Shown here: piece by piece, positions 1 through 55,067 of the stretch
Layout: every line of letters begins with the position of its first letter
Position numbering within the stretch: the stretch's first letter is position 1
Position numbers and translations under genes: made by a program
Notes under the pieces: generated by a model
Told to the model about the DNA's origin: nothing
What the model saw: only the letters and a program-made list of their open reading frames with translations
Databases searched by the model: none
IMG/VR virus record: IMGVR_UViG_3300046791_000458
Span: 1-55,067 of that record
DNA length: 55,067 bases
DNA from: a virus
Strand: one strand, 5' to 3'

Positions 1-52
1 CCCCGGCGCACGCCGGTGGCTTACTACTAACCGCAATATGAGGAGCAAACGA

Positions 53-625
53 ATGGCAATGCGACACATTTCCGGCTGGGTGAATGTCACCGAGCCCGAG
101 CGTACAGATCCCGGCTATGGCGTCGGCGTTACTCCGCCGTCATGGGCAGGCGACCCGGGGTACGGCATCCCCACCTTCCCGCATCCCGGCGGCGGACCGG
201 TCTATGGTGGCGGTCGCCCCGACAACAGCCTGCCCGGCGGCAGTGGCGGCCACATCTGGGGCGCGCTGATCCGTTGGGCGATGCGCCCCGGCATCGACAA
301 CGACCCAGTGAAACCTCCGGGCCGCCCGGTCATCCCGAGCAACGAGCTGCCGCCCGCCAGCCCTCCGCACATCTGGGGCGGCGGTCACTGGGAACCGATT
401 GACCCGGGATTCGGAAAGCCGCCGCTGTGGGGTTTCATTCTCGGCCCCGATAACGGACTCCCCTCGGGTCCGCCGGCCACGCCGGGCAACGAGCTGCCGG
501 ACGGGAGCTGGGTCGCCACCGATCCCGACTATGGAATGCCGGTGCATGGCTGCCCCGGAGATAAACCACACGCGCCGATCTGGGCCTGGATACCCAAGCC
601 ACCGGACCTCGCGCAACCCAAATAA
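53..625 (+). CDS. Pro/Gly-rich repeat protein, probable phage structural protein
   Basis: The 190-residue product is dominated by proline, glycine and tryptophan. It carries recurring P-x-N-x-L-P units (PDNSLP, PSNELP, PDNGLP, PGNELP) interspersed with DPGYG/DPDYG and HIWG motifs. I recognise this style from hypothetical proteins of environmental podoviruses, where such genes sit among virion genes; the function is unknown. I chose the ATG at 53 because AGGAG lies 7 bases upstream; an in-frame ATG at 38 lacks a site. It is probably the last part of a rightward block that continues left of the window. No signal peptide or membrane segment is visible. Confidence 0.7.
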   Translation: MAMRHISGWVNVTEPERTDPGYGVGVTPPSWAGDPGYGIPTFPHPGGGPVYGGGRPDNSLPGGSGGHIWGALIRWAMRPGIDNDPVKPPGRPVIPSNELPPASPPHIWGGGHWEPIDPGFGKPPLWGFILGPDNGLPSGPPATPGNELPDGSWVATDPDYGMPVHGCPGDKPHAPIWAWIPKPPDLAQPK

Positions 626-676
626 ATTTGAAGGAATGTGTGGGGCGGGGCAGCCCGCCCCCTTGGTACACCCACC

Positions 677-1051
677 ATGACGACACAAGAAATTCTGGAT
701 GAGTTAAACCAAATGGCCGATGGCGGCGACGAGATCCTGCTCGCCGACGGCTTCGAAGACGCGCTCGTGGGCTGGGTGGTCGGCGCCTGCCGCCAGCCGG
801 TGGCCTGCTACGACTACGACAAGTGCGCCGAGATCCTGGTCAAGCGCGACGGCATGGACGAGGACGAGGCTTACGAGTACATCGACTTCAACGTCATCGG
901 GGCCTACGTAGGCCCAGGCACGCCGCTGTTCGTGGTGAACGTGCGCGACCGGTACTATTCACACGCCATAGACCCGGACCCGGGGCTTCCACTTCATGGC
1001 GAGGAGGAGCCGGTCGCGGACGACCCAGGGCCACTCGTCGCCGGCATCTAA
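677..1051 (+). CDS. conserved phage hypothetical protein
   Basis: The 124-residue acidic protein contains the core FEDALVGWVVG, then YDYDKCAEILVKRDGM and YIDFNVIGAYVG. This matches a small protein family common in phages, in which residues 24-95 are the conserved part; no function is known. The last 30 residues (after VNVRDRYY) look unrelated to the family and overlap the end of the oppositely oriented gene at 959 by about 90 bp, so the native end may once have been near 955. The start at 677 follows the upstream gene by 51 bases and fits the conserved N-terminus. Confidence 0.65.
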   Translation: MTTQEILDELNQMADGGDEILLADGFEDALVGWVVGACRQPVACYDYDKCAEILVKRDGMDEDEAYEYIDFNVIGAYVGPGTPLFVVNVRDRYYSHAIDPDPGLPLHGEEEPVADDPGPLVAGI

Positions 1052-1318
1052 CATCGCCTGGACCACTTCCAGCGGCACCGGCTGCCCCAGGGGGACGCGG
1101 CCCTTGTACTCGTCTGGAATGCCCGGCCCGTCGAGGTAGACCACCGGCCAGTCGCCCGAGTGGAAGCGTGCCAGGGCCGCCCGGATGTGCGGCCCGTCGA
1201 GGTCACTCCATAGGCCCACGGTAGCGACGCCGTCGATAGTCAGTAGACGGACGCCGTTGACCGCGAGCACATTGCCCGCGCGCGTCAATTCCGCATCGGG
1301 CTCGATCACTACCTCCAC
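959..1318 (-). CDS. hypothetical protein, last gene of leftward operon
   Basis: The 119-residue product is not recognised. It contains a central segment (ARFHSGDWPVVYLDGPGIPDEY) followed by PVPLEVVQAMLDAG and has no visible membrane segment. Translation probably starts at a GTG that directly follows the TAA of the upstream gene, an arrangement typical of coupled translation. It is the distal gene of the operon that begins near 5812 and runs convergently into the rightward gene ending at 1051. Confidence 0.5.
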   Translation of the reverse strand: MEVVIEPDAELTRAGNVLAVNGVRLLTIDGVATVGLWSDLDGPHIRAALARFHSGDWPVVYLDGPGIPDEYKGRVPLGQPVPLEVVQAMLDAGDEWPWVVRDRLLLAMKWKPRVRVYGV

Positions 1319-1885
1319 TTAGTCCGGCAATGTCCTGGCCGGGACCGAGTAGGTGATCATCACGGTGGCTTTGCCGGTAGTGGCGCCGGTCACCACCTGC
1401 GACAGATAGATGGTCCAGGTGCTGCCCAGGATGCCGAAATTGCCAAACACCTGCGTCGGTGCCACGCTCACATCGGTACTCACGATATCGACGCCGTTGA
1501 GCGTGTTCCCCAGGTTGATCTTGGGCGTGGTCCCGTTGTAGGACTGCTGAATCTGGATGATGTAGTTGAGCAGAATAGTGCTCGCCGGAAAGCGGACGGG
1601 CACCGAGAAGTTGCCGTGGGCGAAGGTGATCTTGGCCCGCTTGTGCAGCACGGCGACGCCGGCGGCGCCGTCCTCTGGCGCACCGCTCATGACCGGGCCG
1701 GTAAAGCGCGTGCCTATGACCGCGTCGGGATCGAGCTGCAGATCGTTGACGCCCGAGACGGCCAGGGGCGTGATGGCGTCCAGGGCGGCGGCGAGCACCG
1801 GGTGCCTGGGTTTGGGATCGATCAAATCAACGTCGCCCTTGGCGCTCGGGTGGTCCAGGACGTCGCTTTCTCTCTTGTTGGCCAT
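1319..1885 (-). CDS. probable phage structural-type protein
   Basis: The 188-residue protein has a charged N-terminus (about 30 residues), then a beta-rich C-terminal two thirds. That part has many V/I/T alternations and segments such as ILLNYIIQIQQSYNG and INLGNTLNGVDIVS. This resembles phage surface or decoration-like proteins that I have seen annotated only as hypothetical. Its place inside a leftward operon of regulatory-looking genes is odd for a virion protein. The ATG at 1885 is the only sensible start. Function is inferred weakly. Confidence 0.55.
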   Translation of the reverse strand: MANKRESDVLDHPSAKGDVDLIDPKPRHPVLAAALDAITPLAVSGVNDLQLDPDAVIGTRFTGPVMSGAPEDGAAGVAVLHKRAKITFAHGNFSVPVRFPASTILLNYIIQIQQSYNGTTPKINLGNTLNGVDIVSTDVSVAPTQVFGNFGILGSTWTIYLSQVVTGATTGKATVMITYSVPARTLPD

Positions 1886-1912
1886 GGAGTGGAAGACCTC
1901 GGTGTGATTGTA

Positions 1913-2098
1913 CTATTTCTGGACGTCCGGCACCGGCTCCTGGGTCTGCTGATAGCTCCACTCGATCAGCTCCATGATGGTGGTGTTGGAATATAGCTTG
2001 CTGCCGTCGTGTGGCTGATGCCGCGCCCAGTCGGCCACCAGCTCATCGAGCGCCAGGTGCAGCCCGACGTGCCGCTGGCGGTGCTCCTCGGTGGTCAC
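1913..2098 (-). CDS. small hypothetical protein
   Basis: This is a 61-residue, His- and Gln-containing protein of unknown function (core DELVADWARHQPHDG, then IMELIEWSYQQ). I chose the GTG at 2098 because it overlaps the TGA of the upstream gene (GTGA), the coupling style seen throughout this operon. A longer frame upstream would overlap the neighbour by about 80 bases. No domain is recognised. Confidence 0.55.
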   Translation of the reverse strand: MTTEEHRQRHVGLHLALDELVADWARHQPHDGSKLYSNTTIMELIEWSYQQTQEPVPDVQK

Positions 2099-2784
2099 GA
2101 ACCCTGCCGGAATGCATCCTGGCATTCGCCATGCGGATAGGCCTTGTGCTGATCGTAAGTTTGCCCGCAGTGTCTGCAATGCGTGCCATGGACACTCGGC
2201 TCAAAGTGCGTCCCCCGCGGCTGGCGTTTCACTTCAAACCCACGCTGTGGCGCGATGGCCTCGTCGGCATCAAACACTCGCCGGCCTTCGTCAATGCCAA
2301 CCTTAATCCGCTTGAGGCCTGGAAAACACCAGAGGGTATAGTAGTTGCTCGGGTCCATCAATCGCGATTCCGCCGGGTACAGCTCAAAGGCCTCGCACTC
2401 GTCGCCGGCAATCTGGTTTTTGATCATCTGGAATTCGCGCCAGTCGTGGCGGGCCGTGCCGTCGAGGGCATTGATGCCGATCTGGATCATGCCGCCGCGC
2501 GTCCCGAATATTCGATCACTGGTCCAGCGGCGCACGGTCACCTGGTAGACGTCGTTCTCCCAGATCTCGGGCTGTTCGAATTTGTCGATCTGGCCTTTCT
2601 GGATTTGATCGAGAGTGTGGTGGACCTTGCTGGGCGGCTCACTAGCGCACTCCGGGTGCGCCGCGCGCCACTCGGCAATCAGCTTGGTCCGCTCCGCGAC
2701 ATAATCATGCTGGCTATAGTCGATACGCCGCCTCATCACCTCGCGCATCACGGCGGCAGCGACATCTTTGCTGTTCTCTTTCAT
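2095..2784 (-). CDS. DUF7694-like phage protein with C-terminal zinc-type motif
   Basis: The 229-residue product contains, at about residues 75-150, a segment matching the DUF7694 family: NDVYQVTVRR, then ARHDWREFQMIKNQIAGDECEAFELYPAESRL and YYTLWCFP. The family is common in phages and of unknown function. The N-terminal 70 residues are charged and helical. The C-terminus holds an HGTHCRHCGQTYDQH cluster that could bind zinc. The ATG at 2784 overlaps the stop of the HTH gene upstream (ATGA). Confidence 0.7.
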   Translation of the reverse strand: MKENSKDVAAAVMREVMRRRIDYSQHDYVAERTKLIAEWRAAHPECASEPPSKVHHTLDQIQKGQIDKFEQPEIWENDVYQVTVRRWTSDRIFGTRGGMIQIGINALDGTARHDWREFQMIKNQIAGDECEAFELYPAESRLMDPSNYYTLWCFPGLKRIKVGIDEGRRVFDADEAIAPQRGFEVKRQPRGTHFEPSVHGTHCRHCGQTYDQHKAYPHGECQDAFRQGS

Positions 2785-3017
2785 ATCTTCACTCTAGCCT
2801 TCCAGGCCTTGCGAAAAATAGCAGCGAGATCCGTGAATCCGGCGGCCCGCGCGAAATACTCCAGCTTTATCAGATTCGTAGTGCTGGGCACGAAATGCCC
2901 CTGCTCATAGTTGGATATTGTGACATTCGTTAGCTTTAGCAATTTGCTGAAGCTCTGCTGATCAAGACCGAGGTTTAGCCGGAGGACTTTGACCGCCTTC
3001 GGGATTCCTATTTTCAT
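2781..3017 (-). CDS. Cro/CI-type helix-turn-helix regulator
   Basis: The 78-residue product has a standard HTH_3 (Xre) fold: the two recognition helices are visible in LDQQSFSKLLKLTNVTISNYEQG followed by HFVPSTTNLIKLEYFARAAG. It has no sensor or cleavage domain, so it is closer to Cro or a plasmid-type regulator than to a full CI repressor. The ATG at 3017 overlaps the upstream stop (ATGA); an upstream in-frame start would run through the neighbour. It sits inside the operon rather than at a divergent promoter, so it may regulate the 5.83-kb promoter from within. That target is an inference. Confidence 0.75.
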   Translation of the reverse strand: MKIGIPKAVKVLRLNLGLDQQSFSKLLKLTNVTISNYEQGHFVPSTTNLIKLEYFARAAGFTDLAAIFRKAWKARVKI

Positions 3018-3940
3018 AGCTTGACCTCGATCTCCCGTGGCGGCGCCTCCTTGCCTTTGCTGCCACGCACGATAGACGGCGTCCACACCAGCTGGTGGTA
3101 TTTTCCAAACAACCCGCGGCCCTCTCTATAGTCTCTGAAATGACCGCGGCAGATGTGCAGGGCCTTCTGGATATTGCGGTGCTCGTGGGCGCCGCCCTCG
3201 TGCTTCAGGATCTTCTTCAGGGGCTCGATGACCAGGGTCTTGTACCTGGTTGGCTGGACGCCGTGGCGCGCGGCATATTTCTTGGCCAGCGGCTTGGGGA
3301 CCGCCTGGTCCACCACGGTGACGTTCTTGCAGTGCAGGAAGCTCATGGCGAGATACGCCGGGTGCAGGAAGGTGTGGTAGGCGCGGACGTAGGCGGTGTC
3401 CTTGTCGCTGGCCAGCGACTGGGTCCAGGGCGTGCCGATGATCGCGCCCTCGGCATCGACACACATAAACATCGAGCCATGCGGACCGGTGACGGTGGCA
3501 TCGCGCTCGCCGTAATCGATAAACAGCTCGCACCACAAGATCCACTTGGTGTTCTCGGGGATGCCCTCGCCGACGCAGCCCTTCGGGTCCAGGCCGTGGA
3601 TCAGGGCGCCGATGCGGCCATGCGGAATGAACGCCGCCATGTCGGTGTCGCCGCACTCCTTACTGTGGATCTTGCGCGCCATCTTCGACTCGCACCAGAA
3701 GGCCGGATACGGCGGCGCAAGGTTAGGAAAGTCCTTGCGCAGGTCCCAGTATTCCTGGTCGCTGGCGTAGTAGTAATCGGCCACGTTGTCGATCAACAGC
3801 ACCGGCAGCGCCTGGTCGCGCAGGATATCGTGGACGCGCTCGACCATCCGGCGCCACTCTGGGGCCTTGTCCGGCGCCACGAAGAACGGCTTCTGCCAGC
3901 GGGCGTTGGGCGCCCGCATGTCGTCAATCAGTCGCGGCAT
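3014..3940 (-). CDS. conserved phage hypothetical protein (308 aa)
   Basis: The C-terminal 80 residues carry a hallmark I know from environmental phage proteins: R-G-H-F-x-x-Y then LFGKYHxLxW followed by V-R-G-S. The central part has FWCESKMARKIH and WILWCELFIDYGE segments. No enzymatic motif is recognised and the family has no assigned role that I know. The ATG at 3940 overlaps the end of the small gene upstream. It is the largest gene in this operon. Confidence 0.65.
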   Translation of the reverse strand: MPRLIDDMRAPNARWQKPFFVAPDKAPEWRRMVERVHDILRDQALPVLLIDNVADYYYASDQEYWDLRKDFPNLAPPYPAFWCESKMARKIHSKECGDTDMAAFIPHGRIGALIHGLDPKGCVGEGIPENTKWILWCELFIDYGERDATVTGPHGSMFMCVDAEGAIIGTPWTQSLASDKDTAYVRAYHTFLHPAYLAMSFLHCKNVTVVDQAVPKPLAKKYAARHGVQPTRYKTLVIEPLKKILKHEGGAHEHRNIQKALHICRGHFRDYREGRGLFGKYHQLVWTPSIVRGSKGKEAPPREIEVKL

Positions 3941-4118
3941 CCTGCTCCTTGTCCTGCTGATACAAAGGTACGGCTCTCACCTGCTGCCACCGCTCAAGGT
4001 TCTCCAGCGGCTGGCCTATAAACTTCTTCACGATGGGCGCCGCCTTGGTGATGACGCGGCGGTCGTCAGTCTCCACCTGGACCGTGAAGCTTTTGCAGGA
4101 GAACCACCACTTCTTCAT
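3924..4118 (-). CDS. small conserved phage hypothetical protein
   Basis: The 64-residue protein contains FTVQVETDDRRVITKAAPIV and KKFIGQPLENLERW, a pattern repeated in many phage genomes as a short orphan protein. Its function is unknown. It overlaps both neighbours by short stretches and uses an ATG start. Confidence 0.65.
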   Translation of the reverse strand: MKKWWFSCKSFTVQVETDDRRVITKAAPIVKKFIGQPLENLERWQQVRAVPLYQQDKEQDAATD

Positions 4119-4287
4119 TGCTAATCTCCAATAGCCTTCTCAGCGTATATAGTTCCTGTAATAACTTGATGCCGTGCCCCTTCTCCTTAAGGTACGTCTT
4201 CAGCTTCTCCGCGTTCCTCTCACTGGCACTGAGCTTGTCCGGTTGATCGAAGTACAGCATCTCGATCCTGAAGCACTCCCACTCCAT
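4066..4287 (-). CDS. small hypothetical protein, charged and helical
   Basis: The 73-residue product is rich in K, E and L (ERNAEKLKTYLKEKG, then KLLQELYTLRRLLEI) and is probably alpha-helical. The frame is also open from a TTG at 4299, which has GGAG 4 bases upstream, so the true start may be there. It overlaps the next upstream gene by 68-80 bp in another frame, which leaves the exact gene boundaries uncertain. Confidence 0.5.
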   Translation of the reverse strand: MEWECFRIEMLYFDQPDKLSASERNAEKLKTYLKEKGHGIKLLQELYTLRRLLEISNEEVVVLLQKLHGPGGD

Positions 4288-4369
4288 CTCGTTTTGCAAG
4301 GAACTCCAGGCAGGCCGCGGTTTCCGCCTTGGATTCCTCTAAGGCCTGGACCAGCTCTTCGGTAGTCAC
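4220..4369 (-). CDS. very small hypothetical protein
   Basis: This 49-residue frame starts at a GTG that overlaps the TGA of the upstream gene (GTGA). The first 30 residues (TTEELVQALEESKAETAACL) look like a genuine helical protein, while the last 18 lose that character where the downstream gene starts in another frame. It may be a short real gene, or the N-terminal part of a longer protein broken by a frameshift near 4290. Confidence 0.4.
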   Translation of the reverse strand: MTTEELVQALEESKAETAACLEFLAKRDGVGVLQDRDAVLRSTGQAQCQ

Positions 4370-4617
4370 TGCGGCTTCCCCGCGTGAGGCCACGTGGACC
4401 GGCCTCCGGTCCTGGAGGCCGGCGCGATCCGTACGACCTCGACATGGCAGCCGAGACAACATATGATAACCAGGCCCTGGCGCTTGTCATAGCGGGCGGT
4501 GACGCCGTGGTCGGGGTGACACTGCGAGTGCAGGTAGAGGATGCTGTGATCGTGGGTGCAGCCAGGGTCGTCGCAGCCCGAGGCATCCAGATCTTCGCGG
4601 GTGAGTATGGCGCTCAT
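4366..4617 (-). CDS. small Cys/His-rich protein
   Basis: The 83-residue protein has a CDDPGCTHDHSILYLHSQCHP cluster followed by CCLGCH, giving seven Cys and several His that could hold one or two zinc ions. No family is recognised. The ATG at 4617 overlaps the stop of the upstream gene (ATGA), which decides the start against a much longer non-homologous upstream frame. Confidence 0.6.
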   Translation of the reverse strand: MSAILTREDLDASGCDDPGCTHDHSILYLHSQCHPDHGVTARYDKRQGLVIICCLGCHVEVVRIAPASRTGGRSTWPHAGKPQ

Positions 4618-4946
4618 TGAGTTTGCTCCTGCTTTTTGAGAAGTGCGTGGATGGCCGCCCTGGCGCGGTCCGCGGTGGCCGGATCTTTTAACGATCCTTC
4701 GATTACCAGATCGGCCAACTGGCGCACGCGCTCGGGAATCCAGGCATTGTTCAGACCTATGATGACGAGCGGCTTGTCCAGGAGCAACGCCATGCCGACC
4801 TGCAACGCCAGGTAAGGGTCGATGTCGTCCGGCGATAGGGGGACCATACAAAACCTCGACGCTTTCATCTTTGGCAGGATCTCTTTGGCATTCCCGTCAA
4901 GCCAACGCTCCAGCTCCGCGGCTTCGTCGTCTGTAAAGCGCCGCAC
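4614..4946 (-). CDS. nucleoside 2-deoxyribosyltransferase-like / Rossmann-type small protein
   Basis: The 110-residue product contains DIDPYLALQVGMALLLDKPLVIIGL, then IPERVRQLADLVIEG. This is the pattern of small proteins in the deoxyribosyltransferase-like superfamily, in which a strand-helix-strand core ends in a K-P-L-x-x-x motif. No catalytic glutamate can be assigned with confidence, so activity is uncertain. The GTG start at 4946 lies one base beyond the upstream TAA. Confidence 0.55.
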   Translation of the reverse strand: MRRFTDDEAAELERWLDGNAKEILPKMKASRFCMVPLSPDDIDPYLALQVGMALLLDKPLVIIGLNNAWIPERVRQLADLVIEGSLKDPATADRARAAIHALLKKQEQTQ

Positions 4947-4947
4947 C

Positions 4948-5262
4948 TTAAGCCACCTTGTGCAGCTGGGTGCGCCGCTTCTCGACCTGCTTGATGTTGT
5001 AGGCCAACGGATCGAAGTAGCTCGTCAAGGGCGCGTGCATATTCTTGCGCGTGATCTCGGTGTTATGAAAGAGATCGTGAGCCTTGCGTCCTTCCGGCGT
5101 AATATGAAAACCCCTGCCCGGGCGATAGGCGACCCAGCCGCGCAGGAGCATACTCCTGAAGGGCCGTTGATCATAGTGCTGCGCCTGCTCGATAGACATC
5201 GAGATGCCGCCGACGAAGGCTCTTAGCATCGGGTACTGACGTTGCGATAAAGACAAGCTCAT
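4948..5262 (-). CDS. putative winged-helix protein
   Basis: The 104-residue product has a helix-turn-helix-like N-terminus (QRQYPMLRAF, then IEQAQHYDQRPFRSMLLRGW), followed by VAYRPGRGFHITPEGRKAHD, which looks like the wing and following helix of MarR/PadR-type winged-helix domains. Binding to DNA is inferred from this pattern only. It is the second gene of the operon behind the 5.83-kb promoter. Confidence 0.5.
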   Translation of the reverse strand: MSLSLSQRQYPMLRAFVGGISMSIEQAQHYDQRPFRSMLLRGWVAYRPGRGFHITPEGRKAHDLFHNTEITRKNMHAPLTSYFDPLAYNIKQVEKRRTQLHKVA

Positions 5263-5278
5263 TGTGAATCGTCTCTCC

Positions 5279-5812
5279 TTATGATTGTTCCATCTTTACT
5301 TTGGGCTTTTGCTTTGCTACACGCGCGGTCACCGCGGCCTGGGCGCGAGCCCGGCGCTTGGCCGGCGTCATTCGGTCCCAGCTGGCGCGGTTGGCGACCC
5401 GCATCTTCACCAGCCACTCTGCGTGCTTGGGATGGTCCGCGTTGCGCGGGTGATTAGGCTGGACCAGGCGCTTACGAGACTTCTTCTTACCGCGCATCTG
5501 ATAGCGCCGGCTCATCTCGGCCTTGCGCTCCTCGGGCGTCATCTTGGCCCAGTAGCCACTAGCCGCTCGCTTACGCTTCACCACCGGCGCCGGCAGCTCG
5601 GGCAGGGGATGCCCGATCTTGGCCATAGTGCGCTGCATGCTCATCTTGATCTTGCCATCGTCATGGCCATTGGCGGCGGCGTGCAATTGTCCTTCGACAA
5701 TAGCGATCTGCTCCGCCAGGATATCGGTGGCGAGCCTCAAGCCGGTGAGCATAACAGCCCGGCCCATCTTCAGACACTGCAGGTCGTTCTCGGTTAGGTC
5801 GTCTTGTTTCAT
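5279..5812 (-). CDS. basic protein with W-x-x-M-T-P-E-E-R motifs
   Basis: The 177-residue protein has an acidic/helical N-terminal half (residues 1-75) and a very basic C-terminal half. The latter contains two copies of a W-x-x-MTP-x-x-R unit (YWAKMTPEERKAEM and SWDRMTPAKRRARA). Similar units occur in the neighbouring gene at 6025 and in other phage proteins of unknown role; nucleic-acid binding is plausible from the charge. It is the first gene after the promoter at 5828-5855, whose predicted start point lies only about 9 bases from the ATG, so the messenger may have almost no leader. Confidence 0.6.
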   Translation of the reverse strand: MKQDDLTENDLQCLKMGRAVMLTGLRLATDILAEQIAIVEGQLHAAANGHDDGKIKMSMQRTMAKIGHPLPELPAPVVKRKRAASGYWAKMTPEERKAEMSRRYQMRGKKKSRKRLVQPNHPRNADHPKHAEWLVKMRVANRASWDRMTPAKRRARAQAAVTARVAKQKPKVKMEQS

Positions 5813-5827
5813 GGGGTTTGTACTAGC

Positions 5828-5855
5828 AATATAACGATTGCCCAATCAATTGCAA
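5828..5855 (-). promoter_or_regulatory. sigma70-type promoter of the 5.8-1.0 kb operon
   Basis: On the minus strand TTGCAA (5850-5855) and TATATT (5828-5833) are separated by 16 bases and sit just upstream of the first gene of the leftward operon. Both boxes match the bacterial consensus at four or five of six positions in an AT-rich pocket. Confidence 0.6.
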
Positions 5856-5870
5856 GGAATTTAAATCTCT

Positions 5871-5933
5871 CGAATCAGCGAATCAGTATGTTAATTCCCG
5901 AATTCCCGAATCAGCCCGTAAATTGCAAATTGC
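5871..5933. promoter_or_regulatory. cluster of short direct repeats, possible operator region
   Basis: Three copies of CGAATCAG (5871-5878, 5879-5886, 5907-5914), two abutting copies of AATTCCCG (5893-5900, 5901-5908) and a duplicated AAATTGC (5920-5933) lie directly upstream of the 5.83-kb promoter. Their density in an AT-rich non-coding stretch suggests protein binding sites. Which protein binds is unknown. Confidence 0.45.
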
Positions 5934-5963
5934 CCCGCCGGGGGAAATTCCGGCGAGGCAATC

Positions 5964-6040
5964 GGATTACTTTTGTCCACTCGAAAATGGCAGATGGATT
6001 ACTTTTGTCCACTCGATAGATGGATTACTTTTGTCCACTC
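5964..6040. repeat. three direct repeats resembling an IS21-family end
   Basis: GGATTACTTTTGTCCACTC occurs three times (5964-5982, 5996-6014, 6022-6040), with starts 32 and 26 bases apart; the first two copies extend by GA. Multiple copies of a GGATTACTTTTGTCC-like word at the terminus are what I remember of IS21-family (istA/istB) elements. No transposase gene is present, so this would be a solitary relic end. The third copy supplies the last codons and stop of the gene at 6025. Confidence 0.5.
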
Positions 6041-6411
6041 ACTGGGCGCCGTTTCCCGGGGCGGCGCTGCCGGCGGTAGAAGGGGCAGCCCGCGGCGTGG
6101 CCGAGGCCGGTGCCGGAGCGGTCCGCCCGGGCCTCGGCCCGGGCCAGCGTCATCCGCCCGCACCCGCACCGGGGCGCGCTCGGGTCCACCGGCGCCCGCC
6201 TGCCGGGGCGCCGGTGGGCGCCCACGAGGCGCAGGGCCTCGCTCCGCTCCTCGGGGGTGGTGCCCTGCCAGCGGGCCGCCGTGGCCGCCGCCAGGATCGC
6301 GCGGCGGTCCTCTAGCGTGGTGCCCCTCCACCGGCGGGCCGCCATCAGGCGCGCCTGGGCGGCCATCTCCTCGGGGGATTGGTCTGGGTGCAGGTGGGGC
6401 GCTTTAGCCAC
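6025..6411 (-). CDS. basic repeat protein with W-x-G-T-T-x-E-x-R units
   Basis: The 128-residue protein has tandem units RRWRGTTLEDRRAIL and ARWQGTTPEERSEAL in its first 65 residues, then a Cys-containing stretch (CGCGRMTLARAEA, CPFYRRQ) that may bind metal. The units resemble those of the gene at 5279, although an insertion-like repeat cluster now separates the two genes. It starts at a GTG just inside the end of the upstream gene, whose final codons supply AGGAGG. Its last four codons lie in the third GGATTACTTTTG repeat, so the natural C-terminus may have been replaced. Confidence 0.55.
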   Translation of the reverse strand: MAKAPHLHPDQSPEEMAAQARLMAARRWRGTTLEDRRAILAAATAARWQGTTPEERSEALRLVGAHRRPGRRAPVDPSAPRCGCGRMTLARAEARADRSGTGLGHAAGCPFYRRQRRPGKRRPVSGQK

Positions 6412-7378
6412 GGGCCTCCTGGGTGGCCACCCGGCGGGCGGCCTGCTCGATCACGCGGGCGACCTGGGCATCCTGGGTGGCGCGCAGTTGGGTGACGGTG
6501 GCGGCCCCGCCCAGGAGGCCGTAGCGGGCGCAGAACGCATCGATACCGGCGCGGCAGTAGCCCACGGCCCTGGCGTCGTCCACGGTGCAGGTGAGGGCTC
6601 CACAGAGGCGGGCGATCAGGCGGGCCTTGCGCGCGGCCCGGCCCTGGATCTGGGCGACGCGCGCCAGGGCCAGCTTGCGTTCGCGTTCCCGGCGGCACTC
6701 GTCCAGCGTCGCGCCGTGCTCCCAGTAGGCCTCCAGGCCCTGGGTGGTGGGATAGTGGACCGCGTAGCCGGTGATGCCGTCCTTCAGGCTGTAGCGCAGT
6801 ACGATGCCGGGCCGCTTCTCGATGGCGTAGAGGTCGCCGTCCAGGAGGCTCGGGTGGCTGTAGTCCGCCCCCGGCACCAGCGGGACCTGGAGCGTCTTGC
6901 CGCGCGCCGAATGCAGGATCACCACCGGCTCACCGGCGGTGTAGCCAACCTCGTAGGCGGCGTTGACGTAGTTCGCCGGGCGACCGTAGCTCTTGCTGTA
7001 GGCGTGCCAGTCGGTCACCGGCACGGGCGCGCGGCCCCACACGATCTCGGCCCTGGAGCTGGCGAACAGCGGCGTGATATGCCGGTGGTAGCTGTAGGCC
7101 AGCAACAGGCCCCGGCGGGTGTCGCCGCTCTCGTGGGCGCGGCAGGCGTCGCGTACGGCCTGGGGGAATCGCCGGGTGCGCGGGACCCACCTGGGGGCCT
7201 CGGCGGGCTCCTGGGGCCTCGTAGCGGCCATCAGGCGCTTGCGTACGCGCTCCTGGCGAAGGCGCAGGGCCGCCACGCCGGGCAGGCCCGCGCCGTCTAT
7301 ACGGCAAAACGCCGCGAGTCTCGCGGCGGCGGTGGGGGCCGCCATAGCGGCCCCGATCAGTTTTTGCAGTTGCGTCAT
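6404..7378 (-). CDS. hypothetical protein (324 aa)
   Basis: This protein is not recognised. It has an Ala/Arg-rich N-terminal third, a central region with YGRPANYVNAAYEVGYTAGE and a mixed C-terminus with a few Cys (CGALTCTVDDARAVGYC). The upstream gap (7379-7400) holds the start signals. The C-terminal QEARG codons contain AGGAGG, which serves as ribosome binding site of the next gene. No membrane segment or signal peptide is visible. Confidence 0.55.
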   Translation of the reverse strand: MTQLQKLIGAAMAAPTAAARLAAFCRIDGAGLPGVAALRLRQERVRKRLMAATRPQEPAEAPRWVPRTRRFPQAVRDACRAHESGDTRRGLLLAYSYHRHITPLFASSRAEIVWGRAPVPVTDWHAYSKSYGRPANYVNAAYEVGYTAGEPVVILHSARGKTLQVPLVPGADYSHPSLLDGDLYAIEKRPGIVLRYSLKDGITGYAVHYPTTQGLEAYWEHGATLDECRRERERKLALARVAQIQGRAARKARLIARLCGALTCTVDDARAVGYCRAGIDAFCARYGLLGGAATVTQLRATQDAQVARVIEQAARRVATQEARG

Positions 7379-7400
7379 GGGGTGTTTCTCCGTTTTCAGT

Positions 7401-7631
7401 TTACTCTGCCGCCTGGAAGGTGGAGCCCTCCGGCGGGCAGCCTTCGTTCCACTCCAGGCGCTCGACCTTGCCGCGTACGTTGGTGGTCACCGTGCCGGTG
7501 CCCAGGATGCCGTAGAGCGTGCGCTCGACGGCCACCAGGGCCTTGAAGGCCGCCGCCCGGGCAGTGCCCTCGTACACCGGGTAAGGCCGGTGGCCGCCGT
7601 CGTCCACGCGAACGAAGTAGGGGGCCTTCAT
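7401..7631 (-). CDS. small hypothetical protein
   Basis: The 76-residue product (MKAPYFVRVDDGG, then YPVYEGTARAAAFKALVAVERTLYGI) is of unknown function and looks like a small alpha/beta domain. The ATG at 7631 overlaps the TGA of the upstream gene (ATGA), which fixes the start. Confidence 0.55.
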   Translation of the reverse strand: MKAPYFVRVDDGGHRPYPVYEGTARAAAFKALVAVERTLYGILGTGTVTTNVRGKVERLEWNEGCPPEGSTFQAAE

Positions 7632-7930
7632 GCGCCCACCTCCAGCGGCAACGTGTCCGCGCCTACCAGCCAGTAGCGCACGCCGGTGGTCTTCAGCTCG
7701 GCCTGCAGCCACTCGCGAAACTCACGCGGGCTCTCGCCCTTCCAGGGGTAGTCGTCAATGGTCTTCAGGGCCTCCAGGATCGCGTCACGGTGAATCAGCG
7801 TCGCCGTGCCGGGGGCCAGCGTAAGCACGGCCCCTAGCTCTTCCAGGCCGTCTTCCACGACCTCTAATTGTTCCAGGCTGATGCCCCTGGATTCCAGGAA
7901 GGGGTACAGCAATTCGATGGCGATGGTCAC
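7628..7930 (-). CDS. small hypothetical protein
   Basis: The 100-residue product starts at a GTG overlapping the upstream TGA (GTGA). It reads IELLYPFLESRGISLEQLEVVEDGLEE near the N-terminus, then a short helix pair, and ends with TGVRYWLVGADTLPLEV. No family is recognised. Confidence 0.55.
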   Translation of the reverse strand: MTIAIELLYPFLESRGISLEQLEVVEDGLEELGAVLTLAPGTATLIHRDAILEALKTIDDYPWKGESPREFREWLQAELKTTGVRYWLVGADTLPLEVGA

Positions 7931-8349
7931 TTGCCCTCCTTGTGCTCGTCCACGATCTCGCGGCAGGCGGCTTCTTCTTCGTCGAGGTCGTCGTTCTCAC
8001 CAGCGGCCTCGCGCAGGTACTCCACGGTCATGTTGCTCAGGTCCTCGTTATCCTCTACGTCGAAGCCAAGCTCAAGCTCCAGGGCGCGCAAGGCCTCCCA
8101 GAATTCGGTCTGCCTGCGCGCGGCCACGGCCAGGAGAAACTCGGCGGGGTTCTCCGATTCCAGAGAGCCCGCCAAGCAGGGCTGGCAGTGCAGCACGCCA
8201 TCGTGAAACTCCAGGGCGGTCACAATCAGCTTGTACTGCTCATCGTGATGCGGCAGGCCTTCGTCCGCCCCGCAGAGGGCGCAGAAGCGGCCCGTCGCCA
8301 TCACCGTGCGCTCATTGCGCGGCGTCTCGTACTTCGTCTTTTTCGTCAT
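7927..8349 (-). CDS. small zinc-finger-like acidic protein
   Basis: The 140-residue protein has two C-x-x-C pairs (CALCGADE at about 23-30 and CQPCL at about 55-59) separated by a short strand-rich segment. This would form one treble-clef-like zinc site. A strongly acidic helical C-terminus follows (ENDDLDEEEAAC). It ends in codons that supply AAGGAGG for the next gene. Function is unknown; a partner-binding or nucleic-acid role is only inferred from the zinc motif. Confidence 0.6.
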   Translation of the reverse strand: MTKKTKYETPRNERTVMATGRFCALCGADEGLPHHDEQYKLIVTALEFHDGVLHCQPCLAGSLESENPAEFLLAVAARRQTEFWEALRALELELGFDVEDNEDLSNMTVEYLREAAGENDDLDEEEAACREIVDEHKEGK

Positions 8350-8351
8350 GG

Positions 8352-9074
8352 TTAGTGGTTCTCCATGCAGCGGTGGCTGCAATAAATAAATACGTTTCCG
8401 GCCTCGGCTCCTTCGCCGAAATCCACGCAGGCCTCGCCGCTCACGAGGTCGCCCAGGTTGAGGGGCGCGCCACACTTGCGGCAGGAGGTCACCTCGGCCT
8501 CCAGGGCCTTGGTGCGGGCCGCGTAGGCCTTGCGCAGGGCCGCCTGGGTGGCGGCGGGCACCTTGCCCCTCAGACCGGCCTTGACGGCCTCGGCAGTGGC
8601 CTCGCGGACCAGCTCCTCGGCGTGCTCCAGGCCCACGCAGACCGGACAGATGCCCTCGTCGTCGCACCGGGTCCCGCAGGTCAGGCACGGGCCGGGCTTC
8701 TCGCAATCGCAGTTCGCCATGTCCTCGCCGCAAGTGACGCAGTACACGTCGTCGTAGCCCGGCTCGATGCCGGTAGTCTTGCGGGCGTCCTTGATCAGAC
8801 CGTTGATGGTCTGGCACGCATCCTCCTGGGTGAACCCGCCGCGCGTCTCGCGCTCGGTGTGCAGGCGGGCGACCTGCTCTGTGAATTCGATTATCTTGGC
8901 GGTGGTGGTCATCAGGTATCTGCCGTCGTACAGGACCGCCCCTTTCAGGCGGCCCGTCGTGCCTTCCGGCCACCCGTCCTGGGCGGAGGCGGCGAACTCC
9001 AGGTCGCCGTCTGTCCATACGTCATACGCCGTATCGTAGTGCAGCGTGTAGCCGTCGTCAGTCAGGAACGTCAT
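8352..9074 (-). CDS. multi-zinc-ribbon protein (240 aa)
   Basis: The N-terminal 100 residues form a non-cysteine domain (YTLHYDTAYDVW, then LMTTTAKIIEFTEQVARLH). Four C-x-x-C or related clusters follow: CVTCGEDMANCDC, CLTCGTRC, CPVC and, near the C-terminus, CRKCGAPL with CSHRC. Three zinc sites seem likely. The gene starts at ATG 9074, with AAGGAGG supplied by the last codons of the upstream gene. No known family is assigned. Confidence 0.6.
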   Translation of the reverse strand: MTFLTDDGYTLHYDTAYDVWTDGDLEFAASAQDGWPEGTTGRLKGAVLYDGRYLMTTTAKIIEFTEQVARLHTERETRGGFTQEDACQTINGLIKDARKTTGIEPGYDDVYCVTCGEDMANCDCEKPGPCLTCGTRCDDEGICPVCVGLEHAEELVREATAEAVKAGLRGKVPAATQAALRKAYAARTKALEAEVTSCRKCGAPLNLGDLVSGEACVDFGEGAEAGNVFIYCSHRCMENH

Positions 9075-9076
9075 AG

Positions 9077-9358
9077 CTAGTTTTCCTCCTTCGCAAGTTG
9101 TATGGCCTTGGCGGCCAGCTTGAATCCTTCGTCGTCGCCCAGGCGCGAGGTCGCCTCGTCGTACAGCATGCGGACCTGGGCGGCCACCGTGTGCAGGTCG
9201 CCGAAATCCTCGTGGGTGTCGTCGCCCCACAAGGTGATATCGCCCATTGCGCTGTAGAGCTGCTCGGTGTCGATCTCGGCCCGGCGGGCCATGCCGCGCA
9301 GGGTACGCAGGGCCGCGCGGCGGGCCTTGATTGCGTCAGTGAGAGCAATTTTCGTCAT
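9077..9358 (-). CDS. small helical hypothetical protein
   Basis: The 93-residue product is predicted mostly alpha-helical (IKARRAALRTLRGMARRA, then LHTVAAQVRMLYDEATSRL). It belongs to the accessory operon and uses the embedded site GAGGAGG at the end of the upstream gene. Function is unknown. Confidence 0.55.
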   Translation of the reverse strand: MTKIALTDAIKARRAALRTLRGMARRAEIDTEQLYSAMGDITLWGDDTHEDFGDLHTVAAQVRMLYDEATSRLGDDEGFKLAAKAIQLAKEEN

Positions 9359-9360
9359 GG

Positions 9361-9843
9361 TTAGTTCTCCTCCTCGATTTCGATGGCCTCGGCGCTGTAG
9401 TCGCCCGCCGGGTCTTCCAGGCCCATGTCCGCTTCCCAGTCGGCGGCGGCGGCCTCGGCGGCGGCCTCCGTTGCGTACCGCTCGGGAAACGTGCCGCTGG
9501 CGTTCGCGCCGTTGTCCCAGTTGACGGCCCACTGGCGGAGCTTCAGCTCCTCGGACCCGGTGCCCTCCTGGCCGGGAAACCCGGCCTCCTCGTTGGTGAT
9601 CCACCACCACGCCATCACGTAGGCCCCGGCGGCGTCGCCCATGCTCACGCAGGCATCGTGGTCCACTTCCAACTCGCCCTCGCGGGCGAACTCCACGGCG
9701 GCCTCGCGGAAGCGGGCCTCCACCTTGGCGTCGCAGGCCTCCTGGTAGTGGCGCACGCGCTCCTGGAAGTGCAGCACGGCGGGCTCGGTGGTGGCCACCG
9801 CAAGTAGCGCGGCGGCCTTGTCGTCATCGACTCTGATCCACAT
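9361..9843 (-). CDS. hypothetical acidic protein (160 aa)
   Basis: The N-terminal half is helical (DDDKAAALLAVATTEPAVLHF). The C-terminal half is acidic with an alanine-rich run (TEAAAEAAAADWEADMG) and ends IEIEEEN, where GAGGAG codes both for the acidic tail and for the next gene's ribosome binding site. A YVMAWWWITNEEAG segment near the middle is hydrophobic but too short for a membrane span. No family is recognised. Confidence 0.5.
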   Translation of the reverse strand: MWIRVDDDKAAALLAVATTEPAVLHFQERVRHYQEACDAKVEARFREAAVEFAREGELEVDHDACVSMGDAAGAYVMAWWWITNEEAGFPGQEGTGSEELKLRQWAVNWDNGANASGTFPERYATEAAAEAAAADWEADMGLEDPAGDYSAEAIEIEEEN

Positions 9844-9844
9844 G

Positions 9845-10504
9845 TTATTCGTCCTCCTGGGTGTGAATGAAGAAAGCCTGCCCGCTGGCGAATTCCAGTA
9901 ACAGCGACGGGTCATCCGGCGTGCCGTCCTGGGAGACGGTCACGCCCGCGATGCCCTGCACGGCGCGGGCGATCAGGTTGTGGACGTCCGCCTCGGTGAC
10001 CTCCTGGGCGGTGGCCTCCTGGTCCTCGGCCAGGGCCTCGGCCTCGCTGGCGGCCTTGTCCACGCGGGCCAGCACGTCCGCCATCACGGTGCGCACCTGC
10101 TCGATCTCGGCGACGCTGGTCGCGCAGTTGATCGCGACGGTGACCGGCGCGAGGTAGGCCTGCACGGCGCGCAGGATCGCGGCGTGGCCGGTGGCGGCCT
10201 TGATGCCGCTGGTCAACGTGGCCCCGGTGAGGCCTGCCTCGCGAACGAAGCCGTGGAACATGCGCGCGAAGTTGGGTGTGAGGTCAAACTCCTGGGGCGC
10301 GGCGGCCTCCTGGGCCATCGTGGCGGCAGTGACCGGCGCGGCCTCCCGGGCGGCCTCCAGGGCGGCGGCATACGTCTCGGTGTCCCAGGGCGTCCAGACG
10401 GTGTCCCTGAGAGGCGTGTTGCACTTCCACGGCTTGAGGCGGGCGTGCTCTTTCTTGGTGCCGCCGCAGTGGCTGCAACGGCTGGTGATCTGTTGGTCTG
10501 TCAT
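9845..10504 (-). CDS. hypothetical protein with N-terminal zinc ribbon
   Basis: The 219-residue product begins with CSHCGGTKKEHARLKPWKC, a four-ligand zinc knuckle, followed by about 190 Ala/Glu-rich, mostly helical residues that include several QEA peptides. Its final codons CAGGAGGAC contain the embedded ribosome binding site of the next gene. The architecture suggests a small adaptor or regulator, but no homologous family is recognised. Confidence 0.55.
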   Translation of the reverse strand: MTDQQITSRCSHCGGTKKEHARLKPWKCNTPLRDTVWTPWDTETYAAALEAAREAAPVTAATMAQEAAAPQEFDLTPNFARMFHGFVREAGLTGATLTSGIKAATGHAAILRAVQAYLAPVTVAINCATSVAEIEQVRTVMADVLARVDKAASEAEALAEDQEATAQEVTEADVHNLIARAVQGIAGVTVSQDGTPDDPSLLLEFASGQAFFIHTQEDE

Positions 10505-10525
10505 GGTTGGTTTCCTTTCGATGGA

Positions 10526-10867
10526 TTACTTCTGTTCGAACGCATTGAAGAGCTGCTTGGCCATCCGGCGGCCCCGCGCCCGGCGGGTTTCGATGGCGGC
10601 CTCGTGCTCGGCGGCGGTGAAGTGCAGGCGCGCGTCCAGGGTATAGAACACGTACACGTAGCCGTCCTTGGTCGCGCCCCTCACGAGGTCGCGCTCGGTC
10701 CAGCCCATCTGGATGCAAAGGGCGCGCGCGGCGGCGTCATGGTTGGCCTGGGTGTCCAGCTCGTAGTCCCAGGCCTGGGCGTAGCGGTTGCGGTCGCCAT
10801 CGTGGGCGGCGATCTTGGCCCCGCGTGCGCTGGTCGCGGGCCGGTAGAGAGTGGTGATGGTCTTCAT
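10526..10867 (-). CDS. small hypothetical protein
   Basis: The 113-residue protein contains YRPATSARGAKIAAH, then WDYELDTQANHDAAARAL and VYVFYTLDARLHF, compatible with an alpha/beta fold. The AHDGDRNR and LDTQANHDAAAR stretches recall small phage proteins of unknown role. Its start is preceded by GGAGGAGGAG in the last codons of the upstream gene. Confidence 0.55.
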   Translation of the reverse strand: MKTITTLYRPATSARGAKIAAHDGDRNRYAQAWDYELDTQANHDAAARALCIQMGWTERDLVRGATKDGYVYVFYTLDARLHFTAAEHEAAIETRRARGRRMAKQLFNAFEQK

Positions 10868-10870
10868 GGT

Positions 10871-11503
10871 TTACTCCTCCTCCTGGGCCTGGGATTGGTC
10901 GCCCATGTCGTCGCGGCGGCCCTCCTGGTAGTCGATCCACCGGCTCCAGCGGCCCGTGATGGTGCGGCCCTGGACGAAGCGTTCCTCGATCTCGATCTCG
11001 GCGGTCCCGTGGGTGACCACCAGCGTGACTTCGATGGCGGACACGATGGCATACATGGCCGTCTCGTCGTCGCCGTCGTAGAGCGTGTTGACGCCCTCGC
11101 CGCGAAACAGGTTGATGGAGTGCAGGTAGACCCGGTAGCGTCGCGTACCGGCCTCCTGGGCGGGCTCGCAGGTGCAGAGGCCCATGATATTGCCGCAGGC
11201 CGGGCAGGCCGCCGGGAAGGCGGCCTCCTGGGGCTCCTGGGCGGGCTCCTGGGCCGCCGGGGCCTCGGGCTCCACCGGCGGGGCGGCGGCCTCCTGGCGG
11301 GCCTCCTGGGCGGCCTTGCGGGCCTGCCAGTCCCGCTCGTTCTCCTCGCTCCACTTGATGGACGCGAGGCATTTCTTGCAGGTGGGTTCGAAGGCCGCAA
11401 TCTGGGCCTGGGGCACATGCGCGTGGCAGAGTGTCCAGACAGTGCCCACGGTCTGAGGATCGTAGGAGAGTGCCCGCTTGGCGTGGGTCTTGAGGCGTGC
11501 CAT
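10871..11503 (-). CDS. hypothetical protein with zinc motifs and QEA-rich linker
   Basis: The 210-residue product has an N-terminal C-x-H/C-x-x-C unit (LCHAHVP, then CKKCLASI), a linker from about 65 to 95 made of repeated QEA/QEP peptides, then CPACGNIMGLCTC and a C-terminal domain of about 90 residues. The linker is the clearest place where the CCAGGAGG word is translated repeatedly. The ATG at 11503 overlaps the preceding TAA (TAATG). Confidence 0.55.
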   Translation of the reverse strand: MARLKTHAKRALSYDPQTVGTVWTLCHAHVPQAQIAAFEPTCKKCLASIKWSEENERDWQARKAAQEARQEAAAPPVEPEAPAAQEPAQEPQEAAFPAACPACGNIMGLCTCEPAQEAGTRRYRVYLHSINLFRGEGVNTLYDGDDETAMYAIVSAIEVTLVVTHGTAEIEIEERFVQGRTITGRWSRWIDYQEGRRDDMGDQSQAQEEE

Positions 11504-11862
11504 TACTTGGCCTCCTGGGTGAGCGGCAGGACGTTCTCGAAGCCGTCCGCGTCGCGCTCCATGCGGTAGCCGTAGTGGGCCAGGATCTCCTCGTCGCGGG
11601 CGTCGCCGTTGAACACGAGACGGCGCTCGGTCTTGTAGCTGAAGTCCGCGTTCATGCCCACGTAGCAGTCGCGCCAGATGACCACCGTCCAGCGAATGTC
11701 GATGATCTGGACGTGGCGGCCCCAGCGGTTGAACGTGCCGTCCGCGTCGCAGTACAGGCCGTTGATGGAGAAGATCTCGCCCTCGGGCGTCTTGATGTAG
11801 TCGCGCCCGTTGCCGGGGCTGTACAGCGTGTCTTTGTCGAGTACTCGTTTGATGTTTGTCAT
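11503..11862 (-). CDS. small hypothetical protein
   Basis: The 119-residue product looks like a compact beta-rich domain (IKTPEGEIFSINGLYCDADG, then QIIDIRWTVVIWRDCYVGMNA). It ends with TQEAK, encoded by the CAGGAGGCCAAG module that forms the next gene's ribosome binding site. No family is recognised. Confidence 0.55.
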   Translation of the reverse strand: MTNIKRVLDKDTLYSPGNGRDYIKTPEGEIFSINGLYCDADGTFNRWGRHVQIIDIRWTVVIWRDCYVGMNADFSYKTERRLVFNGDARDEEILAHYGYRMERDADGFENVLPLTQEAK

Positions 11863-11886
11863 GGGGTTTCCTTTTCTCTCTGAATT

Positions 11887-12186
11887 CTAGCGGGCCGCGA
11901 TTACCTTGGTGATCGCCGCCAGGGCGGCCTCGGCCTCGGCGATGTACGGGTCTTCGTCCGCGAACAGGCCGGTGCGGCGGCGTTCCAGCTCGTCCTCCAC
12001 GAAGTCGTAGGCGGCGTCCAGGCGGACCGGCGCGGCGGCGTCGAGTTCGCCCAGGAGGGCGACCGCCATCGAGTACGTGCAGTCGGACTGGCACTCGCCG
12101 GAGCAATTGCAGGAGGCAAGGCCGGTCACGTCCTGGAGCACTTCGTGGACGCGCGCAAATTGGTCGTCGCTGATGACGTAGGGCAT
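11887..12186 (-). CDS. small hypothetical Cys-containing protein
   Basis: The 99-residue product has CNCSGECQSDC at about residues 26-36, a tight Cys cluster suited to metal or disulfide chemistry, followed by two helices (AVALLGELDAAAPVRLDAAY). It is preceded by the QEAK junction of the upstream gene (CAGGAGGCCAAGTAG then ATG). Confidence 0.5.
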   Translation of the reverse strand: MPYVISDDQFARVHEVLQDVTGLASCNCSGECQSDCTYSMAVALLGELDAAAPVRLDAAYDFVEDELERRRTGLFADEDPYIAEAEAALAAITKVIAAR

Positions 12187-12417
12187 CTACTTGGCCTCCT
12201 GGTGGAGCTTCCACACGCGGCGGCGCGGCAGCACGGTGTAGGCCTCGTAGCGGCAGCCGTCGATGCACTGTTCGTCCAGGCGGCGGTTGTAGTCGAAGGC
12301 CTTGTCACGGGCCGTTTCCAGGTCCGACATGGGCCAGACCTCCATAGCGCCCCGGTCCTGCAGATCGTGGCACACGAGGTAGGCCGGGGCGGCGGGTACG
12401 TCTTTCAGCTTCGTCAT
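12187..12417 (-). CDS. small hypothetical protein
   Basis: The 76-residue product reads YLVCHDLQDRGAMEVWPMSDLETARDKA and ends LHQEAK, the standard operon tail. Its start is preceded by AAGGAAAGG. Function is unknown. Confidence 0.55.
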   Translation of the reverse strand: MTKLKDVPAAPAYLVCHDLQDRGAMEVWPMSDLETARDKAFDYNRRLDEQCIDGCRYEAYTVLPRRRVWKLHQEAK

Positions 12418-12419
12418 GG

Positions 12420-13235
12420 TTAGTTTTCCTTTCCTTCGATTACTTCGATTACCTTGGGGCGGGCCACTACCGTTTGCAGCTCACCGTTGCGCTCGCCGTG
12501 CTCGGCCACCGTCGCCTTGCAGCGGACCGTCTCGCCCTTGGCGGCCAGCGACCCGGAGCCCTTGTAGACCACCCGGTTCCCGGCGGCGTCGCGGCAGAGG
12601 TAGATCGTGCTCGGCGCGGCGTGGTAGAAGGCGGGCAGGTTGCTCTCCAGGCGGATGGTGTGCTCGACCACCAGGACCAGCTCCAGGCGTTCGCCTACCG
12701 TGCCCACGTGCGTGCTGGCGGCCTTCGCCAGGGCCTGGGCCTCCAGGCGCTCGATGGCGCGCAGGGCGGCGGCCTCCTGGGCCTCGGTGAGCGTGCCCCG
12801 GTCGCGCGCCTGGGCCTCGATGGAGCCCAGGAAGCGGTCCCCGGTGGCGTAGCGGGCAAGACCGGCGGCCAGGGCCGGGCGGGCCTCCTGGAAGGCCTGG
12901 AAGCGCACGGCGGCGGCCTCCTGGGCGACGGCGGCGGCGGCCTGGGCCTTGGCCACCTTGGTGGCGTTGCGCTTGGCCTGGGCGGCGTTGAGCTTGGCCA
13001 GGGCCTCGGGCGTGTAGACCGTGACCTCGGCGACCGGCTCGAAGCGGTCACCGGCGCACCGGTAGCAGGTGAACCCGGGCCAGCCGCGCCAGCCACCGGC
13101 CCCGCCGCAACGGGTGCAGGGCTCCTGGGTGTAGTGCTTGGCGGTGCCCCTGGCGAGATCCACGGCGTGGACGCCGCCGGTGTGGGGCGCGCCGTAGCGC
13201 GTGAGCCACTGGGTGTCGATCATGGGGGCGGTCAT
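12420..13235 (-). CDS. phage protein with DnaJ-like zinc motif and OB-like C-terminus
   Basis: In the 271-residue protein, residues 38-61 hold two C-x-x-C-type pairs (CTRCGGAGG and CYRCAG) in the spacing of DnaJ-type zinc loops. A long Ala/Gln-rich helical linker (about 80-165) follows, then a strand-rich C-terminal domain containing GETVRCKATVAEHGERNG, the look of a small OB-type fold. I have seen this architecture in phage and plasmid proteins of unknown role; nucleic-acid binding is an inference. Confidence 0.55.
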   Translation of the reverse strand: MTAPMIDTQWLTRYGAPHTGGVHAVDLARGTAKHYTQEPCTRCGGAGGWRGWPGFTCYRCAGDRFEPVAEVTVYTPEALAKLNAAQAKRNATKVAKAQAAAAVAQEAAAVRFQAFQEARPALAAGLARYATGDRFLGSIEAQARDRGTLTEAQEAAALRAIERLEAQALAKAASTHVGTVGERLELVLVVEHTIRLESNLPAFYHAAPSTIYLCRDAAGNRVVYKGSGSLAAKGETVRCKATVAEHGERNGELQTVVARPKVIEVIEGKEN

Positions 13236-13237
13236 GG

Positions 13238-13510
13238 CTACTTGGCCTCCTGGCGGGTAGCGAAGTAGCAGGACTTGGGATCGACGTGGCAGGTGCTTTT
13301 GCCGTCGCGCACCGTGAGGCGCTTGGCGGTCACGCCCACCAGCTCCACGGTGCAGTACTCCTTCGATTTGCCGAATGGCCCGCCGCCGTGCGGGTTGTCG
13401 AAGGTGCGATACCAGCGGACCCAGATGGGCAGGTCCGCGATGCGGTTGGCCAGGGCGGCCCTGGCGTTATCGATGGTGGCTCGTTCTGTGATGGTCCATG
13501 TGATGGCCAT
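13238..13510 (-). CDS. small hypothetical protein
   Basis: The 90-residue product (ALANRIADLPIWVRWYRTFDN, then TVELVGVTAKRLTV) ends RQEAK. It starts at ATG 13510, one base after the upstream TAA, with AGGAGG in the final codons of that gene. No family is recognised. Confidence 0.55.
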   Translation of the reverse strand: MAITWTITERATIDNARAALANRIADLPIWVRWYRTFDNPHGGGPFGKSKEYCTVELVGVTAKRLTVRDGKSTCHVDPKSCYFATRQEAK

Positions 13511-13511
13511 G

Positions 13512-13781
13512 TTACTTGGCCTCCTGGGCGAAGCGCAGGGCGGCGGGCTTGACCGTGCGGCCCATGCAGTTGGACACGTAGCCCGCCCAGTGGGCGGCCA
13601 CGCGCTTGCGGTCCCAGGCCGTGCCGGGGATGGCGTAGCTTCCGCCCTGGCCGCCGCTCATCTCCACGCGGTCGCTGTACAGCGTGCAGGCCAGGGTAAC
13701 CGAGGGCTGGCCGCCCTGGCGCGGCATGCGGTAGGTCCCGATCACCGTGCCCTTCGTCGTCGTCGTCGTTGTCTGCGTCAT
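13512..13781 (-). CDS. small hypothetical protein, first gene of the 13.8-6.0 kb operon
   Basis: The 89-residue product has a threonine run at its N-terminus and a beta-rich centre (GTVIGTYRMPRQGG, then SVTLACTLYSDRVEMSGG). It ends AQEAK. The start ATG at 13781 has AGGAG 10 bases upstream. It is the promoter-proximal gene behind the 13.81-13.94 kb control region. Confidence 0.55.
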   Translation of the reverse strand: MTQTTTTTTKGTVIGTYRMPRQGGQPSVTLACTLYSDRVEMSGGQGGSYAIPGTAWDRKRVAAHWAGYVSNCMGRTVKPAALRFAQEAK

Positions 13782-13813
13782 GGGGTTGCTTTCTCCTGGG
13801 ACTAGCTTACCTT

Positions 13814-13940
13814 GGCATGGACTATAGCTGTCAAATGGCCGGGGCGGCCACTAAGCCAAGTGCCTGCTGGCATTGGGAAAATAAATATGCGGCAGGCACT
13901 TGACAGATTCTGAAAATATCTTGAAAACACTATTGACTTA
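13814..13940 (-). promoter_or_regulatory. control region, copy A of a duplicated regulatory element
   Basis: This 127-bp segment between two gene blocks is clearly similar to 16962-17087. Shared blocks include GGCATGGAC, TGTCAAATG, AGCCAA, GAAAATAAAT, CTTGACAGATT and CTATTGACTT in the same order. On the minus strand it offers TTGACA upstream of the first gene of the operon, but no convincing -10 box at standard spacing. Copy A also has an 11-bp inverted repeat (CAAGTGCCTGC at 13857-13867 and its complement at 13892-13902) around an AT-rich loop. Together this suggests a co-regulated promoter pair. Confidence 0.55.
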
Positions 13941-13957
13941 CCCCTGCGATTCATGCC

Positions 13958-14191
13958 TTATCGCTTACCGGACCTGGAACTCTTTTTAGCCGCCCGCTCG
14001 GCGGCGGCGGCCTTGTGAAGCATCTTGAACGCGAGGTCCAGCACGGTCCGGTAGTCCACGTCCAGGCGGAAGCGGCGGCCCTTCTCGCGGAGCGTCAGGT
14101 GGCCGGGATACAGCTCGATCAGGAGCGGGCGGCCCTTGTAGCAGACCGCCGTCTCACGCCGCACCGGCCTGCCCGATTCCAGGCGCGTCAT
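13958..14191 (-). CDS. small basic hypothetical protein
   Basis: The 77-residue protein has a beta-rich N-terminal domain (YKGRPLLIELYPGHLTLREKG) and a basic, helical C-terminus (AAAAERAAKKSSRSGKR). It begins with an ATG overlapping the upstream TGA. It is the last gene of the 16.9-14.0 kb operon, just before control region A. Confidence 0.55.
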   Translation of the reverse strand: MTRLESGRPVRRETAVCYKGRPLLIELYPGHLTLREKGRRFRLDVDYRTVLDLAFKMLHKAAAAERAAKKSSRSGKR

Positions 14192-14598
14192 ACGGCCTCC
14201 TGGGGGCGCACGGCGCGCTTCTTCTTGGCCAGTCCGCGCTTGGTCCAGACGCCCTGCATGCGGCCCCAGTAGGCGTGTTGGTCCTCGGGAATCGCGGAGC
14301 CCATAGCGGTCCGCCCGGGCGTGCGGGCGATGCCCGGGCAGCAGTTGCCGGTGGTGATGGCGAGGTCGCCCTGGGCGATGGCCTCGACGATAGCGCGGGC
14401 CTCCTTCACGGCCCGGAAACCCATGCCGTTGTGACTGACCACGGTGAAGGCCTGGGAGGGATGCCAGAGGGAATACGGCCAGTTGGCGGTAGGGTGGCCG
14501 CAGTGCTCCACGTGCCACCCGGAGGTGTGCGTCCAGAGGCCGCCACACCCGCCGGGGCCACGCTGCACGGTCCAGCCGGGGAAGATCCTGGCGGCCAT
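14188..14598 (-). CDS. hypothetical protein (136 aa)
   Basis: The product is rich in Trp, His and Gly (GGLWTHTSGWHVEHCGH, then WPYSLWHPSQAF), with a helical ARAIVEAIAQGDLAI segment. It ends RPQEAV, a variant of the operon's QEAK tail, with AGGAGG 4-11 bases before the next start. No family is recognised. Confidence 0.55.
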   Translation of the reverse strand: MAARIFPGWTVQRGPGGCGGLWTHTSGWHVEHCGHPTANWPYSLWHPSQAFTVVSHNGMGFRAVKEARAIVEAIAQGDLAITTGNCCPGIARTPGRTAMGSAIPEDQHAYWGRMQGVWTKRGLAKKKRAVRPQEAV

Positions 14599-14600
14599 GT

Positions 14601-14903
14601 TTACTTGGCCTCCTGGGCGGCCAGGAGGGCCGCCTCGTGCAGGAAGGAGAGGGGCACTTTCGTGCCGCCGTCGAAGGCCTTGGGGAGCAGGCCGTCCTCC
14701 AGGTAGGCGTACTGCCGGTCGTCCAGGTCGCCGTCGATATCGTTCCAGATATTGCGGGTGAGAGCCACGTCCACCACCCGGCCCTCGGCGCGCAGCTCCT
14801 GGGCGCAACGCAGGGCCTCGGGCAGGTGGTCGAAGTGGTCGAGGTCCACGATATCGCGCTCCTCGCCCTGGAGGGTTTCAACTACCCATTCGTAGGCGAC
14901 CAT
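14601..14903 (-). CDS. small hypothetical protein
   Basis: The 100-residue acidic product (MVAYEWVVETLQGEERDIVDLD) ends AAQEAK, with the embedded AGGAGG ribosome binding site for the next gene. Its ATG at 14903 overlaps the end of the upstream gene. Function is unknown. Confidence 0.55.
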   Translation of the reverse strand: MVAYEWVVETLQGEERDIVDLDHFDHLPEALRCAQELRAEGRVVDVALTRNIWNDIDGDLDDRQYAYLEDGLLPKAFDGGTKVPLSFLHEAALLAAQEAK

Positions 14904-15073
14904 TATTCGACCTCCGCAATGAATTCGTCGTTGCCGCCCAGCTCGGTTTCCTGGAGGTAGCAGAGGCGCAGGGCCAGCTCACCGGCCTCGGCCAGGGACG
15001 GGATGCCCCTGGCGATGGTGGAGTAGCCGCCGTTGCGATTGGAGCGGCGGACCACGCAGTAGGTGGCGTCCAT
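14903..15073 (-). CDS. very small hypothetical protein
   Basis: The 56-residue product (MDATYCVVRRSNRNGGYSTI, then IPSLAEAGELALRLCYLQET) looks like a compact beta-alpha unit. The ATG at 15073 lies just before the upstream stop, a coupled start. Function is unknown. Confidence 0.55.
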   Translation of the reverse strand: MDATYCVVRRSNRNGGYSTIARGIPSLAEAGELALRLCYLQETELGGNDEFIAEVE

Positions 15074-15074
15074 G

Positions 15075-15422
15075 CTACCGGCCCTCCCGTTCTTCGATCT
15101 GATCTGCCAGGGCCTCGACACCGGCCAGCACGTCCTCCAGGTTCAGCGTGCAGTCGCAGATGACGTCCCAGCCGTCGTTGCCGTACACGAGGCGGACCCA
15201 GCCCTTGTCCTCGCCCTGGCGCAGGATCAGGTAGTCCTCGTCGGTATTCATGAGGGCCGCCAGCACGGCCTTGGCGTCGCGCGAGTCAGTGATGGCCAGC
15301 TCCTCGCCGCCGTCGTTGACGCTCAGGGCGTAGCCCGCCTTGAGGGCGTCGGCCACCAGCTTGCGCACGATGCGCCGTTCGATTGCTTGTCGTTTCTCGA
15401 TGGTCATTGTCATGGGGTTCAT
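15075..15422 (-). CDS. conserved phage hypothetical protein
   Basis: The 115-residue protein matches a small family seen in many phages: ALSVNDGGEELAITDSRD, NTDEDYLIL, GWVRLVYGNDGWDVICDCTLNLE and a C-terminal helix. The conserved VYGNDGxDVI and DYT-NLE motifs are present. No role has been assigned to the family that I know of. In-frame ATGs at 15422 and 15413 are both possible starts. Confidence 0.65.
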   Translation of the reverse strand: MNPMTMTIEKRQAIERRIVRKLVADALKAGYALSVNDGGEELAITDSRDAKAVLAALMNTDEDYLILRQGEDKGWVRLVYGNDGWDVICDCTLNLEDVLAGVEALADQIEEREGR

Positions 15423-15437
15423 ATCCTCTCTTCTCGG

Positions 15438-15650
15438 TTAGTAACTGCTTGCGACTACGTTCTTGCCAAGCATCACGCGGTAGCGGCTCAGGCCGGTGGC
15501 CGCGCAACGCTTCATGGCCGCCTGGGCGGCCTCCAGTGTGGGGAAGCTCTTCAGTGTGCGCCAGGGCGACCAGGAGGCGCAGCGGCCCCCAAACGCGCGG
15601 CGCACGATGCCCTGGTGATTGCTCATCTGGACGCGGTATTGGGCGGCCAC
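15438..15650 (-). CDS. small basic hypothetical protein
   Basis: The 70-residue basic product (IVRRAFGGRCASWSPWRTL, then FPTLEAAQAAMKRCAATG) starts at a GTG that overlaps the upstream TAG by one base (TAGTG). An internal ATG at 15626 is an alternative. No family is recognised. Confidence 0.5.
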   Translation of the reverse strand: MAAQYRVQMSNHQGIVRRAFGGRCASWSPWRTLKSFPTLEAAQAAMKRCAATGLSRYRVMLGKNVVASSY

Positions 15651-15943
15651 TAGCGGGCCTCCTGGGCGCAGGTCTGGTCCACACGGTGGACGCGGCTGCA
15701 ACGCGGGCAGGCGGACGCCTGGAGCGTCCAGGCGGCCACCTGGACGAGGTCCACGAGGCGGCCTAGCTCGATCCACTGCTGGCCCTTGCCTGCCACCGGC
15801 TGGATCAGGAGGCGGACCTGCCCCCAGGAATTTTTGGCGTCCACCACCGTGCAGGCGATGTTTACCGATTCGAACCTCACCAGGACCTCGGCTCCGATTG
15901 CCGGGGCCAGCTGGCGGGCGGTGTGTTGCGTCTGTTTCGTCAT
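15650..15943 (-). CDS. small hypothetical protein with Cys-His cluster
   Basis: The 97-residue product has a beta-rich core (IGAEVLVRFESVNIACTVVD, then GQVRLLIQPVAGKGQQWIEL) like a small barrel, and a C-terminal CPRCSRVHRVDQTC metal-binding-type motif. It ends QEAR, encoded by the same AGGAGG module that drives the next gene. Confidence 0.55.
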   Translation of the reverse strand: MTKQTQHTARQLAPAIGAEVLVRFESVNIACTVVDAKNSWGQVRLLIQPVAGKGQQWIELGRLVDLVQVAAWTLQASACPRCSRVHRVDQTCAQEAR

Positions 15944-15979
15944 GGTTTTTCCTCTCGTACTCTCGTCGTCTCGGGCGGC

Positions 15980-16924
15980 CTAGTAGCCGCCCCCACAGTC
16001 CGCCCACTCGGCGGCGGCGATGCCACCGGCGGGCACGTACCCGGCGTCCAGCTTGGATTGGATCTGGAGCAGACTCAGGTTCTTTTTGAAGGTGTGTCCG
16101 ATCTTGGTTTCCAGGGCCACGTGGGTGTCCAGGAGGGCGCGGTTGTGGTGCCCGGCGATCAACAATGCGGCGGGCGGGGCGAAGATGCAGAACACGCAGG
16201 ACAAGCGCCCCATGCCGAGATCGTAGGCCCGGTGGTAGGGCAGGTTGTTCTCCCGAATCGTCTCCCACACCTGGGCCTCGCTCCAGTCATGAATCGGCAG
16301 CCAGCGGGTGATCTCGCGGACCGTGCTGGAGGCGCGGTTGTCGCGCTGTAGGATCTGCTCCACGGCGCGGGTGTCGCTCTCCTGGCCGCGCAGGCCAATG
16401 CAGTTGAGGACCGCCACCGGCTCGGCATCCTTGGGGGCCTTGGCGCGCCCCCAGGTCTTCATGTTGTAGGCGGCGACCAGCTTGGTGATGACCGGCGACA
16501 CTTGGTCCCTCTTGTGATCGCTGGTGCAGAACCGGGTCGCGCTCGACGGCCACATGCCGCGCTTCTCGACGTGGGCCAGGAGGTCGCCCTTCTCCCGGCG
16601 GGTGATGATCAGGGGCACGCCGTAGGCGTCGCACTGGGCCTGGGCCAGCTCCTGGACGCCCGCCCACTCACTGCGCCCCAGATCGCAGTGGACGGCCACC
16701 ACGCGGTCCAGGACGCCCTGGGCGCGGGCCAGGGCCACGATGCGGTGCAGCATGGTCTGGGAGTCCTTACCGGCGCTCGTGTTGATCACAATAATCTGGA
16801 AGCGGCGCAGGTCCAGGTCCAGGATGGAGCGGTCGCTGGCCTTGAGCAGGGCCACGGCGCGGTTGAATGCGGCGGCCTGCTCGGCTAACTTCTCGGCGGT
16901 CAGTTTGCGGTGGACGTTCGTCAT
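15980..16924 (-). CDS. PAPS reductase-family protein (PP-loop)
   Basis: The 314-residue protein has the PP-loop nucleotide-binding motif SAGKDS at about residue 50, preceded by the hydrophobic strand IIVIN. Family hallmarks follow: CTSDHKRDQV, GLRGQESDTR, LPIHDWSEAQVWETI and a C-terminal RLSCVFCIF pair. These are the signatures of the phosphoadenosine-phosphosulfate reductase-like family, whose members adenylate or reduce substrates. Phage members are of uncertain role, with DNA or tRNA modification as candidates. The three conserved cysteines may hold a metal or cluster. I chose ATG 16924 because AGGAGG lies 9 bases upstream. It is the first gene behind control region B. Confidence 0.8.
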   Translation of the reverse strand: MTNVHRKLTAEKLAEQAAAFNRAVALLKASDRSILDLDLRRFQIIVINTSAGKDSQTMLHRIVALARAQGVLDRVVAVHCDLGRSEWAGVQELAQAQCDAYGVPLIITRREKGDLLAHVEKRGMWPSSATRFCTSDHKRDQVSPVITKLVAAYNMKTWGRAKAPKDAEPVAVLNCIGLRGQESDTRAVEQILQRDNRASSTVREITRWLPIHDWSEAQVWETIRENNLPYHRAYDLGMGRLSCVFCIFAPPAALLIAGHHNRALLDTHVALETKIGHTFKKNLSLLQIQSKLDAGYVPAGGIAAAEWADCGGGY

Positions 16925-16961
16925 GGGCGCGGCCTCCTGGGCCGTAGACCCAGGATGACAT

Positions 16962-17087
16962 GGCATGGACGTGAGGTGTCAAATGCCGGGCGGCGGCAGT
17001 TAGCCAAACCCCTGTAAACATTGGTGAAAATAAATTTCCGGCCATGCTTGACAGATTTTGAAAAAAGTCAAAAATCGCTATTGACTT
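16962..17087 (-). promoter_or_regulatory. control region, copy B of a duplicated regulatory element
   Basis: It is similar over its whole length to 13814-13940 (see that entry) and lies at the same distance upstream of the first gene of its operon. Conserved TTGACA appears on the minus strand 32-38 bases upstream of the PAPS-reductase start. Copy B additionally abuts the dyad TGACTTGTAAGTCA (17082-17095). Confidence 0.55.
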
Positions 17088-17383
17088 GTAAGTCAGTTCG
17101 TGCCGCGAGGGCATGTAAAGTATATCGGAGCTGTAACTCTTTTTGAGGGCCGCGCGCATCCTATATAGGCGCGGCGGCGACCCGGCCTCCTGGGGCGCGG
17201 GCGGCGGCGGCCAGGGCCTCGCCGGTGGACCTGGACCTGGGCGACTCGCCGGTGGAAGCACCGGCTCGACCACGGCCTCCTGGGCCGAGGTTGCCACCGG
17301 CGGCAGGTGTACGGCGCGGCGGGCTCCGGCTCCTGGGCGGCGGGTGCCGGTGACCGGCGGCGGCGTCGCGGCCTGGGCTCGAG

Positions 17384-17450
17384 TATCGGACAAGCTTGTC
17401 TGAAACCGCGGAGCCCGCGGTCCGGTCTTTTCGGACACCGTTGTCCGATA
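17384..17450. promoter_or_regulatory. pair of inverted 20-bp dyad sites
   Basis: TATCGGACAAGCTTGTCTGA (17384-17403) and, on the other strand, TATCGGACAACGGTGTCCGA (17431-17450) share the pattern TATCGGACAA-n(2-3)-TGTC-y-GA. They face each other across 27 bases containing two CCGCGG palindromes. Each is itself a dyad. This looks like a paired operator or a recombination or partition site. Confidence 0.55.
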
Positions 17451-17488
17451 GGGTGCGCGGGCTCTCCACAATCGTGCTACGCCCCAAC

Positions 17489-17524
17489 GGTGGCATCCTG
17501 CCGCCTGGGGTGGCATCCTGCCGC
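17489..17524. repeat. two 16-bp direct repeats
   Basis: GGTGGCATCCTGCCGC occurs at 17489-17504 and 17509-17524, a 20-bp period, between the twin dyads and the DnaA-type boxes. It could be a pair of iteron-like sites. Confidence 0.6.
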
Positions 17525-17560
17525 ACCTGGGGGCGGCCACGGCGACATGTTCACTTAGCC

Positions 17561-17580
17561 TGTGGAAAAGCTGTGGATAA
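17561..17580. promoter_or_regulatory. two DnaA-type boxes
   Basis: On the plus strand TGTGGAAAA (17561-17569) and TGTGGATAA (17572-17580) are complements of TTTTCCACA and TTATCCACA. The second is a perfect match to the bacterial DnaA box. Two boxes 11 bases apart beside direct repeats suggest a replication origin or DnaA-controlled promoter. Confidence 0.5.
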
Positions 17581-17793
17581 AGGGGGGAGGCACGTGTATG
17601 GCCAAACTCGCGACGAGGGGGTGGAGGATGCGGAGGCCCACCTGGACCCGGCGACGCAACCTGGGGCTTCTCTGCGCGATTGCGGGCATGGAACTAAAGT
17701 CCTGTTTTCCGGGGGTGAAAGTACTAGGCGGGAGTACCAGGGCGGAAAGCGTAGCACCGTCCGGCGGCGTCGCGACGCAAGGCGTCGCTCCTT

Positions 17794-18354
17794 TCAGACG
17801 TCTGGCTCCGGTTCGTCGCAGGCCTCGGCGGCCAGCTCGGCCTCGGCCTCCTGGGCGACCCAGGTCGCGGCGGCCTCCGGGTCATGGATGGCGACCGCCG
17901 TCACCGGCTCCGCCCGGGCCGCCATACCCTGCACCTCGGTGTACAGGCGGCGGAGGCTGGCCAGGAGTTTGTCCTGGTCCGAGGGGGCGACGTCCGGCGC
18001 GGCGGCGGCGAGCGTCGTCTCGGCGATCCGGTAGAGCGCCAGGGCCGCCTTGAGGCGGACCTCCTCGCTGGCGGCGGACCGGGACAGATCGGAGAGGATG
18101 CGGACACTGTGCTCCCGCATCCCCCGGGCGTCCCCGGCGGGCGGGCAGGACAACCACGTGAGGCGTCTGATCTCGGCGGCGACGTTGGGGCGTTGGGCAA
18201 TGTCGCGCACCCGCCGCTCCAGGGCCGTGCGCTTTTTCTGGGGCACGTACCCGGCGGCGGCGGCGGCCTTGACCCGGCCTTCACCGGCGGCCACGTGGGC
18301 CGCGAACTTGGCCTCCTTCACGCGCAGCGGCGTGTCCACGGTGGTGACTGGCAT
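17794..18354 (-). CDS. terminase small subunit-like DNA-binding protein
   Basis: In the 186-residue product, residues 10-65 (LRVKEAKFAAHVAAGEGRVKA, AAGYVPQKKR, then IAQRPNVAAEIRRLT) follow the pattern of phage small terminases: a first helix ending F-x-x-x-(V), an AA-x-x-AGY turn, and a 'NPNV-A-x-I' end of the HTH. The C-terminal 120 residues are helical and acidic with QEAEAE peptides. Small terminases recognise the packaging site and partner the large ATPase. No large terminase follows, and the gene is leftward and isolated from the virion genes, so a different HTH role is possible. Confidence 0.45.
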   Translation of the reverse strand: MPVTTVDTPLRVKEAKFAAHVAAGEGRVKAAAAAGYVPQKKRTALERRVRDIAQRPNVAAEIRRLTWLSCPPAGDARGMREHSVRILSDLSRSAASEEVRLKAALALYRIAETTLAAAAPDVAPSDQDKLLASLRRLYTEVQGMAARAEPVTAVAIHDPEAAATWVAQEAEAELAAEACDEPEPDV

Positions 18355-18897
18355 CAGGCCCCAGGATAGCCGTTACGAGGGCCGGTGGCGCATAGGCGTT
18401 GGGCGTCGTCCAGGGGGCCTCGCAGGATCGATAACTCCCGCGCCCCGGCGCGCCTTAGCGGGCCGATTTTGCGTCGCCGAGGGGGGGGGGTGCCGTCACC
18501 CACGCGGGCGGCACCGGCGACGCGCGTTTGCCCCTGCCACGCAGCCCTGGCCAGGGCTCCTGGCGGCCAGGGCTCCACCGGCGGCGGCCTGCACCGGGCG
18601 GCGGCGACCACAAGGGGTAGTGGTCGCGCCCCTGGCCTGGAGCCCAATTGGGCTAAGTCCAATCGAATCAGGCGAAACGCACTGTGCGGAAGTTGACATA
18701 ATGCACCTTATCGGAAGCCTGGGGTGATTGGCGTACGTCCCGGGGCGTAGGCATAGCCTATGGTCTATCCCCTCGGGCCTCGGGTCCTGGGCGTAGCCCC
18801 GGGCCGGTGGATTACTCCCTACCCCATACCCTAGCCCCGCGCGGCGCGCGCGCGAGAACGAACTCTTGTTGATATTATTCCCGCCCCATGGCCTCCG

Positions 18898-18934
18898 CGG
18901 GTCCCATCGGCGGGTCCCATCGGCGGGTCCCATC
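18898..18934. repeat. 13-bp tandem repeat
   Basis: CGGGTCCCATCGG is repeated head to tail (18898-18910, 18911-18923) with a third partial copy to 18934. There are no spacers, so this is not a CRISPR array. Confidence 0.8.
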
Positions 18935-19002
18935 TCCATGTACCGCCAACGGTTAGGGCGGTTTCCGCGAGCGGGGGGATAAAACCCTCCGGGGGGTATG
19001 GT

Positions 19003-19024
19003 GGGGATAGCCATCCCCCTTTTT
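19003..19024 (+). terminator. rho-independent-type terminator without an upstream gene
   Basis: GGGGAT (19003-19008), loop AGCC and ATCCCC (19013-19018) are followed by CTTTTT. The form is canonical for the plus strand, but no plus-strand gene lies upstream within 18 kb. Confidence 0.55.
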
Positions 19025-19327
19025 ATCTTTAATGGAATCAATTTTTTACGTATATAAGGGGGATAAGGGGATACAAATATACACGCGCGCGTATACGAAC
19101 ATACGTGTACGCCCGCGCCCCGCGCAGGCTCGCGCGCTTACGTGCGCGCCGCGCACCCGCATGCGCATGTGCAGGCGTAGAGGTTTTTATCCCCCCATCC
19201 CCCCGATGCCTGGCTAAATGCCGTAGGTAGAGTAGGATGGAGGCCCTGGGATAGAGTGCAGGTTTTATTCCCCTGTATCCCCCATCCCCCCGGATAAGTT
19301 CTTTGTTTTGTGTTAGAGTGTAGGCGA

Positions 19328-19699
19328 ATGCCGAGGTTAACGGGTTCCGGCACCGAGTCGCAGTTGAAGCGCAGCGTCATGAAAATGCTGGCGTTGGAGT
19401 ATCCGCGGGCTGTGGTTCGAAAGCGCCACGGCTCAATGTATAGCACCGCCGGCGATCCCGACCTAGAGATTTTACTGGCCGGCGTTCACATAGAGTGCGA
19501 ATTGAAACGTCCCGGCGAGAATCCCACGCAGTTGCAGCAGCGGCGCCTGGCGGAATGGGCCGCCGCCGGGGCGGTGACGGCCTGCGTCCACAGTGTGGGG
19601 GAGATGCGCGAGGTCATGCATGGTGTGGTATCTTCCATCACATCCTCCAAAAGAATTTACAATTGCCAGGGGGAAAACCAGGCTCTCCCAGCCGGATAG
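19328..19699 (+). CDS. VRR-NUC domain nuclease
   Basis: The 123-residue protein is a stand-alone VRR-NUC (virus-type replication-repair nuclease). ESQLKRSVMKML at residues 9-20 gives the first acidic residue, GDPDLEILLAG the catalytic aspartate, and IECELKRPGENPTQLQQRRL the E-x-K and Q residues. The family has the PD-(D/E)xK fold, acts as a structure-specific endonuclease, and phage members are thought to process replication or recombination intermediates. Length is standard. The likely start is ATG 19328; no strong ribosome binding site is visible. It stands alone on the plus strand between leftward operons. Confidence 0.85.
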   Translation: MPRLTGSGTESQLKRSVMKMLALEYPRAVVRKRHGSMYSTAGDPDLEILLAGVHIECELKRPGENPTQLQQRRLAEWAAAGAVTACVHSVGEMREVMHGVVSSITSSKRIYNCQGENQALPAG

Positions 19700-19756
19700 G
19701 GGCGCACAATCGCCTTGTCGGGTATATGAAGTAGCCTCCTTTGCGATTCTTCCGCC

Positions 19757-19800
19757 AGGCGCCCCGCGGGACAACTCCTACCGTTGAGGCGCCTTATTTT
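19757..19800 (+). terminator. possible terminator between convergent genes
   Basis: AGGCGCC (19757-19763) pairs with GGCGCCT (19788-19794) across a 24-base loop and is followed by TATTTTT. It lies between the VRR-NUC gene and the convergent end of the replication operon. The long loop makes it weak. Confidence 0.35.
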
Positions 19801-20025
19801 TCACTCCCGGTCCCGGGCGTTTTCCTCTAACCGTTCGCGGGCGCCGTCTTCGTCGCTGAAGCTCCCCAGGTACTCGTGCTGCCGGTTCCAGGCGGCCCAG
19901 GTGCGCCTGGGGAAGTTGCGGACGATGCTGCCGGCGTAGTAGCGGCGACCGGTGGAGTAGATCAGGTACAGGTGGTGCCGGCGCCACTCCATAAGCGGGC
20001 CGCGGCAGGCCGGTCGCGGCGTCAT
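19801..20025 (-). CDS. small hypothetical protein, last gene of replication operon
   Basis: The 74-residue basic protein reads MEWRRHHLYLIYSTGRRYYAG, then FPRRTWAAWNRQHEYLG and ends in a charged helix. The ATG at 20025 overlaps the upstream TGA. No family is recognised. Confidence 0.55.
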   Translation of the reverse strand: MTPRPACRGPLMEWRRHHLYLIYSTGRRYYAGSIVRNFPRRTWAAWNRQHEYLGSFSDEDGARERLEENARDRE

Positions 20026-20108
20026 TTGCGGCGCTGATTGAGGTCCACAATCAGCCCCCACAGCAGGATCAGGAACACTACCAGGAACATCAGGCTGACG
20101 GCGTTCAT
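20022..20108 (-). CDS. 28-residue single-pass membrane protein
   Basis: The product is almost entirely one transmembrane helix (VSLMFLVVFLILLWGLIV, residues 4-21) followed by DLNQRRK, with a positive cytoplasmic end. The gene is framed by ATGA overlaps on both sides, so it is translated with its neighbours. Its role is unknown; tiny phage membrane proteins can act in lysis or superinfection control. Confidence 0.6.
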   Translation of the reverse strand: MNAVSLMFLVVFLILLWGLIVDLNQRRK

Positions 20109-20485
20109 AATCCCCGCCTCCTGGCCAGGTTCCCCGCTAGGCGGGCGCGCATGACCGCCCGCTCTTCTTCTGGGATCTCGCGTTTCACCCGGCAGCCGGT
20201 GAGGCGGATGGCGAGCGCGATCTTGTCCTTGGGGATGCCCACCACCTTGGCGTCGCGCAGGCGCCGGTTGTCGCGCCCGTGCGGCACCAGTTCGAAGTCG
20301 CCCACCCACTGCCGGCCCCCCAGCGGCGCCAGCTTCAGGGCGCTGACGTGGGCCTCCAGCCACATGGCGCAGAGCTGGCCGTTATCGACATAGAGGTGGC
20401 CGCGCTTGCCCTGGATAATCTTGTCGTTGCACTCGTCGCGCGTGACTTTGAGGCGGTGTTTCTCGGCTATGTGGTCGATGGTCAT
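20105..20485 (-). CDS. conserved phage hypothetical protein
   Basis: The 126-residue protein contains IIQGKRGHLYVDNGQLCAMW, then WVGDFELVPHGRDNRR and IPKDKIALAIRLTGCRVKRE, a recurrent pattern in phages near replication genes. No function is assigned. It starts with an ATG just below the upstream gene. Confidence 0.65.
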   Translation of the reverse strand: MTIDHIAEKHRLKVTRDECNDKIIQGKRGHLYVDNGQLCAMWLEAHVSALKLAPLGGRQWVGDFELVPHGRDNRRLRDAKVVGIPKDKIALAIRLTGCRVKREIPEEERAVMRARLAGNLARRRGL

Positions 20486-20488
20486 GGT

Positions 20489-20788
20489 TTATTCCGCTTT
20501 CAATTCACGTAACTCGAAAAACCCATCTAAATCCGGGTGTTCGGCCATAATTTTGCGGGCATAACGGCTATGGAAGTGATCATTTAATTTAAATTCGTTA
20601 TCGCCCTTCTCGATATGGAAGTGCCAGCGCATGCGTTCCCACAATGTACGGATTCCATAGTGGGAATAGCCTTTGCGGAGGACTTCGTAAACCAGCGCAA
20701 TGAGGTACGTGTAAACCTCCGGGTGCTCGCGGTTGAACTCCTCGAACCGCTCCTGGATGGTTGCTGGTTTTTGTTTTCCGTTCAGCAC
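20489..20788 (-). CDS. conserved phage hypothetical protein (replication-region type)
   Basis: The 99-residue product follows a family I know from many phages: ERFEEFNREHPEVYTYLIAL, YSHYGIRTLWERMRWH, FKLNDHFHSRYARKIMAEHPDL and FELRELK. The role is unknown, but the gene is usually near replication or nuclease genes. A GTG at 20788 is the likely start, just inside the upstream stop. Confidence 0.65.
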   Translation of the reverse strand: MLNGKQKPATIQERFEEFNREHPEVYTYLIALVYEVLRKGYSHYGIRTLWERMRWHFHIEKGDNEFKLNDHFHSRYARKIMAEHPDLDGFFELRELKAE

Positions 20789-21198
20789 GGCGTCGCCTCC
20801 TCCCGGTAGCCGCACTCCGCGCACTTCAGGATCGCGGCCTCCCCGATGGGCCAGACCTCGACCGCGGGCGAGGCGCAGTTGGGGCAGTGGATGCGGTCGG
20901 CCTCCGCGGCCAGGTCCACGGCGCGGCGGCGGGCGATCCTGAGCAGGCGGTCGTTCTCCTCGGCCTGGTGCTGCCAGCGGTTGCGGTCTTTCTCCATCTC
21001 CACGGCGTGGTTGCGCCAGGTGTCGCGCTTGATCTGCATCTCTTCCACCAGGCCGATCAGCTGGTTAGCGTAATCGGCCAGTTTCTGTTGCTCTTTCTCC
21101 ACCAGGCACAGCTGTTCGTAGGCGGCCTGCAGGGTGGTATTGCCGTCGATCAGTTTCTGCAGGGCAGGGTTGAAATCGGGATAGGGGTCGTCACTCAT
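20782..21198 (-). CDS. coiled-coil protein with C-terminal zinc ribbon
   Basis: The 138-residue product has a long helical coiled-coil region (about 10-100, KLADYANQLIGLVEEMQIKR and similar) and ends with CPNCASPAVEVWPIG, then LKCAECG, a classic zinc ribbon. The ATG at 21198 overlaps the upstream stop. Function is unknown. Confidence 0.6.
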   Translation of the reverse strand: MSDDPYPDFNPALQKLIDGNTTLQAAYEQLCLVEKEQQKLADYANQLIGLVEEMQIKRDTWRNHAVEMEKDRNRWQHQAEENDRLLRIARRRAVDLAAEADRIHCPNCASPAVEVWPIGEAAILKCAECGYREEATPC

Positions 21199-21353
21199 GA
21201 GACACCTCCGGTGGCTGCCGCGGCCTCGCTGGTGCAGCCGGCGAGCGGGTGAAATTCCTTCCACTCTCTGACCGTGTGCCGGCGCCGCTCCTGGCAGGCC
21301 GGGCAGTCGGCGCAGGGCGTGCGCGCGACAGTCGGATCGTTAGCGGGCGTCAT
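21195..21353 (-). CDS. very small Cys-containing protein
   Basis: The 52-residue product has CADCPACQERR and a later HPLAGC, consistent with one zinc site. The ATG at 21353 overlaps the upstream stop. No family is recognised. Confidence 0.5.
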   Translation of the reverse strand: MTPANDPTVARTPCADCPACQERRRHTVREWKEFHPLAGCTSEAAAATGGVS

Positions 21354-21676
21354 TGCAATACCTCCGGGGTTTTGTTCTGCAGGTAAAACTGCACCGCCTG
21401 GTGCAGCTCGCCGTAGACTTCCAGGATCAGCTTCTGTTCCTTCAGGTAGGCGGCCTCCACCTTGGCCCGCCGGGCGGTCGGGCACTTATTTAACCGGTCG
21501 CGGAATTCGTCATCGGCAATGATCAGGGCCAGGTAATAGCTGTGGTGAATGTCGCGGTGCAGGGCCTCCAGGTCCTCGCGCTTCCAGGTGGCCAGGACTT
21601 TCAGTAGCTCGTGGTGGCTGCCGGCGGCCAGGCAGGCCCTGATCCGCGGCGTAAGCATGGGGTTTCCAATCATCAT
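21350..21676 (-). CDS. small helical protein, paralogue of next upstream gene
   Basis: The 108-residue protein is helical (CLAAGSHHELLKVLATWKRED, then LEALHRDIHHSYYLALIIAD) and shares spacing and residues with the product of the gene at 21690: S-G/H..L...L..W..-D-LE-L...-D. A duplication is likely. The ATG at 21676 is preceded by AAAGGAG at 10 bases. Confidence 0.6.
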   Translation of the reverse strand: MMIGNPMLTPRIRACLAAGSHHELLKVLATWKREDLEALHRDIHHSYYLALIIADDEFRDRLNKCPTARRAKVEAAYLKEQKLILEVYGELHQAVQFYLQNKTPEVLQ

Positions 21677-21689
21677 TGTCAGGCTCCTT

Positions 21690-22028
21690 TTATTGAACGT
21701 GCTCGCGGGAAAGGTTGTGCATGGCGTACGCGATGGCGACGTTGAAGGCGGTGTGCATAGTTTGGCCGTCTTCGCGAATTTGCCAATAAATACGTTCCAG
21801 CTCTTTTTGCTCTTTTTTCTTTTTAGTACGCCGGAACCGCTCATAAAAATCGCTGGTCAGGCGGTCTATGGTTTTGGTGACGGCGTCGTCCAGCTCGGCC
21901 TTGAGTTGCTCCAGGTCGGCCACCGGCCAGGCGCTCAGGGCCGCGGCCAGGTCGCCGATATTTTCGCCGCTGCGGAAGGCGCGCTCCAGGAGCGGCGGCA
22001 AGGGATGGGGGTGGGTTTCAATCGTCAT
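21690..22028 (-). CDS. small helical protein
   Basis: The 112-residue protein has a helical N-terminal half (LLERAFRSGENIGDLAAALS, then AWPVADLEQLKAELDDAV) like the gene at 21350, followed by a very basic linker RRTKKKKEQKEL. The ATG at 22028 overlaps the end of the primase-helicase gene by 11 bp. The role is unknown, perhaps tied to replication by position. Confidence 0.6.
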   Translation of the reverse strand: MTIETHPHPLPPLLERAFRSGENIGDLAAALSAWPVADLEQLKAELDDAVTKTIDRLTSDFYERFRRTKKKKEQKELERIYWQIREDGQTMHTAFNVAIAYAMHNLSREHVQ

Positions 22029-24525
22029 CGTCAGGCTCCTTGTACTGGGTTTTGTTTTGGGTCCAGCCGGCGCCCTGGGCCTTGGGGGCCAGGCCCCTGA
22101 GCCAGGCCGGCGTCTTGTGATCGCCCGGGTCGTTGCCATGGGAAATACCGGCACGGGCGCAAAGCATGCGCGAGAGACGGTTGCGGGGCAGGGGCTTGGC
22201 CTTGACCCGCTCGCTCCATTGGCGGTAAAGGGTTTCAATATCCGAAAGGGTGCAACGCCGGTCGGGGCCGAGGTGGAAGTATTCCTCCAGGAACGGCTCC
22301 AGGCCGTCGTTGCGGGCCTGGGCGTCGCGGATCTTGCCCATCTGCTCGGCGCGGTCCTCCAGCGGCTCGCCCAGGCCGCCCAGGTATTGCTCGCGGGCGC
22401 CGGCCATGGCCCAGTTGAAGATCAGCGGGTCTTCGGCGCGCAGCCGGTCGCGCAGGGTTTGTCCCGCGCGGGCGCCGCCGGGGAACCGGCGCGGGAAGTT
22501 GACCGTGTGCATGCGGTCGAGGAAGGCGCCGTCGTCCTCGTCGAAGTTGGGGATGGTGTTGGTTTCGAGGATCAACTTACCGGTGGGTAAGAAGCTGAAC
22601 GGTTGCTTGGCCTTGAAAACGCCGGTCACCGGCACGTTGCCCTGGGTGAGCAGTTTGAGCATGGACTGGTCGAACCGCTGGCCCTCCGGCGGCTCGCCCG
22701 CGAAGATGGCGCGCGCGCCCTTGCTGCGGGCGATATCGGCGTGGGCGTTGTTCTCGTTTTTGCCGTAGCCCTTGGTCAGGGTGCCGGCGCTGATGGTGAT
22801 GGCGTACTCGCCGAGCACCGCCTGCATGGTGGTGATCAGGGTGCTCTTGCCATTGTTGCCGGTGCCGTAAAAAATAAAGAAGGCCTTCTCCTGCACGCCG
22901 CCGGTCAACAGGTAGCCAAAGATGCGTTGCAGGTAGGCGATCATGCGGTCGATGCGGGTTAGTTCGCTTTCGTCGCTCTCGGGGGTGCCGCCGAACCACT
23001 CAAAGAGCGAGCGCAGGAACAGCACCGGCTCGGGCAGCGCCGGGTCGTAGTTGAAGGGGAAGGCGCGGGTTAACAGGTCGCTGGCGCGGTGCTCGCGCAG
23101 GGCGTCGCTGGCCAGGTCGAAGGTGCCGTTGAGACAGTTGATCAGGTGGGGGTGGCAGTCCAGGACGCCGACGTCGAGGGCCAGCCGCTTGCGGGCCAGG
23201 TCGATCATGCTGGCGATGCCGCCGCGGTTCTGCCGCTGGTCGGCGAATTTCCAGAGGCGTTCGTCCTTGGCCAGGTTGGCCTGCTGTTTGAGCAGGCGCA
23301 TGGTGTCGCGGGCCGGCTCGTAGGCCTCTTCGGTGGTGCCGGCGTGCCAGTGGGTGCCGCTGAAGTAGAGCCAGGGGTCTTCCAGCTTGCGGACGTAGTA
23401 CAGCTTGCCGGCGGCGAACGCCACCAGGCGTTGCGCGTTGCCGCCGTCGTTGCGGTCGTAGCCGGTGAGGTCGGGGCCTTCCACCGGCGGCTCATCTTCG
23501 CCGCCGCCGCCCGGGGGCGGAGCCCCGCGCTTGGGCATCTCGCGGACCTTGGGCTTGGAGGCGGTGGCCGCCGCCGCCGCGGCCTCGGCCAGGGGCGACG
23601 CGCGGCAGATCGCCAGGGCCTCGTCCAGGCTGCCGCCGGCTTCGATGAAATCATAGAGGTCGGCCTTCTCGGCCAGGCCCGGCAGCCGCACCAGGTGGGT
23701 GGCGACGCCGGCGAGCGCCAGCGCGCCGCCGACCACCGCGCCGTGCTTCTCGCCACTGGCGTCGTTGTCGAGCAACAGGAACACCGTTGGCTTTTCGTCG
23801 AACCAGTGCTGGTACTCCGCTTTCCAGTGGCCTTCGCCGTTAGGCAGGCAGGTGGCGGTGACGCTCCAGGCCTCGCGCGCGCGATCCACGGCCTTTTCGC
23901 CGTTGAGGAGCCAGACTTCGCTGGCGCCGGCCAGGGTCTTGGCTTTATAGGGCGGCGCCTGGCGGCCCAGTTTCTTGGGCGCGCTCCAGCCGCCTTTGAC
24001 GGTGAGCGCCACCCAGAGCATGCGCTTTTCGCCGGTGACCTTGTGGCGCACGCGGATCTTGAGGCTCTCGATGGTTTCGTAGATGTAGAGTGCGTAGGCT
24101 TCCCAGCCGGGGCCGCCCGCGTCGGGCAGTTCGTCGAGGTACTTGATGTAGTCGTCGATGCGGCGGGCGAGCGTGCCCAGGCGCCAGTCGTCGCTGGTGA
24201 GAGAGAGTGGCTTGGGGAAGGGAAAACGCCAGGGGGCGATGCTGGGCTTGGCGGTGTCGCCGATGACGTAGCGGACGTGGTCCCAGGCGAGCGGTTTGCT
24301 GAACCCGTAGCGGGCCATGGCGAAGTCGATCATGCTCCAGCCGCGGTCGCCGTTGTGGCACTTGAAGCAGTAGGCGAAGCCGGTGTTGAGGTCCACCGCC
24401 AGGGTGTCGGGGCTGTCGCCGCCATGCACCGGGCAGAGGGCGCGCAACTTCCCCTGCCCGGCGTAGGTGTACTTCTCCAGCTCGTGGGTCCAGAAGCGTT
24501 CGTATTGCTCTGGCGTGAACTGCAT
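22018..24525 (-). CDS. primase-helicase (CHC2 zinc, TOPRIM, SF3/D5 helicase)
   Basis: In the 835-residue replication protein, residues 31-56 carry the primase zinc ligands (CPVHGG and CFKC). A TOPRIM-type core follows at about 205-280 (VWLLNGEKAVD with its acidic residue, then LLLDNDASGEKH and ADLYDFIEAGG). After a Gly/Pro linker, the D5 N-terminal region (about 370-540) precedes the SF3 helicase with Walker A GTGNNGKST at about 554-562, ILETNTIPNF and a C-terminal D5-type domain. It would unwind DNA and lay primers, making the phage independent of the host helicase loader. No phage DNA polymerase is seen, so host polymerase is probably recruited. Confidence 0.9.
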   Translation of the reverse strand: MQFTPEQYERFWTHELEKYTYAGQGKLRALCPVHGGDSPDTLAVDLNTGFAYCFKCHNGDRGWSMIDFAMARYGFSKPLAWDHVRYVIGDTAKPSIAPWRFPFPKPLSLTSDDWRLGTLARRIDDYIKYLDELPDAGGPGWEAYALYIYETIESLKIRVRHKVTGEKRMLWVALTVKGGWSAPKKLGRQAPPYKAKTLAGASEVWLLNGEKAVDRAREAWSVTATCLPNGEGHWKAEYQHWFDEKPTVFLLLDNDASGEKHGAVVGGALALAGVATHLVRLPGLAEKADLYDFIEAGGSLDEALAICRASPLAEAAAAAATASKPKVREMPKRGAPPPGGGGEDEPPVEGPDLTGYDRNDGGNAQRLVAFAAGKLYYVRKLEDPWLYFSGTHWHAGTTEEAYEPARDTMRLLKQQANLAKDERLWKFADQRQNRGGIASMIDLARKRLALDVGVLDCHPHLINCLNGTFDLASDALREHRASDLLTRAFPFNYDPALPEPVLFLRSLFEWFGGTPESDESELTRIDRMIAYLQRIFGYLLTGGVQEKAFFIFYGTGNNGKSTLITTMQAVLGEYAITISAGTLTKGYGKNENNAHADIARSKGARAIFAGEPPEGQRFDQSMLKLLTQGNVPVTGVFKAKQPFSFLPTGKLILETNTIPNFDEDDGAFLDRMHTVNFPRRFPGGARAGQTLRDRLRAEDPLIFNWAMAGAREQYLGGLGEPLEDRAEQMGKIRDAQARNDGLEPFLEEYFHLGPDRRCTLSDIETLYRQWSERVKAKPLPRNRLSRMLCARAGISHGNDPGDHKTPAWLRGLAPKAQGAGWTQNKTQYKEPDDDD

Positions 24526-24528
24526 GGG

Positions 24529-25290
24529 TTAGTTGTCGTCGTCGTCCCGGGAATCTCTCGATTCGTAGTCGGCGTCGATCTCGGTCGCGTGCAGCAGGGC
24601 CTGCATCTGGGCCTGGTAGGGGGCGAGCGCCGCCCGCTCGGCCTCGTTGAAGCGTTGCCCGCCGCCAAAGACTACGCGGGCGAAGTCGATGCCGTCGGCG
24701 TTACTGACGCGCTCCAGGCGCAGGTTGGTGACCAGGCCCCAGTAGGGCATGCGGTAGTCGGTCAGGCGGCGGAAATATTCGCCGGTGCCCTTGAGCGAGG
24801 TGGGCGGGATGGTGACCATCTCCGGCAGAATGTGGTCGGCGCGCAGGAAGAGCAGGCGCCGCACCTGCTTGCAGGCCTGGCCGCGGCCACCTTTGGGGTC
24901 GCTGCCCCATTCGGCCATGGGGCAGCGGCGGCACTCGCCGCCCGGATCGCCGACGCCGTAGAAGCCGTCCTTGCTGGTGCAGTCGGGCGGTCCGGCCTTT
25001 CCCTTGCGCTCGGCAAAGGGCACCTTGTAGTAGACACGGGAGTCGGTCCAGGCGAGCACGATGCCGCTCAGTTCCTTGAAGTTTTCCTCGCCGTCGAGGC
25101 CGGGCACGGCCCAGGTGAGGGCGCCGCCCGAGGGCACCTTGATGCGGTTGAGTTGCATCGGGCTGATGCCGTTCGGTCCGATGTTGCTCTCCAGGACCTG
25201 GCGGATCTCTAGCGCCGTTTCCGGGTTGATGATAGGAAAGCGCGCGGCGAGGGTAGTGATCTCGACGGGCGCGGGCAGATTATCTGGCAT
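24529..25290 (-). CDS. conserved phage replication-region protein with zinc motif and acidic tail
   Basis: The 253-residue product contains CTSKDGFYGVGDPGGECRRCPMAEWGSDPKGG, then QACKQVRRLLFLR, a Cys-rich core conserved in phage and plasmid proteins. PPTSLK and an acidic C-terminus (DADYESRDSRDDDDN) follow. The acidic tail recalls single-strand-binding proteins that recruit partners, and the gene sits directly upstream of the primase-helicase, but a binding role is inferred only. It starts at ATG 25290 with AAGGAG upstream. Confidence 0.65.
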   Translation of the reverse strand: MPDNLPAPVEITTLAARFPIINPETALEIRQVLESNIGPNGISPMQLNRIKVPSGGALTWAVPGLDGEENFKELSGIVLAWTDSRVYYKVPFAERKGKAGPPDCTSKDGFYGVGDPGGECRRCPMAEWGSDPKGGRGQACKQVRRLLFLRADHILPEMVTIPPTSLKGTGEYFRRLTDYRMPYWGLVTNLRLERVSNADGIDFARVVFGGGQRFNEAERAALAPYQAQMQALLHATEIDADYESRDSRDDDDN

Positions 25291-25299
25291 AAGGCTCCT

Positions 25300-25830
25300 T
25301 TATTTCCTTTTGGCCGGCGTGCCCATCAGGGTGACGTCGGTGGTGATGTTGAGGGTGGCGGCCAGCGGGGCGGGCAGCACCGCGCTGACGTCGGGGATTT
25401 CGCCGGAAGTGATGCGGTCGATGTTGTCGCGCTCCAGCTCGCGCACATGGGCGCTGAAGCTGCTGACGTTGAAGGTGTCATGCACGAAGTGGTCGAAGCC
25501 GGTGGCGCGCATGGCGGCGCAGGCCTGCGGTGTCATGTCTTTTTTGGCGCGCGCCCACAACTGGCGCCGGATGAAAAGCGTGGTGTCGCCGATGGTGATC
25601 TTGGGCAGGTCGCGCTGGGAAAAGTAGCCGGCCACCAGCGGCTGCAGGCGGCTCAGTTCGTCGGTGACGTCTTTCAATTCCCGGGTAAGCGAGGCCTTCA
25701 GCTTGATCAACTGTACGGCGCGGGCGAAGGTGGGCCATTCGGGAGAGTCCGTGGGCATCTCGGGAGGCAGTGCAGCCTCCTCCGGCGGAAAATAGAAATC
25801 TTCTTCAGCGAGAAACGGGTCGGGTTGCAT
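25300..25830 (-). CDS. conserved phage hypothetical protein
   Basis: In the 176-residue protein, residues 60-150 (LKDVTDELSRLQPLVAGYF, ITIGDTTLFIRRQLWARAKKD, then TGFDHFVHDTFNVSSFSAHV) match a phage family that often neighbours helicase and recombination genes; no activity is established. The N-terminus is acidic and Pro-rich. It overlaps the end of the helicase gene by 26 bp. Confidence 0.6.
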   Translation of the reverse strand: MQPDPFLAEEDFYFPPEEAALPPEMPTDSPEWPTFARAVQLIKLKASLTRELKDVTDELSRLQPLVAGYFSQRDLPKITIGDTTLFIRRQLWARAKKDMTPQACAAMRATGFDHFVHDTFNVSSFSAHVRELERDNIDRITSGEIPDVSAVLPAPLAATLNITTDVTLMGTPAKRK

Positions 25831-27223
25831 GTGATTTCAACTCCTTCAAAACGCTCTCCACCAGGTCCCATCGGTTTTCGAGCGCCCGCAAAATAACGTC
25901 GTCGATGGTGTCGCGGATGAGCAGGTGGTAATAGGTCACCGGGCGGGTTTGCCCGGCGCGGTGGATGCGGGCGCGAGACTGCACGTAATCGGAAAGTTTG
26001 GAGCCGACCGAGTAGTAGACGGCATAGCGGGCGCGGGTCAGGTCCTGGCCTTCGCTGGCGACGCTGATCTGGGCGGCGAGCACGTTGGCCTGGCCGCTTT
26101 TCCAGATCTCAATGCCGTGTTTGGACTGGCCGCTGACCACGGCGCAGGTGTGGCCGGTGCGTTTGCAGGCGCGCTCGATGGCGGCCAGGTCGGGCAGGAA
26201 GCGGGCGAAGATGACGGTGGGCTCGTCCCGCGGCAGGTCTTCCAGCCAGTCGGCGAGCAGCTCCTCCTTGGCGGTGTCGACGTTGTGGAAGGCGCCGGTG
26301 TCGTCCTTGAGGGTGCCGCCGGTGAGCTGTTGCAGGCGGAGGTAGAGCACCAGCGCGTTGGCCACGGTGATCTCCTCCTCCGGGGCCTCGCCCAGCCAGG
26401 CGATAAACTCGTTCTCCAGCTGGTCGTAGATCCGGCGGCCCTGGCGCGAGAGGTCGGCGTGCAGGGCCTGGTCCATCTCCGGCGGCAGATCGGGCAGGGC
26501 CTCGGCCTTGGTGACCCGGAAGGCGATCTGGTAGAAGCGCCGGTTGAAGTCGGCCTCCTCGCGGAACCCCTTAACCACGCGGTTCTGGAAGCCGCCGAAA
26601 ACGCCGTAGCGGGTCTTGAAGCTCCAGTAGGTGGCGTCGTAGACGCTGGGATCGAGGAAGCGGTACTGCGCCCAGGCATCGAGCAGAGAGTGGGGCAGCG
26701 GCGTGCCGCTCAGGCCCAGGCGGCGCCGGGCGCGCTGCGCCAGGCGGCCCATGTAGCGCGAGATCTTGCCGGCGGGCGCCTTCAGGCGGTGGACCTCGTC
26801 GGCGATGATCAGTGGCCAGGCGGTGTTCAAGGCCCAGCTGGCGAAGGGTTCCAGGCGTACGCTCTCGTAGTTGATGGCCAGGATGCAGACCCGCTGGTTG
26901 ATGCGCGCCTGGGCCACGGCCTGGGCCGCGAGCCTGGCCTTGTCGGCCACGCTGCCGGCGCGCTCGTCGAGGGCGTGGAAGGTATAAGGGAAGCCGGCGT
27001 GTTGTTGTAGCTGATAGCGCCAGACCTCGACCACGCGCATGGGGCAGACGATCAGCACCAGGCGGATGCCCAGGGCCTCAATCAGGTCGATGGCGAGCTT
27101 GGTCTTGCCCGAGCCCATGGCCATGGCCAGCATCACGCCGGGGAGTCCCGCGGCCCAGATTTTTAGAGCAAAAGCCTTCCCCGCCAGCTGGTGTTGCCAG
27201 CTGGTGCGCCGTTCGCCGCTCAT
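25805..27223 (-). CDS. SNF2/SF2-family DNA helicase
   Basis: The 472-residue protein has the full SF2/SNF2 motif set: Walker A AMAMGSGKTKLA at about 35-45, LVLIVCPMRVVEVW (motif Ia), LIIADEVHRLK as the DEAH-type box, LGLSGTPLPHSLLD (motif III), then in the second lobe VIFARFLPDLAAIE, VSGQSKHGI and the arginine-finger motif YVQSRARIHRAGQ. Phage SNF2-like enzymes remodel protein-DNA complexes or translocate on duplex DNA during replication or recombination. It is the first gene of the replication operon; ATG 27223 is used. Confidence 0.85.
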   Translation of the reverse strand: MSGERRTSWQHQLAGKAFALKIWAAGLPGVMLAMAMGSGKTKLAIDLIEALGIRLVLIVCPMRVVEVWRYQLQQHAGFPYTFHALDERAGSVADKARLAAQAVAQARINQRVCILAINYESVRLEPFASWALNTAWPLIIADEVHRLKAPAGKISRYMGRLAQRARRRLGLSGTPLPHSLLDAWAQYRFLDPSVYDATYWSFKTRYGVFGGFQNRVVKGFREEADFNRRFYQIAFRVTKAEALPDLPPEMDQALHADLSRQGRRIYDQLENEFIAWLGEAPEEEITVANALVLYLRLQQLTGGTLKDDTGAFHNVDTAKEELLADWLEDLPRDEPTVIFARFLPDLAAIERACKRTGHTCAVVSGQSKHGIEIWKSGQANVLAAQISVASEGQDLTRARYAVYYSVGSKLSDYVQSRARIHRAGQTRPVTYYHLLIRDTIDDVILRALENRWDLVESVLKELKSHATRPVSR

Positions 27224-27447
27224 TAGACACACGTCTCCCGCATCGCCAGGCGCAGGAGTCTTTCTTAGGATTTAGAGAGCCTTCGTTTCATCGTTGGAAA
27301 CCGGCCTGTCCAGGGCCAGTTACCCAACGCGCAAGCCAATCATATGCCCCCGCCCGCGGCTTGTAAACCACCTTGTAACTGGCTTTGGGCATTCTCGTAC
27401 CACTTACAGCTAACCCTTTTGCCGTGAACAACATGGCAACGATCCAG

Positions 27448-27464
27448 TGGTTACTAAGTAACCA
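27448..27464. promoter_or_regulatory. 17-bp palindrome, probable operator
   Basis: TGGTTACTAAGTAACCA has two perfect 8-base arms around a single A. It is the strongest dyad in the divergent control region. Confidence 0.55.
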
Positions 27465-27609
27465 GAATATTCGGTAACTTCGCAATTATCGTAAACTTAT
27501 GGAAAATCTGGAAAATCTGCATGTTCAGCAAAATCCGAAACATCGTGAAAATCGCAAAGTTTAAGATCAGCTGTAAGTTCTGACAAGCGACCGCGGCCAC
27601 TTACTACAC

Positions 27610-27632
27610 TTGACACGCAGGGTTTGTATAAT
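27610..27632 (+). promoter_or_regulatory. possible late-operon promoter
   Basis: A perfect TATAAT (27627-27632) lies 24 bases before the first late-operon ATG. The nearest TTGACA (27610-27615) is only 11 bases upstream of it, too close for a standard promoter, so the -35 contribution or an activator is uncertain. Confidence 0.4.
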
Positions 27633-27655
27633 GCAAGCACCGACGGCGGGTAGCC

Positions 27656-27808
27656 ATGAACAAACAACGACGCCAGGAAAAGGTCCATACCGTGATGAGC
27701 GAGTTCAAGCGCGGAGCCCTGCACAGCGGCTCCAAGCGCGGACCGCAGGTGAAAAATCGCAAGCAGGCCGTGGCTATCGCCATGAGTGAAGCACGCAAGG
27801 CGAAATAG
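27656..27808 (+). CDS. DUF6496 small basic protein
   Basis: The 50-residue protein matches DUF6496 throughout: KVHTVMSEFKRGALHSGSK, then KRGPQVKNRKQAVAIAMSEA. The family is found in phages and bacteria with unknown function, and is very basic. It is the first gene of the late operon and its TAG overlaps the GTG of the next gene (TAGTG). Confidence 0.8.
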   Translation: MNKQRRQEKVHTVMSEFKRGALHSGSKRGPQVKNRKQAVAIAMSEARKAK

Positions 27809-28485
27809 TGTTTCCAACCTTCGATGTGGCTGAAATTGCGGAGGAAGCTGCCGAGCGCGCCGGTGTGGAGTTCCGCTCTGGCTACATACTCCGCAGTGCG
27901 CGCCGTTCCATCGAGCTGTTGAGTATCGAGTGGGGCAACCGCGGGCTCAACCTCTGGACCGTCGAGCAGGGGACTATCGACCTGCGCGAGGGCATCGAAG
28001 AGTACGACCTGCCCGACGACACCATCGACCTGATTGAGCACAACCTGCGCTACTGGAGCCAGGACACCAACGAGCCAAAGGACTACCCGCTGGCGCGCAT
28101 GTCGATCTCGCAGTACACGGCGATCCCGGCCAAGCTCAGTAGCGGGCGGCCCACCATGATCCACATTAAGCGCCGCATCCACCCGAGCTTTCTGTTGTGG
28201 GCGGTGCCGGACCGCAACAGCTACTACCAGGTGGCCTACTCGCGGCTGCGCCGTATGGCGAGCGTGGGCTCTGGCGGCGCCGGCCAGCCCGAGCTGCCCT
28301 TCCGTTTCGTGCCCGCCATGATCGCGGGCGTGGCCTTGTACCTGGCGCTCAAGAGTACCGACCCGGGGGCGCAACAGCGCGTGCCGATTTTGAAGGCCGC
28401 CTATGAAGAGCAGTTCATGCTGGCGAGCGACGAGGATCGCGACCGCGCCAGTATCCGGTGGGTGCCCTGGAGCTATCGAATCTGA
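27808..28485 (+). CDS. virion adaptor/tail-tube-like protein (podovirus type)
   Basis: The 225-residue protein follows a common environmental-podovirus family: DVAEIAEEAAERAGVEFRSG, RSARRSIELLSIEWGNRG, LNLWTVEQGTIDL, YDLPDDTIDLIEH, then SRLRRM and PFRFVPAMIAGVALYLA. Family members are virion proteins of the connector or tail-tube region, by analogy with T7 gp11 or P22 gp4 roles. The GTG start overlaps the preceding stop. A related protein is encoded at 30815. Confidence 0.7.
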   Translation: MFPTFDVAEIAEEAAERAGVEFRSGYILRSARRSIELLSIEWGNRGLNLWTVEQGTIDLREGIEEYDLPDDTIDLIEHNLRYWSQDTNEPKDYPLARMSISQYTAIPAKLSSGRPTMIHIKRRIHPSFLLWAVPDRNSYYQVAYSRLRRMASVGSGGAGQPELPFRFVPAMIAGVALYLALKSTDPGAQQRVPILKAAYEEQFMLASDEDRDRASIRWVPWSYRI

Positions 28486-28800
28486 ATGCCGAGCGCCGCT
28501 AAATTCGCTACCGGGAAGTACGCTTACCGGATCTGTGATATCTGCGGCGTCTCCAACCACTATCACGAGCTGCGCCCGACTACCGTGCGCGGCAAACCCA
28601 CGGGCCTCCTGGCCTGCCCCATCTGCTGGGATCTGGACCATCCGCAGAATTTTCTGCCCGATGTGGTCCACATGGACGCCGAGGCGCTGATCGACGCGCG
28701 TCCCGAGGACGATTACAGAAGCCGCATCCTGCCGCACTGGCGGCCCTGCGATGCACTGCCGGTGGGCGTGGCCCTCGGCCAGGTGGAGGTATTGACGTGA
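28486..28800 (+). CDS. small zinc-ribbon virion-region protein
   Basis: In the 104-residue protein, residues 17-44 hold CDICGVSNHYHELRPTTVRG, then CPICWDLDHPQNFLPD, the signature of small phage proteins placed among virion genes that bind zinc and carry a W-D-x-x-HPQ-x-F motif. The ATG directly follows the upstream stop. The exact virion role is unknown. Confidence 0.7.
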   Translation: MPSAAKFATGKYAYRICDICGVSNHYHELRPTTVRGKPTGLLACPICWDLDHPQNFLPDVVHMDAEALIDARPEDDYRSRILPHWRPCDALPVGVALGQVEVLT

Positions 28801-30815
28801 GCAAGCGATACATCGCAGTGGGCGCCCACAAGCGCGCGTTCCCCAAGCGGAAATTCAAAGACGGCGGCGCGGCCTCGGGGCGCCCGGATCTGGACATCCT
28901 GGCGAAGCAGGGGCTATCGCCCGAGAAGGCGCCAGGTATGCCGCCGCGGATTCGCGGGGAGCAGGTGCTTGGGTCGCACTCTGACGTGGACTCTGGCGCC
29001 GGTGTTAGCGAGGGCAACACGGTTATGCGCGCGACCGGCGACTCGACTCGTTCGGGCGAAGGCAAGCCGTCGGTGTTGGCGGAAATGGTGAATCGTTCCG
29101 CGGACCGTGTACAGGGTGCGCATGACCAGGCGCGCGCAACTGCTGCGCGAGGCGCCAGGCGGTTTTCCGACGGCGGTGCCTTTGCCGGCGGCGGCTCTAC
29201 CAGCCGCATCGGCGAGTACGGCTTCGATCCGCTCTCTGACGGTATGGCGGAAGGCGAGCCGGGCATGGCGTCTTCCGTTGCCTCTGGAGCCACCGCCCAG
29301 GCTCCTTATGCCAAGCCGATCTCAGTCGGCGGAGCTACCGCGGGTTCTCGCGCGCCTGCCCCGAGTAACGCGCCGGCACCACCCAAGCCATTCGACTGGA
29401 AGGCAGTGGCCACTGCGGCAGGGGAGGCCACGCCTGGTATCGGTACGTTGGCCGGCGTCGGCGGGGCCTTGCTCGGCGCTTATCTGAAAAAGCGCGCGGC
29501 GACCAAGAATGCCGAGCACGAGGCCAAGACGAGAGAGCTTGCCGATCTGCCGATGACGAAGCCGCCCCATGGTGGGTATACGGGCTTGGAAGGGATCAAT
29601 GCTCCTTCTGGCGGCGGTGGCGGCAGCGGTGACGGCGGTAGTAGCGACGGCGGCAGTGACGGCAGCGAGTACGACTCAGACTACGGTATGGGTGTTTTCG
29701 CTGGCGGCGGCGGCGATGATAGCGGCGATTCCGACGAGATATTTCGCCCGTTTGCCAAAGGAGGAGAAGTGGGACCATCGAATTCCGATCCACGGCGCGC
29801 GCGGCCTATGCGGCCTCCGCGGCCTACGACACCCGGCGCGGGTGGGCCGCCCATGGGCATGATGCCGGGTGGTCCGCCTCCGGGCGGCCCGCCGATGGGC
29901 GGCCTGCCTCCTGGTCCGCCTCCGGGCGCTTTGCCGCCGGGTCCGCCTCCAGGCCTGCCCCCTGGAGCGTCGCTTGGCGCTTTGCCGCCCGGAGGTCCGC
30001 CTCCGGGTCCGCCTCCAGGCCTGCCGCCCGGCGGTCCGCCTCCTGGGGCTCCCATGGGCGCCATGCCTCCCGGTCCGATGCCTGGCGGCCCGCCTCCCGG
30101 TCCGCCTCCTGGCCCGCCGCCAGGCCCGCCCCCTGGCCCGCCGCCAGGTCCGCCGCCGGGTCCGCCGCCAGGCCCACCTCCAGGCCCACCTCCAGGCCCG
30201 CCGCCAGGCCCGCCGCCAGCGGCGGCTATGGGTCCGATGGCCGGTCCGCCTCCCGGCGTCGATCCGCGAGTGGCCCAGGCCCTGGCGCAGCGCGCTGCCT
30301 TAGCTGGCGCAGCTCCTCCGGGCATGGCCAAGGGCGGCGCGGTCGCGGTGGACGGTGAAGAGACGCCGCGCGCCAAGACCAGGCCCGACCGGCAGTGGGG
30401 TAACGTCGGCAAGGCCGCCGAGGATCTGCCGCCCGCGGTCGAGAAGAAGAAGAAGGGTGGCGTCATCAAGCGCCGGCCCACTTCCAAAAAGAAGATGGCC
30501 AAGGGCGAGAAGTTGCCGGTGCCCATGGTGACCGACGAGGACATGGGGGCGCCGCCGGTGCGGACCGCCATGGCGGGTCCGCCTTCGCTACCGACGGCGA
30601 TGCCCGCAGGCCCGGCTCCGCCGCCGCCCATGCCGCCGCCGGCTATGGCCAAGGGCGGGGAATGTAAGGCCATGGCCGCCGGGGGTGTGGCTAAACTGCG
30701 ACGCGGGTATCCCAAGACCAATGGCAAGGCCAAGGTCAAAAAGATGGCCAAGGGCGGCGGCGTGCGCGGCTGCGGCGCGGCCACCAAGGGTAAGGGCTTT
30801 AGCGGGATCTACTGA
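28797..30815 (+). CDS. large Pro/Gly-rich repeat protein, virion-associated
   Basis: The 672-residue protein has four parts: a basic N-terminus; Gly/Ser-rich linkers including GGGGGSGDGGSSDGG at about 270; a long PPG/PPPG repeat block (about residues 355-480); and a Lys-rich tail ending KKMAKGGGVRGCGAATKGKG. The last motif (VRG-C/A-G-x-A-x-x-G-K) ends many phage tail-region proteins. The repeat is four residues (P-P-P-G), not the G-x-y collagen triplet. It could act as a flexible or extended internal virion component. The start GTG at 28797 overlaps the previous stop. Confidence 0.65.
   Translation: MSKRYIAVGAHKRAFPKRKFKDGGAASGRPDLDILAKQGLSPEKAPGMPPRIRGEQVLGSHSDVDSGAGVSEGNTVMRATGDSTRSGEGKPSVLAEMVNRSADRVQGAHDQARATAARGARRFSDGGAFAGGGSTSRIGEYGFDPLSDGMAEGEPGMASSVASGATAQAPYAKPISVGGATAGSRAPAPSNAPAPPKPFDWKAVATAAGEATPGIGTLAGVGGALLGAYLKKRAATKNAEHEAKTRELADLPMTKPPHGGYTGLEGINAPSGGGGGSGDGGSSDGGSDGSEYDSDYGMGVFAGGGGDDSGDSDEIFRPFAKGGEVGPSNSDPRRARPMRPPRPTTPGAGGPPMGMMPGGPPPGGPPMGGLPPGPPPGALPPGPPPGLPPGASLGALPPGGPPPGPPPGLPPGGPPPGAPMGAMPPGPMPGGPPPGPPPGPPPGPPPGPPPGPPPGPPPGPPPGPPPGPPPGPPPAAAMGPMAGPPPGVDPRVAQALAQRAALAGAAPPGMAKGGAVAVDGEETPRAKTRPDRQWGNVGKAAEDLPPAVEKKKKGGVIKRRPTSKKKMAKGEKLPVPMVTDEDMGAPPVRTAMAGPPSLPTAMPAGPAPPPPMPPPAMAKGGECKAMAAGGVAKLRRGYPKTNGKAKVKKMAKGGGVRGCGAATKGKGFSGIY
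29872..30231 (+). repeat. 12-bp GC-rich tandem repeats inside the repeat protein
   Basis: Imperfect units of GGTCCGCCTCC/GGCCCGCCGCCA (12 bp, coding P-P-P-G or G-P-P-P) run for about 360 bp. The array is densest from about 30090 to 30215. Such arrays change length readily by slippage. Confidence 0.7.
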
Positions 30816-31453
30816 TGGACTACGTGCGATTGAGGGCCGCGATCCAGGAGTACAGCGAAGACTTCGAAGCTTCCTTCGTGGATAACGTCGATATCTTCAT
30901 CCGCCTGGCGGAGTCGCGGATTCTGTTGCGCGTGCGCCTGCCCAATTTCCGCAAAGATGTCACCGGTTCCATCCTGCTGGGCGAGAACCTGATTGCCTCG
31001 CCCAGCGATTTCCTGGCGCCGGATTCCATGATGCTGAACGAAGTCACGGCCATCAATCCGCGGCGCAGCATCCTGCTGAACAAAGACCCGGAGTTTTTGC
31101 GCGAGTACTGTCCGCCGGGCACGCTGGGCCTGCCGCGGTTTTACTCCATGGTCAACGAGAGATCGCTCGTCGTCGCGCCTGGCGCCGACGCCGATTATGC
31201 GGTGGACATGGCCTACTTTTTTGAGCCGCCCTCCATCGTGGACTCCGGCACCAGCTGGCTGGGGGATCACTTCTCTCATGCCCTGCTATCCGGCAGCCTG
31301 GTCGAGGCCTGCACCTACATGAAGACCGAGGACAACCTTTACGTGCGCTATAACCAGGCCTTCGAACGGGACCTGGCGATGGATGAGAAGTACGCCAAGG
31401 GCCGGACCAAGAAGGACACCTACCAGGAGCCCGACGTGAGGATGAAGGTATGA
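30815..31453 (+). CDS. virion adaptor protein (P22 gp4-like)
   Basis: The 212-residue product matches the environmental-podovirus family: MDYVRLRAAIQEYSEDFEASF, IRLAESRILLRVRLPNFRKD, SPSDFLAPDSMMLNE, then LVVAPGADADYAVDMAYFF and WLGDHFSHALLSGSLVEACTYM. This is usually called phage adaptor or gp4-like, positioned between the portal ring and the tail. It is distantly similar in layout to the gene at 27808. ATG overlaps the upstream TGA (TGATG). Confidence 0.75.
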   Translation: MDYVRLRAAIQEYSEDFEASFVDNVDIFIRLAESRILLRVRLPNFRKDVTGSILLGENLIASPSDFLAPDSMMLNEVTAINPRRSILLNKDPEFLREYCPPGTLGLPRFYSMVNERSLVVAPGADADYAVDMAYFFEPPSIVDSGTSWLGDHFSHALLSGSLVEACTYMKTEDNLYVRYNQAFERDLAMDEKYAKGRTKKDTYQEPDVRMKV

Positions 31454-31875
31454 TCACGGCCTCGGTAGTCTGCTCCAGCTTCAAGCGCGAGCTGCTCGAA
31501 AAGCGCCACGATTTCCTGGCGGACGTTTTCCGTATCGCGCTCTATGGGGCCGCGGCGCCGCTCGACAGTAATACCACGGCCTATCTCACCGAGGGTGAGA
31601 TCGTGGGCCTGGGCTACGCCGCCGGCGGCAAGGACCTGGTCAACGCCCAGGTACTGCTCGACCCGGCGGCCCGGATCGCTTATGCCACCTTCGACGATCC
31701 CAGCTGGGCCGATTCGGTGATCGTCGCGCGCGGGGCCTTGATTTACAACCAGACCGCGCAACAGCGGGCCGTGGCCGTGCTCGATTTCGGGGTGGATCGG
31801 ACGTCGAACCACGGCCCGTTCACCGTGCAGTTCCCACCGCCGGGACCGACAACGGCGCTGATACGGATCTTTTAA
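31450..31875 (+). CDS. phage neck/tail-region structural protein
   Basis: The 141-residue protein follows a common virion family: FKRELLEKRHDFLADVFRIALY, then EGEIVGLGYAAGGKDL, ARIAYATFDDPSWADSVIV and VLDFGVDRTSNHGPFTVQF, with a beta-sandwich look. Its precise location in the particle is not known. ATGA overlap with the previous gene and TAATG overlap with the next. Confidence 0.65.
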   Translation: MITASVVCSSFKRELLEKRHDFLADVFRIALYGAAAPLDSNTTAYLTEGEIVGLGYAAGGKDLVNAQVLLDPAARIAYATFDDPSWADSVIVARGALIYNQTAQQRAVAVLDFGVDRTSNHGPFTVQFPPPGPTTALIRIF

Positions 31876-32075
31876 TGGCAGACACTGACGCCACGCTCGG
31901 AGTGACCATCCCCATCGTGATGCCGACGCTGTACTGCGCCGTGGGCCAGGTGATCGTGGCCAGCCTCTGGAGCCCGGTGCGCCCGCGCATCCATCTCTGG
32001 CGCACGCCCAAGCCGGTCCGCAGCCATCCCTGGAAGACCACGCAGCTGCCGGATGCACGCTCAGGAGGATTCTAA
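31875..32075 (+). CDS. small hypothetical protein
   Basis: The 66-residue product starts with TDATLGVTIPIVMPTLYCAV and has a basic, Pro/Trp-rich second half (WSPVRPRIHLWRTPKPVRSH). The overlapping TAATG start and its place between virion genes support expression. Its role is unknown. Confidence 0.5.
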   Translation: MADTDATLGVTIPIVMPTLYCAVGQVIVASLWSPVRPRIHLWRTPKPVRSHPWKTTQLPDARSGGF

Positions 32076-33668
32076 ATGCCGTCAACTTGGACCGACAACC
32101 TGGGCCTGGAAAAGCCGGCCACCGGCGAGCAGGCCGGCGTCTGGGGAAACATCGTCAACAACAGCTACGACTTTCTGGATGACGGCATCGACGGCAACGT
32201 AAGCATCCCAATGTCGGCCTCGTCCTACGACCTGCTGACCAACCCGGGCGCGCCCTCTCTCGCGCGCAACAAGGTCATCATCTTCACCGGTGCGATCAGC
32301 CAGAACGGCACGGTTCGGATTCTGCCCAATAGCGCGGCCAAGATTTACTTCGTCACCAACAAGACCGATGGCGGATTCTCGCTGACGTTTACGCAGGGCA
32401 CCGGCCCGGGTTTCACGTTGACCAATGGCCGCTCGGCGATCATCTTCGCGCAGGGTATCGGCGGCGCTTCCGGCGTGGCCGGTGTGCTGAATGACCTGCA
32501 GGTGAACTCGCTCCTAGTGCAGGCCAACCTGATTGTGCAGGGCCAGGTGCAGTGGCAGGTGCCGACGATTTTCAACCAGCCTGCGACCTTCCAGGGCCTG
32601 GCAACTTTCACGGCTGGCTGTTCCATCACTGCGCCGTTGACTCTGACTCTCGGGGCCGATGCGCCCTACGATCTGTATTACCGCTCGCCTGGCGGGCCGG
32701 TGACGCGGCTGGCGATTGGGGCTAACGGGACCGTGTTGGCTTCGGGGCCGTCTGGCTTCCAGTGGGCGACGCTCAACGTCTCGGTTAATATGCCGATTGT
32801 GAACGCTTCCCCATGGGGGGTCTTTTTTGCTAGCGGCTCTGGAACGCTGATCCAGGACGTGAGCATGATTTACTACCCGGGCACGGGTCTGGGAATCGGC
32901 ATACCGCCATCCCGCGCTTTATGCCTGGGCGGCGCGGGCGTCAGTCCATCGATCCAAATGGATAATACCGGCGTTACGCCGGCGGCGCGTACCATCGTCA
33001 TCACCACCAACGGTCTGCTGCGCTGGAGCTTTGGTGCATCTGCCGACACAGAGGTGAATCAAAGTACGCCTGGCGAGGTTGCTGGTAGCAATTTCCAGCT
33101 GTTGAGCTGGAACAACGCCAACACTGTAGGGAAGTATAACTTTTGTTCGTACCGTAGCGGGCGCAGCACTTTTGGTGTTTATAACGATAGCTTCAATTCG
33201 CAGCTCGCGGTAGTCAATACAGTGGCCTCGGATGCCGGGCTGACGGTGGTGGGTGCTGCCAATCAAACCGGCTACCTGCAGAAGTGGACCAATAGTGCCG
33301 GCACTGTCGTGGCCTCGATTGACGTGAACGGCACTCTGTATTTTGCGAACAATCCCTACTTGTCACTGACTCCCCAAAGGCGATTGGAGATCGGTACGCC
33401 GGCTTCGGCTGTTCACCCGGTGGGTACGCTGCACATCGGCAAGGACAACCAGGCAGTGGATTGCAACTGCTGCATCGTGATGGAGAGGGCGACGGTAATC
33501 AGTACTCTGAGCAACGCCCCGGGCGTGATGCGAATTTTGTACACGGGCGCGGGCGCGGGCGGCATCTGCATCGAATTTACGAGTGGCGGCACTACCTATT
33601 ACGCCAGGATGGCCTTCCAGACCGGGGGTACGGGATCTTGGGATTTTGCTACCGTGCCGCTGTTTTAG
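32076..33668 (+). CDS. tail fiber protein (530 aa)
   Basis: The N-terminus (WTDNLGLEKPATGEQAGVWG, NIVNNSYDFLDDGIDGN) is a widely shared tail-fiber attachment head. The rest is a long beta-rich, Thr/Gly/Ser-rich shaft with C-terminal repeats and Cys pairs (AVDCNCCIVMERAT). No enzyme or chaperone domain is visible. Preceded by AGGAGGATTCTAA, a strong ribosome binding site. Confidence 0.8.
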   Translation: MPSTWTDNLGLEKPATGEQAGVWGNIVNNSYDFLDDGIDGNVSIPMSASSYDLLTNPGAPSLARNKVIIFTGAISQNGTVRILPNSAAKIYFVTNKTDGGFSLTFTQGTGPGFTLTNGRSAIIFAQGIGGASGVAGVLNDLQVNSLLVQANLIVQGQVQWQVPTIFNQPATFQGLATFTAGCSITAPLTLTLGADAPYDLYYRSPGGPVTRLAIGANGTVLASGPSGFQWATLNVSVNMPIVNASPWGVFFASGSGTLIQDVSMIYYPGTGLGIGIPPSRALCLGGAGVSPSIQMDNTGVTPAARTIVITTNGLLRWSFGASADTEVNQSTPGEVAGSNFQLLSWNNANTVGKYNFCSYRSGRSTFGVYNDSFNSQLAVVNTVASDAGLTVVGAANQTGYLQKWTNSAGTVVASIDVNGTLYFANNPYLSLTPQRRLEIGTPASAVHPVGTLHIGKDNQAVDCNCCIVMERATVISTLSNAPGVMRILYTGAGAGGICIEFTSGGTTYYARMAFQTGGTGSWDFATVPLF

Positions 33669-33675
33669 GTAAGTC

Positions 33676-36600
33676 ATGACGACGATTGAAGACACGCTGA
33701 CTTATATCGATGGTTCCACGGCCAATGGCCGCCTGGTGGTGCAGTGGAAGCCGTTCACCATCGGTAACGTCAACGCCGCCGGCGGCGAGCTGGAGTGGGC
33801 CATCGTCGATGGTGTTGTCTCGATTTCGCTATACAGCAACTCCGGCGCGCTTCCCTTCGGTGTCTATTACGTCGCCAAGTATGAGCTGGAGAACGGCGCG
33901 GTCTATTCGGAGCAATGGGTAGTCCCCGATCTGCCGACGGTGAACCTGGGCCAGGTGCGGGTGAGCTTCCCGCCGTCGCCCTCGGTGATGATCTCGCCGC
34001 TGCAGCTGTCTTCTCTCAACGCTGACCCGGGCATGTTTTTGATGTGGGACGGCCAGCGATGGATACCGGGCTATCCTTCCAGCTTCAACCTCAATCCCAA
34101 CTGGATCATCCTGGAGGCCGGCACCGCGGGGAGCAACGTCAACGTGGTGGGTTCGCCGGTGAGTCTGGGGAATTCCATCACCATCAATATCCCCGATGCC
34201 GGGCCGGCGGCCCGCGGCGTGGTGACGTCGGGCCTGCAGTCTTTGGGCGGTGCGAAGACGTTCCTGGCGACGGTGACTGTCAACCAGTCGGTGCAGTTCG
34301 TCTCGGGCGCGCTAGCGCCGGCGTACGGCGAGCTGACCGCCCACGGTTCCAGTAATGCCACCGTGCTGTTGTTTGGTGGCAATCTCCAGGTTGCTCGTGT
34401 CTCCGCCAATGACCGGCCTTACATCCAGGCGGACCGGTTTGTCGGCGGCGTAATGGATCTGATGACGGGGGGCGTGCCGCCTACGGCGATGATGCCGGGC
34501 ACGCAGGCGTCTCCCCTGAGTACTGCGGCGGCGATCCTGTTGCCGGTGCCGGCTGGTGTTGCCTGGGCCGGGATCGGCACCGGCCAGGCGGGCACCGTCT
34601 GGTTACGCACCGGCACACCTACGCAGGCCGGGTTCCTCTATCTCAATACCGCGGGCGACGTGACCTGCCGTGAGCTGCGCATGGACCCGTACCAGCATCT
34701 GAATGCCGCTGGCGTCGAGGCCGTGCGCTCTGATGCCACCATGGTGATGTACTCCACCACTGGCGCCTGGGCGGGCTATGGCGTGAATGACACGCCGGAG
34801 ATCTGGTTCAGGATGGGGCCGGATTCCGGCGGCGCCTATTATTATTTCGGCGCCGGCGGTGCGCGCTTCCCGAGTATCACGGTGGGCAGCATCACGGTGA
34901 CCGGCGGCATCAACATCCCGCCGGGAACGACAACCATCAGTGTCTACACCAACGACACTCTGCTGCTCCCCGCGGCGACTAGCTTAGACCTGAAGGCCGG
35001 CGCCAATATCACTCTCACGCCCAATACGGTGGGTACCCAGGCGGAGGTCACCATTACCGCGGCAAATGCATTACAGACGCCCTGGACCAGTGAGATCGAC
35101 GCGGCGGGTTTTGGCTTGACTCAAGTCAGGGCAATTGGCGTGGGCGGCCCTGCTGGTGGGGATGGCATCTTCACCAGATCAAGTGGCGCTTCTGAGGGCT
35201 ACAACCACACCAACACAAACCCTAATGGGCGGGCCGGGCTGATCGCATCGAATGACCTCGGGCATTCGTTCCGCTTCGATATGTGCGGGAGCACCAGGGG
35301 CAGTCCCGGGATTCCAGATACTGCGTTGATTGATTCCAGCAATACGCCGATTGCGTTTCTCATCACCGGGTCCGAGAAGATGCGGATCACGGCAGGCGGA
35401 CTGGTGGGCATCGGCATGGCGCCAACGGCCTTCCGGCTGGAGGTGGCGGGCGATATCAATATTGCCGGCATTTACCGGATCAACGGCGCGCCGCTGGACT
35501 ATGTGCCGAGCGCGCGGCGGATCAATACCGGGCTCGGCTTGACGGGTGGCGGCCCCTTGATCGCGGATCTCACGTTGTCGGTGGTGCCGGATACCACGGT
35601 GCAGCAGATCAACTACATGTTCAATGGAGTTTTGATCGGCACCCGGCCCGCGGTCAACCTGGTCCCAGGCGCCAACGTATCGCTCTCAGTGGTAGACGAC
35701 TTCGTCAACAATCGCATCAATGTGAGCGTGGCCGCGGTGGGCGGCACTGCCGGCATGGGCGATCCGACTACCGCCATCGGCGATCTGATCGTGCGCGGCT
35801 CGACAACGCTGGCCACGCCGCCGACGCGCCTGCCGGTGGGGGCCAACGCATTTGTACTGACGGCGGATTCCGCGGCTCCGCTGGGCATCAAGTGGGCGTC
35901 GCCAGGCGCCGGCTATACCGATCCTTTGACCACCAAAGGCGACATGGTGGTGCGCGGTGCCTCCGCCACCACGCGCATCGGCGTGGGGACCAACGGCTGG
36001 GTGCTGACCGCGGATTCCGCGCAGGCCACGGGCGTGAAGTGGGCCGCGGCGGCAGGCGGGTTCACCGATCCGACAACCACTAAGGGCGATATCATGGCGC
36101 GCGGTACTGCGGCCCCGGCTACGCGCTTAGGTATCGGCACTGACGGCCAGGTGCTCACCGCGGACGCAGCGTCGGGACTTGGGTTGAAATGGGCCACGCC
36201 AGCGGTAGGCGGCAATCAGACGCCCTGGACCAGTGATATCGACGCCTCCGGGTTCAGGCTCAACAATGTGGGCAGCATCGGCGTCGGCGTTAGCCCGGGG
36301 GTCGTCCCGCTCAAGATCGTGAAGAGCGGCGTCAATACTCTGTTCCTGGCCCAGGATATTTCTACTACCGCGTTGCCGACGTTCCAGATGCAGAACGATA
36401 CTGGGTACTCGCTGTTCTTTGGTGTCGGCGGGTCGGCGTATGGGACTGCCACGCTGCGCAATAACGGCTACATCCGCTCGGACGGTGAACTTCTGATTCA
36501 GACCGGGGCCGGTGCTCCTGAACGCATGCGCGTCACCGCGCTGGGCCAGGTTGGCATCGGCAAAACACCGGCCACTTACCGGCTGGAGGTGGCCGGCGAT

Positions 36601-39291
36601 ATAGACGTGACCGGGGGATACCGCATTAACGGCGTGTTGATTGGCATTGGCGCTTCGCAGACGCCGTGGTTGCAGAATATCGATGGCGGCGGATTCACGT
36701 TGAAGAATGCGGGAAATGTAGGCATTGGCAACGATCTCGCTGTGTTGCCAAATGTTAGCGCCACCCAGATTCACCTTGTGGTTGGGCCTTCCTTGGCTGG
36801 ACAAGTCACGGTTGCGGCTAACGCAGGGGTAGCGGGGATTGTTGGTAGTTTTGCTGGCGCAAATTACGCTAAGACGGGGACGGACAAGAGGGTCGCCTCT
36901 ATTAATATTGCCACTGATGGCGCAATTGATTCTGGACTATTTCAGTTTTATACATGGAATCTTGGCGTTGTTGCCGAGCGCATGCGGCTCACGGCGGCGG
37001 GGCTGGTGGGGATAGGAGCTACCGCGCCAACTGAGCGTCTGTCATTGTCTGGCGGGAATATTCTGCTTGATGCCTTCGGCGACGCAGGGTCAACGGAGAA
37101 CCTCGCGCAGCATGGCATCTTCTTTCGGAAGGACTTCTCGCCAGGAGGGGCTAACGGCGGTACGGAAGTGTATCGGCGCAATGCTTCGATCACAACAGGC
37201 AACGGGACTGGCGGTTTAGGCGATGCGATAGATATTAACGCTGGCCATCATATTGCTTTTTTCGGTGGCGCGACGGAGCGGATGCGGATCATGGCGTCGG
37301 GCAATGTTGGCATCGGCTGTAATCCGCTCGCCCCCCTACAGGTCATTGGCGGCCCAGGAGTAGTGGGAACCATCGTCAATATTGGAGCAAATGGTGCTGG
37401 AGATTTACTACAGCTTGGCTATGATGCTACGGGATATTCATTCGTTACTGGTTCTCCATATGGGCCGTTCCAAGTAAGGACGCAATCGGGGCAGCCCATA
37501 CATCTACGAGCATTAACTATGATACTGGCCGACTCCGTAGGAGGTGGGCAGGGATCACAGCTGTCTGTCGGTGGATTAACGGACACCAGGAAGGCGCTTT
37601 GGCTCAGTTTCGATACGACGAGCAATGTAGGCAGAATCGAAGCTGGTATTGCCGGGGTTAGTTGGAACAACCTGCTATTGAATCCGCTCGGCGGTTTCAT
37701 AGGTATGGGAATGACTAACCCGCAGACGAGCCTTGATGTTGCGGGGACGATTCGATGCGGTGGCTCTATCTCACCTGGAAGCGGCGTAGGGATGGAGATT
37801 CACTATAATGCGCCACTCAACCTTGGGACGATCATCGCCTATGGCCGGGATGGCACTGGGGCGAAGGCTCTGCACCTCGGATGCGATGGAGCCTCGGGCT
37901 TGCGAGTTATGCCATCGGGTGTCGTTGGCGTAAATCAGAATGCGCCAGTTGGTCAATTTCATATTAAGGGAGGAAACAATCCCACGTTGCGCCTCGAAAC
38001 TCTCGGGACGATCAGCACCGGGGGCGGCTGTTACATCGACTTCGTGGACCCTGCCGGAAGAAGTGCTTACATCGGATTCGGTGGTGGCGCGAATGTCTTC
38101 ACCTTCCAGAAAGATGGTGCAGGATACTTTAACTTCGGCCAGCCTAATCTAGTCGTCGGTCTGGGTGCGCCGCCGCACTCCGGGTCGGCACTTACCTTGT
38201 TTAACGGCAGTCCGAATACTGCCTTGACATCGAATCAGTTATTCATCGGGGAGTCGTCGAACAATACAGCCTACGGTCTGAATATCGGCTTTGGAGCCTT
38301 TGCGGGGTGGGCTGGATGTATTCAAACTATTACTGGCGGTGTTGGCGGTCCTCTCCATCTTAATCCCGCTGGCGGGCAAGTCGCAGTCAACTTCAACAAC
38401 ACCGGCCCGTACACGGTGTCTACTTTCAACGTGAACGGGTGGATGGCGATCTCGTCCAACGCGACCACTCACGTTACCTTGGGCAGTGACATAGCGGGCG
38501 CCACGAATCCGAATACCTTTGGTGGCCTGTTTATTGACGGCAACCTGGCGTTTCGGATTGATTGTCTGAGCGGCGGTGTCGCATGGCGGAATGTAGTCGC
38601 CAATCTCGGTGGCGGCAATTTCGGTGTGGGCGTCGCAGTGCCGGGATATAAGGTCGATGTCGCCGGGGTGGTTAACAGCAACACCGGCTTCCGTTGTACG
38701 GCGAAGGGCCAGACTCTTCTCGGTAATTCCCTTGGGGGCGTAACCGCGCTTCAGCAGACCGATGCCAATATTCTGCTCTATAGCGGCGGCACCAGTAATT
38801 GGGCGGGTATCGGGACCGATGTCAGCGGCAATATGTGGTTCCGCACGGGCCTCAGCGGTACGCCGAATGCGGCGATGGTTATCGGTAACGGCGGAGGGGT
38901 GGGCCTTGCGAACACTGGTCCGGTCTATGTACTCCACTTAGGGACTGACTCCGCAGCCAAGCCGGGGAGCAATGTCTGGATTGTGGCATCTGACAGGCGC
39001 CTGAAGCGTGACATCCGGCCTTACAAGGAAGGGCTGGACACCCTGCTTAAGCTGCAGCCCATTTCCTGGGAATACAACGGCGAGTGCGAGATACCGGACG
39101 GTTTGAGCGCGGTAGGCTTTTCCGCGCAGGATGTTGAGCCAATCATCCCGCAATGTGTCCATCGTCGCCCCGGCAGGATCGCCGGCGAAGATACGGAAGT
39201 CCTGGCGCTGAACACGGGAGAATTGCAGTACATGATGATGAACGCGCTGCGCGAACTGAACGAGCGGCTGCGAATTCTGGAGGGTGTATGA
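33676..39291 (+). CDS. giant tail fiber with C-terminal S74 intramolecular chaperone
   Basis: The 1871-residue fiber has an N-terminal beta domain (about 1-115, LTYIDGSTANGRLVVQWKPF). The shaft contains three copies of TPW-x-x-x-ID-x-x-GF, four of ERMR-x-(T/M)-A-x-G-x-VGIG, two of RLEVAGDI-(N/D), and three of a 'D-(P/L)-TT-KGD..RG...GVG..G.VL-TADSA' module. The tail (about 1770-1871) has SDRRLKRDIRP, LLKLQPISWEYNG, VGFSAQDVEPI and a coiled-coil end. This is the Peptidase_S74 domain that trimerises fibers and cleaves itself. The host range determinants are inferred to lie in the variable shaft region. Confidence 0.9.
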   Translation: MTTIEDTLTYIDGSTANGRLVVQWKPFTIGNVNAAGGELEWAIVDGVVSISLYSNSGALPFGVYYVAKYELENGAVYSEQWVVPDLPTVNLGQVRVSFPPSPSVMISPLQLSSLNADPGMFLMWDGQRWIPGYPSSFNLNPNWIILEAGTAGSNVNVVGSPVSLGNSITINIPDAGPAARGVVTSGLQSLGGAKTFLATVTVNQSVQFVSGALAPAYGELTAHGSSNATVLLFGGNLQVARVSANDRPYIQADRFVGGVMDLMTGGVPPTAMMPGTQASPLSTAAAILLPVPAGVAWAGIGTGQAGTVWLRTGTPTQAGFLYLNTAGDVTCRELRMDPYQHLNAAGVEAVRSDATMVMYSTTGAWAGYGVNDTPEIWFRMGPDSGGAYYYFGAGGARFPSITVGSITVTGGINIPPGTTTISVYTNDTLLLPAATSLDLKAGANITLTPNTVGTQAEVTITAANALQTPWTSEIDAAGFGLTQVRAIGVGGPAGGDGIFTRSSGASEGYNHTNTNPNGRAGLIASNDLGHSFRFDMCGSTRGSPGIPDTALIDSSNTPIAFLITGSEKMRITAGGLVGIGMAPTAFRLEVAGDINIAGIYRINGAPLDYVPSARRINTGLGLTGGGPLIADLTLSVVPDTTVQQINYMFNGVLIGTRPAVNLVPGANVSLSVVDDFVNNRINVSVAAVGGTAGMGDPTTAIGDLIVRGSTTLATPPTRLPVGANAFVLTADSAAPLGIKWASPGAGYTDPLTTKGDMVVRGASATTRIGVGTNGWVLTADSAQATGVKWAAAAGGFTDPTTTKGDIMARGTAAPATRLGIGTDGQVLTADAASGLGLKWATPAVGGNQTPWTSDIDASGFRLNNVGSIGVGVSPGVVPLKIVKSGVNTLFLAQDISTTALPTFQMQNDTGYSLFFGVGGSAYGTATLRNNGYIRSDGELLIQTGAGAPERMRVTALGQVGIGKTPATYRLEVAGDIDVTGGYRINGVLIGIGASQTPWLQNIDGGGFTLKNAGNVGIGNDLAVLPNVSATQIHLVVGPSLAGQVTVAANAGVAGIVGSFAGANYAKTGTDKRVASINIATDGAIDSGLFQFYTWNLGVVAERMRLTAAGLVGIGATAPTERLSLSGGNILLDAFGDAGSTENLAQHGIFFRKDFSPGGANGGTEVYRRNASITTGNGTGGLGDAIDINAGHHIAFFGGATERMRIMASGNVGIGCNPLAPLQVIGGPGVVGTIVNIGANGAGDLLQLGYDATGYSFVTGSPYGPFQVRTQSGQPIHLRALTMILADSVGGGQGSQLSVGGLTDTRKALWLSFDTTSNVGRIEAGIAGVSWNNLLLNPLGGFIGMGMTNPQTSLDVAGTIRCGGSISPGSGVGMEIHYNAPLNLGTIIAYGRDGTGAKALHLGCDGASGLRVMPSGVVGVNQNAPVGQFHIKGGNNPTLRLETLGTISTGGGCYIDFVDPAGRSAYIGFGGGANVFTFQKDGAGYFNFGQPNLVVGLGAPPHSGSALTLFNGSPNTALTSNQLFIGESSNNTAYGLNIGFGAFAGWAGCIQTITGGVGGPLHLNPAGGQVAVNFNNTGPYTVSTFNVNGWMAISSNATTHVTLGSDIAGATNPNTFGGLFIDGNLAFRIDCLSGGVAWRNVVANLGGGNFGVGVAVPGYKVDVAGVVNSNTGFRCTAKGQTLLGNSLGGVTALQQTDANILLYSGGTSNWAGIGTDVSGNMWFRTGLSGTPNAAMVIGNGGGVGLANTGPVYVLHLGTDSAAKPGSNVWIVASDRRLKRDIRPYKEGLDTLLKLQPISWEYNGECEIPDGLSAVGFSAQDVEPIIPQCVHRRPGRIAGEDTEVLALNTGELQYMMMNALRELNERLRILEGV

Positions 39292-39575
39292 CATACGAAG
39301 AGTCCGCGGCCTTGATGACCGACATGGCCTTTCGGGGCCGGGTCAAAGTAGCCGTCTTGAAGTACGCCGACTCGATCATGATCGAGCTGCCGAGCGTGCC
39401 GGCACACAATACACGCGAGCGGTGGGCCACTACCGCCATGCAGAATCCCGATGCCATCGCGGCGCAGATTCAGCCGCCCACGATCATGGACCCGGCGGTA
39501 CAGCAGGATGGCGCCACCATCACTGACGCGGCTCTGCAGAGCGCCGTTGAGGGCACCGTCAACAAAATACTCTGA
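39288..39575 (+). CDS. conserved phage hypothetical protein
   Basis: The 95-residue protein matches a common virion-region family: MTYEESAALMTDMAFRGRVK, VAVLKYADSIMIELPSVPAH, then QNPDAIAAQIQPPTIMDPAV. It often lies beside gp10-like tail proteins. The role is unknown. ATGA overlap with the fiber gene. Confidence 0.7.
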   Translation: MTYEESAALMTDMAFRGRVKVAVLKYADSIMIELPSVPAHNTRERWATTAMQNPDAIAAQIQPPTIMDPAVQQDGATITDAALQSAVEGTVNKIL

Positions 39576-39590
39576 GGAGAGAAGTGAAGG

Positions 39591-39959
39591 ATGAGACTGT
39601 CTTTAGATCACCAACAACGACTGAATTTGATTGCCCTGATGGGCACGGTGCGCGGCAACGTGGCCGAGGTGCGCATGTTATCCAAACTCTGCGAGCGCCT
39701 GGAGCTGGACGACAAAGAGAAGGAGGCCATCGGCTACCGGACCGCCACCCAGAACGGCGTCGAGATGCCCTCCTGGAACTGGGACTTGAGCCTGCCGGAG
39801 CGCGAGTTTGAGGTTACCGACGCCGAGGCGCATAAGCTGCGAAAGATCATTGACGAGTGGCCGCACTTCCTCACGGCGACGGATCGCAAGTGGCTGTTCC
39901 CCTTGCTGGACCAGCTGCCCGAGGCCGTACCGGAAGCGACGCCAGCGCGGGTGGCATGA
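39591..39959 (+). CDS. small hypothetical protein in tail region
   Basis: The 122-residue acidic helical product has LDHQQRLNLIALMGTVRGNV, then SWNWDLSLPEREFEVTDAEA and HKLRKIIDEWPHFLTATDR. The family is not recognised. Its TGA overlaps the next ATG. Confidence 0.6.
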   Translation: MRLSLDHQQRLNLIALMGTVRGNVAEVRMLSKLCERLELDDKEKEAIGYRTATQNGVEMPSWNWDLSLPEREFEVTDAEAHKLRKIIDEWPHFLTATDRKWLFPLLDQLPEAVPEATPARVA

Positions 39960-41851
39960 TCCAGAAAATCCAATTTCGCCCGGGTATCGTCAGAGAGCTG
40001 ACCCAGTACGCCAATAGCGGCGGCTGGTTCGACTGCGACAAGATCCGCTTCCGCCAGGGCTATCCTGAAAAGATTGGTGGCTGGCAGGCAGTGTCGCGTG
40101 AGCAGTTCCAGGGGACGTGCCGCTGCCTGCACCAGTGGAGTAGCGTCGAGTTTGACCGCTACATTTCCATGGGCACGAGCGAGAAGCTCTATATCCTCTG
40201 GGGCAACAGCTACTACGACATTACACCTATTCGCAAGATCTTCAACCCGCTGCCGGCGAACCCGATCTGCACTTACACGGCGCCGGATATCCTGAAGGTC
40301 CATGTGCCCCTGCACGGCATGACCAGTCCGGGCGACTTTGTCCTGATCAGTGGTGTAACTACCGCGGTGGACACCTTCCAGCCCGCGGCGCTCAACGCCG
40401 AATTCAAGGTGGTCGGCATCCTCGATATCGACTACTTCACCATCCGGGCCGTGGGTACGATGACGGCGACGGGCCTCTGCGGCGGCGGCAGCACGGTGAG
40501 CGCCTCCTTCCAGGTGCCGGTGGGCCTGGATAACGCGCTGGTCGGCACCGGCTGGGGCATCCCGCCCTGGGGCGGTTCCAACAACCTCCTGGCCCCGGCC
40601 CAGTGGACCGGTTGGGGCATCGGCTTCGATCCGCGCCTGCTCAATCCCGTGGGCTTCGACGTCAATCAAATCAGATTGTGGGACATGGATAATTTCGGCG
40701 AGGACCTGGTCGCCAACATCCGCCACGGCCCGATCTATTACTGGCACCAGGAGCAGGGCGTCGGTAAGCCGGCGCTGCCCTTGAACCAGGCCGTAACCAT
40801 CAACGGTGTGCCCTTCACGCCCCACCAGGTGCCCAACTTCGCGGCCCAGATCCTGGTGTCGCCCAATGACCGTCACCTGATCGCCCTGGGTTGCGACGAG
40901 GTCGGCGCCATCGAGCCGGACCCGCTCCTGGTGCGCTGGAGCCACGAGGAGGACGCCTACGAGTGGGAACCGCGGCGCGATACCTCCGCCGGCGGCCAGC
41001 GGCTCTCGCTGGGCTCCTACATCATCAGCGGCCTACGCACCCGCCAGGAGATTCTGATCTGGACCGATCTGGGCCTATGGAGCATGCGCTACATCGGCAC
41101 GCCCTACGTCTTCGGCTTCGATGTGATCGCCGAGGGCCTGAGTATCATCGGCCCCAACGCCAGCGTCAACGCCGGCAACATGCTTTTCTGGATGGACAGG
41201 GGAATTTTTTATGCCTACACCGGCCAGGTGCAGGAGCTGCCCTGCACGGTGAAGGACTACATTTTCAGCGACCTGAATTACACCCAGGAGTACAAGATCG
41301 TCACCGGGCACAACCATGCCTTCAGCGAGGTTATCTGGTTCTACCCGAGTGCGGCCTCCGACGAGATCGACAAGTATGTCATCTACAATTACGTGGATCA
41401 GTCCTGGTCCATCGGCAGGATGGAGCGCACCGCTTGGCTGGACATGGGGCGCAGCACCTACCCCATTGCTGCCTCCAAGCACTTTCACGTACTGTATTAC
41501 CACGAGCTGGGGACAGACGCTGATGGCTCTGTACTACCTGCCTACATCGAGTCCAGCGACATTGACCAGGAGGGCGGGGACCACTTCCTCTTCCTCTCGC
41601 GGTTAATTCCCGACGTGCAGTTCCGCGGCACGAGCAGCACGCAGACCGTGGGCATCAGCGTCTTGACGCGCAACGCGGCCCTGGGCCTCAAGGACGTGCG
41701 CGCGCGCATTACAGTGACGCCGTCGAGCGAGCAGGCCCATATCCGGGTGCGCAGCCGGCAGATCTCGTTCCGCGTCGAGAGCAACCACCTGGGCGTCGGC
41801 TGGCGCCTGGGAACCCTGCGGGGCGACCTGCAGGTGGATGGAGAGAGGTAA
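39956..41851 (+). CDS. P22 gp10-like tail/head-completion protein
   Basis: The 631-residue protein begins QKIQFRPGIVRELTQYANSG, CDKIRFRQGYPEKIGGWQAV, LHQWSSVEFDRYISMGTSEK and continues with beta-propeller-like repeats; late landmarks are WSHEEDAYEWEPRRDTSAGG and MDRGIFYAYTG. This follows environmental relatives of phage stabilisation protein P22 gp10, which plugs the portal and forms the tail hub. The ATG at 39956 overlaps the upstream TGA (ATGA) and is preferred to an in-frame upstream codon. Confidence 0.8.
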   Translation: MIQKIQFRPGIVRELTQYANSGGWFDCDKIRFRQGYPEKIGGWQAVSREQFQGTCRCLHQWSSVEFDRYISMGTSEKLYILWGNSYYDITPIRKIFNPLPANPICTYTAPDILKVHVPLHGMTSPGDFVLISGVTTAVDTFQPAALNAEFKVVGILDIDYFTIRAVGTMTATGLCGGGSTVSASFQVPVGLDNALVGTGWGIPPWGGSNNLLAPAQWTGWGIGFDPRLLNPVGFDVNQIRLWDMDNFGEDLVANIRHGPIYYWHQEQGVGKPALPLNQAVTINGVPFTPHQVPNFAAQILVSPNDRHLIALGCDEVGAIEPDPLLVRWSHEEDAYEWEPRRDTSAGGQRLSLGSYIISGLRTRQEILIWTDLGLWSMRYIGTPYVFGFDVIAEGLSIIGPNASVNAGNMLFWMDRGIFYAYTGQVQELPCTVKDYIFSDLNYTQEYKIVTGHNHAFSEVIWFYPSAASDEIDKYVIYNYVDQSWSIGRMERTAWLDMGRSTYPIAASKHFHVLYYHELGTDADGSVLPAYIESSDIDQEGGDHFLFLSRLIPDVQFRGTSSTQTVGISVLTRNAALGLKDVRARITVTPSSEQAHIRVRSRQISFRVESNHLGVGWRLGTLRGDLQVDGER

Positions 41852-41855
41852 CCAT

Positions 41856-42038
41856 ATGACGCTTGCATTCTGGTACTGGCTTCTGATGGTGATTTGGCTG
41901 TTGTTCGGCTTCTGGAGATACTACGATCCGGCACAACCGTTCTACCGTAACTGGGGCGGCCACTTTCTCGGCTTCCTGCTATTCCTGGTCATCGGCCTGA
42001 AACTGTTCGGAGATCCGGGCGGGGCCTTGATTAAGTAG
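41856..42038 (+). CDS. small two-span membrane protein
   Basis: The 60-residue product has hydrophobic helices at about 2-21 (FWYWLLMVIWLLFGFW) and 35-53 (GGHFLGFLLFLVIGLKLFG), separated by a short charged/aromatic loop. Similar small proteins follow gp10-like genes in other podoviruses. A holin role is possible but not shown; the pairing with an endolysin gene is absent here. Preceded by GAGAGG. Confidence 0.65.
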   Translation: MTLAFWYWLLMVIWLLFGFWRYYDPAQPFYRNWGGHFLGFLLFLVIGLKLFGDPGGALIK

Positions 42039-42042
42039 ATCT

Positions 42043-42327
42043 ATGGCACGCCAGGTCCGACAAACACTGCCCGATGCACCGCCCGAGTACGACCAGGCCT
42101 ATATCGCCGCCCTGGCGCGCAGCCTGAATAGCTACATGAACCAGGCCCAGGCCCTGGGCGAGGTGGTCGCGGCGCGCTTTATCATGACTGACCCGGTCCA
42201 TGTTCCCGGCGACATTCCCCACATCAAGGGCCAGCCGACCACCGCGGGCCTGCCGGTGGGCACGCTGTATTTGACGACGGTCAGTGGCGTTCCGGTGCTT
42301 ACCGTGGTGATGAAGGGAGACGCATGA
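42043..42327 (+). CDS. conserved virion-region hypothetical protein
   Basis: The 94-residue product: DAPPEYDQAYIAALARSLNSY, MNQAQALGEVVAARFIMTD and a beta-rich end. It lies between virion genes and is probably structural. No family with known function. Confidence 0.6.
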   Translation: MARQVRQTLPDAPPEYDQAYIAALARSLNSYMNQAQALGEVVAARFIMTDPVHVPGDIPHIKGQPTTAGLPVGTLYLTTVSGVPVLTVVMKGDA

Positions 42328-42328
42328 C

Positions 42329-43096
42329 ATGATGAATCCGATCCGTAACATCGAAAAGCACCTTGGCCCGGGCGGCCCGGAGAAGTCTTTGGCGATCCGC
42401 ATTCCCAAGGCGCCCGATCCCCTGCGGCGTAAGCCTCACAACTATCCCATGAAGCGTGCGAACCCGGTGCCGGGGATGCGTCTGTCCATTCCCAAGATGC
42501 AGGAGGGCGGCGACTACGAGGAGCCGGACTCGATGGACGAGCCCACGCCAGCGGCCATGGACCTGGCCGAGCCGGACGACCAGCTATCCCCGCGCGACCA
42601 GGACATGAAGCAGATTGTGGTCGAGGCTATGGCGGCCCTGCGCGGCCAGCATCCCGATCCCGAGAAGGCCATCCAGCGGTTCGTCGAGGCCTTTGGCGAA
42701 AAGGACCTGGAGGAGCTGAAGCAGATGGTGTCCCAGGAGCCCGACCAGGATGACATGGGCGGCCCCCAGGATAGCGACGAGGATGACCTGGGCGGCGGTG
42801 GGCCGCCGCCGGGCATGCAGGTCGGCGGCCTGCTCCACGGCCCTGGCTCCGGCCAGGATGACAAGATCGAGGCGGCCACGCCCACCGGTCGCAAGGTGCT
42901 GTTGAGCGACGGCGAGTATGTGATCGATGCGCCCACGGTGGCGGTGATCGGCGACGGCTCGACCAACGCCGGCGCGCGCCGTCTGGACAAATTCCGCCAG
43001 GAAGTGCGGCGCCAGGCCTACGGCCACGAGCAGCAGGCCAAGCCGATGAGCAGGGGCGGGCGGGCGATGTTAGAGGCGCTGAACGACAGTGAATGA
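42329..43096 (+). CDS. virion-region protein with LSDGEYVI module
   Basis: The 255-residue protein has an acidic central region (DQLSPRDQDMKQIVVEAMAA, EKDLEELKQMVSQEPDQDDM), and at about 190-225 LLSDGEYVIDAPTVAVIGD, then STNAGARRLDKFRQ. This last motif occurs in many phage virion and tail-assembly proteins. Its biochemical role is unknown. The N-terminus is basic and Pro-rich. Confidence 0.65.
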   Translation: MMNPIRNIEKHLGPGGPEKSLAIRIPKAPDPLRRKPHNYPMKRANPVPGMRLSIPKMQEGGDYEEPDSMDEPTPAAMDLAEPDDQLSPRDQDMKQIVVEAMAALRGQHPDPEKAIQRFVEAFGEKDLEELKQMVSQEPDQDDMGGPQDSDEDDLGGGGPPPGMQVGGLLHGPGSGQDDKIEAATPTGRKVLLSDGEYVIDAPTVAVIGDGSTNAGARRLDKFRQEVRRQAYGHEQQAKPMSRGGRAMLEALNDSE

Positions 43097-43280
43097 CCTG
43101 GACTATCTGTTGGCCAAGGAAATAGAGGGGAGGTTACAAACCGTGTTGGATGGACTATCAAAGGGCGCCCCCACCGATTATGCCGAGTACTGTAAGCTGG
43201 TAGGCGAAATCCGCGGGCTGCGTTACGGCCTGGCGGCTTTAACCAACATCCGGCAACAGATCGGAGCGGAGGACGTATGA
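43089..43280 (+). CDS. small helical phage protein
   Basis: The 63-residue product (LLAKEIEGRLQTVLDGLSKG, then YAEYCKLVGEIRGLRYGLAA) is helical. Similar short proteins precede co-chaperonin and scaffold genes in related phages. It uses a GTG start in the end of the upstream gene and overlaps the next start by 4 bp. Confidence 0.6.
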   Translation: MNDLDYLLAKEIEGRLQTVLDGLSKGAPTDYAEYCKLVGEIRGLRYGLAALTNIRQQIGAEDV

Positions 43281-43642
43281 GCCCGGTGGGCGAAGTTAAC
43301 CTGGCCGGCGTGTTGGCCGTGGTGCGGCCCACCGGCTATCGCATTCTGGTGCGCATTCCGCACCTCGACGCCAAAATGTCGAGCGGCCTCTATCGGCCCG
43401 ACACCTCGCGTTCGCAGGAGCAGACCGCGTCCTGCCTGGGTGAAGTCCTGGCCCTGGGCGAGACGGCTTACAAAGATCCCGAGAAATTCCCCGGCGAGGC
43501 CTGGTGCCAGCCGGGCGACGTGATTATGATGCGCCAGTATTCCGGCACGCGGTTCAAGGTGGACGGCGAGGAGTACCGGCTAATCAATGACGACACCGTG
43601 GAGGCGGTGGTGAGCGATCCCCAGCGGGTCGAGCGGGTATAG
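43277..43642 (+). CDS. GroES-like co-chaperonin (phage Cpn10)
   Basis: The 121-residue protein follows the GroES fold over residues 15-112: TGYRILVRIPHLDAKMSSGL, then the mobile loop YRPDTSRSQEQTAS, LGEVLALGETAYKD, PGDVIMMRQYSGTRFKVDGE and YRLINDDTVEAVV. This corresponds to the GroES order of 'PLHDRVIVKR', mobile loop, 'GxVxAVG', 'GDxVxF' and 'DDIxAxV'. It would cap host GroEL for folding of the capsid, the T4 gp31 role. The N-terminal extension of about 14 residues is unusual. No GroEL gene is present. Confidence 0.85.
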   Translation: MSPVGEVNLAGVLAVVRPTGYRILVRIPHLDAKMSSGLYRPDTSRSQEQTASCLGEVLALGETAYKDPEKFPGEAWCQPGDVIMMRQYSGTRFKVDGEEYRLINDDTVEAVVSDPQRVERV

Positions 43643-43645
43643 CTT

Positions 43646-44584
43646 ATGGCAGAAGACCAAATCGAAGAGCAGGAACCGGAAGTCCAGGTGGAAGTGATTT
43701 CCGAGCCGGAAGAAGACAAGCCGCGCCTCAAGGGCGGCGATACCCGATCCTTGGACGTACGCGACGAGGAGATCGGCAAATACGGTAAAGAGGTCCAGGA
43801 CCGCATCAAGAAGCTGCGCTTCGCCTTCCACGAGGAGCGGCGCCAGCGCGAGCAGAAGGAACGCGATCTGACCACCGCGAGCGACGCCGCGCAGCGCCTC
43901 TACCGCGAGAACGTGGAGCTGAAGAAGAACGTGGCCCGCACCGAGCAGGCCGTGGTCCACCAGGCCGTGCAGCGCGTGGACGCCGAGATCGAGCGCGCCC
44001 GGCAGATGAACCGCCAGGCCCTGGAGGCCGGGCAGGCCGGCGACATTGTGGACGCCGGCGAGAAGCTGGCCCGGGCCGTGGCCGAGAAGGAGCGTCTCAG
44101 CCTGCTGCAGTCCAGCCCTCGCGAGGAGTACGACGACGACCCGCCGCCGCAGCAGCAGCAGGCCAGGCCGCAGCCGGACGCGCGCACGCAGCAGTGGTTC
44201 GCCAAGAATCCCTGGTGGGACAAGCCGGGCGAGGAGGAGCGCACCGGCTTCGCCAAGGGCGTGCATGAGCACCTGGCGCGCCGCGGCATCACCGCCAATA
44301 GCCATCCCGACCTCTACTGGAAAACCATCGACGAGCGCCTGGCCGAGCATTTCCCTGCAAACGGCAACGGAAACGGTCATAATGACCGTGAAGATCAGGA
44401 TCGAGAAGAAACCAGATCCCGTCCGCTGGCAGTGGCGGGCGGCACTCGTAGCGTAGCCGGCGCTACGAACGCTGGCCGCACCCGCGTCATCCGGCTGAGT
44501 GAGTCGCAGGTGCGGCTGGCGCGCAAGATCGGGATTACGCCCGAGCAGTATGCGGCGCAGCTGGCAATGGAGCAGGGAGCTTAG
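43646..44584 (+). CDS. capsid assembly scaffolding protein
   Basis: The 312-residue protein is acidic at the start, then a long coiled coil (about 45-155: VQDRIKKLRFAFHEERRQRE, DAAQRLYRENVELKKNVART, DAEIERARQMNRQALEAGQA). It has a QQQQ/Pro linker and a basic, Gly-rich C-terminal tail with RLSESQVRLARKIGITPEQY. This is the standard build of podovirus scaffolding proteins. It lies upstream of the capsid gene, as expected. Confidence 0.85.
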   Translation: MAEDQIEEQEPEVQVEVISEPEEDKPRLKGGDTRSLDVRDEEIGKYGKEVQDRIKKLRFAFHEERRQREQKERDLTTASDAAQRLYRENVELKKNVARTEQAVVHQAVQRVDAEIERARQMNRQALEAGQAGDIVDAGEKLARAVAEKERLSLLQSSPREEYDDDPPPQQQQARPQPDARTQQWFAKNPWWDKPGEEERTGFAKGVHEHLARRGITANSHPDLYWKTIDERLAEHFPANGNGNGHNDREDQDREETRSRPLAVAGGTRSVAGATNAGRTRVIRLSESQVRLARKIGITPEQYAAQLAMEQGA

Positions 44585-44586
44585 TT

Positions 44587-45081
44587 ATGGCTGACCGAAC
44601 GCCGAGAGAATCCGAAACCAGGGCCGCGGAAACGCGCCCCATGGCCTGGCAGCCCTCTAACTCTCTGCCCGATCCCGCGCCCAGGCCCGGCAAGAAATTC
44701 CGTTGGATTCGCACCGCCGCCGGCGGTCAGTCCGATGCAACCAATGTGTCCCGTCGTCTCAGGGAAGGATGGGTTCCGGTGAAGGCCGCGGAACATCCCG
44801 AACTGCAAATCCTATCCGACAAGGACAGTCGATTCCCCGATAGCATCGAGGTCGGCGGTCTGTTGTTGTGCAGCATCTCCGATGAGGCCGTGAAGGCCCG
44901 CAATGACTATTACCGTGGGCAGACCACGCAGCAGATGAAGGCCGTCGATTCGCAGCTGATGGCCGAACAAGATCCCAGGCTGCGCACCATTTTCAGGAAC
45001 GTGGAATCGCGGACCCGCTTTGGTCCCGACGCTAGACGCGATTCGGGAGCAAGCGCGCAACTGCCGACCAACGCGAAGTAA
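44587..45081 (+). CDS. virion-region hypothetical protein
   Basis: In the 164-residue basic protein, the middle (FRWIRTAAGGQSDATNVSRR, LREGWVPVKAAEHPELQIL) recurs next to scaffold or capsid genes in related phages. The rest is helical. Preceded by GGGAG. A structural or head-assembly role is inferred by position. Confidence 0.6.
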   Translation: MADRTPRESETRAAETRPMAWQPSNSLPDPAPRPGKKFRWIRTAAGGQSDATNVSRRLREGWVPVKAAEHPELQILSDKDSRFPDSIEVGGLLLCSISDEAVKARNDYYRGQTTQQMKAVDSQLMAEQDPRLRTIFRNVESRTRFGPDARRDSGASAQLPTNAK

Positions 45082-45131
45082 CGACTGCACCGGTTTCGCA
45101 TTGGCCCGGCTACAACCCGGCGATCACCACA

Positions 45132-45150
45132 CGCAGGCCTCGCGCCTGCG
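45132..45150. other. GC hairpin between scaffold-region gene and decoration gene
   Basis: CGCAGGC (45132-45138) and GCCTGCG (45144-45150) form a 7-bp stem with a 5-base loop, without a T-run. It may stabilise or mark the start of the capsid-gene messenger. Confidence 0.4.
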
Positions 45151-45187
45151 CGACATTAACGCAGCCAACAAAACGGAGAGATAAGCT

Positions 45188-45778
45188 ATGGCAGCGACTG
45201 CCAGTCCCTACGGGTTGAGGCCGGTGCAGCTGGAGGGAGGCACGCCCTATGCGGGGTCCACCCGCTCCTATCCAGTGACCGTGAACTCAGCCACTGGTTT
45301 TTTCTTCGGCGATCCGGTCGGCCTTGTGGGCGGTTCAGTGGTGCCAGTCACGGCATCTCCGACCGTCGCCTTGACCGCCAGTTCGCCGATTGGCGTGTTC
45401 ATGGGCTGCGAATACCAGGACCCGGTCCGCGGGTTCGTCAACGCCCAGTCGTTCCCCGCCGGCGGCATCACTGCCGGCCTGAAGAACGTCAAATTCAAGA
45501 TCGCCGATAACCCGGATCTGATCTTCAAGGTTCAGTCCTCCGGTACGGTGGCGGCCACGGCCATCGGCTTGAACGCCGCGCTGGTCCCCGGCGCCGGCAA
45601 CGTCGCCACGGGAGACAGTACTTTCGCCGCGGGCGCCGCGGCCACAACCACCGGCATTGCACTGCGCATTGTCGGCTTCCTCGATATGCCTGGCTCCACG
45701 CCGGGCGACGCTTTCACCGATCTGCTGGTGAAGTGGAATGTCGGCGTCCACCGAACGGAGAACCCGCTGGGTCAATAA
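45188..45778 (+). CDS. head decoration-like structural protein
   Basis: The 196-residue beta-rich protein: SPYGLRPVQLEGGTPYAGST, SYPVTVNSATGFFFGDPVGL, then FMGCEYQDPVRGFVNAQSFP and beta-rich C-terminal repeats. Such proteins directly precede capsid genes and act as decoration or stabilising subunits in environmental podoviruses. Start with GGAGA at 45174-45178. Confidence 0.7.
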   Translation: MAATASPYGLRPVQLEGGTPYAGSTRSYPVTVNSATGFFFGDPVGLVGGSVVPVTASPTVALTASSPIGVFMGCEYQDPVRGFVNAQSFPAGGITAGLKNVKFKIADNPDLIFKVQSSGTVAATAIGLNAALVPGAGNVATGDSTFAAGAAATTTGIALRIVGFLDMPGSTPGDAFTDLLVKWNVGVHRTENPLGQ

Positions 45779-45790
45779 GGAGATCAGACA

Positions 45791-46702
45791 ATGGCCATCT
45801 CAAGAGCACAACTACTAAAAGAATTGATGCCTGGTCTGAACGCCTTGTTCGGGCTGGAATACAAGCGGTATCAGGAAGAGCACAAGGAGATTTTCACCAT
45901 CGAGAATTCCGAGCGTAGTTTTGAGGAAGAGGTGAAGATCACCGGCTTCGGGGCCGCCCCCATCAAGCCGGAAGGCGAGGCCATCACGTACGATGAGGCC
46001 CAGGAATCCTACGTCGCGCGCTATACCCACGAGACAATCGCCATGGGCTTTTCCATCACCGAGGAAGCGGTGGAAGACAACCTGTACGATTCGCTCTCGG
46101 CGCGCTACACCAAGGCCCTGGCCCGCTCGATGGCGCACACCAAGCAGACCAAGGGCGCCGCGGTTCTGAACCGCTCCTTCGACCCGTTGTACCCGATGGG
46201 CGATGGCAAGCCACTGTGCGACCTCAACCACCCGCTGGTGGCCGCCGGCACGGTCAACGCCAACACGCCGGCCACGCCCGCGGATCTCAACGAAACGTCG
46301 TTGGAGAACGCGGCGACCACGATCTCGCTGTGGGTGGACGACCGCGGCCTCCTGGTCGCGGGCAAGCCCCGCAAGCTGATCATCCCCGCGGGTCTGGTCT
46401 TCACCGCCACGCGCACGTTGCGCTCGCAGTACCGTCCCGGCACTGCCGACAACGATGTGAACGCACTGTACACCAACGGGACCATCCCCGAGGGGTATTT
46501 TGTGAATCACTACATCACCGATCCCGATGCCTGGTGGCTCATCACCGACATACCCAATGGTCTGAAACACTTCGTCAGAGTCAGCCTGAAGACGGACAAT
46601 GACGGAGATTTTGATACGGGCAATGTAAGGTACAAAGCGAGGGAAAGGTATTCCTTCGGCGCCAGCGATCCTCTCGGTATCTATGGTTCGCCGGGAGCAT
46701 AA
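45791..46702 (+). CDS. major capsid protein
   Basis: The 303-residue protein follows the gpT-like capsid family that I recognise in many phages: ALFGLEYKRYQEEHKEIF, ERSFEEEVKITGFGAAPIKP, YTHETIAMGFSITEEAVEDN, DLNHPLVAAGTVNANTPATP, then TATRTLRSQYRPGTADNDVN, NHYITDPDAWWLITDIPNG and the very conserved VRYKARERYSFGASDP. The HK97-type fold is assumed. Preceded by AAGGAG. Next gene is the portal, after a possible attenuator. Confidence 0.9.
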   Translation: MAISRAQLLKELMPGLNALFGLEYKRYQEEHKEIFTIENSERSFEEEVKITGFGAAPIKPEGEAITYDEAQESYVARYTHETIAMGFSITEEAVEDNLYDSLSARYTKALARSMAHTKQTKGAAVLNRSFDPLYPMGDGKPLCDLNHPLVAAGTVNANTPATPADLNETSLENAATTISLWVDDRGLLVAGKPRKLIIPAGLVFTATRTLRSQYRPGTADNDVNALYTNGTIPEGYFVNHYITDPDAWWLITDIPNGLKHFVRVSLKTDNDGDFDTGNVRYKARERYSFGASDPLGIYGSPGA

Positions 46703-46711
46703 GTGGTAGGG

Positions 46712-46761
46712 GCCGGGCGTTCCGACTTACTCTGGGGGAGCTTGGAGGACGTCCGGCTTTT
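46712..46761 (+). terminator. possible attenuator between capsid and portal genes
   Basis: GCCGGGCG (46712-46719) pairs with CGTCCGGC (46750-46757, one G-U pair) across a 30-base loop and is followed by TTTTG. A partial stop here would give more capsid than portal message. The loop is long and the T-run short. Confidence 0.4.
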
Positions 46762-46780
46762 GCCTTGGTGGGAGTAACTG

Positions 46781-49399
46781 ATGATTGACCGGGTTCCAGT
46801 ACCTACTAACGGATTAGAATCGCCCGGGCCTGGCTTGTCGGTGCTCGATACACCGGCGGACCAGGGCCGGGCGGTTTCCATGCCCGATGGCGGCATGGAG
46901 ATCCGTTACGGCGACGACGAGTCCGGCGGCGGCCTGGGCGGGCTGCCTTTCGATGTGAACCTAGCCGAGGTACTCAGCGAGCAGGCCTTGCAGCATTTGG
47001 CGAGCGAGCTGCGCGAGGCCGTGGACGAAGATCTCAACAGCCGCAAGGACTGGGAAACGGCCCTGATCGACGGCATGGATCTGTTGGGCATCAAGACCAT
47101 AGATCGCACCATCCCCTGGGCCGGCGCCTGCGGCATCGTGCATCCCATGATCCTGGAGGCCGCGGTCCGCTTCCAGAGTAAATCCATCACGCGCCTCTTC
47201 CCCAGTGAAGGCCCGGCGCAGGCCAAGGTGATCGGCGAGGCCAACCAGGCGAAGCTGGCCCAGGCCGAGAGGGTGGCCAAGGACCTCAACCACTGGATCG
47301 TGGAGAAGATGCCGGAATACCGGGACGAAACCGAGCAGCTGCTCTTCGCTCTCCCGGTCGATGGCTCGGCCTTCCGCAAGGTGTATTACGATCCCCTGCT
47401 GAAGCGTCCGGTAGCGCAGTATGTGGCCGCCAACGATTTCATCCAGCCGTACGGGTTTCCGAATCTGGAAACCTGCCCGCGCTACACGCACCAGCTGAAG
47501 CAGTCCTACGCCGATATCCTGCGCCTGCAGGGCCGCGGCTTCTACCGCGATTGTCCGATCTCGGAGACGCCGATCTCGCTCGACCGGATCGAGGAGAAGG
47601 TGACCCGCCTGGGCGGCATGTCGCCCAGTTACTCGACCAACGACCTGCTGACTCTGCGCGAGGTCCATGCCGATCTGCAACTCGACGAGCTGGACGACGG
47701 CGACGAGCCGGCGCCCTACATCGTCACCATCGAAACCAGTAGCAACCAGGTCCTGGCGGTGCGCCGCAACTGGCGCCAGGCCGATCCCGAGCGGCGCAAG
47801 GTTCTCTACTTCTGCCACTACCGCTATGTGCCCTGGAAGGGCGCCTACGGCCTCGGCCTGGTCCACCTGATCGGCGGCATCGGCAAGGGCTGTACCTCGA
47901 TCCTGCGGCAGCTGGTGGACGCCGGCACCTTGGCCAATCTGCCGGGCGGACTCAAGACCCGGGGCATGCGGGTCAAAGGCGACAACGACCCGATCATGCC
48001 CGGTGAATGGCGCGACGTTGACATTCCCACCGGTAAGATCGCCGACTGCGTCTACCCGTTGCCTTACAAGGAGCCGAGCGCGGTTCTCTTCCAGTTACTG
48101 CAGATGTTAGTAAGCGAGGGCAAGAGCTTCGCGTCCATCGCCGAACTGGATATCACCACCTCCAGCCAGAACGCGCCGGTGGGCACCATGCTGGCCCTGA
48201 TCGAGCGGGCGACCGAGGTCATCAGCGCCGTGCAGGCCCGGCTGCACACCACGCTGGGCAGAGAGCTGACCATCCTCGCCGAGATCGTGCGCGACTACAC
48301 GCCGCAGGTCTACGAGTACGAGCCGGTCAACGCCAGTAAGAACGCCAAGGCCGAGGACTACGCGCAGCAACTCTCTATCGTGCCAGTAAGTGATCCGGCG
48401 AGCGCGACAATGGCGCAACGGGTGATGGAATATCAGGCGGCCTTACAGTTATCCGCCCAGGCGCCGCAGCTTTATAACTTGCCGTTACTGCATCGCAGCA
48501 TGTTAGAAGTGCTTGGCATCGATAATTGCAATCAGATCGTGCCCGACAAGACCGACGTGCCGCCCGCCGACCCGGTGAGCGAGAACATGGCCATCATGAC
48601 CAGTAAGCCGTGTAAGGTCTACGAATGGCAGGACCACACGGCGCACTTACAGGTCCACCGTATGTTCATGCAGGACCCGAAAGTTCAGCAGGGCCTGGGC
48701 CAGACGCCGCTCATGCCGAGTATCATGAGCGCCGCCCAGAGCCACATCGCCGAGCACATGGCCTACGAATACCGCCAGGGCATCGAGCGCCAGATGGGCG
48801 TGCCCCTGCCGGCGGAGTCCACCAAGCTGCCTCCCGAGGTGGAGGGCCAACTTAGTAACATCCAGGCCCAGGCCGCGCAGAAGCTCTTGCAGCAGAACCA
48901 GGCCGCGGCGCAGCAGGCCCAGGCGCAGCAGGCGCAGCAGGACCCGATGCTGCAGCTGCAGCAGAAGGAGCTGGAGATCAAGCAGCAGGGTATCCAGGGC
49001 AAACTCCAGACCGACCAGGCGAAGCTGGCGCTGGAGCAGCAGAAGCTGGCGGCCAAGACGCAGACCGACCAGGCCAAGCTACAGTCCGCCGAACGGCGCA
49101 CTCAGGCGGAGATCCAGGGCGACCTCCAGCGCACCACCATCCAGGCCGGCGTTTCGCATGCGGGCCTGGCCTCCACCGAGCGCCAGAAGGGGCTCGACCA
49201 CTATCACAAGATGACCGCTCTCGGCAGCAAGGAGAGGCAGGGCGCCATGGCGCATTTGGTGGATATTCAGGAGGGCGCCGCGGGCCGCGATCACAAGAGC
49301 CAGGAAGGCGCCAGCGAACGCTCCTTCAAGGGCCAGGAATCGGCCAGCGACCGCGCGCAGCAGGCTTTCCCTCCGGCGCCGGAAACCGGCCAGGAATAA
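46781..49399 (+). CDS. portal protein
   Basis: The 872-residue protein: IRYGDDESGGGLGGLPFDVN, LNSRKDWETALIDGMDLLGI, FQSKSITRLFPSEGPAQAKV, KVYYDPLLKRPVAQYVAAND, RYTHQLKQSYADILRLQGRG, then IPTGKIADCVYPLPYKEPSA and GKSFASIAELDITTSSQNAP. This is the large portal family of environmental podoviruses. The C-terminal 180 residues form a Gln/Ala-rich long helix (QAAAQQAQAQQAQQDPMLQ) like a P22-type barrel. Twelve copies would form the DNA entry ring. Confidence 0.9.
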   Translation: MIDRVPVPTNGLESPGPGLSVLDTPADQGRAVSMPDGGMEIRYGDDESGGGLGGLPFDVNLAEVLSEQALQHLASELREAVDEDLNSRKDWETALIDGMDLLGIKTIDRTIPWAGACGIVHPMILEAAVRFQSKSITRLFPSEGPAQAKVIGEANQAKLAQAERVAKDLNHWIVEKMPEYRDETEQLLFALPVDGSAFRKVYYDPLLKRPVAQYVAANDFIQPYGFPNLETCPRYTHQLKQSYADILRLQGRGFYRDCPISETPISLDRIEEKVTRLGGMSPSYSTNDLLTLREVHADLQLDELDDGDEPAPYIVTIETSSNQVLAVRRNWRQADPERRKVLYFCHYRYVPWKGAYGLGLVHLIGGIGKGCTSILRQLVDAGTLANLPGGLKTRGMRVKGDNDPIMPGEWRDVDIPTGKIADCVYPLPYKEPSAVLFQLLQMLVSEGKSFASIAELDITTSSQNAPVGTMLALIERATEVISAVQARLHTTLGRELTILAEIVRDYTPQVYEYEPVNASKNAKAEDYAQQLSIVPVSDPASATMAQRVMEYQAALQLSAQAPQLYNLPLLHRSMLEVLGIDNCNQIVPDKTDVPPADPVSENMAIMTSKPCKVYEWQDHTAHLQVHRMFMQDPKVQQGLGQTPLMPSIMSAAQSHIAEHMAYEYRQGIERQMGVPLPAESTKLPPEVEGQLSNIQAQAAQKLLQQNQAAAQQAQAQQAQQDPMLQLQQKELEIKQQGIQGKLQTDQAKLALEQQKLAAKTQTDQAKLQSAERRTQAEIQGDLQRTTIQAGVSHAGLASTERQKGLDHYHKMTALGSKERQGAMAHLVDIQEGAAGRDHKSQEGASERSFKGQESASDRAQQAFPPAPETGQE

Positions 49400-49864
49400 T
49401 TTTCTTAGGAAATTCCCCGAGCTTGACTAATGCGAGCCTGTGGAAATCAGCGGAAAACCACCAACAGTTGGTGTGCAAGTTTGTGAGAACTTTCGAATTA
49501 GTGAAGATTTCAAGGACACTGTGGAAAAGTGGGATCACTGCACTAGTGTAAGTTTGACAAACTAAGGAGTTTTTACCCTCTGCAACCCGACTTACACGGT
49601 CTGGGATAAAGCGAACAAATTGTAAAAATCGGCCCTTGACCACGGGTGAACTTTTGCATATGCTTTCAGGCGAGTCGAGAGACTCCTAGATTTCTTTTGT
49701 AGTTTCTAAATCGAAGCATCGGACATTTGTACCGCAAGAGCTGACTTCCTGCCTCCGGGCATCGAGCCTACGCCCATCCGGGGATCTGAGCCGTGTGCTG
49801 GGCCGCCAGTCCCGACCCGCCGAAACTATGCATTACCATTGGGCGCGATGGGGGCGCCCTGCTT
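49400..49864 (+). promoter_or_regulatory. gene-free control region downstream of the late operon
   Basis: No gene is supported in this 465-base AT-rich stretch. It has the palindrome CACCAACAGTTGGTG (49459-49473), TGTGGAAA words (49440-49447, 49520-49527), a weak hairpin (GAGTC-GAGA-GACTC at 49671-49684) and a promoter at 49636-49664. It separates the virion operon from the next rightward block and probably contains its promoter and operator. Confidence 0.5.
49636..49664 (+). promoter_or_regulatory. sigma70-type promoter of the 49.9-53.4 kb block
   Basis: TTGACC (49636-49641) and TATGCT (49659-49664) are separated by 17 bases. Position and AT-content fit a host-type promoter about 200 bases before the HTH gene. 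Confidence 0.55.
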
Positions 49865-50212
49865 ATGGCCGTGCAATCTTTAGCGGAGCGTTCTTTTACA
49901 CTCCATGAATTCGGCAAATACCTGAGCCGGCATCCGGTCACCATCCGGCGCTGGTTCGACAAAGACAAAGAGGTCATCCGTACACCAAGGGGCGGCCAGC
50001 GCGCCCAGATTCTGATTCCGATCCCGCGTGTGATCACGTTCTGCCAGGAGATCGGTATTCCGCAGGACCAGGTGGACGAGATGCTCAAAGACCACCACGA
50101 GCAGTTCCTCAAATCCATCGCCCAGGCCGCCGCCGTCATGGCGCCGGTCAAGCGCACTAATGGCCACAAACCCGCCAAGAAAAAGGCGCGGGCGCGCAAG
50201 GCGGGGAGATGA
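49865..50212 (+). CDS. helix-turn-helix protein (excisionase/small-terminase type)
   Basis: In the 115-residue protein, residues 11-60 (FTLHEFGKYLSRHPVTIRRW, FDKDKEVIRTPRGGQRAQI) look like a MerR/Xis-type winged helix with recognition helix and wing. A helix (IPQDQVDEMLKDHHEQFLK) and a very basic tail (KKKARARKAGR) follow. It could be an excisionase partner of the integrase, a small terminase or a transcription regulator. The sequence does not decide. Confidence 0.55.
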   Translation: MAVQSLAERSFTLHEFGKYLSRHPVTIRRWFDKDKEVIRTPRGGQRAQILIPIPRVITFCQEIGIPQDQVDEMLKDHHEQFLKSIAQAAAVMAPVKRTNGHKPAKKKARARKAGR

Positions 50213-50216
50213 TGCC

Positions 50217-50504
50217 ATGCGTAGCCAGGAAGAGGTTCAACAGGCCCAGGGCCTGGTAAATCTGGCGCGCAAGTTCCTGCGCGAGAAGGGCAAGAGCGAC
50301 GCCGTATTCCCTACCTTCGAATTCCACGCGGGCGCTTTGTGCGCGCTCTCGTGGGTCCTGGACGGCAGCGACAAGAGCTTCCAGGAGCACCTGGCGTTTA
50401 TCAAGAAGCGGCAACTGGATATGGCGGTGAGGGTGGAAGACCCGCCCATGTCCTTCGACTACGATAGCGAGGGCAACCCGCGGAGGCATGGGTCCAACCC
50501 ATGA
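50217..50504 (+). CDS. hypothetical protein (95 aa)
   Basis: The product: SQEEVQQAQGLVNLARKFLR, then DAVFPTFEFHAGALCALSWV and SDKSFQEHLAFIKKRQ. This is a helical protein of unknown role. ATG at 50217 follows GGGGAG, so a longer in-frame start further up is rejected. The stop overlaps the next start (ATGA). Confidence 0.6.
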   Translation: MRSQEEVQQAQGLVNLARKFLREKGKSDAVFPTFEFHAGALCALSWVLDGSDKSFQEHLAFIKKRQLDMAVRVEDPPMSFDYDSEGNPRRHGSNP

Positions 50505-50884
50505 TCCCGGCGCCGTTTCTGGTATGCCCAGAATGCGGCGCGCCGCTGGATGACCGGAAGTTTGTGGGGACAGTCTGCGAGGAGTGTCTCAACCGGCGGT
50601 ATCACGTCATCCTGCTGCAACGCGAGGCCGAGGCCTGGGCCGAGAACAAATTCGACGACGTCGAGCTGTCGCGCGAGAAGGGCCGGGTGCAGCACCCGGT
50701 GCTGAAGTTCGACCGCGGCGTGACCTACTGCTGCGTGAAGGCCACCGAGTCGCGGCCACGCCGCATGCGCGTCAAGCTCAACCATTTTCCAGAGGGGCTC
50801 TGTCCCAAGTGCCTCACAAACTATGAACGTGTGCAGCGGCGCGCCGCGGAGCTGCGGCAGGCCAAAGGGGCGCCCAATGCGTGA
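50501..50884 (+). CDS. small multi-zinc-motif protein
   Basis: The 127-residue product has CPECGAPLDD, CEEC, and CPKC together with a CC pair, enough for two zinc sites. The middle is charged and helical. It overlaps both neighbours by a few bases, so it is translated with them. Function is unknown. Confidence 0.55.
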   Translation: MIPAPFLVCPECGAPLDDRKFVGTVCEECLNRRYHVILLQREAEAWAENKFDDVELSREKGRVQHPVLKFDRGVTYCCVKATESRPRRMRVKLNHFPEGLCPKCLTNYERVQRRAAELRQAKGAPNA

Positions 50885-51680
50885 CGAAGAGCAGGCAGAA
50901 AATTTAGAGCGGGTGGGGGCCAAGATCAACCCCATCGTGGTGGAGTTCTGCCGCGCGCATATAGGCCGGCAATTTTTCGAGGAGGACTTGCGCCGGTACG
51001 TGTTGAATCGTGACCCGTTCACGGCGCCGGGCTCCCCTGGCCGTATTCTGCGCGACGCCCGCCAGGCCAAACAAATTGACTACGAGCTAATCAGCCGCCG
51101 GGAGAGTTTGTACCTGGTGACCTGGGTGGCTGGACAGAATGAGGCGGATATGGACGATCTAAGCAAGGGCCAACGGGCTGCCGCCATCGTGTTGGCGACG
51201 CCGTTTCTGCAACAAATCAATAAACGTGGCGCGGATGTTGAGGCCTCGCTGGAGCGGATATGCCGCGAGACGGGCCTGTCGAGGAATATCCTGGAGCGCA
51301 CCGCGACTGTTTACCGGCGCAGTCCAGATATGTATTTTCCCCGGATCGTGAGAGGGGAGATGGGTGCGGAGTCGGCCTACCGCGCCATGATTTCAGGGCA
51401 AGGGAATGGGCATGGGCATGGGAATGGGCGCGGGGATGCGTCGCAGCGCCCCCCGAACCAGAAGCAACGGCTGAAAGACCGGACGGCGCACAGCCTGGTC
51501 GGAGAAGTTGCCCTCCATCTTGTCAATTATATTGGCGCCCTTATGAGGGACGTAGACCTGGTAGGGGCCTGGCGTCATGGGCCGCTCGATGAGGAACTGA
51601 AGGACATCCATCAATCGCGGCGGCTACTAACGAGTTGGGAAAAAGAGATGGTCCGAGCCAAAAAGGAGGCAACATCGTGA
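50877..51680 (+). CDS. winged-helix plus ParB-type HTH protein
   Basis: In the 267-residue product, the N-terminal 90 residues (EEDLRRYVLNRDPFTAPGSP, GRILRDARQAKQIDYELIS) look like a winged helix used in phage replication or regulation proteins. Residues 95-170 (DLSKGQRAAAIVLATPFLQQ, CRETGLSRNILERTATVYRR, SPDMYFPRIVRGEMGAESAY) follow the ParB-family HTH after its nuclease-like domain. The C-terminus is helical. The ParB core itself is encoded by the next gene. Confidence 0.55.
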   Translation: MRDEEQAENLERVGAKINPIVVEFCRAHIGRQFFEEDLRRYVLNRDPFTAPGSPGRILRDARQAKQIDYELISRRESLYLVTWVAGQNEADMDDLSKGQRAAAIVLATPFLQQINKRGADVEASLERICRETGLSRNILERTATVYRRSPDMYFPRIVRGEMGAESAYRAMISGQGNGHGHGNGRGDASQRPPNQKQRLKDRTAHSLVGEVALHLVNYIGALMRDVDLVGAWRHGPLDEELKDIHQSRRLLTSWEKEMVRAKKEATS

Positions 51681-52579
51681 ATACATCTCGGCAGCTAGAG
51701 GTTAACGGTCACCTGGTGGCAATCCTGCCACCGGAAAAGGAAGACGACTGCACGCAGGTCCGGGTCCGGGTCAAGTATAAGGACCTGATCATGCATCCCA
51801 CGGCGCAGCGAGCCTTAAGGCCGCATTGGGTGCGGGACTTAAAGAAAAAGTTCCGGCTCAGTGTTCCCGTGGTGGCCGCAGTGCGCTATCCGCGCAACGG
51901 CATCACCCAGACGCTGGTGGTCGATGGGCAGCACTGCTCCACCGCCGCCAAGGAGCTGGGCTTCGGTGAAGAGTTCGTCACCATGATCATCCACACCGAT
52001 GTTCAGAGTGACAAGGAAGCCCATGACCGGTTTCTCGATCTGAACAAAAGGAAAGGGGTATCGGCGATTGACACCTATCGCAACGAGGTCGGGGCCGAGC
52101 ATCCCAACATCGTCGAAATTGAAGAGGTACTGGCGAATCACGGGCTCCATGTCGGGCAGGGCATGACTGATGGGATACTGCGCTGTCCGGCGGTCCTGGT
52201 GTCGGTTCACAGACGCATCGGCCAGAGCGATATGAACATGCTGTTTCACATCATTGGCGGGGCTTGGGGATATGTGACTGCGTCATTGGAGGGTTTGATC
52301 GTGGAGGGCCTGGGCCAGGTAATCCTAAGCTGCCCGGGGCTAAACCCTAAACGCATGGCCGAGAGACTGAAGCGCGTGGCGCCGCCCACGATAATCGGAG
52401 CGGCCAAGGCCCAGGCAATGGTAAAGTGCCGGCTTGCCGTGGCGGTGGCGCAGGTGATAATTCAGCAGTACAACGTCGGCCTGAAGAACGACGACAACCG
52501 CCTGGTATTCAGGGTAGTGAGCAGGGGGCAGGAAGGGGCTCAGAGGAAGAGGGAAGCTACCGGCAAGGCGGTAATGTGA
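51677..52579 (+). CDS. ParB/sulfiredoxin-like domain protein (DUF6551-like)
   Basis: The 300-residue product has the ParB/Srx fold signature in the first 100 residues: TAQRALRPHWVRDLKKKF, VPVVAAVRYPRNGITQTLVV, then DGQHCSTAAKELGF where the canonical D-G-x-H-R is DGQHC. A long helical region with CPAVLVSVHRRIGQSD follows. This fits DUF6551 and similar phage proteins. DNA binding or NTP-dependent activity is possible but not shown. GTG 51677 has AAGGAGG 8 bases upstream and overlaps the preceding TGA. Confidence 0.65.
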   Translation: MNTSRQLEVNGHLVAILPPEKEDDCTQVRVRVKYKDLIMHPTAQRALRPHWVRDLKKKFRLSVPVVAAVRYPRNGITQTLVVDGQHCSTAAKELGFGEEFVTMIIHTDVQSDKEAHDRFLDLNKRKGVSAIDTYRNEVGAEHPNIVEIEEVLANHGLHVGQGMTDGILRCPAVLVSVHRRIGQSDMNMLFHIIGGAWGYVTASLEGLIVEGLGQVILSCPGLNPKRMAERLKRVAPPTIIGAAKAQAMVKCRLAVAVAQVIIQQYNVGLKNDDNRLVFRVVSRGQEGAQRKREATGKAVM

Positions 52580-52776
52580 AAATCACCACCGAAACGAAAG
52601 CGGCGGTCTGGGAACGTGCGTATCTGACGGCCCTGGCGGCCTTCCTGGCACTGGCGGAAACCAGTGTGGAGGAGGCGGTGGACATGGCGGCAAAGTGTGC
52701 GGACGACGCCCTGGAGCTTTATCTGTTCCGCTTCACCTGGGCGGAAGAGGTGAAGGAGGGTGTGCGGCCAAGATGA
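52576..52776 (+). CDS. small hypothetical protein
   Basis: The 66-residue helical product (ERAYLTALAAFLALAETSVE, then DMAAKCADDALELYLFRF) starts at a GTG overlapping the previous stop. Its role is unknown. Confidence 0.55.
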   Translation: MKITTETKAAVWERAYLTALAAFLALAETSVEEAVDMAAKCADDALELYLFRFTWAEEVKEGVRPR

Positions 52777-53051
52777 AGACCATTCGCTTGCTGGGCCTGC
52801 GTAGCGGTGAGCCGCACGAGATGAACGGCCAGTATGTGATCAGCTACGATCCCGACTACCACCTGCCTGGCGGCGGCGAGTACGACGGTGGCCGGCTGAT
52901 CTGTACGCCCGACCGGGGCCAGGCCACGCGCTTCGGCTTGATGGACGCGATCCTCCTGGTGCATGCCAGCCCGAATTGTACCTGCCACCAGTTCCGGGCC
53001 GATGGCAGGCCGAACCGGCCCTTGTCGGCCTTCAACATCGTAGTGGAGTAA
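52773..53051 (+). CDS. small beta-rich hypothetical protein
   Basis: The 92-residue product: LLGLRSGEPHEMNGQYVISY, then YDGGRLICTPDRGQATRFGL and a CTCHQFRADG metal-type motif. No known family. ATGA overlap with the previous gene. Confidence 0.55.
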   Translation: MKTIRLLGLRSGEPHEMNGQYVISYDPDYHLPGGGEYDGGRLICTPDRGQATRFGLMDAILLVHASPNCTCHQFRADGRPNRPLSAFNIVVE

Positions 53052-53055
53052 AGCC

Positions 53056-53415
53056 ATGGACATGCCCTTTGGGAAGCATAAAGGGGCGCCGCTAGAGGAG
53101 CTGCCGGACGACTACCTGGTCTGGCTGAACAAGGCGGAAGACCTGTACCCGCCCCTGCGCCGGGCGGTGGACGAGGAATACGCGCGCCGCTTCGGGCCGG
53201 GCGGGCCGCCGCCGCCATCGAAGCCGTCGAGGTCATCGGGGTACATTCCGCCATCCGCGGAGTCGCGCGGCCTGAGTGCCAAGGAGGCCAGGCTCCTGGT
53301 GGATGTGCTGCGCGCCGGCTTCTGCGCCCTGGAAGAGGGCGAGGCCGGCGCCGACCAGGAGCTGGATGCGCTGCGCGAAAAGGTCAAGAAGCTTACCTGG
53401 GGCGTAAGATCGTAA
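53056..53415 (+). CDS. DUF3820-family protein
   Basis: In the 119-residue protein, residues 1-45 (MDMPFGKHKGAPLEELPDDY, LVWLNKAEDLYPPLRRAVDE) match DUF3820, also found at the C-terminus of exonuclease ExoX. The family is thought to bind nucleic acid or act with nucleases. The C-terminal half is a Pro linker and a helix. The gene ends 40 bases before the integrase gene. Confidence 0.75.
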   Translation: MDMPFGKHKGAPLEELPDDYLVWLNKAEDLYPPLRRAVDEEYARRFGPGGPPPPSKPSRSSGYIPPSAESRGLSAKEARLLVDVLRAGFCALEEGEAGADQELDALREKVKKLTWGVRS

Positions 53416-53454
53416 TCCGCAAGAATCGAAACTTCTGTAGAAAAGAGAAATTCT

Positions 53455-54795
53455 ATGCAATCCACATATGAACCTGTTACCATTTGGGCAGAGGTGACAG
53501 TTTTGGGCAGACGCAGACTACAGCAACAGGGTGAACTGGAGCAGCGCAACGGATGGTGGACGCTTCGATGGCGCGAGCCGGTGATCAAAGAAGACGGCTC
53601 GCTTGGCCAGGGGCGGTCGCCGCGGTTAAGGATCGGGCCGTGCGAGGGGGCGGGGAAGCTCACCGAGAAGGAGGCCCGGCGCATCGCCTGGGATGACCAC
53701 CTTTCGAAGCTCGACCAGAATGTGACCACACCGCAGAGCGTGATGACGGTCGAGTACTTCGTCGAGCACCACTGGTATCCCGAACACGTCCTGCCTAAAA
53801 AAGCCAACACGCAGATTTTTTACCGCAGCCGCCTGAAGGACATTCTCAAGCCGGACACGGTCAACCGGATTTTCGGCAGGCCGACGACGGCGGAGTTTGC
53901 CAAGAAGACCAAGGCCCGCGTCGAGGTCAAGGGCTGGCCCTACCTGGACGACGTCCGCCTGCGCGATCTCGACCACACCCGCATCCAGCAACTGGTCACG
54001 GGGATGATCAAGCGCGAGGTGGCGCCGGCCACGATCAAGCACATCAAAACCACCTGCTCGGCGATCATCAAACACGCCAAGAGCAAGGGCTGGTTCAAGG
54101 GCGACAATCCGGCCCGGGAGATCGTCACGCCCGAGATGGAGGCGGTCAAGGATTTGCATGCTCTCGATCTCGACCAGCTGGAAGCGGTCCTGGCGAAGTT
54201 GAAATCTCCGGCCCGTGAAATGTCCCTGCTCGCTACCTTGACCTCGATGAACGTCGCCGAGATTATCGGGCTGCAATGGAAGCGCGTGAACCTCGCCGAC
54301 AAGCCCATGATCGTGGACGGCAAGGCGGTGCCGCCGCGCGTGCTCGTGGTCGCCAAGCAATGGAATCTCGGGAGGCTGGAATCGCCGAAACGTAAGAAGC
54401 GCCTGCGCATGATTCCACTCCCGGGGGAGATCCTGGAGATGCTCGCGGCGATGAAGCAGCGCGACAAATTCACCGGCCCTGATGACTTCGTTTTCGTCTC
54501 CAGGAACGGCACGCCGGTGGACTCGCACAACCTGGCGAACCGGGAGTTGAAAAAGGTGGGCGAAGAGCTGGGCATGCCCTGGTTGAGCTGGCACGTTTTC
54601 CGGCGCACGCACACCACTCTGCTGGAAGAAAACGATGTGGAGATCAGCGACCGCCAGGCCAACATGGGGCACTCCAATGCGAAGCAGACCGAGGCCTATA
54701 CGATCCGCTCCATCGAGCGCCGCCGCCGGCAATTGAGCGACTTGAGCAGGCAGGTATTCCGTACGGAAGCACTGCCCCAGGGGCCGGTGAATTAG
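53455..54795 (+). CDS. tyrosine-recombinase phage integrase
   Basis: The 446-residue integrase has an N-terminal arm-binding type region (RRRLQQQGELEQRNGWWTLR), a core-binding helical domain (about 95-235) and a catalytic domain: box I LTSMNVAEIIGLQW, the beta-hairpin lysine in SPKRKKRLRM, box II HVFRRTH (about 383-389), MGHSN, and the tyrosine in TEAYT (about 416). The usual box-I arginine (G-L-R-x-x-E) is asparagine here (residue 266); all other catalytic residues are present. The gene ends 80 bases from the tRNA-Lys core. It would recombine phage and host DNA at that core. Confidence 0.9.
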   Translation: MQSTYEPVTIWAEVTVLGRRRLQQQGELEQRNGWWTLRWREPVIKEDGSLGQGRSPRLRIGPCEGAGKLTEKEARRIAWDDHLSKLDQNVTTPQSVMTVEYFVEHHWYPEHVLPKKANTQIFYRSRLKDILKPDTVNRIFGRPTTAEFAKKTKARVEVKGWPYLDDVRLRDLDHTRIQQLVTGMIKREVAPATIKHIKTTCSAIIKHAKSKGWFKGDNPAREIVTPEMEAVKDLHALDLDQLEAVLAKLKSPAREMSLLATLTSMNVAEIIGLQWKRVNLADKPMIVDGKAVPPRVLVVAKQWNLGRLESPKRKKRLRMIPLPGEILEMLAAMKQRDKFTGPDDFVFVSRNGTPVDSHNLANRELKKVGEELGMPWLSWHVFRRTHTTLLEENDVEISDRQANMGHSNAKQTEAYTIRSIERRRRQLSDLSRQVFRTEALPQGPVN

Positions 54796-54804
54796 ATGTT
54801 TTTC

Positions 54805-54826
54805 TGCCCCACTAACGCCCCAACCT
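54805..54826. repeat. 22-bp direct repeat, left copy, possible integrase arm site
   Basis: A 22-bp word beginning TGCCCCACTAACG and ending CCCCAACCT lies 10 bases after the integrase stop. It is repeated exactly at 54999-55020 on the far side of the tRNA core. Confidence 0.7.
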
Positions 54827-54875
54827 ATCACGTAAATTGCTGATTCTATGGGCTCGATTTCGCAAAACCCTATTC

Positions 54876-54920
54876 CTTTTAATCACAGGGTCGCGGGTTC
54901 GAGTCCCGCCCGGCTCACCA
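54876..54920 (+). other. attachment core: 3' half of tRNA-Lys(UUU)
   Basis: The sequence holds the anticodon loop CTTTTAA (54876-54882, anticodon TTT), then the T arm GCGGG-TTCGAGT-CCCGC (54893-54909), a 7-base acceptor strand CCGGCTC, discriminator A and CCA (54918-54920). The upstream DNA cannot form the 5' half. Phages that use tyrosine integrases target tRNA 3' ends in this way, so the core restores the tRNA on integration. Confidence 0.8.
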
Positions 54921-54950
54921 AAACCCCTTTAAAATCAACAAGCAAAAAAG

Positions 54951-54975
54951 AGAGGCCAGCCCGAAACTGGCCTCT
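54951..54975. terminator. hairpin downstream of the tRNA core
   Basis: AGAGGCCAG (54951-54959) and CTGGCCTCT (54967-54975) form a perfect 9-bp stem with a 7-base loop. An A-run precedes it and an AT-rich run follows, so it could work on either strand. It resembles a tRNA-gene terminator. Confidence 0.6.
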
Positions 54976-54998
54976 GAACCTGTATTTTGTGATTATTT

Positions 54999-55020
54999 TG
55001 CCCCACTAACGCCCCAACCT
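54999..55020. repeat. 22-bp direct repeat, right copy
   Basis: It is identical to 54805-54826, with a third, partial relative (TGCCCCGGTAACGATCC) at 55040-55056. The two full copies start 194 bases apart, on either side of the tRNA core. Confidence 0.75.
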
Positions 55021-55067
55021 GAACCTGTGATGCGAAGCTGCCCCGGTAACGATCCGCTCTGTCCCTG

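What the first reader, a model, noticed from the sequence alone, without database searches (positions are those of the whole stretch)
6400..17900. CCAGGAGG word saturates the accessory operons and serves as embedded ribosome binding site
By eye I count about 28 copies of CCAGGAGG on the coding (minus) strand against about 6 on the other, within 11.5 kb; the rest of the window has few. At gene ends it occurs as CAGGAGGCC(AAG)-stop-(0-3 bases)-start at about ten junctions (for example 15943/15650, 14601/14598, 14188/14191, 13512/13510, 13238/13235, 12187/12186, 11503/11503, 6404/6411). This gives the unrelated products a common C-terminal QEAK/QEAR. Inside genes it makes repeated QEA peptides. 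A translation-coupling module may have spread by copying, or the word has another DNA role.
Basis: partly seen in the sequence, partly recalled or inferred. Interest (0 to 1): 0.75.

Follow-up and report, generated by a model that had tools for sequence, protein, structure and literature searches.

The report
Repeated ribosome-binding word at gene junctions
In one crowded gene cluster of a bacterial virus, many unrelated small genes end with nearly the same few bases, because those bases double as the ribosome landing site for the next gene; related viruses use a different repeated start signal at the same place, so the signal seems to belong to the genome rather than to the gene.

Summary
The count is real: 28 CCAGGAGG on the coding strand against 7 on the other in 6.4-17.9 kb (0.4-4 expected). 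The copies fall into two classes. (1) Ten lie in the last codons of a gene and supply an AGGAGG Shine-Dalgarno for the next start, at stop/start junctions of -8 to +3 bases; five share the exact 15-mer CCAGGAGGCCAAGTA. (2) Fourteen others in operon genes are internal, in the same QE frame, mostly in Ala/Gln/Glu-rich linkers; only two have a start codon 4-12 nt downstream. 

QEA is the codon-favoured way to embed AGGAGG (99% of frame weight), but the 15-mer recurrence exceeds SD plus codon usage (0 of 20,000 simulations). In the one QEAK-ending gene with a full-length ortholog (75% identity over 114 aa), the relative ends LEVK: the peptide is replaced, GGAGG is kept. Other relatives repeat different start modules; two use hammerhead-like elements, none found in the window.

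Verdict: embedded Shine-Dalgarno sites for translational coupling, homogenised within this genome, analogous to (not homologous with) mycobacteriophage Start-Associated Sequences, plus linker-encoded copies. Copying is likely but unproven; a DNA role is unsupported.

The parts
15656..15665 (-). CCAGGAGGCC at the end of gene 15650-15943 (AQEAR stop), SD for GTG start 15650, spacing 7
14602..14616 (-). 15-mer CCAGGAGGCCAAGTA, end of gene 14601-14903 (AQEAK), SD for ATG 14598, spacing 10; forms a CCTCCTGG-ccgc-CCAGGAGG hairpin in the MFE fold
14194..14203 (-). CCAGGAGGCC, end of gene 14188-14598 (QEAV), next start ATG 14191, spacing 4
13513..13527 (-). 15-mer, end of gene 13512-13781 (AQEAK), SD for ATG 13510, spacing 9
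13239..13253 (-). 15-mer, end of gene 13238-13510 (RQEAK), SD for ATG 13235, spacing 10
12188..12202 (-). 15-mer, end of gene 12187-12417 (HQEAK), SD for ATG 12186, spacing 8
11504..11518 (-). 15-mer, end of gene 11503-11862 (TQEAK), SD for ATG 11503, spacing 7; ortholog in L088 ends LEVK
10879..10886 (-). CCAGGAGG, end of gene 10871-11503 (QEEE), SD for ATG 10867, spacing 11
9853..9860 (-). CCAGGAGG, end of gene 9845-10504 (QEDE), SD for ATG 9843, spacing 9
6413..6422 (-). CCAGGAGGCC, end of gene 6404-7378 (QEARG), next start GTG 6411, spacing 3 (weak SD geometry)
16931..16940 (-). CCAGGAGGCC upstream of the PAPS-reductase-like gene 15980-16924, SD spacing 8
12771..12924 (-). three internal QEA words (12773, 12884, 12917) in the Ala/Gln/Glu/Lys-rich linker of gene 12420-13235
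11150..11309 (-). four internal QEA words (11152, 11224, 11290, 11302) in the Ala/Gln/Pro/Glu-rich linker of gene 10871-11503; two are 12 bases apart
10000..10313 (-). three internal words (10000, 10015, 10306) in gene 9845-10504
17184..17283 (-). two copies outside called genes (17186-17193, 17276-17283), both in the QEA frame of an open stretch that is not a called gene
6025..16924 (-). accessory operons of small genes carrying the word; 18 of 25 neighbouring pairs in 6000-18400 are within -10..+4 bases, all 18 with SD-like sequence, 13 with AGGAGG

Best explanation
At gene junctions the word is an embedded Shine-Dalgarno site. The genes are packed so tightly that the ribosome-binding site for one gene must lie inside the last codons of the gene before it. 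In this GC-rich codon usage AGGAGG can practically only be read as xAG GAG Gxx, so the upstream protein ends in (Q/K/E)-E-(A/G/E/D), most often QEAK or QEAR. A ribosome that finishes the upstream gene would open the local structure and restart at once on the next start codon (termination-reinitiation). The particular form CCAGGAGGCCAAGTA has become common within this genome, probably by copying or homogenisation of junctions. The internal copies are a separate matter: QEA-containing linkers written in the preferred codons CAG, GAG and GCC. Shown: position, frame, spacing, enrichment, replacement of the ending in an ortholog. Inferred: coupling itself, and copying as the way the 15-mer spread.
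For: Ten copies sit in the last codons of a gene next to a start, eight of them at 7-11 bases. Terminal AGGAGG 14 against 9.9 and GGAGG 17 against 10.7 after synonymous codon shuffling. All 13 terminal AGGAGG are in one frame, which codon usage gives 99% of the weight. 18 of 25 gene pairs are within -10..+4 bases, all with SD-like sequence. Word SDs in gene ends cost about 5-8 kcal/mol to open (one exception, 1.0), free-standing starts in the same operons 1.3-2.1. Five identical 15-mers: 0 of 20,000 simulations under SD plus codon usage. Ortholog of 11503-11862 in L088 (75% over 114 aa) ends LEVK from CTGGAGGTCAAGTAA: peptide replaced, GGAGG kept. Other relatives have their own repeated start modules. 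SD motifs in the 3' end of the upstream gene, with experimentally shown coupling, are described in PMC6728339.
Against: No expression data. The opening energies are no higher than in shuffled flanks overall, so burial follows from composition, not specific selection. Two junctions have SD spacing of only 3-4 bases. The host and its 16S tail are unknown; the flanking CC and the C before AGGAGG do not add to canonical anti-SD pairing (own knowledge). Internal QEA is also enriched (10 against 1.26), so part of the word bias is independent of SD function. Paralogy between the QEAK genes was not demonstrated.
Confidence: 0.75

Rival explanations
1. Pure composition: QEA is a common helix-forming peptide and CAG, GAG and GCC are the preferred codons, so the word needs no further cause.
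For: Synonymous shuffling with proteins fixed already gives 12.7 of the 24 copies in operon genes; internal copies lie mostly in Ala/Gln/Glu-rich linkers.
Against: QEA itself is 18 against 1.33; five identical 15-mers at gene ends are not produced in 20,000 simulations; terminal GGAGG was reached by none of 400 shuffles.
Confidence: 0.1
2. Shared C-terminal peptide with a protein function, such as a tag or stability signal (QEAK/QEAR).
For: Seven products end in QEAK, QEAR or QEARG.
Against: The one full-length ortholog of a QEAK gene ends LEVK; other homologs of operon genes end differently; all 13 endings share AGGAGG rather than one peptide (also QEDE, QEEE, KEEN, EEEN, KEGK).
Confidence: 0.04
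3. A DNA-level signal (recombination, packaging or methylation site) with strand bias.
For: 28 to 7 strand bias; two copies outside called genes.
Against: Confined to one region of one genome; 0-1 copies in the accessory regions of relatives L079, L077, L081, L082 and few in most relative contigs. Coding copies are in one frame, but codon usage alone gives that frame 99% of the weight, so this is weak evidence.
Confidence: 0.05
4. Gene duplication: the operon grew by tandem copying of one small gene with its junction, so the 15-mer is inherited from a common ancestor gene.
For: 15-mer identity beyond convergence; 27-base match with one gap between the 14.6 and 13.5 kb junctions; two operon heads share a 130-bp stretch at 75% identity.
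Against: All-against-all comparison of operon proteins gives only marginal, short hits (best E about 0.001) and none ties the five QEAK genes together.
Confidence: 0.12

Closest known systems
Start-Associated Sequences (SAS) of Cluster K mycobacteriophages (PMC3203893)
   Same: A short repeated asymmetric sequence containing the SD core, in gene orientation, just upstream of many starts of one phage genome.
   Different: Different sequence (GGGATAGGAGCCC; its ATAGGAGCCC part occurs 0 times in the window and 5 times in L071, a mycobacteriophage used as comparison); here the repeat lies inside the upstream coding end and fixes its last amino acids. Analogy, not homology.
Translational coupling by termination-reinitiation with an intragenic SD (PMC6728339)
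   Same: Stop and start overlap or nearly touch and an SD lies in the 3' end of the upstream gene.
   Different: In the passages read, the SDs are not described as one repeated 15-mer; coupling there was measured, here it is inferred.
Clustered hammerhead ribozymes in prophage gene blocks (PMC3088659)
   Same: Relatives L077 and L079 carry repeated elements with a hammerhead core at gene junctions.
   Different: No such element was found in the window.

Membership tests
Cluster K Start-Associated Sequence | 13-bp consensus GGGATAGGAGCCC | tested here: not met
   ATAGGAGCCC 0 in window, 5 in L071
Cluster K Start-Associated Sequence | SD-containing repeat just upstream of many starts, gene-oriented | tested here: met
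Cluster K Start-Associated Sequence | 17-bp inverted repeats upstream of about half the copies | not tested
   no dedicated search was made
Termination-reinitiation coupled junctions | overlapping or nearly touching stop and start | tested here: met
   18 of 25 pairs within -10..+4 bases
Termination-reinitiation coupled junctions | SD in the 3' end of the upstream gene | tested here: met
   18 of 18 SD-like, 13 AGGAGG
Termination-reinitiation coupled junctions | downstream translation depends on upstream translation | not testable with these tools
   needs reporter assays
Hammerhead ribozyme at gene junctions | hammerhead core | tested here: not met
   no Rfam hammerhead match at E up to 1, no core pattern match and no hit of model R1 at E up to 1 in the window

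The most novel reading that the evidence does not exclude
Gene-start modules of this phage clade undergo concerted evolution: each genome homogenises its own start sequence (CCAGGAGGCCAAGTA here, ATCGAAAGGACA-like in L088 and L090, AAGGAATCCCA with a hammerhead-like element in L079), so that orthologous genes carry whichever module their genome uses and their C-termini are rewritten to match. One clear ortholog pair supports it so far.
Probability: 0.35. Interest if true: 0.65.

Novelty: new variant of a known kind. Interest (0 to 1): 0.45.

Why it matters
It shows a regulatory repeat dictating the last amino acids of unrelated proteins, and it points to a set of related phages that use different genome-specific start modules, so that copying against selection of initiation signals can be tested directly.

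Tried and rejected
No near match of 6-18.5 kb in the phage collection. Single-protein pattern scans with the PAPS-reductase-like protein, the primase and the helicase found no relatives in viral contigs; the zinc-ribbon-like protein 12420-13235 and protein 3014-3940 found none in genome contigs, so the host is unknown. Joined operon proteins gave no tblastn match in phages or plasmids. A leader pattern scan returned 8 loci without CCAGGAGG, which I read as chance matches. The tandem CCAGGAGG array in G001 lies in a Pro/Gly-type repeat, not in an accessory operon. Paralogy among operon proteins: not established. Specific burial of the SD: not above shuffled flanks overall. No structure prediction was made.

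Full report
What was checked. CCAGGAGG occurs 28 times on the minus strand and 7 times on the plus strand in 6400-17900, against 9 and 2 in the remaining 43.5 kb. Low-order Markov models expect 0.4 to 4.3 on the coding strand. The maximal-order model gives 28 for a word of which nearly every part occurs only within the word, and says little. The word is therefore a local, strand-biased excess.

Where the copies are. I called genes with a simple codon-model script; starts are therefore estimates. Ten copies lie in the last codons of a gene next to the following start, one lies 8 bases upstream of the PAPS-reductase-like gene, fourteen are internal to operon genes, one is in gene 17794-18354 and two are outside called genes. 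Every copy inside an operon gene reads xxC CAG GAG Gxx. This frame is not independent evidence for a peptide role: codon usage alone gives it 99% of the weight for AGGAGG, because AGG and GGA are rare here.

Junction copies. Thirteen gene ends contain AGGAGG, all in that frame; five share CCAGGAGGCCAAGTA. With proteins fixed and synonymous codons shuffled, terminal AGGAGG is 14 against 9.9 (P 0.0075) and GGAGG 17 against 10.7 (0 of 400 shuffles) (this counts the last 27 bases, slightly more). Drawing codons around a fixed SD from three usage tables never gave five identical 15-mers in 20,000 trials each. So an SD explains the hexamer, but not the whole shared 15-mer. Among 74 sequences compared (73 loci, some overlapping, and the window), the window has the highest recurrence of a 12-mer before starts (5; next 4) and of a 15-mer (5; none above 2 in the rows printed). 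The 16-mer with TAR occurs once each in 24 other viral loci, many of them at stop/start junctions, so single copies arise elsewhere.

Internal copies. QEA inside the proteins is 10 against 1.26 in shuffles. The copies lie mainly in Ala/Gln/Glu/Pro-rich stretches of genes 9845-10504, 10871-11503 and 12420-13235. Two of the fourteen have a GTG 4-12 bases downstream, in 8352-9074 and 12420-13235; I did not test whether either is used. I read these copies as linker sequence in preferred codons, with the excess of QEA itself unexplained.

Relatives. The portal protein led to 23 loci and protein 3014-3940 to nine more around the accessory region. Gene 11503-11862 has an ortholog in L088, 75% identical over 114 residues, ending LEVK from CTGGAGGTCAAGTAA where the window ends TQEAK from ACCCAGGAGGCCAAGTAA. 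Homologs of other operon genes also end differently, but several of those matches are partial. L087, on the same contig as L033, has one exact CCAGGAGGCCAAGTAGCCATGAC junction ending TQEAK. Repeated start sequences differ by genome: ATCGAAAGGACA-like 7 in L088 and 4 in L090, AAGGAATCCCA 5 in L079, ACTTTGAATATG 3 in L087.

Accessibility. Folding 80-100 bases around each start, the word SDs in gene ends cost about 5-8 kcal/mol to open, except 9843 at 1.0; free-standing starts cost 1.3-2.1. This would favour initiation by a ribosome arriving from upstream. Shuffled flanks give similar values, so it is a consequence of composition.

Side finding. Relatives L077 and L079 have intergenic elements with a hammerhead core (CUGANGA, GAA, paired stems) followed by an SD and start. 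Model R1, built from eleven of them, gave 19 matches over 28 sources, none in the window; 8 of 12 pairs show changes on both sides, on an alignment fitted to that structure. No hammerhead family reached its Rfam gathering score. Clusters of hammerheads in prophage gene blocks are already described (PMC3088659).

Conclusion. The junction word works like a repeated ribosome-binding module and most likely couples translation of neighbouring genes. It is not a member of the mycobacteriophage SAS family. How the 15-mer spread is open: copying or homogenisation is my preferred reading; tandem gene duplication and selection for one sequence remain possible.

Noticed in passing
L077 and L079 accessory regions (e.g. 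L079:14156-14234 -, L077:9371-9451 +): Repeated intergenic elements with a hammerhead ribozyme core, then a possible GGGA..UCCC pairing, an SD and a start; 19 model matches over the sources searched, with compensatory changes in 8 of 12 pairs. Four of 19 have U-A instead of A-U at the pair next to the cleavage site, which may make them inactive.
   Followed up: partly
L095:14023-14107, 14327-14415, 14830-14901, 15611-15678 (+); L092:5625-5704 (+): Further matches to the same hammerhead-like model; the L092 one is probably the G009 element already seen.
   Followed up: no
L082:13828-13884 (-), L081:4890-4953 (+): Twister-P5 ribozyme matches above Rfam gathering score in relatives.
   Followed up: no
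window 16961-17087 and 13813-13939 (-): Two operon heads share 130 bp at 75% identity, including TTTGACA and GTCCATGCCA; likely duplicated regulatory regions.
   Followed up: partly
window 6404-16924: Accessory genes use GCC for 75% of Ala codons against 53% elsewhere, and TGA stops in 3 of 24 against 28 of 55.
   Followed up: no
window 29843-30257; L072:6424-6499: Internal repeats in the window; a relative, G001, has a tandem 12-base array containing CCAGGAGG that reads as Pro/Gly-type repeats in one frame.
   Followed up: partly
window 17150-17560 (-): Open stretches rich in Ala/Pro/Gln/Glu words without a called gene; could be a decayed gene.
   Followed up: no
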